From the NCBI RefSeq assembly GCF_005280295.1, contig NZ_CP040020.1, forward strand, positions 868,001 to 932,000: a stretch of 64,000 nt of DNA. The letters run 5' to 3'. The first letter of the stretch is position 1. Every line of letters begins with the position of its first letter. The notes below the pieces were generated by a model. It made no database searches. It was not told where the DNA came from and saw only the letters and a program-made list of their open reading frames with translations. This document shows positions 1 through 64,000 of this stretch, one piece after another. This stretch comes from Brevibacterium sp. CS2. Lineage in GTDB: Bacteria > Actinomycetota > Actinomycetes > Actinomycetales > Brevibacteriaceae. The translations under genes were made by a program, and so were the position numbers.

Positions 1-1122
1 ATCACCGTACTGGTCATCGCCTGCCCACACGCCCTGGGCCTCGCGATCCCGCTGGTCGTCTCGATCGCGACCGAGCGCGCCGCCCGAGGCGGGGTACTCA
101 TCAAGGACCGGCTCGCACTCGAGTCCATGCGCACCGTCGACGCCGTGCTGTTCGATAAAACCGGCACCCTCACCAAGGGAGAACCCACCGTCACCGCGAT
201 CGATCCCATCGAAGGACGTGACGAAGACGACGTGCTCGCCCTGGCTGCGGCGGCCGAAGCCGACAGCGAACACCCGCTGGCCCGCGCCATCACCGGAGCC
301 GCCAGATCCAAAAAAATCCAGGTGCCGAAAGCCTCGGACTTCTCCTCGTCCCCGGCCGTGGGAGTCAAGGCCACCGTCGATGGCGCCGTCATTGAGGTCG
401 GGGGCCCCTACCTGCTCGACCAGCAGAACCGAGATGAGCTGCCGGTGGCCGACCAGTGGCGGGAGGAGGGCGCGATCATCCTCCACGTCCTCGCCGACGG
501 CGACGTGATCGGCGCGCTGCGGCTCGCCGATGAGATCCGTCCCGAGTCCCGCGACGCCGTCGACGCCCTACACTCCGCCGGTGCTCAGGTCGTAATGATC
601 ACCGGCGACGCGCAGGCCGTCGCCGACACCGTAGCCAAGGATCTCGGCATTGATCGGGTCTTCGCGGGCGTGCGCCCCGAGGACAAGGCCGCGAAAGTCA
701 AGGAACTCCAAGACGAGGGCCGCAAGGTCGCGATGGTCGGCGACGGCGTGAACGATGCCCCCGCATTGGCCCAGGCCGACGTCGGCATCGCCATCGGCGC
801 AGGCACCGACGTCGCCATCGGTTCCGCAGGCGTCATCCTCGCCTCCTCCGATCCGCGCTCAGTGCTCTCGGTGTTCGAACTCTCCCGCGCCAGCTACCGA
901 AAGATGAAGCAAAACCTGTGGTGGGCCGCAGGGTACAACCTGATCTCCGTGCCGCTCGCGGCGGGCATTCTCGCGCCCATCGGGTTCGTGCTGCCGATGA
1001 GCATCGGCGCGATCCTGATGTCGGCTTCGACCGTCGTCGTCGCACTCAACGCGCAGTTGCTCCGGCGCCTGAACCTCGATCCCGCGGCCAGCGCGCGGCG
1101 GCTACTCAACCGCTCCGAGTGA
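1..1122 (+). CDS. copB: Copper-type P1B ATPase (CopB-like), C-terminal part
   Basis: The frame is open from base 1, so the N-terminus is missing and 373 residues remain. P1B ATPases pump heavy metals across the cytoplasmic membrane using ATP. Visible in order are the transmembrane metal motif CPH (bases 22-30), the phosphorylation motif DKTGT (154-168), the nucleotide-domain SEHPLA, the hinge GDGVNDAPAL, and two final helices with YN and MSASTVVVALNAQ. CPH together with MSxST is typical of the CopB (P1B-3) group rather than the CPC/MSxSS CopA group, so copper export, possibly Cu(II), is inferred. The csoR gene starts 33 bases downstream and supports a copper role. Whether a His-rich N-terminus exists cannot be seen. 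Confidence 0.9.
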   Translation: MTVLVIACPHALGLAIPLVVSIATERAARGGVLIKDRLALESMRTVDAVLFDKTGTLTKGEPTVTAIDPIEGRDEDDVLALAAAAEADSEHPLARAITGAARSKKIQVPKASDFSSSPAVGVKATVDGAVIEVGGPYLLDQQNRDELPVADQWREEGAIILHVLADGDVIGALRLADEIRPESRDAVDALHSAGAQVVMITGDAQAVADTVAKDLGIDRVFAGVRPEDKAAKVKELQDEGRKVAMVGDGVNDAPALAQADVGIAIGAGTDVAIGSAGVILASSDPRSVLSVFELSRASYRKMKQNLWWAAGYNLISVPLAAGILAPIGFVLPMSIGAILMSASTVVVALNAQLLRRLNLDPAASARRLLNRSE

Positions 1123-1155
1123 TCCGGACTGTCCCTATCGTCCATCAGGAGACCG

Positions 1156-1491
1156 ATGATGAGCACCCTGTCCCTTCCCTCCGGTCACGCTTCCGAGAGC
1201 GCGGCCGACCGCGGCTACATCAGCGACAAGGCCCGCTACCTCGCTCGCCTCAGGCGCATCGAGGGACAAGCCCGCGGCATCCACCGCATGATCGATGAGG
1301 ACGCCTACTGCATCGACATCCTCACCCAAGTAAGTGCGATCACCTCCGCGCTAGAGAACGTCGCGATCGGTCTCCCCGATGACCATCTCAGGCACTGCGT
1401 CACCGGCGCCATCCGGAACGGTGAGACCGCAGCCGATCACAAGATCGATGAGGCATCCCAAGCCATCGCCCGACTGATCAAGTCCACCTGA
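1156..1491 (+). CDS. csoR: CsoR-family copper-sensing repressor
   Basis: This is a 111-residue cytoplasmic repressor of the CsoR/RcnR (DUF156) family, which leaves its operator when Cu(I) binds. The Cys-His-Cys ligand set is complete: C52, H77 and C81. Their spacing of 25 and 4 residues matches the characterised mycobacterial CsoR (C36, H61, C65). The N-terminal helix carries the basic RLRRIEGQARG motif used in DNA contact. The start is a double ATG behind AGGAG; either could be used. The gene follows the copper ATPase with a 33-base gap, so the repressor probably controls its own operon. It is an ordinary-sized member with an extra N-terminal stretch of about 20 residues. Confidence 0.93.
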   Translation: MMSTLSLPSGHASESAADRGYISDKARYLARLRRIEGQARGIHRMIDEDAYCIDILTQVSAITSALENVAIGLPDDHLRHCVTGAIRNGETAADHKIDEASQAIARLIKST

Positions 1492-1504
1492 AGGAAGGAA
1501 ACCG

Positions 1505-1639
1505 ATGCGACTCCTCACCCGCATGACCTCAGCCATAGCCCGATCCTTCGAGGCCGAGCTCACCGTGCGCCGATGCTGCCAGGCTGTCCGTTGGGCACTC
1601 ACCATCCGATCCGCCGGCAGTCAGCAAGAGTCGCCGTGA
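1505..1639 (+). CDS. Small peptide gene downstream of csoR
   Basis: A 44-codon frame begins 13 bases after the csoR stop, behind a strong AAGGAAGG ribosome site. The peptide is basic and has a Cys-Cys pair in the middle (RRCCQAVRW) and no transmembrane segment. Position and ribosome site suggest it is co-transcribed with csoR. The Cys pair could bind metal, but that is only a guess. I do not recognise a family, and it could be an untranslated remnant. Confidence 0.45.
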   Translation: MRLLTRMTSAIARSFEAELTVRRCCQAVRWALTIRSAGSQQESP

Positions 1640-1701
1640 GGCGCCTCTCGAACGATCCGCATCCAGCTGCGGTCGATCCCTGAGTCAGACAGCAGCAATG
1701 A

Positions 1702-2613
1702 GTGACCGCACGACTCTCCCCGCCCTTGTCTGCCCGCACCCGCACCGTTCATCGCCCCATCGGGCCTGCCTCATATGACTGCGTGCAACTCGTCGTCGTG
1801 CGCGATGGCACGGCGATCGTGTTCTCCGAGTTCGGTGAGCAGCCGGTCAGCTTCGGCGACGCGATCCTCCTCGGACCCAACGTGCTCTGCGGGACCGAAC
1901 CGGAGGGGCAGCTGACTGTCACGACGATCTACATCGACACCGATCTCGCTCTGGATCAGTTCTTCTGGCAATACTCCACGATCCTGCACGATCGACTGGA
2001 CGCGCAGGGCTTCGCCAAGAAGGTCTACTCCGAACCGGCCCAAGTGCTGCATCCGGGCCGGGATCGGGCGGGCCTGATGCTGCCGTGGCTCGATGAGATG
2101 GTCGCACTCAGTGCCGAGGGGCATTTCCATGAACGCTTCCCCCGGTTACAGTCGCTCTGGTTCGCCGTCGTGGACGTCATCGCCCCGCATGTCCGCGTCT
2201 CCCCGATGCGGCTGACCAGATTCCAGCGCGCTCGCTCCCGCCCGGTCTCTTCCCATGAGCGAGCGCTGGGACCGTTACGCCGCGAAGCGATGCTCGTGCG
2301 CGATGCGCTCCATCGTGATGTCGCCTCCCCGTGGACATTGACAGAGCTGGCTGAGCTGGCGCAGCTCTCCCCGAAGCAGCTCGCCCGCGTGTTCACCGCT
2401 GCGTTCGGTAAGACCCCGACCGCCTATCTGACGATGCTGCGAGTGCAGGAGATGGCGCGACTCCTACGGGAGACGAACATCACCGTCGCGGCGGCTGGGC
2501 AGCGGGTCGGCTGGCGCAGCCGATCACGCGCGATCGAGGCGTTCACCGCGCATACCGGGGTCACCCCGAACCGGTACCGAGACATGCGGCCGGTCGTCGC
2601 CGACGTGCCCTGA
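1702..2613 (+). CDS. AraC-family transcriptional regulator
   Basis: A 303-residue regulator with a cupin-like N-terminal ligand domain (about residues 20-110) and a C-terminal AraC/XylS double helix-turn-helix (about 205-300). The first helix pair includes LTELAELAQLSPKQLARVF; the second half ends in the usual TGVTPNRYRDM. The start is taken as GTG at 1702; an ATG at 1698 is out of frame. The target genes and inducer are unknown. It may regulate the neighbouring copper genes or transfer genes. An 8-bp hairpin follows about 35 bases after the stop. Confidence 0.88.
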   Translation: MTARLSPPLSARTRTVHRPIGPASYDCVQLVVVRDGTAIVFSEFGEQPVSFGDAILLGPNVLCGTEPEGQLTVTTIYIDTDLALDQFFWQYSTILHDRLDAQGFAKKVYSEPAQVLHPGRDRAGLMLPWLDEMVALSAEGHFHERFPRLQSLWFAVVDVIAPHVRVSPMRLTRFQRARSRPVSSHERALGPLRREAMLVRDALHRDVASPWTLTELAELAQLSPKQLARVFTAAFGKTPTAYLTMLRVQEMARLLRETNITVAAAGQRVGWRSRSRAIEAFTAHTGVTPNRYRDMRPVVADVP

Positions 2614-2649
2614 CTTCCGAGGTTCCCGGTTTCGCGAACGGGACAGTTC

Positions 2650-2668
2650 GACCGGGAAAATCCCGGTC
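2650..2668 (+). terminator. Hairpin after the AraC-type gene
   Basis: GACCGGGA, loop AAA, TCCCGGTC forms a perfect 8-bp stem 36 bases past the stop codon. There is no clear T-run after it, so termination is plausible rather than certain. Confidence 0.4.
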
Positions 2669-2867
2669 AGGGCGGCTTCTCCTTCTCCCCGGCGCGGCCC
2701 GTGGGTAAGCCGGTATGTCCTACGTCAGGTGCCTCCGCGTTCCTGACGGCCAACCTACCGACTTCGCTGTTCGCTGACCGTCTGACTCGCCGGAAGCTCC
2801 TGGCTCACCTCGCTGGTGCAAGGCCAGCAGCCCCTCGTGCGGCTGGCCGCTCGGGAGGAGGCCGACG

Positions 2868-3956
2868 ATGGCGACGAGGCAAGAGGAGGCCCGCCAGGCG
2901 CGGGAGGCGAAGCTCGACGAGTTCCACGACAAGCTCACCGGTGCGGTCGAGCGGCTCGTCACCGGGGATGACTGGGCCGATGCGCTCCGGTTCGCCGCGA
3001 AGTTCAGGTCACGGAGCTTCAACAATGTGCTGCTGATCTGGACGGCTCATATGGAGGCGTTCGAACAGGGCCGAGTGCCTGAACCTTTCCCCACCCTGGT
3101 CGCCGGATACAAGCAGTGGCAGCAACTCGGCCGACAGGTCGAGAAAGGCCAGGCTGGGTATCAGATTCTCGCACCAGTGACGGGCAGATTCGCCTCCGCG
3201 AACCTCGCCGACGCAATGTCGTGGCGGCGGCTGAACCGAGGTGAGAAGCCGAAGCCGGGAGAAACAGTGCGCACCCGGATGGTCGGAGTGCGACCGGCCT
3301 ACGTCTGGGATGTCTCCCAGACCAGCGGTGAACCGATCCCCGCACGACCCGAGCCTCAGCTGCTCAAAGGCGAAGCCCCGGCAGGGCTCCGTGACGGCCT
3401 GGCCGATCAGGTGCGAGCGGAGGGGTTCGAGCTGCTGTGGGTGCCGCACGAGGGCATGATCGGCGGCGCGAACGGGCGCACGAACTTCACCGAGAACTGG
3501 GTCGCGGTGCGCACGAACATGGACGACGCCGCGCAGGTGAAGACCCTCGCCCACGAGCTCGCCCATGTCCTGATGCACGGCCCTGATCAGCAGGAGGCCC
3601 GGCAGCATCGCGGGATCGGGGAGGTCGAGGCCGATAGCGTCGCGCTGATGATCGGCGCCGCTCACGGGATGGACACCAGCGAGTACACGATCCCGTACGT
3701 CGCGGGCTGGGCGGCGGCCGTGGATGGGAAGAACCCGGTCGAGGTGGTGCAGGCCGCCGGGGAGCGGATACGGAAGACCGCTCTCGATGTGCTCGACCGG
3801 CTCGACACGGAGCAGGTGAGCAATGGCATCCCGCCCGGCCTCACCCGAGACGCACCCCAGCAGCAGGCGCAGCGCGAGCGCCCCCGCACCGCGTCACGAA
3901 CACGCGAGCCCGAGGAGCCTCAGCCTGAGCTCGCGACACCAGAGCGGGGGCTGTGA
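2868..3956 (+). CDS. ArdC-like antirestriction protein with ImmA/IrrE-type metallopeptidase domain
   Basis: A 362-residue protein in two parts. Residues about 15-140 match the ArdC-type single-strand-DNA-binding domain (SFNNVLLIW, GYKQWQQLGR, VEKGQAGYQIL). Residues about 180-300 form a zinc peptidase-like domain with HELAH at 229-233 and a downstream EVEAD (252-256) as the likely third ligand. ArdC proteins protect incoming single-stranded plasmid DNA from restriction during conjugation, and this is the expected job here. The start lies behind GGGAGGAGG, after a short intergenic stretch that includes the dyad GGCCAGC/GCTGGCC (2822-2848). It overlaps the primase-polymerase gene by one base (TGATG), so the two are probably translationally coupled. 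Confidence 0.85.
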   Translation: MATRQEEARQAREAKLDEFHDKLTGAVERLVTGDDWADALRFAAKFRSRSFNNVLLIWTAHMEAFEQGRVPEPFPTLVAGYKQWQQLGRQVEKGQAGYQILAPVTGRFASANLADAMSWRRLNRGEKPKPGETVRTRMVGVRPAYVWDVSQTSGEPIPARPEPQLLKGEAPAGLRDGLADQVRAEGFELLWVPHEGMIGGANGRTNFTENWVAVRTNMDDAAQVKTLAHELAHVLMHGPDQQEARQHRGIGEVEADSVALMIGAAHGMDTSEYTIPYVAGWAAAVDGKNPVEVVQAAGERIRKTALDVLDRLDTEQVSNGIPPGLTRDAPQQQAQRERPRTASRTREPEEPQPELATPERGL

Positions 3957-4888
3957 TGGCTGCCCGTGACCTGTCGGCGATCTTCCTCAACGCCACCGAG
4001 CAGCCACTCCCGCACGCGGCCCGTGAGCTTGCGGTCGCTGGGGTGCCGGTGTTCCCGGTCGCGCCGCGCGACAAGGTGCCGCTGATCCGCCACGGCCGGG
4101 GCTTCCGGGATGCGACGACGAACCTGCGCCAGGTGGAGGCGTGGTGGCGTAGTTCGCCACACGCGAACATCGGGATACCCACCGGCCGAGTCTCGGGCCT
4201 GTCGGTGGTGGATGTGGACGTGCACGGCACGAACGGCTACGACGCCCTGAACCGCGCAGACCGCGCCGGGCTCGTGAGCGGGTGGGAGTTTCTGGTGCGC
4301 TCGCCCACGGGTGGCCTGCACCTCTACTACCCAGCCGCCGACGAGATGGAGCAGCGGTCGTGGCAGGCCGGGGATGCGGGGATCGACTTCCGCGGCGACG
4401 GCGGCTACATCGTCGCCCCACCCTCGCTGCGGGTGATCGACGGCGAGATGGTGCCCTACCGGATCACCGGGCTCGGCACCGAGCCTGCACACCCGCTGGA
4501 GGCGGGACGGCTGCGGCGTTTTCTCGAACCGCCCAGACCGCCGCGCCGATTCCTGCCTCGGGTGCGCGGGCAGGGGCGGACCGATCCGCAGAAGCTCGCG
4601 AACTGGCTGGGCGGAGAGCGCACCGACCGGAACCGGAAGCTGTTCTGGGCGAGCTGCGTCCTCGCCGAGGAAGGCGTGCCCTATCGGGATGCGCTGGACG
4701 CGATGCTCACGGTCGAGCAGCCCGACTTCGGGCAGCGGGAGATCACCCGCACCGTCACCTCCGGCTACAAACGCATCCACGGCGATCCGCCCTCAGTCCG
4801 TGGGAACAGAGCGCCCCTCGGCGGGCCTGCGCGCGCCACCGTCGGCGCATCTCAGGAGCAGCGGCTTGCGCCGGCGAGGGGGCTGTGA
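3956..4888 (+). CDS. Bifunctional primase-polymerase (Prim-Pol, AEP superfamily)
   Basis: A 310-residue protein of the primase-polymerase family found on plasmids and integrative elements, where it makes primers and can extend DNA. The metal-binding pair is visible in VVDVDVHG (D86, D88), followed by GGLHLYY with H122 and then GIDFRGDGGYIVAPPS (about 142-157), the family signature. The C-terminal 100 residues resemble the primase C-terminal region that follows this domain in phage and ICE proteins. The ATG at 3956 overlaps the preceding stop; a GTG three bases earlier is possible. The product may convert the transferred strand to duplex DNA or help autonomous replication of the excised element. 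Confidence 0.88.
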   Translation: MAARDLSAIFLNATEQPLPHAARELAVAGVPVFPVAPRDKVPLIRHGRGFRDATTNLRQVEAWWRSSPHANIGIPTGRVSGLSVVDVDVHGTNGYDALNRADRAGLVSGWEFLVRSPTGGLHLYYPAADEMEQRSWQAGDAGIDFRGDGGYIVAPPSLRVIDGEMVPYRITGLGTEPAHPLEAGRLRRFLEPPRPPRRFLPRVRGQGRTDPQKLANWLGGERTDRNRKLFWASCVLAEEGVPYRDALDAMLTVEQPDFGQREITRTVTSGYKRIHGDPPSVRGNRAPLGGPARATVGASQEQRLAPARGL

Positions 4889-5667
4889 TGGAGCGGCGGC
4901 GCGGGTGGGCGGTGGTCACGGCCGCGTCGGGAACCGTGCTCATCGGGGCAGGCGCGTTCTGGCTGTCGTTCACGGCGCTGGCCGACCTCGCCGTGCGTTC
5001 CGGGATCGGGGGCGGGCAGGCGTGGATCTGGCCGCTGCTGGTCGATGGGCTGATCGTGGTCGCGACCGTTGCCGTGGTCGCTCTCGATGGGCACCGGGCG
5101 GCCTGGTATCCGTGGGCGCTGCTCATCGGCGGCGCACTTGTCTCGGTGATCGCGAACGCCGCTCACGCCCTGGTCACCGCCGAGGCGTCCGCGCCGGGCC
5201 TGCTCGCCGCGACCGTCGCCGCCGTCCCGCCACTGGTGCTGCTCGCGTCCACCCATCTGACCGTCGTGCTCATCCGCTCCACCCGCACCACGACTACACC
5301 GCCGCAGACCGAGGAGCCTCTGCCGGCTCTGCCGGCAGGCACCGCGCCCGATACCCCGGCCCCGCGCTCGGCGACGGAGCCCGACGATCCCTCACCGCAG
5401 CACGAGGACGAAGTAGGCCCGACCGCGCCCACGACGCCCGAGTCCCACGAGTCGGCTCCGACGGGGGTTGGTGCTGATCGGCGGGAGCGGGCGGCGCGGC
5501 TGCGGGAGGCGGGCTGGTCGAACAAGCAGATCGCCCGCGAACTCGATGTGCACCCCTCGACTGTGGGCCGCTGGTTTCCCCGACGGCCCGAGGCCGAGGT
5601 GTCTGAGTCGTCCGGCCCGCAGGAGGCCGGCACCCCACCTGAACATTCCGAGGAGGAACCGTCATGA
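4888..5667 (+). CDS. DUF2637-like membrane protein with C-terminal helix-turn-helix
   Basis: A 259-residue protein. Four hydrophobic helices fill roughly residues 6-120 (among them AWIWPLLVDGLIVVATVAVV), giving the look of the DUF2637/SpdB-type proteins common on actinobacterial conjugative elements. After a Pro/Thr-rich linker, residues about 197-230 form a helix-turn-helix with EAGWSNKQIARELDVHPSTV. A membrane domain joined to a DNA-binding helix-turn-helix suggests a role in anchoring or positioning element DNA at the membrane, but this is inference. The ATG overlaps the Prim-Pol stop by one base, and the gene overlaps the next one by four bases. Confidence 0.75.
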   Translation: MERRRGWAVVTAASGTVLIGAGAFWLSFTALADLAVRSGIGGGQAWIWPLLVDGLIVVATVAVVALDGHRAAWYPWALLIGGALVSVIANAAHALVTAEASAPGLLAATVAAVPPLVLLASTHLTVVLIRSTRTTTTPPQTEEPLPALPAGTAPDTPAPRSATEPDDPSPQHEDEVGPTAPTTPESHESAPTGVGADRRERAARLREAGWSNKQIARELDVHPSTVGRWFPRRPEAEVSESSGPQEAGTPPEHSEEEPS

Positions 5668-6074
5668 ACACCGAACAGCACCCGCACGACCAGCAGTCGC
5701 CCGAGCAGCCGCCACCATCCGAGGCGGCAGGGCCGGAGCGGCCTGATCCGTCGGCGGGGATGGCGCCCGAGGCGATCCAGGCCGCCGACGTCGACCGCGA
5801 GAAGCAACCCACGGAGGGCGTGGACGTGGAGAGGCCGACGCGCGGGGTGGACTGGGTGCGCGCCTCCGACCTGCTCTCCCGTGGCAGCGGCTATGTGTCG
5901 CGGCGTGGCATCGACCTGGACGCCAAGCTCGCTCGTGGGACCCGGCACGGCATCGCGGTCAGCGCCAAGTATGTCGGTCGGCAGATCGCCGCGGGCGCGA
6001 GGCGGCTGCCGCCGGTCTCGGCGTTCGGCCGCGAGGAGCCCGCGCCCGAGGCGCCGGGTCTGGGCAGGAAGTGA
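5664..6074 (+). CDS. Element protein of unknown function
   Basis: A 136-residue protein. The first 60 residues are Pro/Glu/Gln-rich and probably disordered. The second half is basic, with RGSGYVSRRGIDLDAKLARG followed by GIAVSAKYVGRQIAAGARRL. No transmembrane segment or known motif is visible. It overlaps the upstream DUF2637-like gene by four bases (ATGA), so it belongs to the same transcription unit. Confidence 0.6.
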   Translation: MNTEQHPHDQQSPEQPPPSEAAGPERPDPSAGMAPEAIQAADVDREKQPTEGVDVERPTRGVDWVRASDLLSRGSGYVSRRGIDLDAKLARGTRHGIAVSAKYVGRQIAAGARRLPPVSAFGREEPAPEAPGLGRK

Positions 6075-6146
6075 CCCAGGGGTGAGCCGTCATGTCTACG
6101 ATCCGACGTTCTTTCCCTGACCGCCCCGCAGTTCGTGGGAGCCGGC

Positions 6147-6155
6147 GTGCACCTG
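6147..6155 (+). repeat. GTGCACCTG boundary motif, copy 1
   Basis: GTGCACCTG lies 20 bases before the ATG at 6175. It is part of an imperfect hairpin (GCACCT...AGGTGC, 6149-6170) whose right arm contains the AGGAGG ribosome site of the next gene. Confidence 0.6.
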
Positions 6156-6174
6156 CCTGGCAGGAGGTGCCGAG

Positions 6175-7053
6175 ATGATCCCGCACACAACGACCGCCGC
6201 CGGCCCGGGCGGCGAGGACTACACGACCGGCGAGGGACTGCGCGCCCTGCTGACCCGGCTGCACGAGGAAGGGCCGGGAGCGTGGCGCACCGATCCGACC
6301 GCCGCGAAGCTGATGCAGTACGCGGCCGACAAGTACGCCGCTCTGGCGCGTAAGCACGGTCTTGATCCGTGGGAGGCGGCGGGTGCCGCGTTCGATGTGA
6401 TGCGCACCCGTTCCGCGCGCGAGGCCGATGACCCGTGGGGCGTGGTCACCCACGCGGTGCGGATCACCTGCATCGCCGAGGAGCGCGCCCAAGGCCTGCT
6501 GTGCTCGACGCATCAGGCGCGCCGCCCGCACTACTCGGTCTTCCACGACGCCGAACGCCTCTCCGACCGGGACAACCCGCTGGATGACTACCATCCCGCG
6601 TTCCACATCACCGACCCCCACCCCGACGACGAGCACGAGGGCCAAGATGAGCGGGAGGTGGTGGAGCCGGCGGGGGTGGTCACGTCGGCGTCTGGTGCGG
6701 TGGAGGACGCGATCGCGTTCGTCACCGTCCTCGGCTGGCCGGCCCAGACGGCCCGCGCCGCGGTCGAGCATGTCTGCCACGCCCTCGCCCGTACCGGGTC
6801 GCGGCAGTCGGCGTTCGAGGTGCTGCGCCGCGACCAGCACTCCCGCGCCCTGCTCGACCTGCCCGGCTCCTCGTGGACTGCGCTGCTGCGGGCACTGCTC
6901 GGCAACCCCGCCCCCGGGGTCGCCGCGACCTCGGCAGGGCGGGGCATCCTGCTGCGGTTGCTGATCGGTGAGACGCTGCCGGTGCTGCTGCACGACGACG
7001 ACCTCGTGCTCACCGTGTCACTCGCGGCACCCCGGAATGGGGGCCGGCGATGA
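6175..7053 (+). CDS. Element protein, possibly with a sigma-factor-like helical region
   Basis: A 292-residue protein behind AGGAGG. Residues about 40-105 (YAALARKHGLDPWEAAGAAF and the DPWGVVTHAVR that follows) look like the helical core of a sigma-70 region 2 or a related DNA-binding domain. A central acidic, His/Asp-rich stretch follows (about 130-165). The C-terminal half (about 180-285) is again helical (AQTARAAVEHVCHALARTG). No sigma region 4 is evident. I do not recognise a named family. The last four bases overlap the next gene (ATGA), so it is coupled to the ParB-like protein. Confidence 0.65.
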   Translation: MIPHTTTAAGPGGEDYTTGEGLRALLTRLHEEGPGAWRTDPTAAKLMQYAADKYAALARKHGLDPWEAAGAAFDVMRTRSAREADDPWGVVTHAVRITCIAEERAQGLLCSTHQARRPHYSVFHDAERLSDRDNPLDDYHPAFHITDPHPDDEHEGQDEREVVEPAGVVTSASGAVEDAIAFVTVLGWPAQTARAAVEHVCHALARTGSRQSAFEVLRRDQHSRALLDLPGSSWTALLRALLGNPAPGVAATSAGRGILLRLLIGETLPVLLHDDDLVLTVSLAAPRNGGRR

Positions 7054-8060
7054 GTATCGAGCTGGAACGGGCCGTGTCCTCGATCAGGATCGGGAACCGG
7101 CACCGCACCGACCTGGGCGGCATCGACGCCCTGGCCGCGTCCATCGCCCGCGACGGCCTGCTCCAGCCCCCGACGATCACCCCGGACGGGGTGCTCGTGT
7201 GCGGCCGGCGCCGACTCGCCGCGATCCAGCAGCTCGGCTGGCGCACCGTGAACGTGTGGGTGCGGCAAGGAATCTCGAACCGGCTCGGGCATCTCCTCGC
7301 CGAGCAGGACGACAACCTCCTGCACAAAGACCTCACCCCACTGGAAGCAGCGTCCCTCTACCGGGAGCTCAAGACCCTCCTCGCTGAGGATGCGGCGCGT
7401 CGGCAGGAAGCATCCCGGTTCAGCAGCGACCACCAACCCGCCGAGGGCGGTCAGGACGGTGGCGGAAAATTTCCGGCACCGTCACCGACACCGGCGGGTG
7501 AGGCGCGGCAGCAGGCGGCGACGATGATCCCCGGTGCCGCGTCGTACCGGACATTGGACAAGATCGAGGCGATCCAGCAGGCCGCCGACCGTGACGACCT
7601 CCCCGACGACACCCGTACGTCGGTAGCGAATGCGTTGGCGCGGATCGAGGCGGGCGCGCCGGTGCATCCGATCTTCGAGGAGGTCCGCGCCCTCCTCGAC
7701 GACCCCGCCCGGAGCCGGGACGCGGAACTGGACCGGCTCGCGCAGGAGGCGGTCGCCCGCGCCAAGAACCGCCCCCGCCGCACGAAGAGCCCTGCCGCTC
7801 TGGCACCGGCGGGGCTGACGGTGTGGACGGCCCGCTCGTTCGTCGTGATCTGGGGCGAACTGGTCGACTGGTGGACGCATTACGACCCGGCCGTGCTCGC
7901 CGGCGAGCTCACCGAGGAGCAGATCGAGATGTTCCTGACGATCGCCGACGGCACCGCCCGCTTCGCCACCGCCCTCCGTGCCGCATGCAACCAGAACACC
8001 GACAACGACGAAGACCGTGACGAGGGTGAGGGTGGGATGCGGCATCTGCGCGCCCTCTGA
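7050..8060 (+). CDS. ParB/Srx-like nuclease-domain protein
   Basis: A 336-residue protein whose first 110 residues form a ParB N-terminal domain: GGIDALAASIARDGLLQPPT, then VLVCGRRRLAAIQQLGW, then NLLHKDLTPLEAASLYREL. It lacks the long Ser/Ala linker of the chromosomal ParB in this window, and its CGRRRLAA replaces the GERRLRA CTP-binding motif of true ParB. It is therefore more likely an element maintenance or transfer regulator than a segregation protein. The second half has no recognised domain. It overlaps the upstream gene by four bases. Confidence 0.8.
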   Translation: MSIELERAVSSIRIGNRHRTDLGGIDALAASIARDGLLQPPTITPDGVLVCGRRRLAAIQQLGWRTVNVWVRQGISNRLGHLLAEQDDNLLHKDLTPLEAASLYRELKTLLAEDAARRQEASRFSSDHQPAEGGQDGGGKFPAPSPTPAGEARQQAATMIPGAASYRTLDKIEAIQQAADRDDLPDDTRTSVANALARIEAGAPVHPIFEEVRALLDDPARSRDAELDRLAQEAVARAKNRPRRTKSPAALAPAGLTVWTARSFVVIWGELVDWWTHYDPAVLAGELTEEQIEMFLTIADGTARFATALRAACNQNTDNDEDRDEGEGGMRHLRAL

Positions 8061-8121
8061 CCCCCTCCCGTTTCGCCGCCTCGGGCCCCATGAGGGGGTG
8101 TCGGGGCGGATGCGCGTTCGG

Positions 8122-8130
8122 GTGCACCTG
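8122..8130 (+). repeat. GTGCACCTG boundary motif, copy 2
   Basis: This copy ends six bases before the ATG at 8137 and is in frame with it (reading MHLVGM), the same arrangement as copy 4 at 17506. Confidence 0.6.
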
Positions 8131-8136
8131 GTGGGC

Positions 8137-8808
8137 ATGAACTCGACAGATGCTTCTCGTTCCCGCCGCCGACTGGTCGTCCTGGTCTCGGCCGCAGTCG
8201 TCGTGCTGCTCCTGGTCGGTATCGGGGTCTACGGCCTGGTCGCCGGCCCCCGCACCACCAGCGACCCGCCACCCGCGCCCCCGTCACCGACCGCACCAGG
8301 CACGACGGAGCAGGGGCCGCGGGACCTGGCGCCGATCCCCGAGACCGACGACCCGGAGAAGTTCGTCCGCGCCGTTGCGGAGGCGCTGTTCGGGTGGGAT
8401 ACGACCAGCGGGCTGATGCCGCTGGACTACACCAGCGTGCTCCTGAAGGTTGCCGACCCGTCCGGGGTCGAGCAGGCGGGCCTGGCCTCGGATATCGCCG
8501 GCTATCTCCCGAACCGGGAGACCTGGGTCGAGCTGCGCAAGTACGGCACGACGCAGCGTCTGGAGATCACGGACGTGTTCGTGCCGGAGGCGTGGGCGGA
8601 AGCCGAATCGCAGGCGCAGCCGGGGCAACTAGCGCCGGGCACCACGGCGTACACGGTCGAGGGTGTCCGCCACCGGCAGGGCATCTGGAATGACGAGGCC
8701 ACGTCGAGTGCGCATGAGGTGGCGTTCACGATCTTCCTGACCTGCCCGCCGGACGGCGACCCGTGCTATCTGCTGCGCCTGTCCATCCTCGACCAGCCCC
8801 TGCGCTGA
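8137..8808 (+). CDS. Single-pass membrane transfer protein (VirB8/TcpC-like candidate)
   Basis: A 223-residue protein. The short basic N-terminus (SRSRRR) is followed by one transmembrane helix (about 12-32, VVLVSAAVVVLLLVG), a Pro-rich linker, and a folded exterior domain of about 160 residues with two Cys in LTCPPDGDPCYL. This layout is that of VirB8/TcpC-type scaffold proteins of type IV secretion, but the sequence alone does not prove the fold. ATG 8137 is chosen; GTG 8122 and ATG 8110 are in frame and also possible, and none has a strong ribosome site. It sits directly before the wall hydrolase gene. Confidence 0.65.
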   Translation: MNSTDASRSRRRLVVLVSAAVVVLLLVGIGVYGLVAGPRTTSDPPPAPPSPTAPGTTEQGPRDLAPIPETDDPEKFVRAVAEALFGWDTTSGLMPLDYTSVLLKVADPSGVEQAGLASDIAGYLPNRETWVELRKYGTTQRLEITDVFVPEAWAEAESQAQPGQLAPGTTAYTVEGVRHRQGIWNDEATSSAHEVAFTIFLTCPPDGDPCYLLRLSILDQPLR

Positions 8809-8827
8809 CACCGGGGAGGAGGCTCTG

Positions 8828-10456
8828 ATGCTGCGCAAAGCGATCGCGGGGCTCGCCGCCCTCGTCCTGCTCTGCCCGATGGTCGTCCTCGTCTCGGTCG
8901 GGCTGCTCGTCAACCCCTCCGCCGCCTCCTGCGCAGCCCCTGGCGGCAGCGTGCAGGTCGGCGACATCCCCGACGAACTGACCTCGATCACCCGCCACGG
9001 GGAACAGATCGTCCTCGGCAAGGCCGAGCTCACCCACGCCGCCACGATCATCGAGACCGGTTCGAGCACTGAGGGGGTCGGCCGGGATGGGATCGTGATC
9101 GCGTTGATGGCGGCGCTGACCGAGTCGCGGATGCGGATGCTCGCCAACACCTCTGCGTATCCGGAGAGCGGCGAGTACCCGAACGACGGCAACGGCTCCG
9201 ATAACGACTCTTTGGGGCTGTTTCAGATGCGGCCGGCCTCCGGGTGGGGCACCGTCGCCGAGCTCATGGACCCCGACTATCAGGCCGCCGCGTTCTACGG
9301 CGGCCCCGACGGCCCCAACGCCGGCTCACCCAGGGGGCTGCTGGACATTCCCGGCTGGGAGCAGATGGGCAAGGGCGAAGCCGCCCAGGCCGTGGAAGTC
9401 AGTGCCTTCCCGGACCGGTACGACAACTACGAGCCCGTCGCCGAAGACATCCTCACCGCCCTCACCGGCAGCGGCGAGCCCGGCCCCACCCGTACCCCGG
9501 TCCTGGTGAGCGCGGAACCGGTCGGGTCGGGGCGGGTGGTGTTCCCGCTGCCGGAGGGCACGTGGGTGCCGACCAGCCCGTTCGGGCCGAGGACGCATCC
9601 GATCACCGCGGAGCAGTCCTTCCACACCGGCAGCGATTTCTCCGCCCCGGACGGCACCCCGATCCTCGCCGCCGCCGACGGCACCGTCACGGTCTCGGAG
9701 TTCTCCGGCGGCTACGGGGGTCTCGTCGTCATCGAGCACCGCATCGACGGGAAGACCATGGCGACCGCTTACGCGCATTCCTGGGAGCACGGCATCCACG
9801 TCGCGCCGGGTGACACGGTGCGGGCCGGGCAGCACATCGCCGACGTTGGCAGCTCGGGGATGTCGACGGGGCCGCATCTGCATTTCGAGGTCCGCGACGG
9901 CGGCACCGACGGCGAGTACATCGATCCCGCGAAGTGGCTCAACGACCACGACGCCGCCGACCTCGACGAGTCCGACGTCACCCCACCCGGACAGCACGAG
10001 GACTGCGTCACCCAGCAGGGCACGCCGGGTGATCCGGCCCCGGTCGAGGGCGACCCGGACGAGCTGGTGGACGACCCCACCACGGATGGGCAGATCACAG
10101 TGCGGCTGCGCAGCGTCTACGAACAGACCCTCACCGCGTTCCCGGAGTCGACGTGGGCGTGCTACTCGCCCCGCCCCGGCACCAAGTCCGAGCACCCGAT
10201 CGGCAGAGCCTGCGATGTGGCGTTCGGGAACGCGATCGGCCAGTACCCGACCCCGGCCCAGCTCGAATACGGGTGGCAGGTCACCGACTGGCTCCAAGAG
10301 CACGCCGAGACCCTCGGCGTCGAATACCTGATCTGGCAGGGCAAGATCTGGTCCCTCGCCCGAGCCGGCGAGGGCTGGCGCGACTACACCCGCGGCACCG
10401 ATATCACGACCCGGCACGACGATCACTTGCACATCACGGTCCGAGAGGGGGCGTGA
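8828..10456 (+). CDS. Conjugal cell-wall hydrolase: lytic-transglycosylase-like plus M23 peptidase
   Basis: A 542-residue exported protein behind GGGGAGGAGG. Residues 1-35 are a signal or anchor segment ending near SAASCAAP. Residues about 65-210 look like a lysozyme-type domain, with ALTESRMR (E99) as a candidate catalytic acid and DSLGLFQMRP. Residues about 235-370 are a LytM/M23 zinc endopeptidase: H266 and D270 in HTGSDFSAPDG and H352 in GPHLHFEV are the metal ligands. A C-terminal domain of about 140 residues follows. The protein would cut peptidoglycan locally so that the secretion channel can cross the wall. It overlaps the next gene by one base. Confidence 0.88.
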   Translation: MLRKAIAGLAALVLLCPMVVLVSVGLLVNPSAASCAAPGGSVQVGDIPDELTSITRHGEQIVLGKAELTHAATIIETGSSTEGVGRDGIVIALMAALTESRMRMLANTSAYPESGEYPNDGNGSDNDSLGLFQMRPASGWGTVAELMDPDYQAAAFYGGPDGPNAGSPRGLLDIPGWEQMGKGEAAQAVEVSAFPDRYDNYEPVAEDILTALTGSGEPGPTRTPVLVSAEPVGSGRVVFPLPEGTWVPTSPFGPRTHPITAEQSFHTGSDFSAPDGTPILAAADGTVTVSEFSGGYGGLVVIEHRIDGKTMATAYAHSWEHGIHVAPGDTVRAGQHIADVGSSGMSTGPHLHFEVRDGGTDGEYIDPAKWLNDHDAADLDESDVTPPGQHEDCVTQQGTPGDPAPVEGDPDELVDDPTTDGQITVRLRSVYEQTLTAFPESTWACYSPRPGTKSEHPIGRACDVAFGNAIGQYPTPAQLEYGWQVTDWLQEHAETLGVEYLIWQGKIWSLARAGEGWRDYTRGTDITTRHDDHLHITVREGA

Positions 10457-10722
10457 TGGAGGTCTTCCCGGATTTCGAGGGACTGTCGGGGATCGAGGAC
10501 CTGCGGGAGGTCGCCGGCGCGCTGTTGATGTTCGTGCTGATCGTCGCGGTGCTGATGCTCATCGTCTCAGGCATCTGCTGGGCGATCGGCTCCAGCAACG
10601 GCAACTACCAGCTCGCTCACCGCGGCCGGGCCGGGGTGTTCGTGTCCTTCGCCGGCGCGATCTTCGCCGGTGCCAGCGTCGCCTGGCTGAACTGGCTCAT
10701 CACCATCGGCAACCAGCTCTAA
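10456..10722 (+). CDS. Small two-helix membrane protein, DUF6112/TrbC-like (first copy)
   Basis: An 88-residue protein with two hydrophobic helices: about 23-45 (LLMFVLIVAVLMLIVSGICW) and about 62-84. It shares the plan of the protein at 10867: an N-terminal LSGIEDLREV against LPGIEQLRTI, then a small loop with a short polar stretch. Such proteins sit next to TrbL-like genes in actinobacterial conjugation modules and are thought to be VirB2-like channel or pilin subunits. The ATG overlaps the hydrolase stop (TGATG). Confidence 0.7.
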   Translation: MEVFPDFEGLSGIEDLREVAGALLMFVLIVAVLMLIVSGICWAIGSSNGNYQLAHRGRAGVFVSFAGAIFAGASVAWLNWLITIGNQL

Positions 10723-10752
10723 CCCCCAGCTGCTCGTCGTCGGTTTTCTCTG

Positions 10753-10792
10753 GCCCGCCCCTCGGGTGCTTCGGCACCTCCGGGGGTCGGGC
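10753..10792 (+). terminator. Hairpin with TTCG loop between the two DUF6112-type genes
   Basis: GCCCG...GGGTGC, loop TTCG, GCACC...CGGGC forms a long stem with one or two bulges, followed by TTCTTCGT. It may attenuate transcription within the transfer operon. Confidence 0.55.
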
Positions 10793-10818
10793 TTCTTCGT
10801 GTGCCCCTGGGGGTCGGG

Positions 10819-10827
10819 GTGCACCTG
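10819..10827 (+). repeat. GTGCACCTG boundary motif, copy 3
   Basis: This copy comes 26 bases after the TTCG hairpin and 39 bases before the GTG start at 10867. Confidence 0.55.
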
Positions 10828-10866
10828 GCGGTCGGAACTGTCTCACGTCTCGTGAAAGGGCACATC

Positions 10867-11136
10867 GTGATCGACATCGACCCCAACTCCAGCGGGCTGC
10901 CGGGCATCGAGCAGCTGCGCACGATCGTCGGCGCCGTGATGACCGTCGGCCTCATCCTCAGCGTGCTGGCGATGATCATCTCCGCGATCGTCTGGGCCTA
11001 CGGCTCCAACTCCTCCAACCCGCACCTGGCCGGGCGGGGGAAGACGGGGCTGCTGATCTCCTGCGGCGCTGCCGTGATCTGCGGCGCCGCCGTGGCCCTC
11101 GTGAACTTCGGCTGGTCGGTCGGCCAGCAGGTCTGA
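10867..11136 (+). CDS. Small two-helix membrane protein, DUF6112 family (second copy)
   Basis: An 89-residue protein starting at GTG with AAAGGG upstream. The N-terminus SSGLPGIEQLRTIVGAVMT and the loop SNSSNPHLAGRGKTG match the DUF6112 family. Two transmembrane helices lie at about 20-43 and 62-84. It is probably a VirB2/TrbC-type structural subunit. It pairs with the paralogue ending 145 bases upstream, from which it is separated by a hairpin that could set the ratio of the two. Confidence 0.78.
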   Translation: MIDIDPNSSGLPGIEQLRTIVGAVMTVGLILSVLAMIISAIVWAYGSNSSNPHLAGRGKTGLLISCGAAVICGAAVALVNFGWSVGQQV

Positions 11137-11170
11137 CCCCTTCTTCTGAGTGTGAAAGGAGGGGTGCGCC

Positions 11171-12526
11171 GTGAGCGTGTGCGATATCCCCGTCATCTCC
11201 ACCGTGTGCGATGCGGTCGGCGAGGGCACCGCGTCCTTGATCGCCGCCCCGTTCGACTGGCTCGCCTCCTCGATGGCCGGGGCCGCCGCCTGGCTGATGG
11301 AGACCATGTGGACCGTCTTCGACACCACCACCCTGGTCGACCTGAACCAGGACGGGTTCATCTCGGTCTACAACATCGTCTTCGGGATCGCCCTGTTCAT
11401 CATCGCGATCTTCTTCTTCCTGCAACTGATCACCGGGATGATCCAGCGCGACCCCGGCGCCCTCTCCCGTGCCGCGCTCGGGGCGGGCAAGTCGATCCTC
11501 GGCAGCTTCGTGGTCATCACGTTGACGACGGTGCTGCTGGAGATCGTCGACCAGCTGTGCATCGGCCTCATCCAGGCCGCCGGGGAGACCACCGAATCTA
11601 TGGGCAACCAACTCCTCCTCCTCGCTGGCGCTCTCGCGGGGTTGAACATTACGGCTCCCGGCGTCGGGGCGATCGTCTCGATTTTCCTCGCCGGCCTGAT
11701 GATCGCCGCGATCGGCATCGTCTGGTTCTCCCTCCTGATCCGCAAGGCCCTGATCCTCGTCACCGTCGTGCTGGCCCCGCTGGCCTTGTCGGGGGCGTCG
11801 TGGGATGTGACCAAGGGGTGGATCGGGAAATGGGTGACGTTCCTGATCGCCCTGATTGTCTCCAAGCTCGTCCTCGTCGTGGTGTTCCTGGTCGCGATCA
11901 CGCAGGTCGCGACCCCCATCGACGCCGGCCTGACCGCCGTGACCGAGCCCATCGCCGGGATCGTGCTGCTCGGAATCGCCGCTTTCGCCCCGTACATGGT
12001 CTACCGGCTCCTGAGCTTCGTGGGCTTCGACCTCTACAACACCATGGGCGCCGAACAGGACGCGAAGAACGCCATGAACCGCCCCCTCCCGATCCCCACC
12101 CGGGGCGGCGAGGGCCCGAAGAAGATCCTCGACGGCTCCAGCGGCGGAGGTGATGGTGACGGTGATGGCGGTGGGAGCCCGCCCGCGACGAAGCCGCCCG
12201 CCAGCACCGAGACCGCGGGCACGGAGACCGCGACCGCCGAGGCGGGGACCGAGACTGCCGCGAGCAGCGGGCCTGCCGCCCCGGTCGTGGCCGGCGTGAT
12301 CGTCGCCAAAGAAGCCGCCGAGGCAGGGCCGGCAGCCGGCAACGAGGTCGGCGCCCAGGCCGACACCGCCGCCGCGGGCGCGCAGAACACCGGCAACACC
12401 ACCCCCAACGGCAGCAGCGGCGACGGCGGCCCGGGCGACGGCGGTACGCCGCCGGCTCCGTCGGCACCGGTGCCCAACACCCCGACCGAGCCGTCCGCCC
12501 CGGCAGACCCCGGCACGAAGGAGTAG
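11171..12526 (+). CDS. TrbL/VirB6-like conjugal transfer membrane protein
   Basis: A 451-residue polytopic protein. The first 40 residues contain an amphipathic stretch, then about six helices fill residues 70-290 (among them VFGIALFIIAIFFFLQLITG and KLVLVVVFLVAI). A hydrophilic Gly/Ala/Pro/Thr-rich tail of about 140 residues follows. The plan matches TrbL/VirB6 proteins that line the inner-membrane part of the channel. GTG 11171 is preceded by AAAGGAGGGG. The next gene starts three bases after the stop, so the two are co-translated. Confidence 0.8.
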   Translation: MSVCDIPVISTVCDAVGEGTASLIAAPFDWLASSMAGAAAWLMETMWTVFDTTTLVDLNQDGFISVYNIVFGIALFIIAIFFFLQLITGMIQRDPGALSRAALGAGKSILGSFVVITLTTVLLEIVDQLCIGLIQAAGETTESMGNQLLLLAGALAGLNITAPGVGAIVSIFLAGLMIAAIGIVWFSLLIRKALILVTVVLAPLALSGASWDVTKGWIGKWVTFLIALIVSKLVLVVVFLVAITQVATPIDAGLTAVTEPIAGIVLLGIAAFAPYMVYRLLSFVGFDLYNTMGAEQDAKNAMNRPLPIPTRGGEGPKKILDGSSGGGDGDGDGGGSPPATKPPASTETAGTETATAEAGTETAASSGPAAPVVAGVIVAKEAAEAGPAAGNEVGAQADTAAAGAQNTGNTTPNGSSGDGGPGDGGTPPAPSAPVPNTPTEPSAPADPGTKE

Positions 12527-12529
12527 GCG

Positions 12530-14002
12530 ATGCCCCGCACCGACGACACCACGACCACGGGCGCCGGCGAGCTGGTGCCGGTGAAGTTCTCCCGCCTCAC
12601 CCGACGCGGCCTCATCCTGGGCCTGTCGCTGTCGCAGATGATCGCCCTCGGCATCGGCGGCGCGTCCCTGATCGGGGCGCTCTACGCTGGCGGCGGCATC
12701 CTCATCGCCTACTCCGCCCCCATCTGGGCGGCCGCGATCGCCCTGACCTGGGTGAAGATCAGCGGCCGAGCCTTGGTCGAATGGATACCCGTCTGCGCCT
12801 GGTGGGCCTGGCGCACGACCGGCGGACAGCTCCTCTACCGGCGCCGGATCGTGACCCCCAGGCCCGAGGGTACGCTCGCGCTGCCGGGTGACATGGCCAG
12901 GCTGCGCGAGTACACCGATCCCGAGACGGGGGCCGGGATGATCCACGACCCGACCGCGAACACGCTGACGGTGGTGGTGTCGGTGACGCATCCGGCGTTC
13001 GTGCTGCTGGACCCGTCCGAGCAGCACCGCCGCGTCACCGCCTGGGGCCGTGTGCTGGCGACGATCTGCCGCTCCGGCCGGGTCGCCACCCTCCAAGTCC
13101 TGGAACGGACATTGCCGGATTCGGGGCAGGGGCTCGCCGAATGGTGGGCCGAGCACGGCACCCACGACACCTCCTGGGCTTCGACCACCTATGCAGAGTT
13201 GATCGACCGGGCCGGGCCTGCCGGGGAACGGCACGCCATGACGCTGTCGCTGTCTCTGGATATGAAGGCGGCGGGCCGGCAGATCCGGACCGCCGGCGGC
13301 GGCATCAAGGGCGCGGCGAACGTGCTCCGCCAGGAAATGACCACCCTCGTCTCCGCGCTCCGCGCCGCCGACCTCACCCCGTCCGGGTGGCTGAGTCCCG
13401 GGGAGATCGCGGTGATGCTGCGCACCGCTTACGACCCCGCGATCGGGCCGACCCTGGAACGCCACGGCCAGCTCGGGCAGGACCTCGCCACTGCCGGCCC
13501 CGTCGCCATCGCCGAGACGTGGGAGCGGTTGCGCACCGACTCGGGCTATCACGCCGTGCTGTGGATCAGCGAGTGGCCGAGGGCGATGGTGTATCCCGGG
13601 TTCCTCGCCCCGGTGACCTTGTCGACGGGGATACAGCGATCGATCTCGCTGCTGTGCACCCCGCTGAGGACCGATCAGGCCGTGCGCGACATCCGCAAGA
13701 AGAAGGTGGAGTACATCAGCGACCGCGCCCAGCGAGCGAAGATCGGCCAGATCCAGGACGCCTCCCAGACCGCCGAGTACGAGGACGTGCTGCGGCAGGA
13801 GGCCGACCTGACCGCGGGGCACGGGGTGCTGCGCTACACCGGCCTCATCGCCGTCACCGCCCCGACCATCGAGGAGCTCGACACCGCGGTCGCGGCGATC
13901 GAGCAGGCCGCGATCCAGGCCTCCTGCGAAACCCGGCGCCTGGTCGGGCAGCAGGCCGCCGCGTTCACCGCCGCCGCCCTGCCCATTGCCCGCCGCATCT
14001 GA
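12530..14002 (+). CDS. SCO6880-family type IV secretion protein
   Basis: A 490-residue protein with two transmembrane helices near the N-terminus (about 35-85, the PrgI-like part). A large cytoplasmic domain follows that resembles the N-terminal half of VirB4/TraC (VKFSRLTRRGLILGLSLSQ at the start, LREYTDPETGAGMIHDPTAN later). No Walker motifs are present; the ATPase half is the separate gene at 16006. In related elements these two genes are close neighbours, but here an inverted CHAT-protease gene and one further gene separate them. The stop lies eight bases from the end of that convergent gene. Confidence 0.85.
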   Translation: MPRTDDTTTTGAGELVPVKFSRLTRRGLILGLSLSQMIALGIGGASLIGALYAGGGILIAYSAPIWAAAIALTWVKISGRALVEWIPVCAWWAWRTTGGQLLYRRRIVTPRPEGTLALPGDMARLREYTDPETGAGMIHDPTANTLTVVVSVTHPAFVLLDPSEQHRRVTAWGRVLATICRSGRVATLQVLERTLPDSGQGLAEWWAEHGTHDTSWASTTYAELIDRAGPAGERHAMTLSLSLDMKAAGRQIRTAGGGIKGAANVLRQEMTTLVSALRAADLTPSGWLSPGEIAVMLRTAYDPAIGPTLERHGQLGQDLATAGPVAIAETWERLRTDSGYHAVLWISEWPRAMVYPGFLAPVTLSTGIQRSISLLCTPLRTDQAVRDIRKKKVEYISDRAQRAKIGQIQDASQTAEYEDVLRQEADLTAGHGVLRYTGLIAVTAPTIEELDTAVAAIEQAAIQASCETRRLVGQQAAAFTAAALPIARRI

Positions 14003-14009
14003 GATGTGG

Positions 14010-15071
14010 TCAGTCGGTGGGCTTGACCAGGATCGTGGCGCCGGGGTCGACGTCGGGAGCTGCGGCGAGGGTCGGGAGCTCGGCACCGTCGAGGCCGGCC
14101 ATCTCCAACGCGGCCTGTCCGGACAGATGCGCCGAGCGCACGGACTGCCCGTTCGCAATGGAGGCGTAGAACTGGGCGGCGTAGTTGATGGCGTCTCCGT
14201 CGTCGATGCTGTCGGCCATGCCGATGGCGAACGGGACGACGTCCGCGACGAGTTGATCGATCTGCGCGGCAGATTTGCAGGCGTTGAGCAGCACGAGCAG
14301 GGGCGGGTCGTCAGTGGCGGCGATGGCGCGGGAGAACGCGCGCGCCGTGACGACGTGCCCGGCGTGCGGTGCGTCGGTGTCGTGTTCGAAGACGATGAGG
14401 TCTTCGTTGCTGTGTCCGGAGAAGTGCACGACGTGCGGACGGAACTTGGTGATGCCGTCCAGCAGGTCGCTCGCGGTCGCGGCAGGGCGGACATCGAGTT
14501 CGATCAGGTCTCGGTGCAGCGCGGACTCGACGGCGGATCGGATGCGCTTCTGCTCTCGCCCGACGCGCAGATCGCCTTCGGAGGACGCGCCGAGCAACAG
14601 CACCCGCAGCTTCTCGGGCTTGGGTGCACGCAGTTCCCGGAGCGCTTCGCCGACAGCATGTTCCGTGCGGTCGAAGCGCATTTCGGTTGCCGCACGTTCG
14701 GCAGCCGCACGCCGATCAGCGGCGGTCTGCTCTCGCTTGCGCTTGCGTTCCGCCGCGTCGGCCTCGGAGCGCTCTGCCCGGGCGAGCTTAGTCTGGAGGT
14801 CTGCTTCCTGCTTCCGGTAGCCGGAGGCCTTGTCCGCCCACTTGTTCGCTTCGCTTCCGGCGGACGCGGCCTCCTTGTCGCGCTGGGCGGCCCGGCTCAA
14901 CTTCGATTTCTGTGTCGACGCGCTCTTGGTCTTCGTCGCCTCCTGACGCGCCTTGTCCGCCTCGGCACGCTTCTTCGACTCCTTGTTCCGGTACTCACCG
15001 GCCTTCTTCTCCGCGTCGACGCGCTGCTTGCGCTTGCGCTCCAGCTCCCCGCGGTACTGCTGCGATCCCAC
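14010..15071 (-). CDS. Coiled-coil CHAT-domain (caspase-like) protease
   Basis: A 353-residue cytoplasmic protein. Residues 1-130 are a highly charged Lys/Glu/Ala coiled coil. Residues about 150-350 form a CHAT-type cysteine-peptidase domain: the His is H220 in HVVHFSGHS and the Cys is C265 in LVLLNACKSAAQ, both intact. The start is GTG behind AGAGGAG. It is the only gene on the minus strand in the first 23 kb, convergent with the SCO6880 gene and divergent from 15221, so it has its own promoter. CHAT proteases elsewhere act in phage defence and controlled cell death, and stand-alone coiled-coil CHAT proteins like this occur widely in actinomycetes without a known role. Its substrate and trigger are unknown. 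Confidence 0.82.
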   Translation of the reverse strand: MGSQQYRGELERKRKQRVDAEKKAGEYRNKESKKRAEADKARQEATKTKSASTQKSKLSRAAQRDKEAASAGSEANKWADKASGYRKQEADLQTKLARAERSEADAAERKRKREQTAADRRAAAERAATEMRFDRTEHAVGEALRELRAPKPEKLRVLLLGASSEGDLRVGREQKRIRSAVESALHRDLIELDVRPAATASDLLDGITKFRPHVVHFSGHSNEDLIVFEHDTDAPHAGHVVTARAFSRAIAATDDPPLLVLLNACKSAAQIDQLVADVVPFAIGMADSIDDGDAINYAAQFYASIANGQSVRSAHLSGQAALEMAGLDGAELPTLAAAPDVDPGATILVKPTD

Positions 15072-15135
15072 CCCGGCTCCTCTCGACTCACCTGCGTGGC
15101 AACGCTATCCGGCACCACGGACACAGCAGAGCCGC

Positions 15136-15144
15136 GCGCACCTG
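15136..15144 (+). repeat. Degenerate copy of the boundary motif
   Basis: GCGCACCTG followed by GCAGGCA differs by one base from the GTGCACCTG core but keeps the downstream bases. It lies in the divergent promoter region between the CHAT gene and 15221. Confidence 0.4.
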
Positions 15145-15152
15145 GCAGGCAC

Positions 15153-15190
15153 AGCGCCCCGACCCCTCACCTCCGCCGGGGTCGGGCGCT
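15153..15190 (+). promoter_or_regulatory. Leader hairpin before the 15221 gene
   Basis: AGCGCCCCGACCCC (15153-15166) pairs with GGGGTCGGGCGCT (15178-15190) with one bulged C and an 11-base loop. It sits in the divergent region between the CHAT gene and the rightward transfer genes and could be a terminator or a 5' leader structure. Confidence 0.4.
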
Positions 15191-15220
15191 GCCGCGCCCG
15201 CCGAAACCTGAGGAGTTGTC

Positions 15221-16009
15221 ATGCCGACGTTCACCGATCCCCAAGCAGCTGCTCGCGAAGCCGCCGAGGCCTTGCGCGGGCTCGCGCACGCCACGATCAC
15301 CATCGAGGACCCGCGCGCCATGTATGAGGTCATCGGGGACCTGCTGGCCAGCACCCGGTACCTGGCCCAGGTCACCGATCAGCTCGCCCGGAACCATCAC
15401 CGCAGTGCGGCACGGGCGACGACCGATCACGGCGATCCGCTCGCCGCGCGAACTCTCCTCGGTGACACGATCGACGCGCTGCGCACCGCGTCCGCCCGCA
15501 TGGATCAAGCCGAAGTCTCACTCGACCAGGCGTCCGGGAAGGCGGGGGAGATCGCGTGGAAGCCCGACGATCCGCAGCACCGGTGGGTCAGCATCGTGTT
15601 CATCCAAGGCGAGGACGCGGACCCGGTGGTGGAGATCATCGACCGGCAGGGCACGGACGCCGCGATCGAATACCTCGCCGCCTGGGATCACGGCGAGGAG
15701 ACGGTGAGCGATGCGATGGAGAACGGGTACGTCTACGACACCGCCCCGCACAGCGCCGCCGACCGGCTCGCCACCTCCGGCGACTACGCCCTCACCTACA
15801 GCCCCGACCTGGGCTACGTCGGGCTGTCCCGCCGCATCGACGCGCCCGACCCGGACGCTCCGGCCTCCGGCACCACCACCGCACCGCCCCTATCGGAGCC
15901 TGAGCCGCGGCGGGAGCGGCATCGCCGACCGGCACGGCCGGAAGCGTCGTCGTGGTTCCGGCCGGACGCGATCGACGAGGTCGCCGAGAACCGGGGGCTG
16001 TTGCGGTGA
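15221..16009 (+). CDS. Transfer-associated protein of unknown function
   Basis: A 262-residue soluble protein behind GAGGAG. Residues 1-110 are helical (EAAEALRGLAHATITIEDPR, YEVIGDLLASTRYLAQVTDQ). Residues about 115-205 look like a compact alpha/beta domain containing RWVSIVFIQGEDADPVVEII. The last 60 residues are Pro/Arg-rich. No known motif is seen. The stop overlaps the GTG start of the VirB4-like gene by four bases, so it belongs to the secretion operon. Confidence 0.65.
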   Translation: MPTFTDPQAAAREAAEALRGLAHATITIEDPRAMYEVIGDLLASTRYLAQVTDQLARNHHRSAARATTDHGDPLAARTLLGDTIDALRTASARMDQAEVSLDQASGKAGEIAWKPDDPQHRWVSIVFIQGEDADPVVEIIDRQGTDAAIEYLAAWDHGEETVSDAMENGYVYDTAPHSAADRLATSGDYALTYSPDLGYVGLSRRIDAPDPDAPASGTTTAPPLSEPEPRRERHRRPARPEASSWFRPDAIDEVAENRGLLR

Positions 16010-17487
16010 GCGGCGACCGCGAGAAGCTGCACTCCGCCGTCCTCGTCGCCCCCGCCAAGGAACGCCGCCGACTGCGCCAGCAACGCCGAGCCGCCGCCGC
16101 GGAGCTCGTCGCCGAGCAGCGCACCCGCGAGCGGGCCGAGGCCCGAGCGAAGCGGGAGCGCGAGCGGGCCGAACGGCGGGCGAACCGGTATCTGCCCGCA
16201 GCCGGCGAGCCCGGCCCCGCCACCCTGCGCACGCCGGGCCGGTTCCGCCTCCCGAAGCATCAGGACACCAGCGCGATGCTCGCCGGGGCGTATCCGTTTC
16301 TCGCCGAAGGCGGCCTCGGCTCCCAAGGCGTGTTCATCGGCCAAGACCTCTACTCCGGCGGGTCGTTCGTCTACGACCCCTGGGTGCTGTACGCGAACGG
16401 GGTCATCACCGCCCCGAACATCGTGGTCGCCGGCATCGTAGGCTCCGGCAAGTCGAGCCTCGCGAAGAGCCTCTACACCCGCTCGCTCGGGTTCGGGCGC
16501 CGCGTCTACATCCCCGGCGACCCGAAAGGCGAGCACACCGCCGTCGCCGAGGCCGTCGGGGGCCGGGCAATCAAGCTCGGCCACGGCCTGCCCTCCCGCC
16601 TGAACCCCCTCGATGAGGGATACCGACCCGCCGGGATGAGCGACGAACAATGGACAGCCACCGTCGTCTCCCGGCGACGCGACCTGATCGGGGCGCTCAC
16701 GGAGACCGTGCTGGCGCGACCCATGTCGCCGTTGGAGCACACCGCGATCGACACCGCCCTGGCCGCGACCATGCTGGCCAACTCGGTGCCGATCCTGCCC
16801 ATGATCGTCGACCACCTCCTCGACCCCGAAGGCGACGAGGACGGGAGACTCCAGGAGGACGGGCGGCTGGTCGGACACGCCCTGCGCCGCCTGGTCGCCG
16901 GTGACCTGGCCGGGCTGTTCGACGGCCCCTCGACGGAGGTGTTCGATCCGTCGCTGCCGATGATCTCCCTCGACCTGTCCCAGGTCACCGAGAACTCCAC
17001 CCTCATCAGCGCGCTCATGACCTGCTCGTCGGCGTGGATGGAAGCCGCCCTCCTCGACCCCGCCGGCGGGCAACGCTGGTGCATCTACGACGAAGCCTGG
17101 CGACTCATGTCCCAACCCGCCCTGCTGAAGCGGATGGACGCGCACTGGCGGCTCGCCAGGGCGTACGGGATCGCGAACGCGATGATCTTCCACAAAGTCT
17201 CCGACCTCGACAACGTCGGCGATCAGGGCTCGGCCATGCGCGGCCTCGCCAACTCGTTGTTGGCGAACGCGGAGACGAGGATCATCTACCGGCAGGAGTC
17301 CGACCAGCTCGGCCCCACCTCCGCGGCGCTCGGGCTGACCGGCACCGAGCAGGCCCTGCTGCCCACGCTTGGTGTCGGGCAGGGTCTGTGGAAGATCAAG
17401 GGCTCCTCCTACGTCGTCCAACACCAGCTACACCCCGCCGAAAACCGACTCTTCGACACGAGCTCGCGAGCGGCGGCGCGCAGCTAG
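16006..17487 (+). CDS. VirB4/TraE-like type IV secretion ATPase
   Basis: A 493-residue cytoplasmic ATPase that powers assembly or transport in the conjugation channel. The N-terminal 60 residues are Arg/Ala/Glu-rich and probably a coiled coil. Walker A is GIVGSGKSS (143-151); Walker B ends in WCIYDEAWRL (D362, E363); GDPKGEH near 171 is typical of the VirB4/FtsK/HerA group. It lacks the N-terminal domain of full-length VirB4, which the SCO6880-family protein probably supplies. The GTG start overlaps the previous stop by four bases. Confidence 0.88.
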   Translation: MSGDREKLHSAVLVAPAKERRRLRQQRRAAAAELVAEQRTRERAEARAKRERERAERRANRYLPAAGEPGPATLRTPGRFRLPKHQDTSAMLAGAYPFLAEGGLGSQGVFIGQDLYSGGSFVYDPWVLYANGVITAPNIVVAGIVGSGKSSLAKSLYTRSLGFGRRVYIPGDPKGEHTAVAEAVGGRAIKLGHGLPSRLNPLDEGYRPAGMSDEQWTATVVSRRRDLIGALTETVLARPMSPLEHTAIDTALAATMLANSVPILPMIVDHLLDPEGDEDGRLQEDGRLVGHALRRLVAGDLAGLFDGPSTEVFDPSLPMISLDLSQVTENSTLISALMTCSSAWMEAALLDPAGGQRWCIYDEAWRLMSQPALLKRMDAHWRLARAYGIANAMIFHKVSDLDNVGDQGSAMRGLANSLLANAETRIIYRQESDQLGPTSAALGLTGTEQALLPTLGVGQGLWKIKGSSYVVQHQLHPAENRLFDTSSRAAARS

Positions 17488-17505
17488 GAACACCAGGAGG
17501 GGCGG

Positions 17506-17514
17506 GTGCACCTG
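17506..17514 (+). repeat. GTGCACCTG boundary motif, copy 4
   Basis: Its first three bases are the probable GTG start of the next gene, five bases after AGGAGG. The following bases GCGGGCATG repeat the layout of copy 2. Confidence 0.6.
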
Positions 17515-18066
17515 GCGGGCATGAGACACGCACACCCCCCTGCCGATTCGACCAGTTCCGCACCGGTGTCCGTGCCGCATCTCGTGCTCCACGTGCACGA
17601 GGACGGCACCCTCACCGCCACCCTCGACCACCACCCGGTCGCCGCGCCGGATGATGTGGGGGCGTGGCGGCGGGCGATGTTCGCGCAGATCATCGATCAC
17701 GTCACCGGCGACCGGACGATCCCGGTTCGCGTCACCGTGCACGAGGTGGACGGCAGCTCCTTCACCGACATCCTCCCCGCCGTCAAACGCCCCACCCCGA
17801 AGCGCGACACGGACTCGGAGCCGGAGCCGGTGAAAAAGCCGGGCCGGCGTCGTCGCGGGGCCGGTCCCATCGAGGTCGACGGCGGTGACGGGTTCATCTC
17901 CGGCGAAGACATCGCCGTCGCCCTCATCGTCGCCCACACCGACGCGACCCCGGATGGGCGGGCCCGCGCCCTCCTCGACCCCCAGGTCATCGCCGCGGCG
18001 AAGGCGGCGGAGGTGGTGCTGGTCGGGCGCGTCTCGGGCACGATCGCCGTCCGGGGCCTGCCGTGA
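17506..18066 (+). CDS. Transfer-operon protein of unknown function
   Basis: A 186-residue protein. Residues about 20-95 form a small beta-rich domain (HLVLHVHEDGTLTATLDHHP) that includes RAMFAQIIDHV. A basic linker with KKPGRRRRG follows, and then a C-terminal region of about 60 residues (FISGEDIAVALIVAHTDATP). I do not recognise the family. GTG 17506 has the best ribosome site (AGGAGG, five bases); ATG 17521 is the alternative. The stop overlaps the coupling-protein start by four bases, so it may act with that protein. Confidence 0.65.
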   Translation: MHLAGMRHAHPPADSTSSAPVSVPHLVLHVHEDGTLTATLDHHPVAAPDDVGAWRRAMFAQIIDHVTGDRTIPVRVTVHEVDGSSFTDILPAVKRPTPKRDTDSEPEPVKKPGRRRRGAGPIEVDGGDGFISGEDIAVALIVAHTDATPDGRARALLDPQVIAAAKAAEVVLVGRVSGTIAVRGLP

Positions 18067-19847
18067 CCGGCCCGCAGGGCCGCCCCGGCCAGCCGATGGG
18101 CGACGAGCTCGCCAACCTCCTGCTCATCGCGATCGGCGGGCTGCTCGGGGTCGCCTTCGTGCTCCGCGCCGCGGGAAGCGTCGCCGCGTTCCTCACCGGC
18201 ACCCCGCAGCCGACCGCCGGGGCGACCGGCGGGGTCGCGGTGTTCTTCCACCCGGCGGACCCGGGCGGGCAGCTCGGCGCCGCCGGCCTGAACCCGGTCG
18301 TCTACTGGATCACCGCCGCCCTCATGCTCACCGCCCTGACCGCGGCAGGTCTCTGGGCCTGGAGCCTGATCCGCCGGCGGACCCGGCAGGCCGCGGGCGA
18401 TCCGCACCGGCAGGAGGGCACCGCCACCGGTCACGAGGTCGCTAAGGTCGCGTCGGCGAAGGCACTCATGCGACGGGCCGGCACTCTCCGCCCCAGCCTG
18501 GCGAACCCGCGGCCGGGCGATGTCGGGTATCGGCTCGGCACCGCGCACCGCCACGAGGTGTGGGCGAGCGTGGAGGACTCGATCCTGCTGATCGGCCCGC
18601 CCCGCTCCGGCAAGGGCCTGCACCTGATCATCCCCGCGATCCTCGACGCACCCGGCGCCGTCGTCACCACCAGCACCAGGCCGGATAACGTCACCGCCTG
18701 CCTGCGCGCCCGCAAGCGCATCGGCCCGGTGGCGGTGTTCGACCCGCAGCATCTCGCCGAGGGCCTGCCTGCGGGGATGCGGTGGTCACCGATCCGGGGC
18801 TGCGAGTCCCCGCAGACCGCGATGATCCGCGCCGCCGGCCTGGCCTCTGCCACCGGCTTGTCCGCGGGCGGGGTCGAAGGGGGTGACTTCTGGGAAGGCA
18901 AGACCCGCGCCGCGCTGCAAGCGCTACTGCACGCCGCCGCCCTCGACGGCCGCTCACCGTCTGAGCTGTTCCGGTGGACCCTCGACCCCACCTCGGCGGC
19001 AGATGCGGTCGCGATCCTCACCAACCACCCCGACGCCGCGACCGGATGGGCGGACTCGCTCGCGTCGATGATCGACGCCGACCCGCGCACCCGCGACTCG
19101 ATCTGGCAAGGCGTCAGCCTCTCTCTCGCGGCGCTGGCCGATCCAAGGGTGCTCGATGCGGTCTCACCCGCCGAGGGTGAAGAGTTCGACCCCGAGGCAT
19201 TCATCCGTGAGCGCGGCACCCTGTTCCTCCTCGCCACCGGCGCCGGCGCCGGGAACAGCGCCGCACTCGTCACCGCGCTGGTCGAAGACCTCGTGGAGAC
19301 CGCCCGTCGCATGGCCGCCCGCTCGACGGGTGCCCGGTTGGACCCGCCGATGCTGTTGTGCCTGGATGAGATCGGGAACCTGGCGCCTCTTCCCAGCCTG
19401 CCGACGTTGATGGCCGAGGGCGGCGGCACCGGCATTACCACCCTCGCCGTGCTCCAGTCCCTGGCGCAGGCGCGGGACAAGTGGAACGAGCACCAGGCCG
19501 GCGCGATCTGGGATGCGTCCATCGTGAAAATCATCCTCGGCGGCGCCTCCAACAGCCGCGACCTCCAGGACCTCTCCACGCTCATCGGGGAACGCGACGA
19601 GCTCACTGACACCACCACCGTCGGCGACCACGGCTCCCGCTCCAACCAACGCTCGGTGCGGCGGGTCGCGATCCTCCCGCCCGATCACATCCGACGCCTG
19701 CCGTTCGGCACCGCGGTGACCCTGCTGCGGTCGGCGCCCCCGATCATCACCGACCTGCGGGCCTGGCCCGCCCGCCCCGACGGCAAACAGATCCAGTCGG
19801 ATCGAGCCGAGGTCGAACAGCTCCTGCACAACGCCCACCGCGAGTAG
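18063..19847 (+). CDS. VirD4/TraG-like type IV coupling protein
   Basis: A 594-residue membrane-bound ATPase that brings the relaxase-DNA complex to the channel. Two transmembrane helices lie at about 17-38 and 80-103. The ATPase domain has Walker A GPPRSGKG (178-185) and Walker B MLLCLDEIGN. GGTGITTLAVLQSLAQARDK is the region typical of TraG/VirD4 proteins, and a six-helix insertion lies between. The start is GTG, overlapping the preceding gene. With the VirB4-like ATPase this makes a complete transfer motor. Confidence 0.9.
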   Translation: MTGPQGRPGQPMGDELANLLLIAIGGLLGVAFVLRAAGSVAAFLTGTPQPTAGATGGVAVFFHPADPGGQLGAAGLNPVVYWITAALMLTALTAAGLWAWSLIRRRTRQAAGDPHRQEGTATGHEVAKVASAKALMRRAGTLRPSLANPRPGDVGYRLGTAHRHEVWASVEDSILLIGPPRSGKGLHLIIPAILDAPGAVVTTSTRPDNVTACLRARKRIGPVAVFDPQHLAEGLPAGMRWSPIRGCESPQTAMIRAAGLASATGLSAGGVEGGDFWEGKTRAALQALLHAAALDGRSPSELFRWTLDPTSAADAVAILTNHPDAATGWADSLASMIDADPRTRDSIWQGVSLSLAALADPRVLDAVSPAEGEEFDPEAFIRERGTLFLLATGAGAGNSAALVTALVEDLVETARRMAARSTGARLDPPMLLCLDEIGNLAPLPSLPTLMAEGGGTGITTLAVLQSLAQARDKWNEHQAGAIWDASIVKIILGGASNSRDLQDLSTLIGERDELTDTTTVGDHGSRSNQRSVRRVAILPPDHIRRLPFGTAVTLLRSAPPIITDLRAWPARPDGKQIQSDRAEVEQLLHNAHRE

Positions 19848-19875
19848 ATGACGCCGGCGGGCCTGGGGTGGTCGG

Positions 19876-19884
19876 GTGCACCTG
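19876..19884 (+). repeat. GTGCACCTG boundary motif, copy 5
   Basis: This copy lies 29 bases after the coupling-protein stop and 57 bases before the SSB-like start. Read as codons it would begin a 15-residue peptide (MHLSATSSPDDERAA) ending at the TGA at 19921, which may be accidental. Confidence 0.55.
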
Positions 19885-19941
19885 TCTGCCACGAGCAGCC
19901 CCGACGACGAGCGGGCGGCATGAGCAGAGCAGGAGCACACG

Positions 19942-20421
19942 ATGAGCGAGCAGAAACCAGACGTCGACCCGGAGATCGGTCAGGCGTTCTACGGGTTCGT
20001 CGCCTCCGAACCGCAGCTGACCTGGCATGACGGCAAGCCGCGCCTGTACTTCAAGGCGGGGCAGGAGCACTACGAGTACGGCCCGGACGGGTCGCGCACC
20101 AAGCTGCCGACCACCTTCCACGATGTCGTCGCGTTCCGCGGCGCCGCGAAGAGCGGTGGCGAGATGCTGTCCAAGCAGGACTGGTTCATCGCGCACGGCC
20201 GCCTCGAAACCAGCACGAACCCGAACACCGGGGTGGAGAGCAAGGAGTTCATCGCCAACCGGTTCGGCCCCGACGCCGCCCGGATGAACATCGAGATTGG
20301 CACGCCGCGCCGGCTGTCGCAGATGGGGTCCCCGAACCCGCAGCAGCCGCAGCGTCAGGGCGGGTTCGAGCCGCCCGAGCAGGGACAGCCCGCCCACGAG
20401 CAGCCCTCACGGGCCATGTGA
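19942..20421 (+). CDS. Element-encoded single-stranded-DNA-binding-like protein
   Basis: A 159-residue protein with an SSB-like OB fold: an N-terminal FYGFVASEPQLTW, then LPTTFHDVVAFRGAAKSG, then DWFIAHGRLE. A Gln/Pro-rich tail of about 45 residues follows. It is quite different from the housekeeping ssb at 59726 and lacks the acidic DDEPPF tip. It would coat transferred single strands in the recipient or during element replication. An RBS AGGAGCAC precedes ATG 19942. Confidence 0.78.
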   Translation: MSEQKPDVDPEIGQAFYGFVASEPQLTWHDGKPRLYFKAGQEHYEYGPDGSRTKLPTTFHDVVAFRGAAKSGGEMLSKQDWFIAHGRLETSTNPNTGVESKEFIANRFGPDAARMNIEIGTPRRLSQMGSPNPQQPQRQGGFEPPEQGQPAHEQPSRAM

Positions 20422-20436
20422 ACGGCGGCGGACGCG

Positions 20437-21042
20437 ATGAACGACACCACCACCCCGCCCGACCGCCCCGAACCGGAGGAGTGGGACGACGAGGACTTCG
20501 GTCCGGTCGGCCCCGACGATGATGTGCCGGGGCCGCCGCGGCCGGTGAACTGGAACCTGCTGCTCGCGCACGACCTGGAGCAGGAATGGCTCGCCCTCAA
20601 CCGTTGGGTCGAGTGGGTCAGGAGAGAGTACGCGCTGCCCGCATCGGTGATCCCGCCGTTGTGGCACCGGCATCCGGCGCTGAAGTGGGAGCTTTCCGCG
20701 CTGCACCTGCACTGGCTCGCCGCGTACGATCCGGAACAGGACGCCTCGGCCGCGATCGGGTGGCACCGCGACTTCGCCGCCGCCCGGCAGCGGCTGCGCG
20801 ACTGGGTCGCCGCCTCCGGCACCCGCCTGGATCGCGACCGCCCCGACCGGCAGACCGCCTGGCCCGGCGAGCCCCCGGCCCCACCGGTCGAAGACATCCC
20901 CATCACGAACCGGCGCGAGGACTTCGTGGCCTTCGTGATCGAACAGGTCGCCCGCCGCAAAGCCGCCGAAGACGCCTTCTTCGCCCGCCTCGACGACGCC
21001 GACCTCGACACCGACATGGGTAGAGATTCCGAAGGCGGGTGA
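20437..21042 (+). CDS. DUF4913-type protein
   Basis: A 201-residue protein. The Asp/Glu/Pro-rich N-terminus (about 1-40) precedes a conserved core with LNRWVEWVRREYALP, then IPPLWHRHPALKWELSALHL and WHRDFAAARQRLRDW, as in DUF4913 proteins of actinobacterial plasmids and conjugative elements. No catalytic function is known. It follows the SSB-like gene by 15 bases and is followed at once by a small basic protein gene. Confidence 0.75.
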   Translation: MNDTTTPPDRPEPEEWDDEDFGPVGPDDDVPGPPRPVNWNLLLAHDLEQEWLALNRWVEWVRREYALPASVIPPLWHRHPALKWELSALHLHWLAAYDPEQDASAAIGWHRDFAAARQRLRDWVAASGTRLDRDRPDRQTAWPGEPPAPPVEDIPITNRREDFVAFVIEQVARRKAAEDAFFARLDDADLDTDMGRDSEGG

Positions 21043-21249
21043 GTGGCGATGGTGCGGAACTATCAGCGCAAGACCCAACGCCCATCATCGGACCGGCGGT
21101 TGCGGGTCACGTTCACGAGGCGGGAGCAGATCGACACCGAGAAGATCGCCGAAGTCCTCATCCGCGTCGCCCTGCGCGAGGCCGGCACCGGCAGCACGGT
21201 CGGTCAGGCCGGAGACCAGTTCCGGGCGCTGCTGGCCAGCGAACGGTAG
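21043..21249 (+). CDS. Small basic element protein
   Basis: A 68-residue (GTG 21043) or 66-residue (ATG 21049) protein directly after the DUF4913 stop. The N-terminus NYQRKTQRPSSDRRLRVTF is strongly basic, and the second half is a helix (EKIAEVLIRVALREAG). It could be a DNA-binding accessory factor, for example for excision, given its place just before the recombinase, but no family is recognised. Confidence 0.6.
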   Translation: MAMVRNYQRKTQRPSSDRRLRVTFTRREQIDTEKIAEVLIRVALREAGTGSTVGQAGDQFRALLASER

Positions 21250-21338
21250 AATCCCTGTTGTACGTCCACCCCAGGGCGCTACCGGCTAACCCATCTGTTG
21301 CCCGAGCCCGTCGCGGTTCGGCAGGCCTCCCCATCTGT

Positions 21339-21414
21339 GTCGTGACCGCCAGTCGGCGCCCGCACCCAACCCCATCGCTGGGGGCTGGGTGAGAGCCCGA
21401 AAGGCAGTCACGAC
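21339..21414 (+). promoter_or_regulatory. Structured leader of the recombinase gene
   Basis: GTCGTGACCGCC (21339-21350) pairs with GGCAGTCACGAC (21403-21414), 11 of 12 positions, closing just before the ATG at 21416. Inside it, CACCCAACCCC pairs with GGGGCTGGGTG (from 21363 to about 21391). A further small stem, CCCTG/CAGGG, lies at 21253-21276. The 166-base gap before the recombinase carries no gene, so this is likely a regulatory RNA structure or a dyad protein site. Confidence 0.5.
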
Positions 21415-21415
21415 C

Positions 21416-23323
21416 ATGACGCTCATCGACCTCCCCGCCGGCCTCGACCTAAGCGCCCTGCGCACACTCGCCACCGGCCCGAAACCCTCCCACGAGGCGA
21501 CGGCCCTTCCTGATGGGAAGGTGCCCGCGATCTCCTACCTGCGGGTCTCCACCAAGGACCAGGCCACCCGCAACGGTCTCGAAGAAGGCCTCTCCATCCC
21601 CGCGCAGCGGGACGCCGCGCAGCGCAAGGCCGACCAACTGAACGCCGTCATCGTCGCGGAGTTCATCGAGCCCGGCGAGTCCGGCAAGACCGCCCGCCGC
21701 AAAGCGCTCCAGGAGATGCTGGACTACCTCGCCGAGCACCCCGTCAGGTACTGCATCATCAACAAAGTCGACCGCATCGCGAGGAACCGGCTCGATGACG
21801 CGATCATCCACGCCACCCTCCGCCAGGCCGGGGTCACGCTCGTGTCCGTCATGGAGAACATCGACGAGACCCCATCCGGGATGCTGATGCACGGCATCAT
21901 GGCCTCCATCGCCGAGTTCTACAGCCTGAACCTCGCCCAGGAGGTCACCAAGGGGCTCGTGCAGAAAGCCACGATCGGCGGCACCCCGCACAAGGCGCCC
22001 ATCGGCTACCTCAACATCCGCACCGTCGACGCGGGCGGGCACGAAGTCCGCGAGGTGCGGCTCGATCCCGACCGGGCCGAGCTGATCCGGTTCACGTTCA
22101 CCGCTTACGCCACCGGGGACTGGTCGCTGTCGAGGCTCGCCAGGGAGCTGGAGACCCGCGGCCTCACCACGAGGCCGACGCCGTCGTTCCCGGCGAAGCC
22201 GGTCACCACGACCGCGCTGCACAAGATCCTCACCAACCCCTACTACCAGGGCATCGTCACCTTCCGCGACGTCACCTACCCCGGCACGCACGATCCGCTC
22301 GTGACGCCGGAGACGTTCGAGCAGGTGCAGACGATCCTGCGACAGAACCACGTCGTCGGCGACAAGCCCCAGAAGTACGACCACTACCTCAAAGGCTCGA
22401 TCTACTGCGCCTGCGGGAAACGGCTCATGTTCGAGCGGCCCCGCAACCACCAGGGCGTCGCCTACGACTACTTCACCTGCACCGGCCGTCGGTTCAAGCG
22501 CAACAACTGCCAGCGCACCGCCGTCCTCACCCACCGCGTCGAGCAGTCCATCGAGGCCGGCTACCAGGACATCTCCCTCAGTCCCGGCGAGGCCGCGCAG
22601 GTCCAGGGCGTGCTCAGGCAGGTGTTCGACACCCTCGCCGAATCCACCAGCGATGAGAAGAAGCTCCTCGCCGGGCAGAAGGCCAAGCTCGAAGCCGAAC
22701 AGGTCAAGCTCCTCCAAGCCCACTACGCCGACGCGATCCCCCTCGACCTGCTCAAGACCGAACAGGACCGCATCCGCGCGAGCCTGCAAGCGATCACCAG
22801 CCGGCTCGACACGTTGGAGACGACCTACGACAAGGCCAAGGTCGGGCTCGACGCGATCCTCGGGCTCCTCACCGACATCGGCGACGTCTACGCCAAGGCC
22901 GAACCCTCAGAGCGGAGGATGCTCAACCGGGCACTGTTCGACCGCATCACCATCGATGACGAGGACGACGCCACCCTCCAACCGACTGAAGCGATCCAGA
23001 CGATCCTGGCCACCAACCCCAGGCCACACAACGAAAGAACCTTGCCCCGCGATGATGCGGGGCAAGGTTCGAACGTTCAACTTTACGTGGAGGTAAGGGG
23101 ACTCGAACCCCTAACCCCCTGCTTGCAAAGCAGGTGCGCTACCAATTGCGCCATACCCCCGCGGTCCGTCACACGTGATCGGTGTACTGGGACCAGGTCT
23201 GATGAGTGCGCTGCCGTCTGCTGCGGAATCCGAGGAGAACTCCGGCTGCCGCGGACAGCACTCCCGTCAGGGTCAACCACTTCTTCACAACGTCTCCGTC
23301 CGGTCGTGGTTCCGTGGGCCTAA
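21416..23323 (+). CDS. Large serine recombinase (integrase/excisionase of the element)
   Basis: This protein inserts and excises the element. The N-terminal resolvase domain has the nucleophile S45 in SYLRVSTKDQA, and AEHPVRYCIINKVDRIARN follows. The recombinase domain ends near residue 300. A zinc ribbon (CACGKRLMF, then YFTCTGRRFKRNNC) and a coiled coil (about 400-470) come next. ATG 21416 is chosen; GTG 21389 is an in-frame alternative inside the leader hairpin. The frame does not stop at the element end: it runs through the tRNA-Ala gene and part of the DLW-39 gene to 23323. The last 80-100 codons are therefore probably chromosomal sequence, and the excised form would end differently. Confidence 0.9.
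   Translation: MTLIDLPAGLDLSALRTLATGPKPSHEATALPDGKVPAISYLRVSTKDQATRNGLEEGLSIPAQRDAAQRKADQLNAVIVAEFIEPGESGKTARRKALQEMLDYLAEHPVRYCIINKVDRIARNRLDDAIIHATLRQAGVTLVSVMENIDETPSGMLMHGIMASIAEFYSLNLAQEVTKGLVQKATIGGTPHKAPIGYLNIRTVDAGGHEVREVRLDPDRAELIRFTFTAYATGDWSLSRLARELETRGLTTRPTPSFPAKPVTTTALHKILTNPYYQGIVTFRDVTYPGTHDPLVTPETFEQVQTILRQNHVVGDKPQKYDHYLKGSIYCACGKRLMFERPRNHQGVAYDYFTCTGRRFKRNNCQRTAVLTHRVEQSIEAGYQDISLSPGEAAQVQGVLRQVFDTLAESTSDEKKLLAGQKAKLEAEQVKLLQAHYADAIPLDLLKTEQDRIRASLQAITSRLDTLETTYDKAKVGLDAILGLLTDIGDVYAKAEPSERRMLNRALFDRITIDDEDDATLQPTEAIQTILATNPRPHNERTLPRDDAGQGSNVQLYVEVRGLEPLTPCLQSRCATNCAIPPRSVTRDRCTGTRSDECAAVCCGIRGELRLPRTALPSGSTTSSQRLRPVVVPWA
23038..23069 (-). terminator. Terminator of the tRNA-Ile/tRNA-Ala unit
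   Basis: A perfect 13-bp stem (AACCTTGCCCCGC with GCGGGGCAAGGTT, loop GATGAT) lies 18 bases beyond the tRNA-Ala 3' end. Read leftward it is followed by CTTTCGTTG, a T-rich tail. It falls inside the recombinase reading frame. Confidence 0.8.
23088..23160 (-). tRNA. tRNA-Ala (anticodon TGC)
   Basis: A 73-base cloverleaf with acceptor GGGGGTA/TACCTCC, D arm GCGCAATTGGTAGCGC, anticodon stem-loop CCTGC-TTTGCAA-GCAGG and T arm with TTCGAGT. The discriminator is A and CCA is not encoded. It is the chromosomal neighbour of the conjugative element. Confidence 0.97.
23169..23288 (-). CDS. DLW-39-like small membrane peptide
   Basis: A 39-codon gene between the two tRNAs. The peptide begins MKKWLTLTGVLSAAAGVLLG (one hydrophobic segment), continues with a basic stretch (FRSRRQR) and ends TWSQYTDHV. 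Size, position beside the gyrA-linked tRNA genes and the DLW/TDxV-type ending match the DLW-39 family of actinomycetes, whose function is unknown. The GTG start has GGAG six bases upstream. It is too short for most gene finders. Confidence 0.75.
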   Translation of the reverse strand: MKKWLTLTGVLSAAAGVLLGFRSRRQRTHQTWSQYTDHV

Positions 23324-23388
23324 GAGGACTTGAACCTCTGACCTCTTCGTTATCAGCGAAGCGCTCTAACCGCCTGAGCTATAGGCCC
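23315..23388 (-). tRNA. tRNA-Ile (anticodon GAT)
   Basis: A 74-base cloverleaf: acceptor GGGCCTA/TAGGCCC, D arm with AGCTCAGGCGGTTAGAGC, anticodon loop CTGATAA, T loop TTCAAGT, discriminator A, no encoded CCA. tRNA-Ile followed by tRNA-Ala after gyrA is a conserved actinobacterial order. Confidence 0.97.
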
Positions 23389-23411
23389 GAATCGGGATGA
23401 ACCGAAAATCA

Positions 23412-23440
23412 ACTATAGCCACAAGTCGACCGGGTGCCAA
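23412..23440 (-). promoter_or_regulatory. Promoter of the tRNA-Ile unit
   Basis: On the minus strand TTGGCA (23440-23435) and TATAGT (23417-23412) are separated by 17 bases, a good sigma-70-type promoter ending about 24 bases before the tRNA-Ile 5' end. Confidence 0.75.
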
Positions 23441-23536
23441 ATCCCGGCTGCCGCCGGTCGCTCCGCATCTCGCTCGCCTCGACTACCCCGGCCATCGCGC
23501 TCTTCTCGCCGGCAGCCGTGGCAGCCAACCGGAACT

Positions 23537-23596
23537 GTGGGGCTTTCGACCGTGTGTGCCACCATCAATGCCACCACCCTCGACCGAAAGCCCCAC
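23537..23596 (-). repeat. 60-base palindromic intergenic repeat, copy 1
   Basis: The segment has inverted ends (GTGGGGCTTTCG/CGAAAGCCCCAC). On the minus strand it matches 61342-61401 at 44 of 60 positions without gaps, by my count. It lies in the 515-base gene-free stretch 23389-23903. The rest of that stretch holds the tRNA promoter, the hairpin at 23786 and nothing else I can recognise. Confidence 0.65.
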
Positions 23597-23785
23597 TCTC
23601 CGCGAGTGGCGGGCAAGCGCGGCTCAAGGATCGATCGAGTCCGGTTCGGCCCTCGAAAGCGCACTGTAATGACTGCGGAACCGCCTGGGCCGCACTGGAC
23701 TGCCTGCGGAACCGCCCCGGCCACACGGGATTGCCTGGAGAGCGATGCGTCTCCGTCGAGCCCGCTGCCGCACCCTGCCCAGACG

Positions 23786-23828
23786 TCAATATCCTGCGGT
23801 TCCGTTCTCAGGAACCGCAGGATATTGA
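23786..23828 (-). terminator. Perfect 18-bp hairpin after the DUF3566 gene
   Basis: TCAATATCCTGCGGTTCC pairs perfectly with GGAACCGCAGGATATTGA around loop GTTCTCA, 75 bases beyond the DUF3566 stop. The inner stem and loop (TTCCGTTCTCAGGAACC) recur in the hairpin after rplI at 61125, so it is a dispersed palindrome as well as a likely terminator. Confidence 0.7.
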
Positions 23829-23903
23829 AGCTTGAGGGAGGGGCCGAGCGGGTCCGCCGGGCGGTCCGGCAGTCGGCCAGTCCGGCAGCCGGCCGGGGCG
23901 CGA

Positions 23904-24727
23904 TCAGTCGTCGGTGAGGGTGAGGTGGAAGCCGCCGACGATCGACGAGCCGATGTTGTAGAGGAACGCGAACAGCGTCGACAGCGCCGTCATGAGGACG
24001 ATGTTGACGAGCGCGAGGATGACGGAGAACGACAGCACGCGACCCAGGCTGAACAGGCCGAGCAGCTGGTCGGCGCCCTCGGTGCCGGCGATCTCCGCGA
24101 GCGTCGTCTGCAGCCCCTGGATGGTGCCGGTGGCCTGGAGCACGAGCCACAGCACGAGCGCGGCGACGACGGTCGCGATGCCGATCGCCACGGAGAGCAG
24201 GAAGGCCATCTTCATGACCGACCACGGGTCGAGCTTCGCGACGGTGAGCCGCACCGTGCGCGGACCCTTGCGCTTGGACTTCCCGCCCATCTTCACGCCC
24301 CCGGAGGAGGCGCGGACCGGGGAGTCGCCGTCGTCGTCGGCCCCGGCGGACAGGGGCGAGCGGGTGGTGCCGGAGGTGCGCGCCGACCCATCGGTCTTCA
24401 CCGCAGTGGGAGCAGACCCAGTGGGCGCAGACCCGGTCGGAGCCGAGCCGGTCGGAGCCGAGCCCGTGGGCGCGGACCCCGTCGGAGCGGACACGGTCTG
24501 CCGGGCGGGTGCAGTGCCGGCAGGAGCGCCCGAGGGGCCACGGTCGCTCGGCACGGCCGGCGCATCGACGCGGGTCGCCGGGCCCGAGGCGCCCTGGGCA
24601 CCCGCCGGACCGGAGCCGACGGGGGCCCCGCCGCTCGCACCGGCGCCCTTCGCGGACCCCCCGGCGGACAGCCGGGTCGAGCCGGAGGAGGTGCGGATGA
24701 CCTTGCCGGGCTTCTGATCGTTGTCGC

Positions 24728-24731
<4 letters not shown>
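23904..24731 (-). CDS. DUF3566 membrane protein
   Basis: A 275-residue protein encoded just after gyrA in many actinomycetes. Residues 1-145 are a low-complexity Ser/Ala/Gly/Pro/Thr region with six SAPT(G) units. The DUF3566 core follows, from [20 protein letters not shown] to the C-terminus, with two transmembrane helices (about 170-195 and 232-260). It ends [20 protein letters not shown]. Function is unknown; the membrane position and gyrase linkage are conserved. It overlaps gyrA by four bases (ATGA), so it is co-translated with it. Confidence 0.88.
24405..24491 (-). repeat. 15-base tandem repeat coding for SAPTG units
   Basis: Eighty-seven bases encode five SAPTG units plus a final SAPT inside the disordered N-terminal half of the DUF3566 protein. 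Unit copies differ at synonymous positions, so the array is not newly expanded throughout. Confidence 0.8.
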
Positions 24732-27343
<2,612 letters not shown>

Positions 27344-27449
27344 GTGCCTGCTTACCTCGTGTTCGTCGCAGATCGGTCTGTATCAGTGAGTATCGGAAAT
27401 TGACTAGACTCTGGGATATTCCGCTGGGAAGCGGAGAGCGGACCCGGCC

Positions 27450-29483
<2,034 letters not shown>

Positions 29484-29653
29484 CTACCCCGGACGGCGGT
29501 CGAATCCTGCCCTGAGCGCGCCTGCGCGGGTGCGCATCCGGATTTTCACGCCATCCTCCGTACCCCGACTCGTCTCCTGGGGTCCTGAAGCCGTGTGCGC
29601 GGTTCTGAGCCGGTCCCGCATCACCCCGTCCCAGCGGCCGGCGCCGGTCCCGC

Positions 29654-30367
29654 TCAGCCGGTGACCGCGCGCCAGAGCATCCAGCCGGAGCCGGCCGCGC
29701 AGGCGAGCGCGAGGAGCCACATGAGGGTGAGCCACACCCCGCCCGGCACCCGGGTCGCGCGGGCGAGGATCGCGGCGTCGCTCCCATGCGTGCGGCCGCG
29801 CGCGTGCAGGCGGGTGAGGTTGGCCAGCGCCCGCACCGCCCCGCACACGAGGAACACCCCGAGCCCCACGGCAGCACTCGTCAGCCATGGATCCGGCGCG
29901 AAACCCAGGAGACCGAGCAGCACCGCCGCGGTGAGCGGGACGGCGAGCCAGGCGAGGATCCCGCGCATGAAGACGAGCGAGACGGCGAGCACGGCGGCGC
30001 ACACGAGGAGCGCCGTCGCACCGCGGCCGGCGAGCCCGCTCATCACGAGTGCCGCACCGATCAGCGCCGGCGCCGGGTAGCCCCAGAAGGTCGTCCACGG
30101 GACCGAGGCGGCCCGGCCGTGGGAGGTGGTCAGGCCGGAGTGGTCCGGCGACAGGCGGATCGCCACCGCACGCCTGCCGGTGAGCAGCCCGGCGAACCCG
30201 TGCCCGAGCTCGTGGACGATCGTCACGACGATCCCGGTGAGCCGCCACACGGCACCGGGCACGACGAGGAGCAGAGCGAGGGCGAGCGCGGTGCCCACGA
30301 GGAGCTGCGGGGAGTCCGGCAGCCCGGTCGGGGTGAGTGCCCGGTCGAGGATGTCGAGGGGTTCCAT
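29654..30367 (-). CDS. M50-type membrane zinc metalloprotease
   Basis: A 237-residue polytopic protein. The zinc motif HELGH occurs in a helix early in the protein (IVVTIVHELGHGFAGLLTGR). Six or more hydrophobic helices follow, among them ATALLVCAAVLAVSLVFMRG. This is the M50B-like plan of proteins that cut substrates inside or near the membrane; the usual downstream NPDG-type Asp motif is not obvious. ATG 30367 has GAGGTG upstream. An M50 gene between dciA and gyrB is not part of the standard cluster. Confidence 0.78.
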   Translation of the reverse strand: MEPLDILDRALTPTGLPDSPQLLVGTALALALLLVVPGAVWRLTGIVVTIVHELGHGFAGLLTGRRAVAIRLSPDHSGLTTSHGRAASVPWTTFWGYPAPALIGAALVMSGLAGRGATALLVCAAVLAVSLVFMRGILAWLAVPLTAAVLLGLLGFAPDPWLTSAAVGLGVFLVCGAVRALANLTRLHARGRTHGSDAAILARATRVPGGVWLTLMWLLALACAAGSGWMLWRAVTG

Positions 30368-30400
30368 GCGCAGCACCTCAGCCGTAGGTGTCCCGCGGAC

Positions 30401-30430
30401 CGCGGCTAGGCGACGCTGCGCCTAGCCGCG
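30401..30430 (-). terminator. Hairpin at the end of the recF-dciA operon
   Basis: A perfect 12-bp stem (CGCGGCTAGGCG with CGCCTAGCCGCG, loop ACGCTG) begins inside the last codons of dciA and contains its stop codon. There is no T-run after it. Confidence 0.6.
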
Positions 30431-30898
30431 CTTCCACGACCGCTGAGTGGGTCCGAGGACGGTGAGCTCCTCGACGACCCGGCTGCCGAGCTCGCGCTCG
30501 AACCGATCGAGGAGCAGGGTGGTCATGATCCGCAGCTGGGTGGCCCAGGTCGTCGACGATGCCCGCACAACGAGGACGGGGGGTTCGAACTTCTCGACAG
30601 TGCAGTGCGCGGCGACGTCGGGGCCGACGAGCTCGGGCCAGCGGCCGAGCACCGTGCCGACCTCGAGCGAGGTCGACCAGCCGTGCTCGCGCGCGATCCG
30701 CCCGAGCCCCGCACGGAGCGGCTGCGGATCCCGGGGGTCCGCCTTCGACCCGGTGTAGACCGGCTCGACCGGTCCGCCGCGGGTGCGGGTGGACCGGAAC
30801 AGCGGCCGGAAGTCGGAGTCGGCCATCCGGCGGATCCGGTCGAGCGCCTCGAGCGCGGCGGCCGGCACCGCGGAGAGATCCCCGGACTCGGTGCTCAC
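30422..30898 (-). CDS. dciA: DciA/DUF721 helicase-loader-like protein
   Basis: A 158-residue protein. The DUF721 core covers about residues 65-150 (REHGWSTSLEVGTVLGRWPE, TTWATQLRIMTTLLLDRFER, ELTVLGPTQRSWKRG). DciA proteins help load the replicative helicase in bacteria without DnaC, and in actinomycetes the gene follows recF. The GTG start overlaps the recF stop by four bases. Confidence 0.88.
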   Translation of the reverse strand: MSTESGDLSAVPAAALEALDRIRRMADSDFRPLFRSTRTRGGPVEPVYTGSKADPRDPQPLRAGLGRIAREHGWSTSLEVGTVLGRWPELVGPDVAAHCTVEKFEPPVLVVRASSTTWATQLRIMTTLLLDRFERELGSRVVEELTVLGPTQRSWKRG

Positions 30899-32022
30899 GG
30901 GGTCGTCACCTCGGTGAGGTCGACGACCCGCCCGGCGAGGTTGGCCGGGATGTCCTCGCCGACGGCGGCGGTGATGAGCACCTGCTCGGCCTCCCCGATC
31001 CGCGCCGCCAGGCGACGGCGGCGGCCGGCGTCGAGCTCGGCGAACACGTCGTCGAGCACGAGCACCGGCTGGTCCTCCCGCTCCTCGGAGCCGCCGGTGA
31101 GCAGCTCCCATCCGGCGAGGCGCAGTGCGAGGGCGAGCGACCAGCTCTCCCCGTGGGAGGCGTAGCCCTTCGCCGGCATCGTGCCGATCGTGAGCTCGAC
31201 GTCGTCGCGCTGCGGGCCGATGAGGGTGAGGCCGCGCTCGATCTCCGGGCGCCGCCGATCGAGCAGCCCGGTGACGACGACGGCCTGCACCTCCTCCGGG
31301 GTGTGCGCCCCGGAGTAGTCGAGCCGGGAGGCGTAGTCGACCACGGCGGCACGGCGCTCGCTGCGCGCCTCGGCCGCGACGTAGGCGAAGCCGTCGGCGA
31401 GCGGTTCGTGGAGGTCGGCGATGAGCTCGCGGCGCCCGATGACGAGCTGGGCGGCGGACTCGGCGAAGGCCTGGTCCCAGATGTCGAGGGTCGCCTCGAG
31501 CGCGGGGTCCGGCTGGGCGCGGAGGCTCTTGAGGAGCGCGTTGCGTTGCCGCAGGGCCCGGTCGAGGTCCGCGATCACCCCGGCCATCCGCGGCTGGCGG
31601 GCGACGAGCAGGGTGTCGAGGAAGTCGCGCCGGTCGGCCGGCTCACCCTTGACGAGGCTGAGATCCTCCGGGGCGAACACCACGCTGGGGAGGAGGCCGA
31701 GCACCTCGCGGGTGCGGACCCCGCGGCGGTTGATGCGGGCCCGGTTGGCACCGCGGGCCTTGATCGTCACCTCGACGGTGACCTGCCGCTCGCCGCGATG
31801 GGCGAGGGCGGAGACGGTCGCCTCCGGCTGTTCGTGGCGGACGAGCGGAGCATCCTGGGACACCCGGTGGGAGCGCAGTCCGGAGAGGTAACCGACGGCC
31901 TCGACGAGGTTGGTCTTGCCCCAGCCGTTGGGAGCGGCGAAGGCCGTGACCCCCGGCTCGAGCTCGAGATCGAGCGAGGCGTAGGAGCGGAAGTCACGCA
32001 GCGAGAGCCGTGACACCCACAT
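30895..32022 (-). CDS. recF: DNA replication/repair protein RecF
   Basis: A 375-residue SMC-like ATPase that helps load RecA at gaps. The N-terminus is LSLRDFRSYASLDLELEPG, and the P-loop region is AAPNGWGKTNLVEAVGYLSG. The usual first Gly of Walker A is Ala here. The signature region ALRLAGWELLTG and Walker B LVLDDVFAELD are normal. The ATG start overlaps the dnaN stop by one base, and the stop overlaps dciA, so dnaN-recF-dciA form one unit. Confidence 0.95.
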   Translation of the reverse strand: MWVSRLSLRDFRSYASLDLELEPGVTAFAAPNGWGKTNLVEAVGYLSGLRSHRVSQDAPLVRHEQPEATVSALAHRGERQVTVEVTIKARGANRARINRRGVRTREVLGLLPSVVFAPEDLSLVKGEPADRRDFLDTLLVARQPRMAGVIADLDRALRQRNALLKSLRAQPDPALEATLDIWDQAFAESAAQLVIGRRELIADLHEPLADGFAYVAAEARSERRAAVVDYASRLDYSGAHTPEEVQAVVVTGLLDRRRPEIERGLTLIGPQRDDVELTIGTMPAKGYASHGESWSLALALRLAGWELLTGGSEEREDQPVLVLDDVFAELDAGRRRRLAARIGEAEQVLITAAVGEDIPANLAGRVVDLTEVTTP

Positions 32023-33167
32023 CAGAATCTGATGATCGGCATCAGCAGGTAGCGGTACGAGGAGTCGTATTCACCGTCGATCTCCTGCTGGCCGGAGATC
32101 ACCACGGGCTTCTTCGGCTCGGTCATGGAGAACCGGACGAACGGGGAATCGATCGCGGCGAGGCCCTCGGAGATGAAGCCGGGGTTGAAGCCGGTGGTGA
32201 TGTCCTCGCCGGTGATCTCCACCGGCAGCGACTCGCTGGCCTGGGCGTCGTCGCCGGCACCGGCCCTCAGGGTGAGCGCGCCGTCGGCGAACTCGAACTT
32301 GATCGGGGTGTTGCGCTCGGCGACGAGCGAAACGCGGCGCACCGCCTCGCGCAGGGCGGCGGTCTCGAGGACGGCGTGGATCGGCACGTCCTTGGGGAAC
32401 AGTGAGCGGACCTTGGGGTAGTCGCCCTCGACGAGCAGCGAGGTGGTGATGCGGCCGCTCGAGGAGAAGGCGAGCATGTCCTTGCCGCCGGACTCCGCAA
32501 GTGCGATCTCGACATCGCCGCCCATCGCCTTCGCCGCATCGGCGAGAGTGCGGCCGCGGACCAGCGCGGTGGCGGAGATGTCGGGGGTGCGGGGGTTCCA
32601 GTGGAACTCGCGCACCGCCAGGCGGTAGCGGTCGGTGGCGAGCAGGGTGACGGTGTCACCCTCGATCTCGACGCGCACGCTCGTGAGGATCGGCAGGGTC
32701 TCGTCGCGCGAGGTCGCGATGCTCACCTGGGACACCGCGTGGCTGAACTCGCCGGCGGACACGACGCCGGAGGTCTCCGGCACGGTGGGCAGCGCGGGGT
32801 ACTCGTCGACGGGCATCGTCATGAGCGAGAACCGGGAGGACCCGCAGGAGAGGTCGACCTTCGAGCCGTTGCGCTCGAGGGTGACGGGCTGGTTGGGCAG
32901 GGCCTTGGCGATGTCGGCGAGCAGCCGGCCGGAGACGAGCAGGGTGCCGGGGGCCTCGACCTCCGCGGCGATCTCGACGCGGGAGGAGACCTCGTAGTCG
33001 AACACTGAGAGCTGCACGGAGCCGGCGGGATCGGCGGTGATGAGGATGCCGGTGAGGACCGGGACGGCGGGGCGCTGCGGGAGGCTCTTGGTCGCCCAGG
33101 TGACGGCCTCGGCGAGGACATCGCGTTCGACTCTGAACTTCACGGCCCCGGCGGATTCGGCGTTCAC
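32022..33167 (-). CDS. dnaN: DNA polymerase III sliding clamp (beta)
   Basis: A 381-residue clamp that tethers polymerase to DNA; all three clamp domains are present (N-terminal KFRVERDVLAEAVTW, middle TDRYRLAVREF, C-terminal YRYLLMPIIRF). GTG 33167 is chosen because AGGAG lies five bases upstream; a frame extension to 33194 has no ribosome site. Transcription probably starts in the 545-base region on its dnaA side. Confidence 0.97.
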   Translation of the reverse strand: MNAESAGAVKFRVERDVLAEAVTWATKSLPQRPAVPVLTGILITADPAGSVQLSVFDYEVSSRVEIAAEVEAPGTLLVSGRLLADIAKALPNQPVTLERNGSKVDLSCGSSRFSLMTMPVDEYPALPTVPETSGVVSAGEFSHAVSQVSIATSRDETLPILTSVRVEIEGDTVTLLATDRYRLAVREFHWNPRTPDISATALVRGRTLADAAKAMGGDVEIALAESGGKDMLAFSSSGRITTSLLVEGDYPKVRSLFPKDVPIHAVLETAALREAVRRVSLVAERNTPIKFEFADGALTLRAGAGDDAQASESLPVEITGEDITTGFNPGFISEGLAAIDSPFVRFSMTEPKKPVVISGQQEIDGEYDSSYRYLLMPIIRF

Positions 33168-33712
33168 GGCACTCCTGTGGTTGAGGTCTCGCATGCGCTG
33201 CAGCGCGGTCTGATGGCGAGTTGAAACTCTACACTCAGCCTACCGGCGTGGCGAATTGGAAACACCCCGTCGGATGTGCTTCTCACCCGGGTTCCGAAGC
33301 CCGCACCGGGACCGGCCGGAACCCGTCCGGAGACGCTCCGCAGCCGGCCCGGCGTTCGATTCGAACCATCGGTCCTCGAGCTCGTCGATCCTCCGCGCTC
33401 GGATCACCCGAGGTCCCCGTCCCGCGATCAGCGGTGCTCGAAGGGATGTCCTCGAATGAATATGCAGTCGTAGTAACAGCACGTGTGGAAACTGTGGAAC
33501 TACATCGATGTCATCGAGTATCCATCGGGCGCAGCGCCTCCGGGCACCGGTGGACATCGTGTGGACGCCGTGGTGACGCGAGGGGGAGGAATGTGAATCA
33601 CATCGATGTGAGTACACAGCTCTCCACCGACGCCGTGTCATCCGTGCACGTCCCCGTACCCAGGCCGAGGGCCTTCGCCCACAGGGTTATCCACAGCTGT
33701 GCACAATGCGGT
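33168..33712. other. dnaA-dnaN intergenic region, probable part of oriC
   Basis: 545 bases without a gene. It holds a perfect DnaA box (TTATCCACA, 33687-33695) followed at once by the related TTGTGCACA in reverse (33698-33706), and several weaker TGTGGA-containing stretches around 33480-33640. The part near 33470-33620 is clearly lower in GC than its surroundings. Actinobacterial origins commonly lie here. Confidence 0.7.
33687..33695 (+). promoter_or_regulatory. DnaA box
   Basis: TTATCCACA, an exact consensus box, lies 18 bases from the dnaA stop codon. Confidence 0.85.
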
Positions 33713-35368
33713 TCATAGTCGATGCTGCTGTTTGATGCGGTTTGTGAGTTCGGTGACCTGGGTGTAGAGCGCCCTGCGCTCGGCCATCTGTGTTCGAATC
33801 TTCTTGTTCGCGTGCATCACCGTGGTGTGATCGCGGCCGCCGAACTCCTGGCCGATCTTCGGCAGCGAGAGGTCGGTGAGCTCGCGGCACAGATACATCG
33901 CGATCTGGCGTGCGGTGGTCAGGGTACGGGACCGGGACGAGCCGCACAGGTCGTCGAGCGTGAGCCCGAAGTATGCCGCGGTCTGGCCCATGATGTCCGT
34001 CGCGGTGATCTCCGGGGTGTCCTCGTGGGTGATGAAGTCCTTGAGCACGGTCTCGGCGAGGCCGACCTCGATCGCCTGGTCATTGAGGTTGGCGAAGGCG
34101 GACACGCGGATGAGCGCGCCCTCGAGCTCGCGGATGTTCGAGGAGATGCGCGAGGCGATGTACTCGAGGACGTCGTCGGGCACCGGGAGGCCCTCGCCGG
34201 CGGCTTTGTTCCGCAGGATCGCGAACCGGGTCTCGAGGTCGGGCGGCTGCACGTCGGTGAGCAGGCCCCACTCGAAGCGGGACCGGAGGCGCTCCTCGAA
34301 GCCCTTGAGCATCTTGGGCGGCTGGTCGGAGGTGATGACGACCTGCTTGTGCTCGTTGTGGAGCGCATTGAAGGTGTGGAAGAACTCCTCGACGGTCGCA
34401 TCCTTGCCCTGGAGGAACTGGATGTCGTCGATCATGAGGATGTCGACCTCGCGGTAGCGGCGCTGGAACGCCGGCCGCAGCGAGTTCGAGGTCGTCGAGG
34501 AGCCGATCGTGTTGATGAAGTCGTTGACGAACTCCTCGCTCGAGACGTAGCGGACCCGGATGTTCGGGTAGAGCTGCGCGGCGTAGTGGCCGATCGCGTG
34601 GAGGAGGTGGGTCTTGCCGAGCCCGGAGTCGCCGTAGATGAAGAGCGGGTTGTAGGCCTTGGCCGGGGATTCGGCGACGGCGAACGCCGCGGCGTGGGCG
34701 AACCGGTTCGAGGCGCCGATGACGAAGGTGTCGAAGGTGTACTTCGAGTTGAGCTGGGACACCCCGCTCGGGTCGTCGGCGGTCGTCGGTGCGGCCCCGG
34801 CCGGAGCCGAGGCGGCTGCCGGACGACCCGGTGCGCTCGGGGTGGGAGAGCTCCCGGCGGTGTCGACGGCAGGCTGGTCGCCGCTGCCGGGGTGCGTAAG
34901 GTCGGCGGGGCCCGCGGGGGCGGCCGAGGTGCCGGCCGGATCGGGAGGACTCGCGGAGGCGGCGGGACCGGTCCCCGGGGAGGGCGCCTCGGCCGCGGAG
35001 GCGGTGCCCGGTGCGCCAGCGGCGGCACCGGGGGAGCCGGACCCGGGGTGTGCGGTGCCCCGGGTCTCCGGCGGTAGCGGCGCCGGGACGTCGAGCGCCG
35101 GGTCGACCGCGATGGCGAAGGTGACGTCGTGACCGAGCGCGGTGGAGAATTCGCGGGCGAGCGGCTCGCGCAGATGGGTCTCGAGGGTCGTGCGGGTGAG
35201 ATCGTTGCGGACGGAGAGGACGACGAGCTGACCCTCGACGAGCGCCTTGGGCACCGCGAGGGAGAGGAATCCCTTCTGATGCGCGGTGATCGTCGGATCA
35301 TTGAGCAGATTCGACAGGACGACCTGCCAGATCTCATGCAGATCGTCGGATGTGCTCGGGTTGCTCAC
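33713..35368 (-). CDS. dnaA: Chromosomal replication initiator DnaA
   Basis: A 551-residue AAA+ initiator. Domain I covers residues 1-90. Domain II is an unusually long Pro/Ala/Gly/Ser linker (about 91-203). Domain III starts at LNSKYTFDTF with Walker A GDSGLGKT (246-253) and Walker B ILMIDDIQF. Domain IV ends with the DNA-binding GGRDHTTVMHANKKI. GTG 35368 is chosen for its AGGAG six bases upstream; the open frame runs 96 codons further up but through DnaA boxes. DnaA boxes upstream suggest autoregulation. Confidence 0.97.
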   Translation of the reverse strand: MSNPSTSDDLHEIWQVVLSNLLNDPTITAHQKGFLSLAVPKALVEGQLVVLSVRNDLTRTTLETHLREPLAREFSTALGHDVTFAIAVDPALDVPAPLPPETRGTAHPGSGSPGAAAGAPGTASAAEAPSPGTGPAASASPPDPAGTSAAPAGPADLTHPGSGDQPAVDTAGSSPTPSAPGRPAAASAPAGAAPTTADDPSGVSQLNSKYTFDTFVIGASNRFAHAAAFAVAESPAKAYNPLFIYGDSGLGKTHLLHAIGHYAAQLYPNIRVRYVSSEEFVNDFINTIGSSTTSNSLRPAFQRRYREVDILMIDDIQFLQGKDATVEEFFHTFNALHNEHKQVVITSDQPPKMLKGFEERLRSRFEWGLLTDVQPPDLETRFAILRNKAAGEGLPVPDDVLEYIASRISSNIRELEGALIRVSAFANLNDQAIEVGLAETVLKDFITHEDTPEITATDIMGQTAAYFGLTLDDLCGSSRSRTLTTARQIAMYLCRELTDLSLPKIGQEFGGRDHTTVMHANKKIRTQMAERRALYTQVTELTNRIKQQHRL

Positions 35369-35893
35369 TGCTGCTCCTGTCCTGCCTCCCCGGAACTGTG
35401 GATAAGGGGCGACTCGCTTCCACATAGTTTTCCACACATTGTGGAGGAGGACCGGGTGAGGCCCCGGATTCATCCACATCGGTGGAGAAAGGTGTGAAAA
35501 GTACACGGATGTCATTTGTGGACCGGCCTGTTCACGGCCGAGTGGTGAACTCCGAGAGGATCGGCGGTGAACGGGAACCGGCACCCGGTCGACGGAGCGG
35601 CCGGCCGGTGATGTGCGCCTGAACGATGAGGGGCGCAGGAGCCCGTCTGCGGTCATGGGTCGGGTGCCGCGGCATTACACGATTCCGTCCGCGAGCGCCC
35701 GGTTTGACCGTCTTTCGGCGTGGCGTCTATGCTGGAGTGTCCTGTGTTGCGGGCCCATCGACGAGGTGTGAGTGACTTCCCCACGGCCAACAGCATCAGG
35801 AGTGCACGGCCGTGAGTGGTCCACCTCGTGTGAGATGCGAAAGCAGAACCGTGCTGCCCGGCACCAGCAACGACAGATAATCGGAGAACCGAA
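35369..35893. other. dnaA-rpmH intergenic region with DnaA boxes
   Basis: 525 bases between two divergent genes. It contains TGTGGATAA (35397-35405, perfect box in reverse), TTTTCCACA (35428-35436) and TCATCCACA (35470-35478), with TTGTGGA near 35437 and 35516. The box cluster covers the likely dnaA promoter. The rpmH promoter lies at 35704. It may be a second half of the origin or a control region for dnaA. Confidence 0.7.
35704..35733 (+). promoter_or_regulatory. rpmH promoter
   Basis: TTGACC (35704-35709) and TATGCT (35728-35733) are separated by 18 bases, about 160 bases upstream of rpmH. The long leader contains no obvious other gene. Confidence 0.6.
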
Positions 35894-36031
35894 GTGAGCA
35901 AGCGTACTTTCCAGCCCAACAACCGCAAGCGCGCCAAGACCCACGGCTTCCGGCTGCGTATGCGCACCCGCGCCGGACGCGCCATCCTGGCTTCGCGTCG
36001 CCGTAAGGGACGCAACGCGCTGTCCGCCTGA
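35894..36031 (+). CDS. rpmH: 50S ribosomal protein L34
   Basis: A 45-residue ribosomal protein. [20 protein letters not shown] and [18 protein letters not shown] cover nearly the whole protein and are classic L34. The start is GTG. It is followed after two bases by rnpA, the near-universal bacterial pair. Confidence 0.97.
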
Positions 36032-36033
36032 TC

Positions 36034-36372
36034 GTGCTCCCCGGTAGGAACCGGATTCATCAGGGCGACGATTTCCGCCGCGTCTTCCGCACCGGCCGCA
36101 GAGCCGGGACGAAGCATCTGGTGATCCATTTCCTGTCGACACTCGATGAATCCCACGCTCCGCGCGTGGGATTCGTCGTCTCCCGGGCCGTCGGCAACGC
36201 GGTCGTCCGCAATCGGGTCAAGCGCCGGCTCCGGGCGATCCTCCACACCCGGCTCCCGGAGCTCGGCATCGGGGACATGATCGTGGTGCGCGCACTGCCG
36301 GCAGCCGCTGACGCCGACTCCGCCGAGCTGTCACGCGCGGTCGACCGGGCATTCGAACGGCTTGCAGGATGA
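36034..36372 (+). CDS. rnpA: Ribonuclease P protein component
   Basis: A 112-residue protein that assists the RNase P RNA in trimming tRNA 5' ends. The RNR motif region GNAVVRNRVKRRLRA and the N-terminal GDDFRRVFRTGRR are typical. The start is GTG, two bases after the rpmH stop, and the end overlaps yidD by four bases (ATGA). Confidence 0.96.
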   Translation: MLPGRNRIHQGDDFRRVFRTGRRAGTKHLVIHFLSTLDESHAPRVGFVVSRAVGNAVVRNRVKRRLRAILHTRLPELGIGDMIVVRALPAAADADSAELSRAVDRAFERLAG

Positions 36373-36776
36373 GGCACGGGGAGGACACCCCGTCCTCGCT
36401 GCCGTCGGCACCGGCCGGCGGCCGGGCGCGGTTCGTCCACCTCTTGCGCATCGCCCCGCGGATGCCGTTCGTGTGGTTCATGCGCCTGTACCGGAGGATC
36501 ATCTCGCCCTTGTACGGTGACGTGTGCCGCTATTACCCCAGCTGCTCGAAGTACGCGCTCGACGCCTTCGAGTCGACGGGTGCCGTGCGCGGTGCGCTGC
36601 TGACGACGTGGCGGGTGCTGCGGTGCAACCCGTTCTCCGGCGGTGGGGTGGACTACGCACCCGGGTCCCTCATGGAGGCCCGGAGCCGGGAGATCAACGC
36701 CGACCGCAACAGTGGCACAATGTATCGAGACCTCATCACGGACGACCGCGCCGATCCGCGGCCAAGGAGAGACTGA
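36369..36776 (+). CDS. yidD: Membrane-insertion efficiency factor YidD
   Basis: A 135-residue protein of the YidD/DUF37 family: LYRRIISPLYGDVCRYYPSC, then SKYALDAFESTGAVRGALLT, then RCNPFSGGGVDYAPG. The conserved Cys residues are present. The N-terminus is longer than usual by about 30 residues. It lies directly upstream of yidC, with which it cooperates. Confidence 0.95.
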   Translation: MRHGEDTPSSLPSAPAGGRARFVHLLRIAPRMPFVWFMRLYRRIISPLYGDVCRYYPSCSKYALDAFESTGAVRGALLTTWRVLRCNPFSGGGVDYAPGSLMEARSREINADRNSGTMYRDLITDDRADPRPRRD

Positions 36777-37736
36777 ATGTCATGGATTGACAATCTGCTT
36801 CTGCCCCTGCAGTGGGTGGTCGCGTGGATCCTCGCAATTTTCCACCAGGTGTTCACCAGCCTGGGCCTCGACGCCGGCAGCGGTTGGACCTGGGTTCTGT
36901 CGATCGCCGGCCTCACGGTGGTGATCCGGGCCATCCTCATCCCCTTGTTCGTGTACCAGATCAAGGCGCAGCGCAAGATGCAGCTGATCCAGCCGGACAT
37001 CCAGCGGCTCCAGGCCAAGTACAAGGGCAAGAAGGACCAGTTCTCCCGACAGGCCATGGCCGAGGAGCAGATGGCGCTGTTCAAGAAGCACGGCACCAAC
37101 CCGTGGGCCTCGTGCCTGCCGCTGCTCGTGCAGCTGCCGATCTTCTTCTCGCTGTTCCGCGTCATCAACAACATGCATCTCATCGCGGTCGGCGACCTCC
37201 CGCCGATCGGCGGTGTGACGCAGGCGCTGGCGCAGTCGGCGGACGTCGCGACGATCTTCGGGATCCCGCTCCAGGCGACCTTCCTCACCGACGGGATCGG
37301 CGCCAAGGCGCTGACCGCCGTCCTCATCGTCATCATGGGTGTCACGCAGTTCATCACCCAGAAGCAGATGATGACGAAGAACATGTCCGAAGCCGCGATG
37401 AACAACCCGTTCATGCAGCAGCAGAAGATGCTCCTCTACATCATGCCCGTGGTGTTCGCCGTCGGCGGTGTCTACTTCCCGCTCGGCGTGCTCGTCTACT
37501 GGCTCGTGTCGAACACGTGGACCATGGTCCAGCAGTTCGTCGTCATCCGGAACATGCCGGCGCCCGGCTCGAAGGCCGAGAAGGAGCTCATGGAGCGCCG
37601 CGCCAAGAAGGGCAAGTCCCCGCTCCCCGGCTCCAAGCCGATCGAGATGACCCCCGAGCCCGAGGCGCCCGCCGCCGGACAGCGTCAGCAACCGGTGGGC
37701 AAGGCCCGGCAGAAGAAAAAGAAGAAGAAGAGATAA
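36777..37736 (+). CDS. yidC: Membrane protein insertase YidC/Oxa1
   Basis: A 319-residue insertase with five hydrophobic helices and no large exterior domain, as usual in actinomycetes. The conserved Arg of the hydrophilic groove is in TVVIRAILIPLFVYQIKAQR, followed by the cytoplasmic hairpin and LVQLPIFFSLFRVINNM. The tail ends in a run of Lys (QKKKKKKR), probably for ribosome binding. The ATG has AAGGAGAG upstream. Confidence 0.96.
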   Translation: MSWIDNLLLPLQWVVAWILAIFHQVFTSLGLDAGSGWTWVLSIAGLTVVIRAILIPLFVYQIKAQRKMQLIQPDIQRLQAKYKGKKDQFSRQAMAEEQMALFKKHGTNPWASCLPLLVQLPIFFSLFRVINNMHLIAVGDLPPIGGVTQALAQSADVATIFGIPLQATFLTDGIGAKALTAVLIVIMGVTQFITQKQMMTKNMSEAAMNNPFMQQQKMLLYIMPVVFAVGGVYFPLGVLVYWLVSNTWTMVQQFVVIRNMPAPGSKAEKELMERRAKKGKSPLPGSKPIEMTPEPEAPAAGQRQQPVGKARQKKKKKKR

Positions 37737-37751
37737 GAGGTTGGGAGAGCG

Positions 37752-38270
37752 ATGACTGAGAACACCGAGACCGCGCCGGTCGAGGACACCAAGCCCACTC
37801 GTGCGGAGATGCTCGAGGAGGAGGGCGATATCGCAGCCGATTACCTCGAGGAGCTGCTCGACATCGCCGATGTCGACGGCGACATCGACATCGATGTGGC
37901 CGACGGGCGGGCCGAGGTCGCGATCGTCTGCGAGGACGAGGACTCGAACCTCTCGACCCTCGTCGGACGCGATGGCGCCGTGCTCACCGCTCTCCAGGAG
38001 CTCACCCGGCTCGCCGTGCAGACGAGCACCGGTCAGCGCTCGTGGCTCATGCTCGACATCAACGGCTACCGCGACCGTCGCAAGGATGACCTGCGGGCGC
38101 TCGCCGATCGCGCGATCGGCAAGGTCACCGAGACCGGCGAGCCCTACACCTGCCGGCCGATGAACTCCTTCGAGCGCAAGGTCGTCCACGACCAGGTCGC
38201 CAAGGCAGGCCTGCGCTCCGAGTCCGAGGGCGAGGGCGACCGCCGGCACGTGGTCATCCACGCGCAGTGA
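37752..38270 (+). CDS. jag: RNA-binding Jag/KhpB-type protein
   Basis: A 172-residue protein with an acidic N-terminus, a KH domain (GRDGAVLTALQELTRLAVQ) and a C-terminal R3H domain (DLRALADRAIGKVTETGEP to RHVVIHAQ). It binds RNA and affects cell division and elongation in Gram-positives. It follows yidC by 15 bases, with GGGAGAG as ribosome site, and overlaps rsmG by four bases. Confidence 0.93.
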   Translation: MTENTETAPVEDTKPTRAEMLEEEGDIAADYLEELLDIADVDGDIDIDVADGRAEVAIVCEDEDSNLSTLVGRDGAVLTALQELTRLAVQTSTGQRSWLMLDINGYRDRRKDDLRALADRAIGKVTETGEPYTCRPMNSFERKVVHDQVAKAGLRSESEGEGDRRHVVIHAQ

Positions 38271-39037
38271 ACCCCGTGGAGGCCGGCACGGACGACGCAC
38301 GCAGCGACAGCACCGCCCGGAGCACAGGCGGACAGGGCACCGAGGCCGCGGCGTCGGGGACCCGGGGCCAGCCGGAACGCTCTGCTGCGGGCGCGGGGTC
38401 ACCGGATGACGCATCGGTGGAGTCCGAGCCCGCGCTCGCCGCTGAACTGTTCGGGGAGCGGATCGATGCCGCCCGCCGCTATGCGCACCACCTGGCGACG
38501 ACCGGTGTCGAATGGGGGCTCATCGGCCCCCGAGAGCTGCCGCGACTGTGGACGCGCCACATCCTCAACTGCGCCGTGGTCGCGGAGCTCATCGCGCCCG
38601 ACGACGTCGTCGGCGACGTGGGCTCCGGAGCGGGGCTGCCGGGCATTCCCCTGGCACTCGCCCGGCCGGACGCCCGGTACGTGCTCATCGAGCCGATGGA
38701 ACGTCGGGTGGAGTGGCTGCGCATGGTCCTCGACGACCTCGAGCTTCCGCACGTTCGTGTGGTCCGGGGACGCGTCGAGGAGCTCGTCGACGACGAGGTG
38801 TTCACCGTCGTGACCGCGCGGGCAGTGAAATCTTTGGCCGTGCTCGTCGAATGGTGCGCTCCGGTGCTCGGCCCCGGCGGTCGACTCCTCGCGCTCAAGG
38901 GTGCGTCCGTCGATGCGGAGATCGAGAAGGCGCGGAAGCAGATCCGACGGGCGAAGCTCGAACCACCCGTGGTGCACGAGCTCGGTTCGCCTCCCCTGGA
39001 GATCCCTACCCGCGTGGCGGAGCTGCGGCGGCGCTGA
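38267..39037 (+). CDS. rsmG: 16S rRNA (guanine-N7) methyltransferase RsmG
   Basis: A 256-residue methyltransferase. The SAM-binding motif is DVGSGAGLPGIPLALARPD, followed by YVLIEPMERRVEWLRMV and VTARAVKSLAVLVEWC. The first 50 residues are a low-complexity extension not found in most homologues. The GTG start overlaps jag. The gene closes the rpmH-to-rsmG series before the partition genes. Confidence 0.94.
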   Translation: MNPVEAGTDDARSDSTARSTGGQGTEAAASGTRGQPERSAAGAGSPDDASVESEPALAAELFGERIDAARRYAHHLATTGVEWGLIGPRELPRLWTRHILNCAVVAELIAPDDVVGDVGSGAGLPGIPLALARPDARYVLIEPMERRVEWLRMVLDDLELPHVRVVRGRVEELVDDEVFTVVTARAVKSLAVLVEWCAPVLGPGGRLLALKGASVDAEIEKARKQIRRAKLEPPVVHELGSPPLEIPTRVAELRRR

Positions 39038-39055
39038 GCGGGCGTGCGGAAGAGC

Positions 39056-39083
39056 TTGCAGCAGCAGTAATAGAACGTAATTC
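39056..39083 (+). promoter_or_regulatory. Possible parAB promoter
   Basis: TTGCAG (39056-39061) and TAATTC (39078-39083) with a 16-base spacer stand in an AT-richer stretch just after rsmG and before the first parS site. The match is moderate. Confidence 0.35.
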
Positions 39084-39120
39084 GAACGCAAAACGACGCT
39101 GATCCGCGGCACCGCGTGAA

Positions 39121-39136
39121 TGTTTCACGTGAAACA
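39121..39136. promoter_or_regulatory. parS site 1
   Basis: TGTTTCACGTGAAACA, the exact consensus parS palindrome, lies 60 bases before parA; ParB binding here could also repress the operon. Confidence 0.95.
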
Positions 39137-39195
39137 CTGCACCGACGTCGGTAGACTTCACGTGGCACACACTTCCCAGGGACGGAGCATGCACA

Positions 39196-40095
39196 ATGCC
39201 GATCATGGACGAGTCGACTCCCCTCGGGGCGCAGATCGCACGCGACAACCGCCGAGCCCAGCGGCTTGCGACGACGACCTTCCCCAAGCCCGATGCAACG
39301 CGCATCTTCACGGTTGCCAATCAGAAGGGTGGGGTCGGGAAGACGACGACGACGGTGAATATCGCTGCCGCGCTCGCCTCGCAGGGACTCCGCGTTCTCG
39401 TGATCGACATCGACCCGCAGGGCAATGCGAGCACGGCACTGGGGATCGAGCACTCGACAGAGGTCAACAGCATCTACGACGTGCTCATCGACGATCTCCC
39501 GATGGAGGAGGCAGTCGCTCAGTGCCCCGATATCGAGAACCTCCACTGCGTGCCGGCGACCATCGACCTTGCGGGGGCTGAGATCGAGCTGGTCTCCCTG
39601 GTCGCTCGCGAGCAGCGTCTGGCGAGATCCCTGGCTCGGTACCTCGAACTGCGGGCCGAGGCCGAGGACCGGGTCGACTACGTCATCATCGACTGTCCGC
39701 CGAGCCTGGGCCTGCTCACGGTCAATGCATTCGTCGCGGCACGAGAGGTGCTCATCCCCATCCAGTGCGAGTACTACGCGCTTGAAGGTCTGAGTCAGCT
39801 GCTGAAGAACATCCAGCTCATCCACAAGCACCTCAACCCCGAGCTGCAGGTGAGCACCATCCTGCTCACGATGTTCGATGGCCGCACCAACCTGAGCTCG
39901 CAGGTCGCCGAGGATGTGCGAGCTCATTTCCCCCGTCAGGTCCTCGACGTGGCGATCCCACGATCTGTGAGGATCTCCGAGGCGCCGAGCTATCGACAGA
40001 CCGTGATCACCTATGAACCGAACTCTTCCGGCGCGCTCTCCTATCGCGAAGCCGCCGAAGAGATCTCACAGAGAGGAGTGAAGAGCCATGGCTGA
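39196..40095 (+). CDS. parA: Chromosome partition ATPase ParA
   Basis: A 299-residue Walker-type ATPase that moves ParB-parS complexes. The deviant Walker A is KGGVGKTTT, DIDPQGNASTALG follows, and DCPPSLGLLTVNA is the Walker B region. ATG 39196 has GGAG about eight bases upstream of a possible alternative start; ATG 39205 is also in frame. It overlaps parB by eight bases. Confidence 0.96.
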   Translation: MPIMDESTPLGAQIARDNRRAQRLATTTFPKPDATRIFTVANQKGGVGKTTTTVNIAAALASQGLRVLVIDIDPQGNASTALGIEHSTEVNSIYDVLIDDLPMEEAVAQCPDIENLHCVPATIDLAGAEIELVSLVAREQRLARSLARYLELRAEAEDRVDYVIIDCPPSLGLLTVNAFVAAREVLIPIQCEYYALEGLSQLLKNIQLIHKHLNPELQVSTILLTMFDGRTNLSSQVAEDVRAHFPRQVLDVAIPRSVRISEAPSYRQTVITYEPNSSGALSYREAAEEISQRGVKSHG

Positions 40096-41482
40096 ACGCC
40101 GACGTGGACTGGGACGTGGACTGGGGGCGCTCATCCCGGACGTCGTGAGCGGCGAGCGGCCCGTGGACGTGTTCTTCCCCGCGCAGGAGAAAGGCTCGGA
40201 TGTTTCACGTGAAACATCCGAAGCCCGATCGAGCAAGGATCCGGCAGTCTCCATGCGTCGCGCACGAGCTGAGAAGAAGTCCCCCGCCAGCTCGCGCTCG
40301 AAGGCGACCACGCGCCGGACAGCGAAGACTGAGTCGGCGTCGGTGAGCGACACGGCGGTCGCTGACGAATCCGCGAACAGTTCGACCACGAACGGCTCCA
40401 GGGCGACGAGCATGACCGCGAAGAACGCCACTGCGGGCACGTCTGTGCCACCAGGGCCCACCGGGCGGAAGAAGTCGCAGGGATCGACAGAATCTGCTGG
40501 TGCCGACACCCAGCGGTCACCGGAGCAGAACCCCGCACACACTGGTTCCGGCGCGCAGACCCCGACCGCGGATCAGGATCAGCACGCTGATTCCGCGCAA
40601 GCCGGCACGCAGGCAGAGACGGCCGGTGTTTCACGTGAAACATCGCTCGAATCGGTTCCCGGCACGGCTTTCGGACTGCTGTCGGTCGATGCGATTACGG
40701 CGAATGCGCGGCAGCCCCGGTCGGTCTTCGATGAGGATGCGCTCGATGAGCTCGTCCATTCGATACGCGAAGTCGGGGTGCTTCAGCCGATCGTCGTTCG
40801 TGTGATCGACCCTGAGGAGCCCAGATTCGAGCTCATCATGGGTGAGCGACGGCTCCGGGCCTCGCGGGAGGCCGGGCTCGAGAGCATTCCAGCGATCATC
40901 CGGCAGGTCGACGACGTCGATCTTCTCCGTGATGCCCTGCTCGAGAACCTCCATCGCGCTGATCTCAATCCCCTGGAAGAGGCAGCCGCGTATCAGCAGC
41001 TGCTCGATGACTTCGCGTGCACACAGGAGGAGCTGTCCGAGCGCATAGGGCGGTCTCGTCCGCAGATCACCAATACTCTGAGGCTTCTCAAGCTGCCTCC
41101 GCTGGTCCAGCGCAGAGTTGCCGCCGGCGTGATCTCGCAGGGGCACGCACGAGCGATCCTCGGACTTGTCGACCCTGCAGCGATGGAGGTGCTGGCGCAG
41201 CGCGTCGTGGCCGAGGGGCTGTCGGTGCGTGCGACGGAGGAAGCTGTCGTCCTCCTCAACCGTGGTGATCGCGTCAATGTTTCACGTGAAACACCGGCTG
41301 CGAATCCAGAACTCTCGAGCATTGCGCGGGACCTCGGCGACCGCTTGGACACCCGAGTCAACATCACTATGGGCAAGCGCAAGGGCAAGATCAGCGTCGA
41401 GTTCGCGAACGAGGATGATCTTAAGCGGATTCTCCAGACTCTCGGGATCACCCAGGCCGATTCCGGTGACACTGTGAGTTGA
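40088..41482 (+). CDS. parB: Chromosome partition protein ParB
   Basis: A 464-residue CTP-dependent clamp. The N-terminal RGLGRGLGALIPD contacts ParA. A linker of about 150 residues, rich in Ser, Thr and Ala, follows and is longer than usual. The core begins near residue 193 and has the CTP motif GERRLRA (252-258). The DNA-binding helix-turn-helix shows TQEELSERIGRSRPQITNTL. Three perfect parS sites lie inside its own coding sequence and are translated each time as VSRET (near residues 39, 181 and 399). Confidence 0.97.
   Translation: MAERRRGLGRGLGALIPDVVSGERPVDVFFPAQEKGSDVSRETSEARSSKDPAVSMRRARAEKKSPASSRSKATTRRTAKTESASVSDTAVADESANSSTTNGSRATSMTAKNATAGTSVPPGPTGRKKSQGSTESAGADTQRSPEQNPAHTGSGAQTPTADQDQHADSAQAGTQAETAGVSRETSLESVPGTAFGLLSVDAITANARQPRSVFDEDALDELVHSIREVGVLQPIVVRVIDPEEPRFELIMGERRLRASREAGLESIPAIIRQVDDVDLLRDALLENLHRADLNPLEEAAAYQQLLDDFACTQEELSERIGRSRPQITNTLRLLKLPPLVQRRVAAGVISQGHARAILGLVDPAAMEVLAQRVVAEGLSVRATEEAVVLLNRGDRVNVSRETPAANPELSSIARDLGDRLDTRVNITMGKRKGKISVEFANEDDLKRILQTLGITQADSGDTVS
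40201..40216. promoter_or_regulatory. parS site 2, inside parB
   Basis: Exact palindrome within the N-terminal linker codons of parB. Confidence 0.93.
40627..40642. promoter_or_regulatory. parS site 3, inside parB
   Basis: Exact palindrome in the last part of the ParB linker, 426 bases from site 2 and in the same reading frame. Confidence 0.93.
41278..41293. promoter_or_regulatory. parS site 4, inside parB
   Basis: Exact palindrome between the DNA-binding and dimerisation parts of ParB, again read as VSRET. Confidence 0.93.
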
Positions 41483-41506
41483 CGCTGCCGCTCCGGAGGA
41501 TTCGAC

Positions 41507-41539
41507 GAGGGCGGGCTGCCACGATGGCAGCCCGCCCTC
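41507..41539 (+). terminator. parAB terminator
   Basis: GAGGGCGGGCTGCC and GGCAGCCCGCCCTC form a perfect 14-bp stem around ACGAT, 24 bases past the parB stop, followed by TGCTGTTCT. Confidence 0.85.
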
Positions 41540-41730
41540 TGCTGTTCTGGGTCGAGAGCTATCCGGCGTGGAGATCAGCGATACATCGCGGGATTGGTAG
41601 TTGTCGGATGAGCAGGGGTTGACCGAATGAGTCCGGCTCGGGTCATGCACGAGCGGTTGCTCGACCGATGACAGCACCGCAGAGCTTGTGGTTGAGAACG
41701 CGCAGACATGCCACTTCGCTCGGCAGGGGA

Positions 41731-41746
41731 TGTTTCACGTGAAACA
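41731..41746. promoter_or_regulatory. parS site 5
   Basis: Exact palindrome in the 485-base gap between parB and the cwlM-like gene. The gap otherwise holds the parAB terminator and a 9-base tandem repeat. Confidence 0.93.
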
Positions 41747-41757
41747 ATCCTCAGCAA

Positions 41758-41803
41758 GCTCAGATGGCTCAGATGGCTCAGACAGCTCAGACGGCTTCAG
41801 ATG
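41758..41803 (+). repeat. 9-base tandem repeat (GCTCAGATG type)
   Basis: About five consecutive copies of GCTCAGATG or close variants (GCTCAGACA, GCTCAGACG, GCTTCAGATG) begin 11 bases after parS site 5. No convincing gene covers them. Confidence 0.7.
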
Positions 41804-41967
41804 GCCCCGGACGGCTCGGACACATCGGCGGTCGAGGCACCGCAACACAATCCATGAGCTGAAGGCGGAGGTCGAGGGCGGCCCGTGAATGCTGCGCAAC
41901 CGGAAGTGGGCCGCTCGGGGCAGTGCGGCCGACCGATGCCGCGGAAAGGCCGTGGCGCGGGCGATCG

Positions 41968-43107
41968 TCAGAGCTGAGAGCTGACGGCGGCGAGGTCGAG
42001 CGTGCCGGTGGGCGGGTCGGTCTCTTCGCGCAGGTAGAGGCGCTGCAGGGAGACGGCCACGGATTCGGCGATGAGATCGCGGAGGCGCTGATCCTCGAGG
42101 GCGGCCCGGTCCTCGTCGTTGCTGATGTAGCCCGGCATGACGTGGACCTTGGGCGTGCGCACCCTGCGCAGCGACTCCCATGTGCGTGGGTGGCTGCGGC
42201 AGTCGAGAAGACCGGTGCGAGCACACAGCTCCTTCTGCATGAGCTCGGCCAGGCGTCGTCCCACCGGGGAGGCGACGGACGGATCGTCACCGCGTCCGAA
42301 GTAGTACGTCGCAGCTCCCTGTGCCTTCGGGGACGATGAGCTGTCGAGATTGATCGTGACGATTGCCGAGGCGCCGAGCTCGTCACCGAGGGTGGCGCGC
42401 TCAGCACTGTCCTCGACGTAGACGGTCGCGGTGCCGAGCGCTGACAGTCGTCCCTCGAGCCGGCGGGCGATGTCCGCAGCGTACTCCTCGGCACATGATT
42501 GAGTACCGGGCGGAAACGTGGTCGTGACGAAGTCGGTCCGTGTGGTCGCCGCCTCGATGACGACGACGCGCCCGGCGAGCGAGGGTCCTGAGGCGGTCAC
42601 GCGGGCGCGCTCCTGGAGCGCGAAGACATCGCCCTCTCCCTGGTCCCTCTTGACTGCACGGAGGCCGCTGAGCGTGGTCGGCCCGGCGATGCCGTCCGAT
42701 CGGAGCCCCAGTCCGGTCTGAGCTTCCCGGACAGCCGCATCGGTGGCCTCGGCGAAGATGTAATCGATGCGATCAGTGTAGATGCCGAGGCGGCTGAGGA
42801 TCTTCTGGAGCTCGGCCACGTCGTCTCCGCGCAGCGGGCGGACGGGATCGAAGCGAAGCACCCGGTCGCCGAGCCGGAAGCGGGCGAGCTCGATCTGACC
42901 GAAGGTCTCCGGGCCGAGCAGCCCGTCGCACAGGAGGCCCCGCTCCTGCTGGAAGCGGCGGATCACGGAATCGAACTGGTGATCGAATTCCGGAGAATCG
43001 GAGTCCCCCACCCGGTATCCCAGGCGCGACAGCTGCGACTTGGTCGCCAGCAGGATGTCGCTGCGGTCTCCCCGCGACAGGGAGGGGAAAACAGAGGTGG
43101 GTGTCAT
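41968..43107 (-). CDS. cwlM: CwlM-like protein: two peptidoglycan-binding domains plus amidase-fold domain without zinc ligands
   Basis: A 379-residue protein. Two PG_binding_1 domains fill residues about 15-150 (FQQERGLLCDGLLGPETFGQ and RSDGIAGPTTLSGLRAV). An Amidase_3-like domain fills 175-365. At the places where active amidases have zinc His, Glu and His, this one reads VVVIEAATTRTD and VTINLDSSSS, and the usual ETGFxSN becomes VMPGYISND; no metal ligands are left. Mycobacterial CwlM in the same trx-linked position regulates peptidoglycan synthesis through MurA instead of cutting it, so a regulatory role is inferred. A strong terminator separates it from trxA. Confidence 0.82.
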   Translation of the reverse strand: MTPTSVFPSLSRGDRSDILLATKSQLSRLGYRVGDSDSPEFDHQFDSVIRRFQQERGLLCDGLLGPETFGQIELARFRLGDRVLRFDPVRPLRGDDVAELQKILSRLGIYTDRIDYIFAEATDAAVREAQTGLGLRSDGIAGPTTLSGLRAVKRDQGEGDVFALQERARVTASGPSLAGRVVVIEAATTRTDFVTTTFPPGTQSCAEEYAADIARRLEGRLSALGTATVYVEDSAERATLGDELGASAIVTINLDSSSSPKAQGAATYYFGRGDDPSVASPVGRRLAELMQKELCARTGLLDCRSHPRTWESLRRVRTPKVHVMPGYISNDEDRAALEDQRLRDLIAESVAVSLQRLYLREETDPPTGTLDLAAVSSQL

Positions 43108-43141
43108 CGTTCTCGCAATGGTCGACTAGGGGTGGGAACGG

Positions 43142-43177
43142 GCAAGGCGCCTGTTGAGTTTACAACAGGCGCCTTGC
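43142..43177 (-). terminator. trxBA terminator
   Basis: A perfect 15-bp stem (GCAAGGCGCCTGTTG with CAACAGGCGCCTTGC, loop AGTTTA) starts 18 bases beyond the trxA stop. Confidence 0.85.
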
Positions 43178-43194
43178 GGTCGGCTGAGTGCGGC

Positions 43195-43515
43195 TCAGGA
43201 GGTGAACTCTGCGAGCTCCTGGAGCAGCGCGGGCTTGGGCCGGGCGCCGATGATCGTCTTGGCGACCTCGCCGTCCTGGAACACGTAGAGCGCCGGGATC
43301 GAGGTGATCCCGTACTTCGCGGCGGTCTCCATGTTCTCGTCGGTGTTGACCTTGACGACGGTGAGCTTCTCCGCCTGCTCCTCGCCGATCTCGTCGACGA
43401 TCGGGGACACCATGCGGCAGGGCCCGCACCAGGGTGCCCAGAAATCGACGAGCACAGGCTTGTCGGACTGGAGGACCTCTGCGTCGAAGGTGGCGTCGGT
43501 GACTTCCTTGGTCAT
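43195..43515 (-). CDS. trxA: Thioredoxin
   Basis: A 106-residue thioredoxin with active site WCGPC (C30, C33), [17 protein letters not shown], and the cis-Pro in TSIPALYVF. It reduces protein disulphides in the cytoplasm. ATG 43515 has AAGGAG upstream inside the last codons of trxB. The stop of trxB is one base away, so the two are translated together. Confidence 0.97.
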
Positions 43516-43516
43516 T

Positions 43517-44458
43517 TCAGGACTCCTTGTCGTTGAGTGATGCGAGGTAGTGTTCGGCGTCGGTGGCGGCCACGCAGCCGGAGCCGGCGGCGGTGATCGC
43601 CTGACGATAGATGGGATCGATGACGTCGCCGGCGGCGAAGATCCCGGGAACCGTGGTCCGCGAGCTCCGGCCGTCCACGGCGAGATAGCCGTCGGGGCGG
43701 ATCTCGAGGGCATCCTTGAACAGCTCCGTGCGCGGATCGGAGCCGATGGCGACGAACAGACCGGTGACGGGCAGCTCGCTCGTCTCTCCGGTGGCGGTGC
43801 TGCGTACGGTGAGCCCGGTGAGCGCGTCCTCACCGTGGATCTCGGCCACCTCGGAGTCGAGGAGGAACTCGAGCTTCGGGTCGGCCTTGGCACGGTCCTG
43901 CATGGCCTGCGAGGCGCGCAGCTCCTGGCGGCGGTGGATGAGGGTGACCTTGGAGGCGAATCGGGTGAGGAAGGTCGCCTCCTCGATCGCCGAGTCCCCG
44001 CCGCCGACGACAGCGATCTCCTGATCCTTGAAGAAGAACCCATCACAGGTGGCGCACCAGCTCACGCCGTGGCCGGAGAGCGCCTTCTCATTGGGGAGCC
44101 CGAGCTCCCGGTAGGCCGAGCCGGTGGCGAGGATGACCGCGCGCGCCGTGTACTCCGTGCCGAGGGCCGTGGTGATGCCGTGGGCGCCGGGGTTCATTCG
44201 CAGCTCGGTCACGTCGTCGTACACGACCTCGGCGCCGAAGCGTTCGGCCTGTGCCCGCATGCTCTCCATGAGGTCGGGACCCTGGATGCCCTCGGGGAAG
44301 CCCGGGAAGTTCTCGACGTCCGTCGTGTTCATGAGCTCGCCGCCGGCGGTCACCGATCCCGCGATGACGACAGGCTGCAGATTCGCCCGCGCGGCGTAGA
44401 TCGCGGCGGTGTACCCGGCAGGGCCGGAGCCGATGATGACGACGTGGCGTTCGGTCAT
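43517..44458 (-). CDS. trxB: Thioredoxin reductase
   Basis: A 313-residue NADPH/FAD flavoprotein. FAD site [18 protein letters not shown], redox pair CATC in [15 protein letters not shown] site [12 protein letters not shown], and the C-terminal FAD motif [13 protein letters not shown] are present. ATG 44458 has GAGGAG upstream. It is normal in length and regenerates the thioredoxin encoded next to it. Confidence 0.97.
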
Positions 44459-44502
44459 GGATTCTCCTCGGTGACCGGGGCTCAGCGGGCCGGTCGTGAC
44501 GG

Positions 44503-44525
44503 CGCCTGCTCGTGATGAGCAGGCG
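44503..44525 (-). terminator. Hairpin between the pseudokinase gene and trxB
   Basis: CGCCTGCTC and GAGCAGGCG form a 9-bp stem around GTGAT in the 165-base gap. There is no T-run, so it is a weak candidate. Confidence 0.45.
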
Positions 44526-44623
44526 AGGGGTGGATCAGTTCGATGTACGCACAACAGGACGGTGCACGGGGTTATTCCGCGCGCGCTGCCGCGGGCCCGG
44601 ACAGGTGGCCCGGGACCGCGGTG

Positions 44624-47263
44624 TCACGACAGCTCGATCTCGCTGATCCGCGCGCGGTAGCCCTCGGAGACCGAGGGCAGCTCGGTGATCCAGACGAACA
44701 CGTGGGTGCCCGTGGCCGGTTCGTCGAGTTCGATGGTCCCGGTGTCGTCGGGCAGTTCGCCGGTGGCGACGGTCTCCGCGTCCTCCGGGTCGGCCGAGTC
44801 GCCCACGCGGATCTCCACGGCGCCACCGGGGGTGCCGGAGATGATCGCGACGGAGGAGATGGTCGCTTCATCCTCGAGCTCGAGGCCGAGCCCGAGGCCC
44901 GATTTGAGGTTGCCGAACTCTGCGGAGTTGTACCGGTCGGTCTCCCATACTCCGGACACTCCGGGGAGGACGTTCTCCGCATCGGCGTCGTTCTCGCTGC
45001 CGTCCCCCTCCGGGTCGAGAGCTTCGGCGGCCGCGATCACCGGGGGCGGACCGGCCTCCTCGGTGGGCGAGGGCTCTGCGGAGGACGGCTCCGCGGGCGG
45101 AGCGGTGGTCTCACCGGCCGTCGGATCGTCGCCCGGGCGGACGAAGAGACCGATGATGAGGCCGATCGCCACGAGCACGGCGAGGACCCCGATGATGAGC
45201 GGCAGCGGCTTGAGCGAGCTGCTGCGCGATCCGCGATCCGCGGGACCGGCACCGGACGATCCGCTTCCGGCGGCGGCACCGGCGACAGCACTCGTGTGAG
45301 CGCGCTTGGAATGCGTAGGGCTGGAACCCGTCTGAAGTGCGGAAACGTTTGTAGTCGCGTCCGAGCGGACGGCGTTCTCGGCAGGGTTCGAACCCTGTTC
45401 CGGAGTCTCGGCAGCATCATCGCCGTTCGTTTCGGAACCGCTGCGAAGAGCAGCCGCAGCCCCGCCGCGGGATGCTGCGGCGGCCCCGTTACCGGCCCTG
45501 ACTCCGGCCCCGGCCCCGGCCCCGGGCCTGGGCCCCGCGGCGTCATCGATCGGGGAATCGTCGAGGTCGTGGGCGACTCCGCCGCGCGAGGTCCGCCGGT
45601 TCGGGTCCGAGAGGCGCAGCCGCTCCTCGGCCTCCTGCTGGAGACGGCGCTCGCGCTCGAACTCGGCGCGCTGGCGGGCGAGCTCCTCCTCGCGGGTGGT
45701 GAACATCCCGCCGAGGAACCACGAGCCGTCGTCCTCGTCCTCACCGGAGCCCTCGGGATCGGGGGCCCGGTCGAGCTCGATGACCTGGGTGTCCTCGCTG
45801 TCGTTCCACATCGCGTCACGATCGAGGATCGGGGCGGTGAGGTTGGGGTCCTGTTCGCGGGAGGCGTACTCGGAGTAGCTCGAGAAGGTGTCCTCGGGCT
45901 GCCATTCGCGGGTGTCGTCGGCGACCTCGTCCATGCTCGCCGCGGCCACGGGGAAGGTCGACGCCCGACGCATCTGCATCTGGTCGTCGAACGGGGAGGT
46001 CTCGCTGCCGGAGCGGCCTGCGGCCAGCCCGGTGGTGCCCGGTCGCACCATGCCGATGCGCTTGAGCGCGGCCTGGAGCTGCTGCGGCGTGGCGCGGCGG
46101 GTGGGTGCGGACTCCTCTGCGGCGGGTGCGGGTGTCGCAACGGGGGTGCGGCTCGGCCGCGATCCGCTGCGGCCACCGGCGGAAGTCCCTGCGGGAGTGT
46201 TGCGCTCGGGGAGCGACGGGGTGCTTCCGGCGGTGGTGCCCGCCGCGGCGGCGGCGGCCGCGGCAGCGCCGGTTCCGGCCGGACCTGCCGTGTCGGGGAG
46301 GCGTCCCGCCGGGGACTCGGCGCCCGGGGCCTGTCCGGGCGCCCGCTTCGCAGCGTCGGCGGTGCTGCCGGGCGCAGAATCACGCGGGGTGCCGCTGAAG
46401 TCGGTAGTGCCGCCGGGGAACAGCGGCTCACCGGGCTCGGCCGTTCCGCCCCGGGCGAGCCGGTGGAGGGCGCGGGTGTCCCATTCGCCCAGGTAGCGCA
46501 CGATCTCGCTCGGACTGCGCGGGCCGGCCTCGGTCTTGGAGACGACTCCGGAGACGAACTCCTCGAGGTCGCGCGGGATGCCGGGGGTGACCGACTCGGC
46601 GCGGACGATGAGGGCGTTCTTCTTGGGCGCGGGCTCGAGTCCGCTGCGCGCCTCGGGCCCGGGCCAGTGCGCGGTGAGCGCGGCATAGAGGATGTTGACG
46701 AGCGCGAGCGCGTCCTCGCGCAGCGCCTCCCGGCTCGACAGCGCGTCGAGGCCGAGCTCGTAGGGGCCGTCGGCCACGGCGGCGTCGATCGCCACCCCCT
46801 GGACCTCGACCTCTCCGGTGGGGGTCAGGGCGATGGACTCCGGGCCCAGGCACAGGTGGTGGAGGCCGCGCTTCGAGGCGTGGACGAGGGCGGTCGCGGC
46901 CTCGCCGACGAGTGCGCGGGCCGCCTCGGGGTCGAGCGGCCCGTGGCCGAGGAGGGCGGGCAGGCCGACGGCCTCGGTGCGGTCGACGACGACGAAGTCG
47001 ATGCCGTCGGCGCGTCCGACGTCGTGGATGTCGGGGATCCGGGGATCGGTGAGGAGCGAGGCGCGGCGGGCGGCGTCGAGGAGGTCGCCGGAGCGGGAGG
47101 CGTCGGCGGCGAACAGCTGCGCGGGCTCATCGAGGATGGCGTCGATGACGAGGCACACGGTTCCCGCTTCGGGGAACTCGGCCAACCAGGGTCGGCGGAC
47201 TTCGGAGACGACGTACCGGTCGGCGATGACCGTGCCGCGTTCGATGTTGATCAGGGGGACCAC
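44624..47263 (-). CDS. Membrane pseudokinase partner of MurJ with exterior sugar-binding-like domain
   Basis: An 879-residue protein. Residues about 8-265 follow a Ser/Thr-kinase fold, but the catalytic loop reads HHLCLGPES instead of HRDLKPEN and the DFG site reads VQG, so it should be inactive. A very long Pro/Ala/Gly/Arg-rich cytoplasmic region follows (about 270-680). One transmembrane helix (PLPLIIGVLAVLVAIGLIIG) precedes an exterior beta-domain of about 130 residues (WETDRYNSAEFGNLKSGLGL). In Mycobacterium tuberculosis these parts are the C-terminal half of MviN/MurJ itself (Rv3910); here they are a separate gene 61 bases after murJ. The GTG start is uncertain. Confidence 0.82.
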   Translation of the reverse strand: MVPLINIERGTVIADRYVVSEVRRPWLAEFPEAGTVCLVIDAILDEPAQLFAADASRSGDLLDAARRASLLTDPRIPDIHDVGRADGIDFVVVDRTEAVGLPALLGHGPLDPEAARALVGEAATALVHASKRGLHHLCLGPESIALTPTGEVEVQGVAIDAAVADGPYELGLDALSSREALREDALALVNILYAALTAHWPGPEARSGLEPAPKKNALIVRAESVTPGIPRDLEEFVSGVVSKTEAGPRSPSEIVRYLGEWDTRALHRLARGGTAEPGEPLFPGGTTDFSGTPRDSAPGSTADAAKRAPGQAPGAESPAGRLPDTAGPAGTGAAAAAAAAAGTTAGSTPSLPERNTPAGTSAGGRSGSRPSRTPVATPAPAAEESAPTRRATPQQLQAALKRIGMVRPGTTGLAAGRSGSETSPFDDQMQMRRASTFPVAAASMDEVADDTREWQPEDTFSSYSEYASREQDPNLTAPILDRDAMWNDSEDTQVIELDRAPDPEGSGEDEDDGSWFLGGMFTTREEELARQRAEFERERRLQQEAEERLRLSDPNRRTSRGGVAHDLDDSPIDDAAGPRPGAGAGAGVRAGNGAAAASRGGAAAALRSGSETNGDDAAETPEQGSNPAENAVRSDATTNVSALQTGSSPTHSKRAHTSAVAGAAAGSGSSGAGPADRGSRSSSLKPLPLIIGVLAVLVAIGLIIGLFVRPGDDPTAGETTAPPAEPSSAEPSPTEEAGPPPVIAAAEALDPEGDGSENDADAENVLPGVSGVWETDRYNSAEFGNLKSGLGLGLELEDEATISSVAIISGTPGGAVEIRVGDSADPEDAETVATGELPDDTGTIELDEPATGTHVFVWITELPSVSEGYRARISEIELS

Positions 47264-47324
47264 CTCTGCAGAGTCATGCTTCGCCTCAGAGTCGAATACT
47301 ACCGTTCGGCACCGCGCCCTCGTC

Positions 47325-48965
47325 TCAGCCCGCGCCGCGATTCACCTTGGCGCGCACCGTGGCGGCGACCGCGTGGAGCTCCGACACCCGCAGCAGCCAA
47401 CACACGCCGAGGTACACCCCGAGCATGACGATGCCGATCCAGCCGACGGTGACGAGCGCACCGGCGCGCCCGGCCCAGGCGCCCTCGCCCGCCCACGCGA
47501 GCAGACCCATCCCCGCCGCGCAGGCGAGCGCACCGGCGACGGCGAACTTGAGGTGGGCGACGAGGATCGCGGTCGACTCGAGATGCCCGAGGCGGCGGCG
47601 CAGCAGGGCGGCGCTCGTGATGCAGGCGAACAGGTAGCCGACGCTCATCGAGAGTCCGATCCCGGCGACGACGAACTGCTGTGGCAGGAGCGCACCGGAG
47701 GCGATCACGCCGCCGGCGGTGAGCGCGACCTGCGGCACCTGCACCCAGAACGGGGTGCGGGCGTCCTCGTAGGCGTAGAACACCCGCTGGAGCAGATAGT
47801 TCGCGCTGAACGGGACGAGGCCGATGACCATGGTGACGAGGACGAGGCCGATCGAGCGGGCCTGGGCCTGGGATCCGCCGCCGATGAGCATCGCGGCGGG
47901 GCCGGCGAGCGCGATGAAGGCGACGGTGGCGAACATGTTGACGAGCCCGACCACCCGCAGGCCGAGGGTGAGCGAGCCGCGCACCGAGCGCGTGTCGTCC
48001 TCCGCGGCGTACGAGCTCATCGAGGTGAAGAGCGCGGTGGCGAGCGACACCGCGACGAGCGAGTGCGGGAGCATGAACATGAGGTACGAGACCGAGTACG
48101 CGGCGTTCGATGCCGAGGCCTCCCCGCCGGTCGAGGACGCCGAGGCGGCGACCCGGCTCGTGACGATGAAGCCGAGCTGCCCGATGAGCACCGCGGCGAA
48201 GGTCCAGCCGGCGACGGTGCCGGCGGTGCGCAGGCCGAAGCCGCGGAAGCCGAAGGTCGGCCGGTAGGAGAACCCGATGCGCTTGAGCGGCCACAGCAGG
48301 ACGAGCGCCTGGAGGACGACGCCGAGCGTGGCGGAGCCGGCGAGGAGGACGAGCTTGGGGGTGTCCCAGGTGCCGACGGCGTGCTGACCGGCCTCGCCGG
48401 GGCCGAACACGACGATGAAGACGATGAGGCCGGCGATCGACACGAGGTTGTTGACCACCGGCGCCCACATGTACGGACCGAAGGACGAGTGCGCGTTGAG
48501 CACCTGCCCGAGCATCGTGTAGAGGCCGTAGAAGAAGATCTGCGGCAGGCACCAGTAGGCGAAGGCGACGGCGAGCGCGGTCTGCTCCGGGCTCCAGGCG
48601 GACGAGGAGTAGAGGCGGACGAGGAGCGGAGCGCACAGGGTGGCGATGACCGTGACGCCGAGGAGGAGCACGAGGGTGAGCGTGAGGAGCCGGTTGGTGA
48701 AGTCCCGGCCGCCGTCGGAGCGGCGGGTCGCGCGGACGATCTGCGGGACGAGGACGGCGTTGAGGACTCCGCCGGCGAGCAGCATGTAGAGGTTGTTCGG
48801 GACCTTGTTGGCGACGTCGAAGGCGTCGGCCGCGCCGCCGATCGTCACGCCGATCGCGGTCGCCAGGAGCATGGTCTTGACGAAGCCGAGGATGCGCGAG
48901 GCGAGCGTGCCGGCAGTCATCACCGCCGAGGACTTCGCCAGTGAGGAGATCCCGGTGCGTGCCAC
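47325..48965 (-). CDS. murJ: Lipid II flippase MurJ (MviN)
   Basis: A 546-residue polytopic protein that flips lipid II across the membrane. It has about 14 hydrophobic helices and the family signatures GTLASRILGFVKTMLLATAI, PNNLYMLLAGGVLNAVLVP and YMWAPVVNNLVSI. Charged residues of the central cavity (R in SRILG, N in VPNNL) are kept. The start is GTG. It ends soon after the last helix and lacks the kinase-like extension of mycobacterial MurJ, which is encoded by the next gene. The DUF6049 gene ends eight bases upstream. Confidence 0.94.
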   Translation of the reverse strand: MARTGISSLAKSSAVMTAGTLASRILGFVKTMLLATAIGVTIGGAADAFDVANKVPNNLYMLLAGGVLNAVLVPQIVRATRRSDGGRDFTNRLLTLTLVLLLGVTVIATLCAPLLVRLYSSSAWSPEQTALAVAFAYWCLPQIFFYGLYTMLGQVLNAHSSFGPYMWAPVVNNLVSIAGLIVFIVVFGPGEAGQHAVGTWDTPKLVLLAGSATLGVVLQALVLLWPLKRIGFSYRPTFGFRGFGLRTAGTVAGWTFAAVLIGQLGFIVTSRVAASASSTGGEASASNAAYSVSYLMFMLPHSLVAVSLATALFTSMSSYAAEDDTRSVRGSLTLGLRVVGLVNMFATVAFIALAGPAAMLIGGGSQAQARSIGLVLVTMVIGLVPFSANYLLQRVFYAYEDARTPFWVQVPQVALTAGGVIASGALLPQQFVVAGIGLSMSVGYLFACITSAALLRRRLGHLESTAILVAHLKFAVAGALACAAGMGLLAWAGEGAWAGRAGALVTVGWIGIVMLGVYLGVCWLLRVSELHAVAATVRAKVNRGAG

Positions 48966-48973
48966 CCGTTCTC

Positions 48974-51346
48974 CTATCCTCGGTCGTTCTGCTGCGCCCG
49001 GGCCATGGCGGCCTCGAGCTGGCTCTTGGGAATCTTACGCCGACCGCGGGACACGGACTTCGCGAGGCCGACGACGAACACGATGAGGAGGCCCGCGGCG
49101 ATGACGGCGGTGCCGATGTTCTCCCAGTCGGCGCGCACCCGCACCATGAGCTCCCCGGTGTGCGGGACGACATAGCCGTTGTCCGCGACGATCTCCACCC
49201 GGGTGATGAGGTCGGCGTTCGCGAGCCCCTCGACGGGCACGTCAACGCGCGTGCTCTCGTGCGGCGAGAGCTCCACCGTCTCGCTCACCGCGGTGCGCAG
49301 CTGGGGGGTGGGCGCGGTGACGCGCACGGTGACCGTCGCGGGTCGACCCGAGGTGTTCTCCACCCGGATCGGGATCGTCGTGCGCTCGCCGGTGACGAGG
49401 AGCACCGGGGACCCCTCCTCGGGTCGGATGCTGCTGGTGAGCGCGGCGACCTCGGTGTCGAGCGCCTCGGTGCACTCGGCGCGGTTGGGGGCGTCCGCCC
49501 AGGCGGCCTGTGCGCAGCCGAGCATCATCCGGTCGAGGTCGCGGCGCGCGGAGTCCGCATCGCTGAACACCGCTGCGTAATCGCCCACCGCGGAGTGGGC
49601 GGAGCGCAGCCCGGTGATGGCCTCGGCGGTCAGACCGGTGCGACGGGTCGAGGCCACGACCGGGGCGCGGGACACCGGCTGCCCCTCGAGGAGTGCGTCG
49701 ACGGAGCGGAAGGCCAGCCACGGGGCGGAGCGGGTGGCCTCGGCGATGTCCCGCCAGGAGCTGTCCGCGGCCGTGCGCGGCAGGGTGACGAACAGGTGGC
49801 GGGAGTCGTAGGGGCGCTCGGCAGTGATCGCGGAGCTCTCCGCGACGTACTCACTCACCGCTGCGGCGGGCGCCCCGGCTGCGCCAGCGGTGGCGACGGC
49901 GTCGTAGAGCCCGGTGTCGACGACGAGCGAGTCGAGGATCCGCGGGGAGCCCGCCGAGGTGTCCCGCGCGCCGCCCTCCATGGCGCCGGAGCCGTCGCCC
50001 GGGTCGTCGGCCGCCGCGCGGGATCCCGAGTCGTCCGCGCCCGTTCCGTCCTCAGGGCCCGCGGCGACGGTCACCGTCGAGTGCGCGTCCGAGGTGTACC
50101 CGGTGAGGGCCGGCTGCTGGAGGTCGGAGACGACGACGGTGTTCGTGTCCGGGGTGACGAGGTCGGGCAGGTGTTCCTGTGTCACGGTGCCCGACACCGG
50201 CCACACGACATCGGTGCGGGCCTGTGGGAACATCTCGGTGACGATCGCCGCGTCCTCCTGCGCCCGTTCGGCGAGTCCGTCGAGGTCACCCTCGGTGAGC
50301 GAGGCGAGGTCGGCGTCGGCCCAGGGCAGCGCGATGAGCGTGCGGCCTTCGGCGAGATCGGCGAAGCGGGTGAACCAGTCCCGCAGGAGTGGGGTGGGGT
50401 CGGTGCCGTCGGCCGGCTCGGTGACGAGCTCGGACGGTTCGCTCGGCGCGGCCGTCCCGGTGGGCAGGGGTGCGGACGGTTCCGGTTCGGCGGGTTCGGA
50501 CGCGCGCAGCGCGGAGTCGATCGAGGCGAGCAGGCGCGGGTCGATCGCGAGCGCGATCGCCGGGTCGACCTCGGCTGCGGCGAGGAGCGCGGTGAGCGGG
50601 CCCTCCGGCCCGGCGGCCTGTTCGAGCGTCTCCTGCGGGAGGAGACCGGTGGAGGAGAAGCCCGGCAGCGTCACCGGCATGACGAGGGTGATCGAGGTGG
50701 GGTCCGGGTCAGGGTCCGGATACCAGGTGGTGAACCCGGTCGCGGAGCCGGCGACGGCACCGGAATCGGTCCGGCCGGACAGGGCGACCTCGACCCCGCG
50801 CGCCCCCCAGGCGGAGATCGGGGAGGAGGTGGGCAGCTCGAGGCGGTCGGCCGGCACCTCGAAGGCGAACTCGGCGACCTGTCCCGGTGCCAGCGAGTCC
50901 GGCAGGTCGGGCACCTGGGGCGCGCCGTCCGCGTCGTCGGGCGGGGTGTCGGTGCTCGCGGCGAGGATCCGGTGGCGGCCGCCGCGCTCGCTCCACCGGT
51001 TGATCTGGAGGCGGGAGTCGAGGCGATCGGTGGACATCCGCAGCTCGAGCGCCGGGGTGCGCAGATCGGTGTCGCTGCGGTTGATCACCGTGCCGGACAC
51101 CCGCAGGGCGCCGTCCGGGTCGAGCCAGGGCGTGATCTCGTCGACCACGACGAGCTCGGTGCCCGGTTCCTGGGCGGATTCCGGGGTGCTGGGCGCCTCG
51201 GCTGCGGGATCGGGGGCCCCCACCGGGGGCTGGGGCACGGGGCCTACCGCGGCGGGGATGAGCTGGAACGGCAGCCCGCTGAGGAGCAGCACGAGGAGTG
51301 CGAGGAGAACGAGGGTGGCGCCGCGCCGGGGGGAGGCGAGCGTCAC
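48974..51346 (-). CDS. DUF6049-family exported protein
   Basis: A 790-residue protein with an N-terminal signal/anchor helix (TLVLLALLVLLLSGLPFQL), a large exterior region and a C-terminal membrane anchor (VIAAGLLIVFVVGLAKSVSR) with a basic tail. The first part (about 60-230) and the last exterior part (about 660-745, VLLVTGERTTIPIRVENTSG) look like immunoglobulin-type beta domains. The gene sits between a NUDIX gene and murJ, as Rv3909 does in mycobacteria, so it is probably involved in envelope assembly. The GTG start overlaps the NUDIX stop by four bases. Confidence 0.85.
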   Translation of the reverse strand: MTLASPRRGATLVLLALLVLLLSGLPFQLIPAAVGPVPQPPVGAPDPAAEAPSTPESAQEPGTELVVVDEITPWLDPDGALRVSGTVINRSDTDLRTPALELRMSTDRLDSRLQINRWSERGGRHRILAASTDTPPDDADGAPQVPDLPDSLAPGQVAEFAFEVPADRLELPTSSPISAWGARGVEVALSGRTDSGAVAGSATGFTTWYPDPDPDPTSITLVMPVTLPGFSSTGLLPQETLEQAAGPEGPLTALLAAAEVDPAIALAIDPRLLASIDSALRASEPAEPEPSAPLPTGTAAPSEPSELVTEPADGTDPTPLLRDWFTRFADLAEGRTLIALPWADADLASLTEGDLDGLAERAQEDAAIVTEMFPQARTDVVWPVSGTVTQEHLPDLVTPDTNTVVVSDLQQPALTGYTSDAHSTVTVAAGPEDGTGADDSGSRAAADDPGDGSGAMEGGARDTSAGSPRILDSLVVDTGLYDAVATAGAAGAPAAAVSEYVAESSAITAERPYDSRHLFVTLPRTAADSSWRDIAEATRSAPWLAFRSVDALLEGQPVSRAPVVASTRRTGLTAEAITGLRSAHSAVGDYAAVFSDADSARRDLDRMMLGCAQAAWADAPNRAECTEALDTEVAALTSSIRPEEGSPVLLVTGERTTIPIRVENTSGRPATVTVRVTAPTPQLRTAVSETVELSPHESTRVDVPVEGLANADLITRVEIVADNGYVVPHTGELMVRVRADWENIGTAVIAAGLLIVFVVGLAKSVSRGRRKIPKSQLEAAMARAQQNDRG

Positions 51347-51831
51347 GGCGCGTACCGGGGCAGGACGGTGCGGGCCGCGGCGACGATACGGCGCTCGTTG
51401 GCGAAGGTCAGGCGCGAGCCGAGCTCGTCGAACGGCACCCAGGCGGCGTCGATCGCCTCCTGGTCCGGGTCGTTCTCGACGGTGAGCTCCCCACCGGTGG
51501 CGCTGAGCAGGAAGTGGTGGACAACCTTGTGGACGCGGTAGCCGGCGACGGAGAACCAGTAGTCGACGCTGCCGAGCGGGGCGACGACGCTGCCCTCGAC
51601 GCCGGTCTCCTCGGCGACCTCGCGGCGGGCCGCCTGCGCGGCGGTCTCCTCGCCCTCGAGGTGACCCTTGGGCAGGCACCATTCGAGGCGCCCGGCCCGG
51701 TTGATCCGTGCGATCACCGCGACCGGCCGGTCCGCACGGGAGAAATCGACCACGATGCCGCCCGCGGAGGTCTCCTCCACGGTGTTGGAGCGCACCGGAA
51801 ACGGTCCGGGCTTCGGCAACGGCCTGGGCAT
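51343..51831 (-). CDS. NUDIX hydrolase (MutT4-like)
   Basis: A 162-residue enzyme with the full NUDIX box GHLEGEETAAQAARREVAEE followed by TG, so hydrolysis of a nucleoside diphosphate derivative is expected. SAGGIVV and EWCLPKGHLEG are typical of the subgroup next to pcnA in actinomycetes. The substrate is not deducible. It is divergent from pcnA with 128 bases between, and overlaps the DUF6049 gene. Confidence 0.9.
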   Translation of the reverse strand: MPRPLPKPGPFPVRSNTVEETSAGGIVVDFSRADRPVAVIARINRAGRLEWCLPKGHLEGEETAAQAARREVAEETGVEGSVVAPLGSVDYWFSVAGYRVHKVVHHFLLSATGGELTVENDPDQEAIDAAWVPFDELGSRLTFANERRIVAAARTVLPRYAP

Positions 51832-51959
51832 GACTTCACTCTATCGTCCGCACCTGGAGGTTTCGTGGCCGTCGCGCCCGCACCGGGACCTGCGCCGGTA
51901 CCCTGGTGAGGGTCCCCGACCCGACGGTCCGGGACGACGCGATCCCAAGGAGGTCCCAG

Positions 51960-53435
51960 GTGTTCCTGGCCCAGGCCCATGCCCGGCTGGCCGATGCCCT
52001 CGACGGGCTCGACCCCATCCTCGGCCCCCTGGGGCAGCGGTTCGCCGACGCCGGGTTCGAGCTCGCACTCGTCGGCGGCTCGGTGCGCGATGCGCTGCTC
52101 GGCCGGGGGATGCCCGACCTCGACTTCACCACCGACGCCCGGCCCGACGACATCCTCCGGCTCATCACCGGCTGGGCGGATGCGCACTGGGACATCGGCC
52201 GGAGGTTCGGCACGATCGGGATGATCCGCTCCGGTTACCAGATCGAGATCACCACCTACCGCGCCGAGGCGTACGACCCGGAGTCCCGCAAGCCCAGCGT
52301 GGCGTTCGGCGACTCCCTCGACGACGACCTGCTGCGCCGCGACTTCACGATCGGTGCGATGGCCGTGCGGCTGCCCGCCCGCGTGTTCGTTGACCCCTTC
52401 GGCGGGCTCGCGGACATCGAGGCCGGCCGGATCCGCACCCCGGGGAGCGCGGAGATGAGCTTCGGCGACGACCCGCTGCGGATGATGCGCGCCGCCCGCT
52501 TCACCTCCCAGCTCGACTTCGCCGCCGCCGGCGAGGTCGTCGAGGCGATGACCGGGATGGCCGAGCGGATCGACATCGTGTCCGCCGAGCGCGTGCGCGA
52601 CGAGCTCGTCAAGCTCGTGTGCGGGGCGGCACCCCGCCGCGGCATCGAGCTGCTCGTCGACACCGGGCTCGCCGAGCGCATCCTGCCCGAGGTCGCCGGC
52701 CTGCGCCTCGAGCGCGACGAGCACCACCGCCACAAGGATGTCTACCAGCACAGCCTCACCGTGCTCGACCAGGCGATCGAGCTCGAATCCCGGTACGCCG
52801 CCCGGCAGGAGAAGGCGGGGATCGCCGAAGGAGACCCGCAGCGCCTCCCGGTGCCGGACTTCGTCGTCCGCTTCGCCGCGCTCATGCACGACATCGGCAA
52901 GCCCTCGACGCGCCGTTTCGAGCCGGGCGGTGCGGTGACCTTCTACCACCACGACGTCGTCGGGGCGAAGATGACGGCGAAGCGGATGAAGGCCCTCCAC
53001 TTCGACAAGGACACGACGAAGAAGGTCGCCCGGCTCGTCGAGCTCCACCTGCGGTTCTACGGCTACGGGGACGCCGGCTGGTCGGACTCCGCGGTGCGCC
53101 GCTACGTCACCGACGCCGGGGACCTGCTGCCCCGGCTCCACATCCTCACCCGGTCCGACGTCACCACCCGCAACCGCCGCAAGGCCGAGCGGCTGGCGCA
53201 TGCCTACGACGACCTCGAGGAGCGGATCACGGCGCTCGCCGAGCAGGAGAAGCTCGACGCGATCCGCCCCGACCTCGACGGGAAGCAGATCATGGCGCTG
53301 CTCGACATCCCGCCCGGGCGCGAGGTCGGCGAGGCCTACCGCTTCCTCCTCGAGGAGCGGATGGAGCACGGCCCGCTCGGTGAGGAGCGCGCTGCGGCGG
53401 TGCTGCGCGAATGGTGGGACGCACGACAGGGATGA
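51960..53435 (+). CDS. pcnA: CCA tRNA nucleotidyltransferase with HD domain
   Basis: A 491-residue enzyme that adds or repairs the CCA end of tRNAs, which matters here because neither tRNA gene in the window encodes CCA. The polymerase-beta-type core has ALVGGSVRDALLG and DLDFTTDARPDDI (catalytic Asp pair); RRDFTIGAMA is the template arm. A C-terminal HD domain shows RFAALMHDIGKPSTR. The GTG start is set by AAGGAGGT; no other start has such a site. Confidence 0.94.
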   Translation: MFLAQAHARLADALDGLDPILGPLGQRFADAGFELALVGGSVRDALLGRGMPDLDFTTDARPDDILRLITGWADAHWDIGRRFGTIGMIRSGYQIEITTYRAEAYDPESRKPSVAFGDSLDDDLLRRDFTIGAMAVRLPARVFVDPFGGLADIEAGRIRTPGSAEMSFGDDPLRMMRAARFTSQLDFAAAGEVVEAMTGMAERIDIVSAERVRDELVKLVCGAAPRRGIELLVDTGLAERILPEVAGLRLERDEHHRHKDVYQHSLTVLDQAIELESRYAARQEKAGIAEGDPQRLPVPDFVVRFAALMHDIGKPSTRRFEPGGAVTFYHHDVVGAKMTAKRMKALHFDKDTTKKVARLVELHLRFYGYGDAGWSDSAVRRYVTDAGDLLPRLHILTRSDVTTRNRRKAERLAHAYDDLEERITALAEQEKLDAIRPDLDGKQIMALLDIPPGREVGEAYRFLLEERMEHGPLGEERAAAVLREWWDARQG

Positions 53436-53531
53436 CCGGAGTGCGGGAAGTGCCGTGAGACGCCCGGTTCCGCGCCTCCGGTGCCTGGTACCTTGAAGCC
53501 AGAGGTGACGGAATACATCGAAGGAGACCGT

Positions 53532-55244
53532 ATGAGCACCGCGACGGACACGTTCCGGCAGGCCCGCGACAGCCTGCTCGAGATGCGCACCGACCTCGAA
53601 CAGGCGCGCGCCGCCTTCACCTGGCCCCGCTTCGAGCACTTCAACTTCGGCCTCGACTGGTTCGACGAGGTCGCCCGCGACAACGACTCCCCGGCGCTGT
53701 GGATCGTCGAGCAGGACGGCACCGAGGGGATCTGGAGCTACCGCACCCTCTCAGCGCGCTCGAACCAGGTGGCGAACATGCTCCGCGCCGCCGGCGTCAC
53801 CCGCGGCTCGCACGTCATGGTCATGCTCGGCAACCAGGTGGAGCTGTGGGAGACCATGCTCGCCGGGATCAAGCTCGGCGCTGTGCTCCTGCCGACCACC
53901 ACCCAGCTCCAGGCCGCCGACCTCACCGACCGGGCCGAGCGCGGTGAGGCCGCGTTCGTCGTCGCCACCGCCGCCGACGCCGCGAAGTTCGACGACGTCG
54001 ACCTGCCGCTGACCCGGATCGTCGTGGGCGGCGAGCCGACCCGCGAGGGCGACATCGCCTACGCCACGGCGGACGACTTCCCCGCCGGGTTCGAGCCCGA
54101 CGGGCCGACTCCGGCGGACGACCTGCTGCTCCTCTACTTCACCTCGGGCACCACCTCGAAGGCGAAGATGGTCGCCCACACCCATGTGTCCTATCCCGTC
54201 GGACACCTGTCCACGATGTACTGGATGGGCATGGAGCCCGGCGACATCCATCTCAACGTCGCCTCGCCGGGCTGGGCCAAGCACGCGTGGTCGAACATCT
54301 TCACCCCGTGGATCGCCGAAGCCTGCGTGTTCCTCTACAACTACTCCCGCTTCGACGCCCCGGCGCTCATGAGCACGATGGAGCGGGTGGGCGTGACGAG
54401 CTTCTGTGCCCCGCCCACCGTGTGGCGCATGCTCATCCAGGCCGATCTCGGCCTGCTGTCGACCCCGCCGCAGAAGGCGCTCGGCGCCGGCGAGCCGCTC
54501 AACCCGGAGGTCATCGACCGGGTCAAGGACAGCTGGGGGGTGCTCATCCGCGACGGCTTCGGGCAGACGGAGACCACCCTGCAGATCGGCAACCCGCCCG
54601 GCCAGCCGGTCAAGTACGGCTCCATGGGCCTGCCGCTGCCCGGCTACGACGTGGTGCTGCGCGACCCGGCGACCGGGGAGATCGGCGACGAGGGCGAGAT
54701 CTGCCTGCGCCTCGACCCGCGCCCGGTGGGCCTGACCGCCGGCTACTGGCACGACGAGGAGCGCACCGCCGAGGCGTTCGAGGACGGCGTCTACCACACC
54801 GGCGACGTCGCCTCCCGGGACGCGGACGGCTTCATCACCTACGTAGGCCGTGCCGACGACGTGTTCAAGGCCAGCGACTACCGGCTCTCCCCGTTCGAGC
54901 TCGAGAGCGTGCTCATCGAGCACGAGGCGGTCGCCGAGGCCGCCGTCGTGCCCTCGCCCGACCCGGTCCGGCTCGCGGTGCCCAAGGCGTACGTGGTGCT
55001 CGGCTACGGCTGGGATCCCAGCCCGGAGCTCGCGCGCGACATCCTCGGGTTCTGCCGCGAGAACCTCGCCCCGTACAAGCGGATCCGGCGGATCGAGTTC
55101 ACCGAGCTGCCGAAGACGATCTCCGGCAAGATCCGCCGGGTCGAGCTGCGGAGCCGGGAGCGCGATCTCCACCCCGACGAGGGGGCGACGACGGTCGAGC
55201 ACACCGAGTACTCCGACGCCGACTTCCCCGAGCTGCGCGGCTGA
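53532..55244 (+). CDS. AMP-forming acyl-CoA synthetase/ligase
   Basis: A 570-residue adenylate-forming enzyme. The P-loop-like motif TSGTTSKAKMVAHTH, the GFGQTETT motif, YHTGDVASRDADGFITYVGR, DDVFKASDYRLSPFELE and PKTISGKIRR are all present, including the terminal catalytic Lys. The overall form is that of the medium-chain/xenobiotic acyl-CoA synthetase group (ACSM-like); the acid substrate cannot be read from the sequence. ATG 53532 follows AAGGAG. It stands alone between pcnA and the penicillin-binding protein gene and is not a standard member of either cluster. Confidence 0.9.
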   Translation: MSTATDTFRQARDSLLEMRTDLEQARAAFTWPRFEHFNFGLDWFDEVARDNDSPALWIVEQDGTEGIWSYRTLSARSNQVANMLRAAGVTRGSHVMVMLGNQVELWETMLAGIKLGAVLLPTTTQLQAADLTDRAERGEAAFVVATAADAAKFDDVDLPLTRIVVGGEPTREGDIAYATADDFPAGFEPDGPTPADDLLLLYFTSGTTSKAKMVAHTHVSYPVGHLSTMYWMGMEPGDIHLNVASPGWAKHAWSNIFTPWIAEACVFLYNYSRFDAPALMSTMERVGVTSFCAPPTVWRMLIQADLGLLSTPPQKALGAGEPLNPEVIDRVKDSWGVLIRDGFGQTETTLQIGNPPGQPVKYGSMGLPLPGYDVVLRDPATGEIGDEGEICLRLDPRPVGLTAGYWHDEERTAEAFEDGVYHTGDVASRDADGFITYVGRADDVFKASDYRLSPFELESVLIEHEAVAEAAVVPSPDPVRLAVPKAYVVLGYGWDPSPELARDILGFCRENLAPYKRIRRIEFTELPKTISGKIRRVELRSRERDLHPDEGATTVEHTEYSDADFPELRG

Positions 55245-55421
55245 GCCCGGACCGGTGACGCCCGGCCCGGGGCGCCTCGGGCGGGGCCGGCCCGGTGACG
55301 CGGGATCGGGTCCGGATGCGCTCGGGTCCGGGGGTCGAGTGCGCCCGCTCACACCTCACGCTCATCGACTTCCAAAGTTCGCGTGTTTGAATTGCCCGGT
55401 TCGCGCGACGAGGGAGAATCT

Positions 55422-57716
55422 TTGGCCAAGCACCAGAAGACCGCCGCGGCCGGTTCGGCCGCCGCGAGTTCCACCGGGAGGTCCGGGGTGAACAAGGGTC
55501 TGCTCAACTACCCCCGCTCGGGGGTGACAGGGTGGACCCGCTGGCTGCCGTCCCTGCGCCTCATCGGCGTCGGGGTGCTGGCGATGTTCGTCCTCGTCAT
55601 CGGCCTGTTCAGCATCGGCTACGCGGTGACCGACGTGCCCGAGCCCAACGTCGAGGCCGAGGGCCAGACGTCGACCGTCTACTGGGACGACGGCGAGACG
55701 CCGCTCGGCACCTTCAAGATCGAGGACCGCCGCAGCGTCCCGATCGACGAGATCTCCCCGGCGATGCAGCAGGCGGCGATCGCGGCGGAGGACCAGTCGT
55801 TCTACGAGAACCGCGGCATCTCCATCAAGGGCCTGTCCCGCGCGGTGTGGGGCGTCGTCACCGACAACTACGCCGGCGGCGGCTCGACGATCACCCAGCA
55901 GTACGTCAAGAACTTCTACCTCACGAACGAGCGCAGCATGGACCGCAAGGTCCGCGAGATGTTCATCGCGATCAAGATCGACCAGGAGCTGACGAAGGAC
56001 GAGATCCTCGCGAACTACCTCAACACGATCTTCCTCGGCCGGCAGAGCTACGGCATCGAGGTCGCCGCGCAGAACTACTACGGCAAGCCCGCCTCCGAGC
56101 TCGACGTCGCCGAGAGCGCGCTGCTCGCCGCGATGATCCAGCGCCCCGGCGCCGCGGACCCCGCGGAGAACCCGGAGGAGTACGAGGACCGGTTCCGCTA
56201 CGTGCTCGAGAACATGGCCGAGCTCGGCTACATCACCGAGGACGAGGCCGTGAGCACCGAGCTGCCCGAGCTGTCCGAGGCGAAGAAGGACAACCAGTTC
56301 CGCGGCCAGAACGGCTACCTGCTCGACAACGTCCGCAAGGAGCTCGTCAATGCCGGGATCACCCCGGAGATGCTCGACCGCGGCGGCCTGCAGATCCACA
56401 CGACCTACAACCAGGAGGACGTCGAGGCCGCGATCGAGGCCGTCGAGGACCTGCCGGAGCTCAAGGAGGGCATGCACGTCGGCCTCATGTCGATCGACCC
56501 GAAGACCGGCGGCATCAAGGCGATGTACGGCGGCGAGGACTACCTCGAGCGGCAGCAGAACCAGGCGACGGAGGACATCACCCAGGCGGGCTCGACGTTC
56601 AAGCCGTTCACCCTGGTCGCCGGGTTCGAGAACGGGTTCCGGCTGACCGACCACTTCGCCGGCAACAGCGGTACCACGATGATGTACGACGGCACCCCGT
56701 GGCGGCCGAAAAACTACGGCGGCGCGAACTACGGCTCGGTGAGCCTGCTGCGTGCCACGGAGAGCTCGATCAACACCGCTTATGCGCAGCTGAATATCGA
56801 GGTCGGGCCGGAGAAGACCAAGGACGTCGCGATCCGCGCCGGGCTCGGCGAGGACACGAGCGGCCTCGAGGCGAACGCCGCGAACGTGCTCGGCACCGCG
56901 AGCCCGACGGTCGGCCGGATGACCACGGCGTACGCGACCTTCGCCGCCAACGGCATCCACCGGGCCCCGCACTCCGTGGCGAAGGTCGAGAACCCCGACG
57001 GCGAGGTCGTCCACGAGGCCGACACCGAGGGCGAGCGCGTGTTCGACGAGAACGTCATGGCCGAGACGAGCTATGCGCTGTCCCGCGTGGTGACCTCCGG
57101 CTCGGGCTCCTACGCCCAGAACCTCGGCCGTCCGGCCGCCGGCAAGACCGGCACCTCGCAGGACAACTACTCCGCGTGGTTCGCCGGGTACACCCCCAAT
57201 CTCGCGACCTCGGTGGCGATCTACCGCGAGGACGAGTCCGGCAACCCGATGGAGATCGGCTCCTACGGCGGGCGCGGTTCGATCACCGGCGGCTCGTTCC
57301 CCGTCCAGGCGTGGACGCAGTACATGAGCGATGCGCTCGAGGGCGAGGACATCGAGAAGTTCCCCAAGCGCGGGGAGCTGCCCGATGTGGAGAAGCCGCA
57401 GAACGACTCCGGCGTGCCGAACCAGGCCCCGCCGGCCCGGCCGAACCCGAACCCCGACCGGCCGCGCGGCAACGACGACGAACAGCCGCGTCAGGAGCGT
57501 CCGCGCGAGGAGGAGGACGAGGCCCCGATCGAGGAGCAGCCGGAGGAGCCGCGCGAGGAGGAGCCCGCACCGGAGCCCCCGCCCGAGGAGCCAGCCCCGA
57601 GCCGCCTCCCCGCACCGGAGCCCGACCGGCCGAATCCTCCGCCGGATCCGGAGCAGCCCCCGGCACCCAACCCGCCACCACCGCCGGCTCCGGAGGAGAA
57701 CGACCTGACGGGCTGA
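55422..57716 (+). CDS. Class A penicillin-binding protein (transglycosylase/transpeptidase)
   Basis: A 764-residue bifunctional wall synthase. A cytoplasmic tail and one transmembrane helix (LRLIGVGVLAMFVLVIGLFS) come first. The GT51 domain has EDQSFYENRGISIKG, GGSTITQQYVKN and REMFIAIKIDQELTKDEILA. The transpeptidase domain has SxxK in STFKPF, SxN in SSINT and KTGT in GKTGTS. A 110-residue Pro/Glu/Arg tail ends the protein. TTG 55422 is chosen because GAGGGAGA precedes it; a GTG at 55383 has no ribosome site. The order before rpsF matches mycobacterial ponA1. Confidence 0.93.
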   Translation: MAKHQKTAAAGSAAASSTGRSGVNKGLLNYPRSGVTGWTRWLPSLRLIGVGVLAMFVLVIGLFSIGYAVTDVPEPNVEAEGQTSTVYWDDGETPLGTFKIEDRRSVPIDEISPAMQQAAIAAEDQSFYENRGISIKGLSRAVWGVVTDNYAGGGSTITQQYVKNFYLTNERSMDRKVREMFIAIKIDQELTKDEILANYLNTIFLGRQSYGIEVAAQNYYGKPASELDVAESALLAAMIQRPGAADPAENPEEYEDRFRYVLENMAELGYITEDEAVSTELPELSEAKKDNQFRGQNGYLLDNVRKELVNAGITPEMLDRGGLQIHTTYNQEDVEAAIEAVEDLPELKEGMHVGLMSIDPKTGGIKAMYGGEDYLERQQNQATEDITQAGSTFKPFTLVAGFENGFRLTDHFAGNSGTTMMYDGTPWRPKNYGGANYGSVSLLRATESSINTAYAQLNIEVGPEKTKDVAIRAGLGEDTSGLEANAANVLGTASPTVGRMTTAYATFAANGIHRAPHSVAKVENPDGEVVHEADTEGERVFDENVMAETSYALSRVVTSGSGSYAQNLGRPAAGKTGTSQDNYSAWFAGYTPNLATSVAIYREDESGNPMEIGSYGGRGSITGGSFPVQAWTQYMSDALEGEDIEKFPKRGELPDVEKPQNDSGVPNQAPPARPNPNPDRPRGNDDEQPRQERPREEEDEAPIEEQPEEPREEEPAPEPPPEEPAPSRLPAPEPDRPNPPPDPEQPPAPNPPPPPAPEENDLTG

Positions 57717-57767
57717 CGCCTCGGCGCCCCCGGCTCGACCGCACGGTGCGGGAGAGCCCGCACGGCA

Positions 57768-57801
57768 GCGCAGGACCCGGAGATCTCTCCGGGTCCTGCG
57801 C
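57768..57801 (+). terminator. Terminator after the penicillin-binding protein gene
   Basis: GCGCAGGACCCGGAGA and TCTCCGGGTCCTGCGC are perfect 16-bp arms around TC, 52 bases past the stop. Confidence 0.8.
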
Positions 57802-57911
57802 CGTCCCCGAGGTCGCCGTCCCCGGAGTCCTGCGATTCCGCCATGGTCCTGCGAGCGCGCGCGGCGGTGCCTCCTCCCGGGGCGGGCGCGGCGGTCCTCT
57901 AGGCTGACCCC

Positions 57912-59285
57912 ATGACCCGCTTCACCCCGGAGACCCTGGCCCGCCCATTGCTCGGCGGACCGAGCGGCGCGCGCCTGGCCACCGGCGGGCCGCAGCACGG
58001 GCTCGTCGGCGGGGTGCTCGCGATGTGCCTGCTCGGCGTCACCACGCTCATCGGGGTGCTCGTCCAGGCACCGTGCGTGGCGCGCGGCTGGGAGCAGCCC
58101 TTCGCCTCGTTCCGGATGTGCGCCTCGCCCCTGGCCAACGGGCTCACCGGGACGACCTTCCCGGACGCCCCCGGCCGGGCCCCGGGGGCGAGCATCGAGT
58201 TCTCGCCCGTCACCGCCTGGCTCGTGGGCTTCGGGGAGCGGCTGGGGATGGGGGCGGAGTCCGGCGATGTCGCGTTCTTCATGGTCCTCGTCCTCCTCCT
58301 CAACGTCCTCGCGATCGCCGCGGCCGGCATCGCCCTGCTCCTCCTCGCCCGCAGCCGGGGAGACCGGGTGTGGATCCCGGTGGCGTTCGTCTCCCCGGTC
58401 ATCGTGTTCACCCTCGGGCAGTCGCTCGACCCGGTGGGCGTGGCGCTGGCGCTGTGGGCACTCGTGCTCCTGCGGCCGGCGCCCTCGCGGGTCCCGCGCT
58501 CGCCGATCGCGGCCGGGGCGCTGCTCGCGCTCGCCGCGTTCATCAATCCGCTCGCCCTCGTCGTGCTGCTCGCGCTCGCCCTCGTCCTGGCCTCCCGGCG
58601 CGAGACCACCGACCTCATCGCGGCGTGCGGCGCCTTCATCGTGGCCGTCGGCGCGCTCATCGTCGTCGACGGCCGGCTGTTCGGCCGGCTCGCGGCCTGG
58701 TGGGCCGAGGCGATCGACCGCGGCTCCGTCGTCTCCCTGCTGAGCTACGAGCAGTCCCTCGACCCGGGCGTGCTCACCGCGGTGTCGGTGATCGTCTGGG
58801 TGGTGGCGCTCGGCATCGCCTCCGCCCTGCTGCTCACCGGTCGACCGGTCGCCCCGCTGTCGCTGCCGGTGGTGGCGACCGTGCTGCTCGGCCTCAGCCT
58901 GCTGTTCATGCCCGCCGCCCCCACGTGGAACGCCCTGTGGCTGGTCCCCTTCGCCGCGCTCGCCGTGCGCCACCTGTGGCTCCACGTGGCCTGGGCGCTG
59001 TCCGAGGCGGCCCTCGCCGTCGCCGTCCACCTGTCCGACGTCACCGCGCTCGACGCGAACGAGGGGCTGTCGCCGATGTGGCTGTCGGTCTTCACCCTCC
59101 TGCGCCTGTTCGCCCTCGCCTTCCTCGTCTACCTCGCCACGGAGCGGCTGCGCGCCGCACCCCCGGCCCGCATGTCGCGGGACTCGACAGCCGATGCGGT
59201 GTCGGCCGCCGCCGGATCCGACATCGCGAGCAGCGTGCCGGGCGGGGGCTCCGGCGAAGGTGACACGGCCCGGCCGAATCACTAG
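57912..59285 (+). CDS. Polytopic membrane protein, GT-C glycosyltransferase-like
   Basis: A 457-residue protein with about ten hydrophobic helices, starting at [20 protein letters not shown]. An exterior loop with two Cys ([16 protein letters not shown]) follows the first helix, as in several actinobacterial envelope mannosyltransferases of the GT-C/DUF2029 type. No acidic catalytic motif is certain. It lies between the class A PBP and rpsF, the position of Rv0051 in mycobacteria. The tail (about 415-457) is hydrophilic and overlaps the rpsF promoter. Confidence 0.75.
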
Positions 59286-59288
59286 AAT
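59260..59288 (+). promoter_or_regulatory. Promoter of the rpsF operon
   Basis: GTGACA (59260-59265) and TAGAAT (59283-59288) with a 17-base spacer overlap the end of the membrane protein gene, about 110 bases before rpsF. Confidence 0.65.
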
Positions 59289-59400
59289 GGTGAGGTCTGT
59301 GCTGCCGGCGGACCGTTCCGCCGGTGGGCCCGACACAACGTATGTACCCTCCTGCCATGGACCGACCATGGCCGCTGAGACCAGAGGAGGTGGGTTACAC

Positions 59401-59691
59401 GTGCGTCATTACGAGCTCATGCTCATCCTTGATCCGGAACTCGACGAGCGCAATGTGAGCGCCACTGTCGAAAAGCTGCTGAAGGTGGTTCCCGCTGATG
59501 GCGGAACCGTCGACAATGTGGATGTCTGGGGACGTCGTCGCTTCGCGTACGAGATCCAGAAGAAGGCCGAAGGCTACTACGTGGTCGTGGACTTCCACGC
59601 CACTCCGGCCACCACCAAGGAACTGGACCGCCAGCTCGGACTCAACGAGACCGTCATGCGGACCAAGATCCTTCGCCCGGACGCCAAGTAA
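59401..59691 (+). CDS. rpsF: 30S ribosomal protein S6
   Basis: A 96-residue protein: [20 protein letters not shown], then [20 protein letters not shown], ending [14 protein letters not shown] 59401 has GAGGAGGTGG upstream. It is the first gene of the rpsF-ssb-rpsR-rplI group, and the 5' leader of about 110 bases may carry the S6-S18 autoregulatory structure seen in other bacteria, though I did not find a convincing fold. Confidence 0.97.
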
Positions 59692-59725
59692 TCACTCACC
59701 GGAGCCGTTGATCTAAGGAGCCAGC

Positions 59726-60367
59726 ATGGCAGGCGAGACCATCATCACCGTCGTTGGAAACATCACCGCCGATCCCGAACTCAGGTTCACCCCGAACGGC
59801 GCGGCCGTCGCCAACTTCACGGTCGCCTCGACCCCGCGGACGTTCGACCGTCAGGCCCAGGAGTTCAAGGACGGGGAGACGATGTTCCTCCGTTGCAACG
59901 CCTGGCGCGAGATGGCCGAGAACGTCGCCGAGTCGCTCCAGCGCGGTTCCCGAGTGATCGTCCAGGGACGCCTGAAGTCCCGCACCTTCGAGACCAAGGA
60001 GGGCGAACGCCGCACGGTCTTCGAGCTCGACGTCGACGAGGTCGGCCCGAGCCTGCGCTACGCCACGGCGAGCGTGACGAAGAACGAGCGCAGCGGCGGC
60101 TTCGGCGGCGGTGGCGGGAACTACGGCGGCGGACGCGGCGGCAATGCCGCGGGCGGCGGCCAGGGGGGCGGCAACTCCGGCGGCGGATGGGGACAGAACC
60201 CCAATGCCGGCGGTGGCGGCTACTCCCAGGGCGGCCAAGGAGGCCAGGGCGGATACAACCGCCCCCCGCAGCAGTCGCCGCAGGACGACCCCTGGGCATC
60301 GTCCACCCCCCAGAGCGGACAGGGCGGCGGTTGGGGCAACCCGACCGATGACGAGCCCCCGTTCTGA
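59726..60367 (+). CDS. ssb: Single-stranded DNA-binding protein
   Basis: A 213-residue SSB. The OB fold covers about 1-115 ([60 protein letters not shown]). A Gly/Gln-rich tail of about 90 residues follows and ends in the partner-binding acidic tip DDEPPF. It is the housekeeping SSB; the copy at 19942 in the conjugative element is unrelated in its tail. Confidence 0.97.
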
Positions 60368-60395
60368 TCATCACTTTTTCTGACAGGAGACACTC

Positions 60396-60635
60396 ATGGC
60401 AAAGCCGGATCCCCGGAAGCCGATCAAGAAGAAGGCGAACCCGCTCAAGCCGGGTGAGGCTTCGCAGATCACCTACAAGGACACGTCCACACTGCGCAAG
60501 TTCATCTCCGACCGCGGCAAGATCCGTGCCCGCCGCGTCACCGGTGTGACCGTGCAGGAGCAGCGCGTCATCGCCAAGGCAGTGAAGAACGCCCGCGAAA
60601 TGGCTCTGCTTCCCTACTCGAGCTCGTCTCGCTGA
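60396..60635 (+). CDS. rpsR: 30S ribosomal protein S18
   Basis: A 79-residue S18: [20 protein letters not shown], then [20 protein letters not shown], and ARE-ALLPY-like ending. No Cys residues are present, so it is the zinc-independent type. ATG follows CAGGAG. Confidence 0.97.
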
Positions 60636-60654
60636 TCCGTAAGGGGAATCAACC

Positions 60655-61113
60655 ATGGCTACCAAGAAGCTCATTCTCAACCATGAAGTCGACGGCCTCG
60701 GTGCCGCCGGCGACGTCGTCGAGGTGCGTGCGGGCTACGCGCGCAACCTGCTCATCCCGCGCGGCTGGGCGACCCCGTGGAGCGAGGGCGCGCAGAAGCA
60801 GATCGATGCGCTGCGCAAGTCCCGTCAGGCCCGCCAGATCGCGGACCGCGACGAGGCCCTGGCTCTCAAGGAGAAGCTCGAGTCGACCTCGGCGAAGATC
60901 GAGATGAAGGCCGGTGCGCAGGGTCGCCTGTTCGGCGCCGTCACCCCGGCCCTCGTCGCCGAGGCGCTCGCCGCCTCGGCCGGAGTCGACATCGACCGCC
61001 GCGCCGTCGCGCTGCCCGGTCACGTCAAGAGCTCCGGTTCGTACACCGCCACCGTGCGCGTGCACGAGGAGATCACCGCGAACGCCAAGTTCGACGTCAT
61101 CGGCAAGGCCTGA
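60655..61113 (+). CDS. rplI: 50S ribosomal protein L9
   Basis: A 152-residue L9: KLILNHEVDGLGAAGDVVEV, then GYARNLLIPRGWATPWSEG, a long helix and a C-terminal domain with GRLFGAVTPALVAEAL. ATG follows AAGGGGA. The operon ends here with a hairpin 12 bases past the stop. Confidence 0.97.
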   Translation: MATKKLILNHEVDGLGAAGDVVEVRAGYARNLLIPRGWATPWSEGAQKQIDALRKSRQARQIADRDEALALKEKLESTSAKIEMKAGAQGRLFGAVTPALVAEALAASAGVDIDRRAVALPGHVKSSGSYTATVRVHEEITANAKFDVIGKA

Positions 61114-61124
61114 TCGACTGCTCC

Positions 61125-61177
61125 AGACTGCAGAATCCGAAGGTTCCTGAGAACGGAATCGCCGGATAGTGCAGTCT
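61125..61177 (+). terminator. Hairpin after rplI, related to the one at 23786
   Basis: AGACTGCA/TGCAGTCT, ATCCG/CGGAT and GGTTCC/GGAATC stack into one long interrupted stem with loop TGAGAAC. On the minus strand the loop and inner stem match the hairpin at 23786-23828. The 335-base gene-free stretch 61114-61448 holds this hairpin, the repeat at 61342 and no further gene I can support. Confidence 0.65.
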
Positions 61178-61341
61178 CAGCGCACGGCCGCTCGATCGAG
61201 GCGCCGCGTCCCCCCAGGGGCGCGGCGCCTCGGGCGTTGTCGGGCAGATGTCGGGCCGCGGTGCGCGCGGCCGTCGGGCGGAGCCGTCGAGCGGGGCCGT
61301 CGAACGGGGCGCCGTGCTCGGCCGGCGCCCGCGGGCGGACT

Positions 61342-61401
61342 GTGCGACTTCCGGTGGAGAGTGGTGGCATCGACGGGCGTACACTCCACCGAAACTCCCA
61401 C
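61342..61401 (+). repeat. 60-base palindromic intergenic repeat, copy 2
   Basis: It matches the minus strand of 23537-23596 (44 of 60 positions, no gaps) and has its own inverted arms (CTTCCGGTGGAG/CTCCACCGAAA). It ends 47 bases before the DUF445 gene and may affect its expression. Confidence 0.65.
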
Positions 61402-61448
61402 GATCGCGAGCCCACGCGTGTGCTCCGGTTCCAGCGGGGAGTGGAACA

Positions 61449-62768
61449 ATGGCGCACATGACCCAGCTTCCGACCCGAGAGAACATCGCGCCACCGGCCC
61501 CGCGCCCCGCGCTCACCACCGAGCCGGAGGACGCCGAGCGGGCCGAAGGGCTGCGGCGGATGCGCCGGCTGGCCACCGGGCTGCTCGTCCTCGCCGCTCT
61601 CGTCTTCCTCGTCACCCATCTGTTCACCGACCTCACCGGCGTGTGGGGCTTCGTTGCGCGCGCCTCCGAGGCGGCGATGATCGGTGCGATCGCGGACTGG
61701 TTCGCGGTCACCGCGCTGTTCCGGCACCCGTTGGGCCTCAAGATCCCCCATACCGCGATCATTCCGCGCAAGAAGGACGTGCTCGGGGAGAGCCTGTCGA
61801 ACTTCGTCGCGGTGAACTTCCTCAAGTCGCACACCGTGGCGCCGAAGCTGCGGAAGGCGGAGATCACCCGCCGGGCCGGGAACTGGCTCGAGCAGGAGAA
61901 GAACCAGGCGATCGTCGTCGAGCGGGCCGGGCAGGGGCTCGAGTACGTGCTCAAGCGTGTCGACGACGATGCGATCGAGGGCATCACCCGAAACGTCCTC
62001 GTCCCCAAGCTCGTCTCCACCCACAAGTCCCCGGTGCTCGGACGGCTGCTCCAGGAGATCGTGCAGGACGGGGCGCACCACCGGCTCGTCGACCTCGTCG
62101 TCGGCGAGGCCTACGTGTGGCTGGCGAACAACCCACGCGTCATTGATGAGATCGTCGCGCAGAAGGCACCGGACTGGGTGCCCGGGTTCCTCAACGACAC
62201 CGTGTCCAACCGCCTGCGCAAGGAGGTGCTCGGCTGGGTCGCCGAGGTGCGGGATCAGCCGTACCACAAGGCCCGGCAGGCCCTCGACCGCTGGCTGCTC
62301 GAACTCGCCGAGGCGCTCAAGAGCGACACCACGATCGCGGAACGGGCCGAAGGTGTGCTCGACGATCTGCTGCGGCAGGAGGGCGTCGTCCACTCGGTGC
62401 TCGAGGTGTGGGCCTCGCTCAAGCGCCTGCTGCGCGGCGCGGTGCTCGACACCGAGGGCGAGGTGCACGCCCGGATCCGCGGCCTGCTCGCCCAGATCGC
62501 GGACCGGATGGTCAACGACGTCGAGTTCGCCCGGTCGATGGACGACCGCATCGCGAGAGCCGCCGGCGACCTCGCGGAGTCGTTCGGTCCTGAGCTCGCG
62601 AGCGTCATCTCCGACACGATCGCCGGCTGGGACGCGCGCGAGGCCTCGGACCGGATCGAGCTCTACGTGGGCCGCGACCTCCAGTACATCCGCATCAACG
62701 GCACGGTGATCGGCGCGCTCGTCGGCCTGGTCATCCACGCCATCACCCTCATCCTGCCGGGGATCTGA
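61449..62768 (+). CDS. DUF445 (YjiN-type) membrane protein
   Basis: A 439-residue protein. One transmembrane helix near 43-65 (LLVLAALVFLVTHLF) is followed by the family hallmark EAAMIGAIADWFAVTALFRH. A long helical region comes next (NFVAVNFLKSHTVAPKLRKA, TDRMV-type repeats), and a final helix (GALVGLVIHAITLILPGI) returns to the membrane. DUF445 proteins are widespread and of unknown function. ATG 61449 has GGGGAG upstream; ATG 61458 is the alternative. Confidence 0.88.
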   Translation: MAHMTQLPTRENIAPPAPRPALTTEPEDAERAEGLRRMRRLATGLLVLAALVFLVTHLFTDLTGVWGFVARASEAAMIGAIADWFAVTALFRHPLGLKIPHTAIIPRKKDVLGESLSNFVAVNFLKSHTVAPKLRKAEITRRAGNWLEQEKNQAIVVERAGQGLEYVLKRVDDDAIEGITRNVLVPKLVSTHKSPVLGRLLQEIVQDGAHHRLVDLVVGEAYVWLANNPRVIDEIVAQKAPDWVPGFLNDTVSNRLRKEVLGWVAEVRDQPYHKARQALDRWLLELAEALKSDTTIAERAEGVLDDLLRQEGVVHSVLEVWASLKRLLRGAVLDTEGEVHARIRGLLAQIADRMVNDVEFARSMDDRIARAAGDLAESFGPELASVISDTIAGWDAREASDRIELYVGRDLQYIRINGTVIGALVGLVIHAITLILPGI

Positions 62769-62880
62769 GGTGCACGGGGCCGCAGGCGCCGAGGAGGGCC
62801 GCCCGGCGGCGTCGGCAATGGGTTCGCGGGCCGGCAGCAGGGCGGTGGGCCCGGGGCGGCAGGTCTCCAAGTGCATGGGC

Positions 62881-62911
62881 TTGACCCTCACATCGCGTGA
62901 GGCACGACAGT
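62881..62911 (+). promoter_or_regulatory. MerR-type promoter/operator of the TipA-like gene
   Basis: TTGACC (62881-62886) and GACAGT (62906-62911) are 19 bases apart. The spacer holds the dyad CCTCAC-ATCGC-GTGAGG (62886-62902). A long spacer with a central dyad is the hallmark of promoters untwisted by MerR-family activators, so the gene downstream probably activates itself. Confidence 0.65.
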
Positions 62912-62944
62912 GATCCTGTGGACGACGACGATCGAAGGAGAACG

Positions 62945-63808
62945 GTGGCAGTGATGCCGGACGGGCACGCACCTCGGGCACGGCGGGAACCGGCGGAGGA
63001 CGGGACCGGCCTCGGGGATGCCGAGGCGGGACTCACCGTCGGGCGCACCGCCGAGCTCGTGGGCGTGAGCGTGCGGACGCTGCACCACTGGGATGCGCTG
63101 GGGCTCGTGTGCCCGAGTGCGCGGACGTGGGCCGGGTACCGGCTGTACGGGCGGGCGGACATCGCCCGGCTGCAGCAGGTGCTGGTCTACCGCGAGCTCG
63201 GGATGAGCCTGGAGCGGATCGGGGACCTGCTCGACGCTCCGGAGGCCGATGTGGCCGAGCAGCTGCGCAGCCAGCATGATCTCCTCGCCGATCGGATCGC
63301 CCGCCTGCAGGCCATGAAGTCTGCGGTCGAACAGATGATGGAGGTCGAAACCATGGAGAAGAAGCTCACCCCCGAGCAGCAGGCCGAGGTCCTCGGCTCG
63401 AACTGGAACCCGGAGTGGCACTACGAGGCCGAGGAGCGCTGGGGCGCCACCGACGAGTGGGCCGAGGCCGAGGGGCGCAAGGCGCAGATGGGCCGGTCCG
63501 ACTGGGAGCAGGTCAAGCAGGAGGCCGAGGCGCTCGAGGCGGACCTCGCGGCAGCGAAGCGCCGTGGAGTGGAACCCGGGTCCGAGGAGGCGAGCGCGCT
63601 CGCCGAACGGCACCGGGAGTCGATCGGGCAGTGGTTCGAGGTGAGCCGGGCCAAGCACGTGCTCATCGCTCGCGGATACACCGAGGACCCGCGCTTCCGC
63701 GAGCACTACGACACCCGTGAGGCGGGCCTGGCGGCGTGGCTGCGTGAGGTCATCGAGGCCGAGGCGCGGGCCCACGGGGTCGACCCGGAGACCGCCGAGT
63801 GGGAGTGA
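62945..63808 (+). CDS. tipA: MerR-family regulator with TipAS drug-binding domain
   Basis: A 287-residue regulator. Residues about 35-105 form the MerR helix-turn-helix (TVGRTAELVGVSVRTLHHWD, YRLYGRADIARLQQVL). A long helix joins it to a TipAS domain (about 160-285, with NPEWHYEAEERWGATDEWAE and FEVSRAKHVLIARGYTEDPR). In Streptomyces TipAL, thiopeptides bind this domain covalently and switch on autogenous transcription. Here no Cys is visible in the TipAS part, so ligand binding would be non-covalent. GTG 62945 is chosen for its AAGGAG; ATG 62954 is possible. Confidence 0.87.
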   Translation: MAVMPDGHAPRARREPAEDGTGLGDAEAGLTVGRTAELVGVSVRTLHHWDALGLVCPSARTWAGYRLYGRADIARLQQVLVYRELGMSLERIGDLLDAPEADVAEQLRSQHDLLADRIARLQAMKSAVEQMMEVETMEKKLTPEQQAEVLGSNWNPEWHYEAEERWGATDEWAEAEGRKAQMGRSDWEQVKQEAEALEADLAAAKRRGVEPGSEEASALAERHRESIGQWFEVSRAKHVLIARGYTEDPRFREHYDTREAGLAAWLREVIEAEARAHGVDPETAEWE

Positions 63809-63828
63809 TTCCCGGTGACCCGACCGGA

Positions 63829-63879
63829 GCCGAGGCGCGCGGCCGGTGACGTGAGAGCGTCACCGGTGCGCGCCTCGGC
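63829..63879 (+). terminator. Terminator after the TipA-like gene
   Basis: GCCGAGGCGCGC and CCGGTGACG on the left pair with CGTCACCGG and GCGCGCCTCGGC on the right, giving a stem of more than 20 bp with one small internal loop, 20 bases past the stop. Confidence 0.8.
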
Positions 63880-63994
63880 GGCGGGTGCCCGAGCGCCCTG
63901 TGCTCACCGCCCGGCACCCGGTGTCCGCGGGCCGCGATAGAGTTGTGTGGCCGGTGCGATGCCGGTGGATCGAGCTGTGCGCGGGACGGGGAGA

Positions 63995-64000
63995 ATGAGC
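63995..64000 (+). CDS. Start of a gene cut by the right edge
   Basis: ATGAGC follows ACGGGGAGA, a good ribosome site. A TAGAGT box near 63938 could be its promoter. Only two codons are visible. In mycobacteria dnaB lies a short way downstream of rplI, so dnaB is a possible identity, with no direct support here. Confidence 0.4.

Follow-up and report, generated by a model that had tools for sequence, protein, structure and literature searches.

A helical hairpin joined to a predicted CHAT protease domain: probable single-protein defence cargo of a putative integrative conjugative element

Earlier work has described the CHAT fold, immune effectors of the CHAT type, and the carriage of cargo by conjugative elements. 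In SAVED-CHAT (PDB 8tl0) the sensor and the protease share one chain, and TPR-CHAT (Csx29, of Craspase) is described as a CHAT protease effector with a TPR regulator and a type III-E CRISPR partner. Borvo is tabulated with a CHAT protease domain (PMC10952713) and, in the passages that name it (PMC10952713, PMC10482375), is described as enriched in Actinobacteria and of unknown mechanism. SpbK of ICEBs1 is reported to act against phage SPbeta and to be activated by sensing the phage portal (PMC12847820), and DUF4062 proteins are described as antiphage NADases that also assemble with the phage portal (PMC13174449). PDC-S66 is listed for a single strain of Staphylococcus borealis, as a candidate system yet to be characterised (PMC12482510), and an effector-associated domain (EAD) principle has been set out for larger conflict systems (PMC8195603). 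Against this background we analysed a stretch of 64,000 nucleotides of Brevibacterium sp. CS2 (the window), in which a sequence-only reading had noticed an inverted gene for a coiled-coil CHAT protein within a conjugation operon. The features of this gene and its protein are as follows.

14010..15071, minus strand: coil-CHAT gene, 353 aa, GTG start (open reading frame, coding signature, homologues)
15077..15083, minus strand: ribosome-binding site AGAGGAG, by sequence, 5 bases from the coil-CHAT start codon
15102..15123, minus strand: upstream block TGTCCGTGGTGCCGGATAGCGT, a possible promoter (pattern conserved in aligned slot loci)
14655..15071, minus strand: N-terminal helical hairpin (residues 1-139) made of two helices, 3-47 and 51-139 (AlphaFold2; PDC-S66 match)
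14901..14933, minus strand: conserved turn motif K47-T-K-S-A-S-T-Q-K-S-K57 at the hairpin tip (alignments; helix break at 48-50)
14013..14618, minus strand: CHAT protease domain, residues 152-353
14412..14414, minus strand: H220, presumed catalytic, invariant in 32 sequences and paired by alignment with the histidine of the GH motif in 8tl0
14277..14279, minus strand: C265, presumed catalytic nucleophile, invariant in 32 sequences and paired by alignment with the cysteine of the NAC motif in 8tl0

The coil-CHAT gene is real, and the observation as a whole was confirmed by its reading frame, coding signature, homologues, and selection. Its codon-position G+C of 0.71/0.48/0.85 is of the coding type, and homologues keep the N-terminus from residue 1 on in the alignment. 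Both halves of the protein are under purifying selection in 10/10 homologous pairs tested, with dN/dS between 0.058 and 0.207 in residues 1-135 and between 0.028 and 0.157 in residues 151-353. The protein matched once in its own 3.24-Mb single-contig genome. The claim that the gene has its own promoter fared less well: a search for a sigma-70-type promoter match found none for this gene, and what stands there is only the conserved upstream block. The pattern of this block, TGTCNG..TANCGT, occurs once in the whole window; it is exact in 11/14 aligned slot loci (with 2-3 mismatches in L024, L038, and L032), the pattern having been derived from the alignment of those same 14 loci.

The C-terminal half takes a caspase-type alpha/beta fold in the AlphaFold2 model and by superposition, and the His-Cys dyad sits in the expected motifs HFSGH and LN[AS]C. 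The residues of 8tl0 with which the dyad aligns are ones that we take to be catalytic there. Judged from alignment and superposition, H220 and C265 probably lie together, in agreement with what the sequence-only reading expected of a predicted structure; its description of a coiled coil followed by a CHAT domain with both residues intact is likewise upheld by the modelled fold and by the invariance of the dyad in the 32-row alignment. The Pfam CHAT model PF12770 gave no match to the window protein at 0.01 and matched a full-length homologue (L203) at 2.3e-9, above the gathering score. By modelled fold and dyad, the window protein is a predicted CHAT, or caspase-like, protease.

Compared with the described systems, the window protein shares CHAT with SAVED-CHAT, but a helical hairpin replaces the SAVED domain, for which Pfam and PADLOC scans gave no match. 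Neither the TPR regulator nor the CRISPR partner of TPR-CHAT lies next to the window gene; no TPR or other Pfam domain was found in the protein, and the adjacent genes belong to a type IV secretion system (T4SS). No Borvo-named model appeared among the PADLOC matches of coil-CHAT proteins, and Borvo, compared here by its description alone, could be related to the window protein. The earlier statement that CHAT proteases usually depend on a sensor of their own kind apart from the protease goes too far, since the sensor of SAVED-CHAT is in the same chain and Borvo is tabulated with CHAT (PMC10952713). SpbK resembles the window protein as a single gene of an integrative conjugative element, described as having a helical N-terminal sensor, a flexible linker, and a C-terminal effector; it differs in joining a four-helix bundle to a TIR NADase where the window protein joins a hairpin to CHAT.

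The closest relation of the N-terminal half is to PDC-S66. The hairpin was modelled within the whole protein and also alone (AlphaFold2, pLDDT 92.6), and the match of this PADLOC family (282 positions, compared with 353 residues in the window protein) was confined to residues 1-125, which align to model positions 1-125 at 3.1e-7 and a modest 28 bits. PDC-S66 has the N-terminal hairpin from residue 1 and the same turn motif, but carries TIR where the window protein has CHAT: in a profile search of 246 genomes its C-terminal half proved to be a TIR domain, and the full-length member L167 matched Pfam TIR_2 at 8.4e-24 and the solved NAD(+) hydrolase AbTIR at 2.4e-41. The N-terminal region of PDC-S66 matched 7/7 hairpin-CHAT proteins scanned (the window, Halobacillus, Agrobacterium, Cytobacillus, and three distant from the window's order), starting at residue 1 and almost in register, with E-values from 3.9e-5 to 2.4e-18, and was the top match for six and the second for L205; it matched 0/2 CHAT proteins that have no hairpin. 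Generic coiled-coil models (JetC and others) reached 1.2e-5 at best on hairpin-CHAT proteins. The least significant of the seven PDC-S66 matches, taken by itself, is therefore unconvincing.

We also made the comparison from the CHAT side. A profile of 30 CHAT hairpins and no other proteins (A2) matched a Niallia circulans TIR protein (L209) with 55 bits, ungapped over residues 1-130, a score reached by 0/1000 plain and 0/1000 heptad-preserving shuffles of L209 (maximum 9.2). Two further TIR proteins scored 26.5 and 27.7 bits, with shuffle maxima near 10, and no non-CHAT protein called in L002-L055 and the window scored above 8.0. Against this, A2 gave low scores to two distant CHAT hairpins, those of L205 (12.3 bits) and L166 (7.9 bits), though these scores were higher than any of their own shuffles. 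At 1e-5, A2 found three matches in 296 genomes of the phylum: the window, one A2 row, and one TIR protein. The Niallia TIR hairpin found six in 72,556 plasmid records, namely itself, one other TIR protein, and four CHAT-family genes (Cytobacillus, Streptomyces, and two Halobacillus, one of these annotated merely as hypothetical). Profile-profile comparison (hhalign) of the CHAT hairpin with the TIR hairpin gave 97.8%, 1e-12 over 101 columns; the TIR hairpin of L210 gave only 0.5% against the CHAT hairpin profile. A broader hairpin profile returned eight matches in 261 genomes of the class at 1e-3 (four CHAT, one TIR, one NTPase-type frame, and two weak), three of which (the window, G204, and G796) were rows of the profile; one of the weak matches is an apparently unrelated NlpC/P60-type protein. 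On these sequence comparisons, the hairpin is a module common to CHAT proteins and PDC-S66 TIR proteins. The earlier suggestion that the coil is the protein's own sensor or oligomerisation device gains plausibility, because the coil is a conserved module that TIR proteins carry too.

Three further hairpin loci were seen in passing. The NTPase-type frame (L216:3260-9304, G923) is an open frame of 2014 codons with the hairpin (2.8e-24) directly before an AAA/nSTAND-like NTPase, whose Pfam matches fall below their cut-offs; by eye, helicase- and trypsin-like parts lie ahead of the hairpin. A hairpin-TIR gene (L208:635-1441, G135) adjoins two short proteins that are TIR-like by eye. On Agrobacterium tumefaciens pTiCFBP5877 (L204:785-5527), three CHAT-annotated genes, one with the hairpin, stand together beside a winged-helix protein and a metallophosphoesterase.

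The genes around the window copy are those of a transfer module.

11171..12526, plus strand: SCO6881-like T4SS gene (3.7e-31, below the curated cut-off)
12530..14002, plus strand: SCO6880-family gene, bounding the cargo slot on the left (NF042935 2.1e-135, above the cut-off)
15221..16009, plus strand: 262-aa gene without a known family, bounding the cargo slot on the right (found next to VirB4 in relatives too)
15952..17487, plus strand: VirB4-like ATPase (profile match)
18063..19847, plus strand: VirD4/TraG coupling protein (profile match)
21389..23323, plus strand: large serine recombinase, 644-aa open reading frame (profile match)

The left 23 kb, which also carry an M23 peptidase and a ParB-like gene and have the serine recombinase at their end, are probably an integrative conjugative element. 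Most of this region (17 kb, positions 6013-23069 of the window) recurs at 98.8% identity in B. senegalense and at about 91-95% in Brachybacterium massiliense and Microbacterium paulum, so the element moves between genera. As the sequence-only reading had it, coil-CHAT is the sole minus-strand gene of the first 23 kb, in the sense that it is the only convincing one; the gene caller also gave weak minus-strand frames at 4852-5256, 5392-5646, and 10567-10824. The last of these, an 85-aa frame that may not be a gene, had its sole clustering match in the near-identical B. senegalense element. Near the right end of the element, the recombinase frame overlaps an opposite-strand tRNA-Ala gene (23087-23160), which is possibly an attachment site or a sign of an overlong frame.

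The position of the CHAT gene recurs. In 23/54 homologous loci (22 by gene calls, all 23 by tblastn) it lies antisense between the SCO6880 and 262-aa/VirB4 genes, with extra genes between CHAT and SCO6880 in L032 and L039; the 54 loci come from a pattern-based search of close relatives only and, with near-copies among them, amount to fewer than 54 independent cases. In the other 31/54 the sequence covered around CHAT showed no SCO6880, VirB4, or VirD4 match; among these, a remnant of the 262-aa gene adjoins CHAT in L019, and transfer genes, SCO6881-type ones included, lie not far from it in L050. Beside CHAT in the 31 non-slot loci no partner gene recurred, bar serine-recombinase-type genes (no more than two genes away in 5/31), in keeping with the earlier remark that no sensor or target gene is adjacent. 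A CHAT tree with 58 rows needs 7 changes of the slot label, of which well-supported branches force at least 3, compared with 17.9 in shuffles; thus the gene has moved between the slot and other contexts a few times.

CHAT itself is rare and patchy, being found in 9/396 genomes of the order at 1e-20, and its SCO6880 neighbour in 41/396 at 1e-120. Of 44 SCO6880 matches, the downstream side was examined in 37 CHAT-less relatives; the other seven are the window, G560 and G668, which were retrieved separately, and G420, G493, G631, and G780, which lie outside the set. Among the 37, the slot holds no gene in 21 and other genes in 14, and in the remaining 2 the contig ends there; of the 14, L156 and L158 hold small open reading frames only, and the sequence covered in L151 and L152 stops short of the next T4SS gene. 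The clear defence-type cargo consists of two genes on the minus strand like CHAT: an AbiH gene (PF14253, 1e-19) at L132:4724-6085 (G650) and a DUF4062 gene (PDC-S60, 1.1e-22) at L124:482-1339 (G772). A PDC-M63A-like gene (4.8e-10) adjoins the broken CHAT gene of L039. Other cargo includes an ABC transporter, a monooxygenase, and regulators, and this non-defence cargo marks the slot as a general cargo site. The CHAT frame is broken in 4/24 slot copies, the window counted among the 24, by a frameshift in L006, L039, and L053 (sequencing error possible) and by a Mutator-family transposase in L035, which fits dispensable cargo. The proposal of a cargo hotspot within the transfer module therefore stands: the same T4SS slot recurs with CHAT in 23/54 loci, is variable, and in 14/37 CHAT-less relatives holds other genes, some of them of defence type.

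We also looked at the solo copies, taking the two nearest genes per side that passed the filter (114 genes). At 1e-10, the best 25 of 94 families included Old, AriA, GajA, type IIG restriction enzyme, DrmA, DrmD, RmrA, and BrxH models, and others of these genes (best 25 of 97) were resolvases, integrases, transposase-type genes, and AbiV. The 107 genes at the locus edges likewise carry many defence models (best 25 of 86), so that these are mobile, defence-rich regions with no demonstrable local focus at CHAT; the comparison of 114 with 107 genes showed no local enrichment of defence genes next to solo CHAT relative to the edges.

We favour, as the probable explanation, that coil-CHAT is a self-contained sensor-effector protein of the abortive-infection type, carried as cargo by the conjugative element and protecting its host from phage. 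The layout shared with SpbK, though with a different sensor and with a protease as the killer, together with DUF4062 in the slot, leads us to propose a trigger at the hairpin and activation by clustering of CHAT. What we infer beyond the computed features is the trigger, this clustering, the substrates, and the protection itself. The hairpin would sense a product of infection, or such a product would drive it into oligomers; most simply, the trigger would be a phage component that gathers several coil-CHAT copies, although any particular trigger is less likely than the defence reading as a whole. Gathered hairpins would bring the CHAT domains together and so activate them, and the active protease would cut cell proteins, leading to growth stop or cell death ahead of phage release. 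In other bacteria the same hairpin is joined to TIR, presumably an NADase, so the trigger module would be common and the killing enzyme exchanged. We put at about even the chances of the wider proposal that this so far unnamed hairpin, recognisable by a K/T-x-[ST]-x-[ST]-T turn, serves single-protein immunity as a common trigger joined to TIR, to CHAT, and once to a large NTPase, with bacteria and elements swapping NADase and caspase-like effectors. The defence reading is weakened by the slot cargo, much of which is not defence-like: when 16 of 30 possible cargo open reading frames were scanned with PADLOC, 11/16, AbiH included, had no match at 0.01. The modest or low hairpin scores given above and the edge genes that carry defence models as the neighbours of solo CHAT do also count against it.

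The location of the gene suggests other roles, of which exclusion is the one that we would weigh most seriously while still thinking it unlikely. A protease that responds to the arrival of a plasmid, element, or transfer machinery by killing or arresting the recipient would suit a gene that sits antisense inside the transfer module with its own ribosome-binding site and has homologues on conjugative elements and plasmids, but the 31 loci outside the slot, the lack of a recurring partner, and the many sister elements without CHAT argue against it. The same distribution bears on a protease that would set the timing of transfer by cutting a protein of the T4SS or the element. Its place between core T4SS genes in 23/54 loci would be expected of such a regulator; related slots that are empty (21/37) or hold other genes (14/37), broken copies in the slot, one of them disrupted by a transposase, and the majority of homologous loci with no T4SS gene beside CHAT make this quite improbable. 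The earlier idea that the gene guards or regulates transfer is accordingly disfavoured by the many related elements that do without it and by its frequent presence outside the slot.

A death protein of the addiction type or triggered by stress, without phage specificity, kept for a benefit to the element or to kin, would account for the caspase-like fold and the purifying selection. No antitoxin-like neighbour recurs, and the hairpin is shared with a family filed as a defence candidate (PDC-S66); to this alternative we give a low probability, beneath that of exclusion and above that of a transfer regulator. Lowest of all we place a peripheral arm of a larger conflict system, in which the hairpin would dock to the hairpin of a core NTPase elsewhere in the genome in the manner of the EAD principle, as described in PMC8195603. 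The hairpin before the AAA/nSTAND-like NTPase of G923 is what such a core might look like, but at 1e-3 the hairpin matches once in the window's own genome and no NTPase gene recurs beside CHAT.

If the defence reading of coil-CHAT is right, one sensing module would drive two unrelated death enzymes, acting by NAD destruction and by proteolysis; a trigger found once could be tested with both, and an effector swap would directly test the mode of activation. It would also give a function to the candidate family PDC-S66 and to a CHAT family of many actinobacterial genera, and the cargo slot inside the conjugation operon could be mined for further defence genes. As a separate observation, in one relative (L123:564-5838, G526) the slot is filled by four minus-strand genes, encoding a small membrane-like protein, an 875-aa ATPase, an alpha/beta hydrolase, and a methyltransferase-like protein, which are possibly an undescribed system. 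In the literature searched, mostly outside subscription papers, we found no description of a hairpin common to TIR and CHAT proteins such as the one that links the window protein to PDC-S66.
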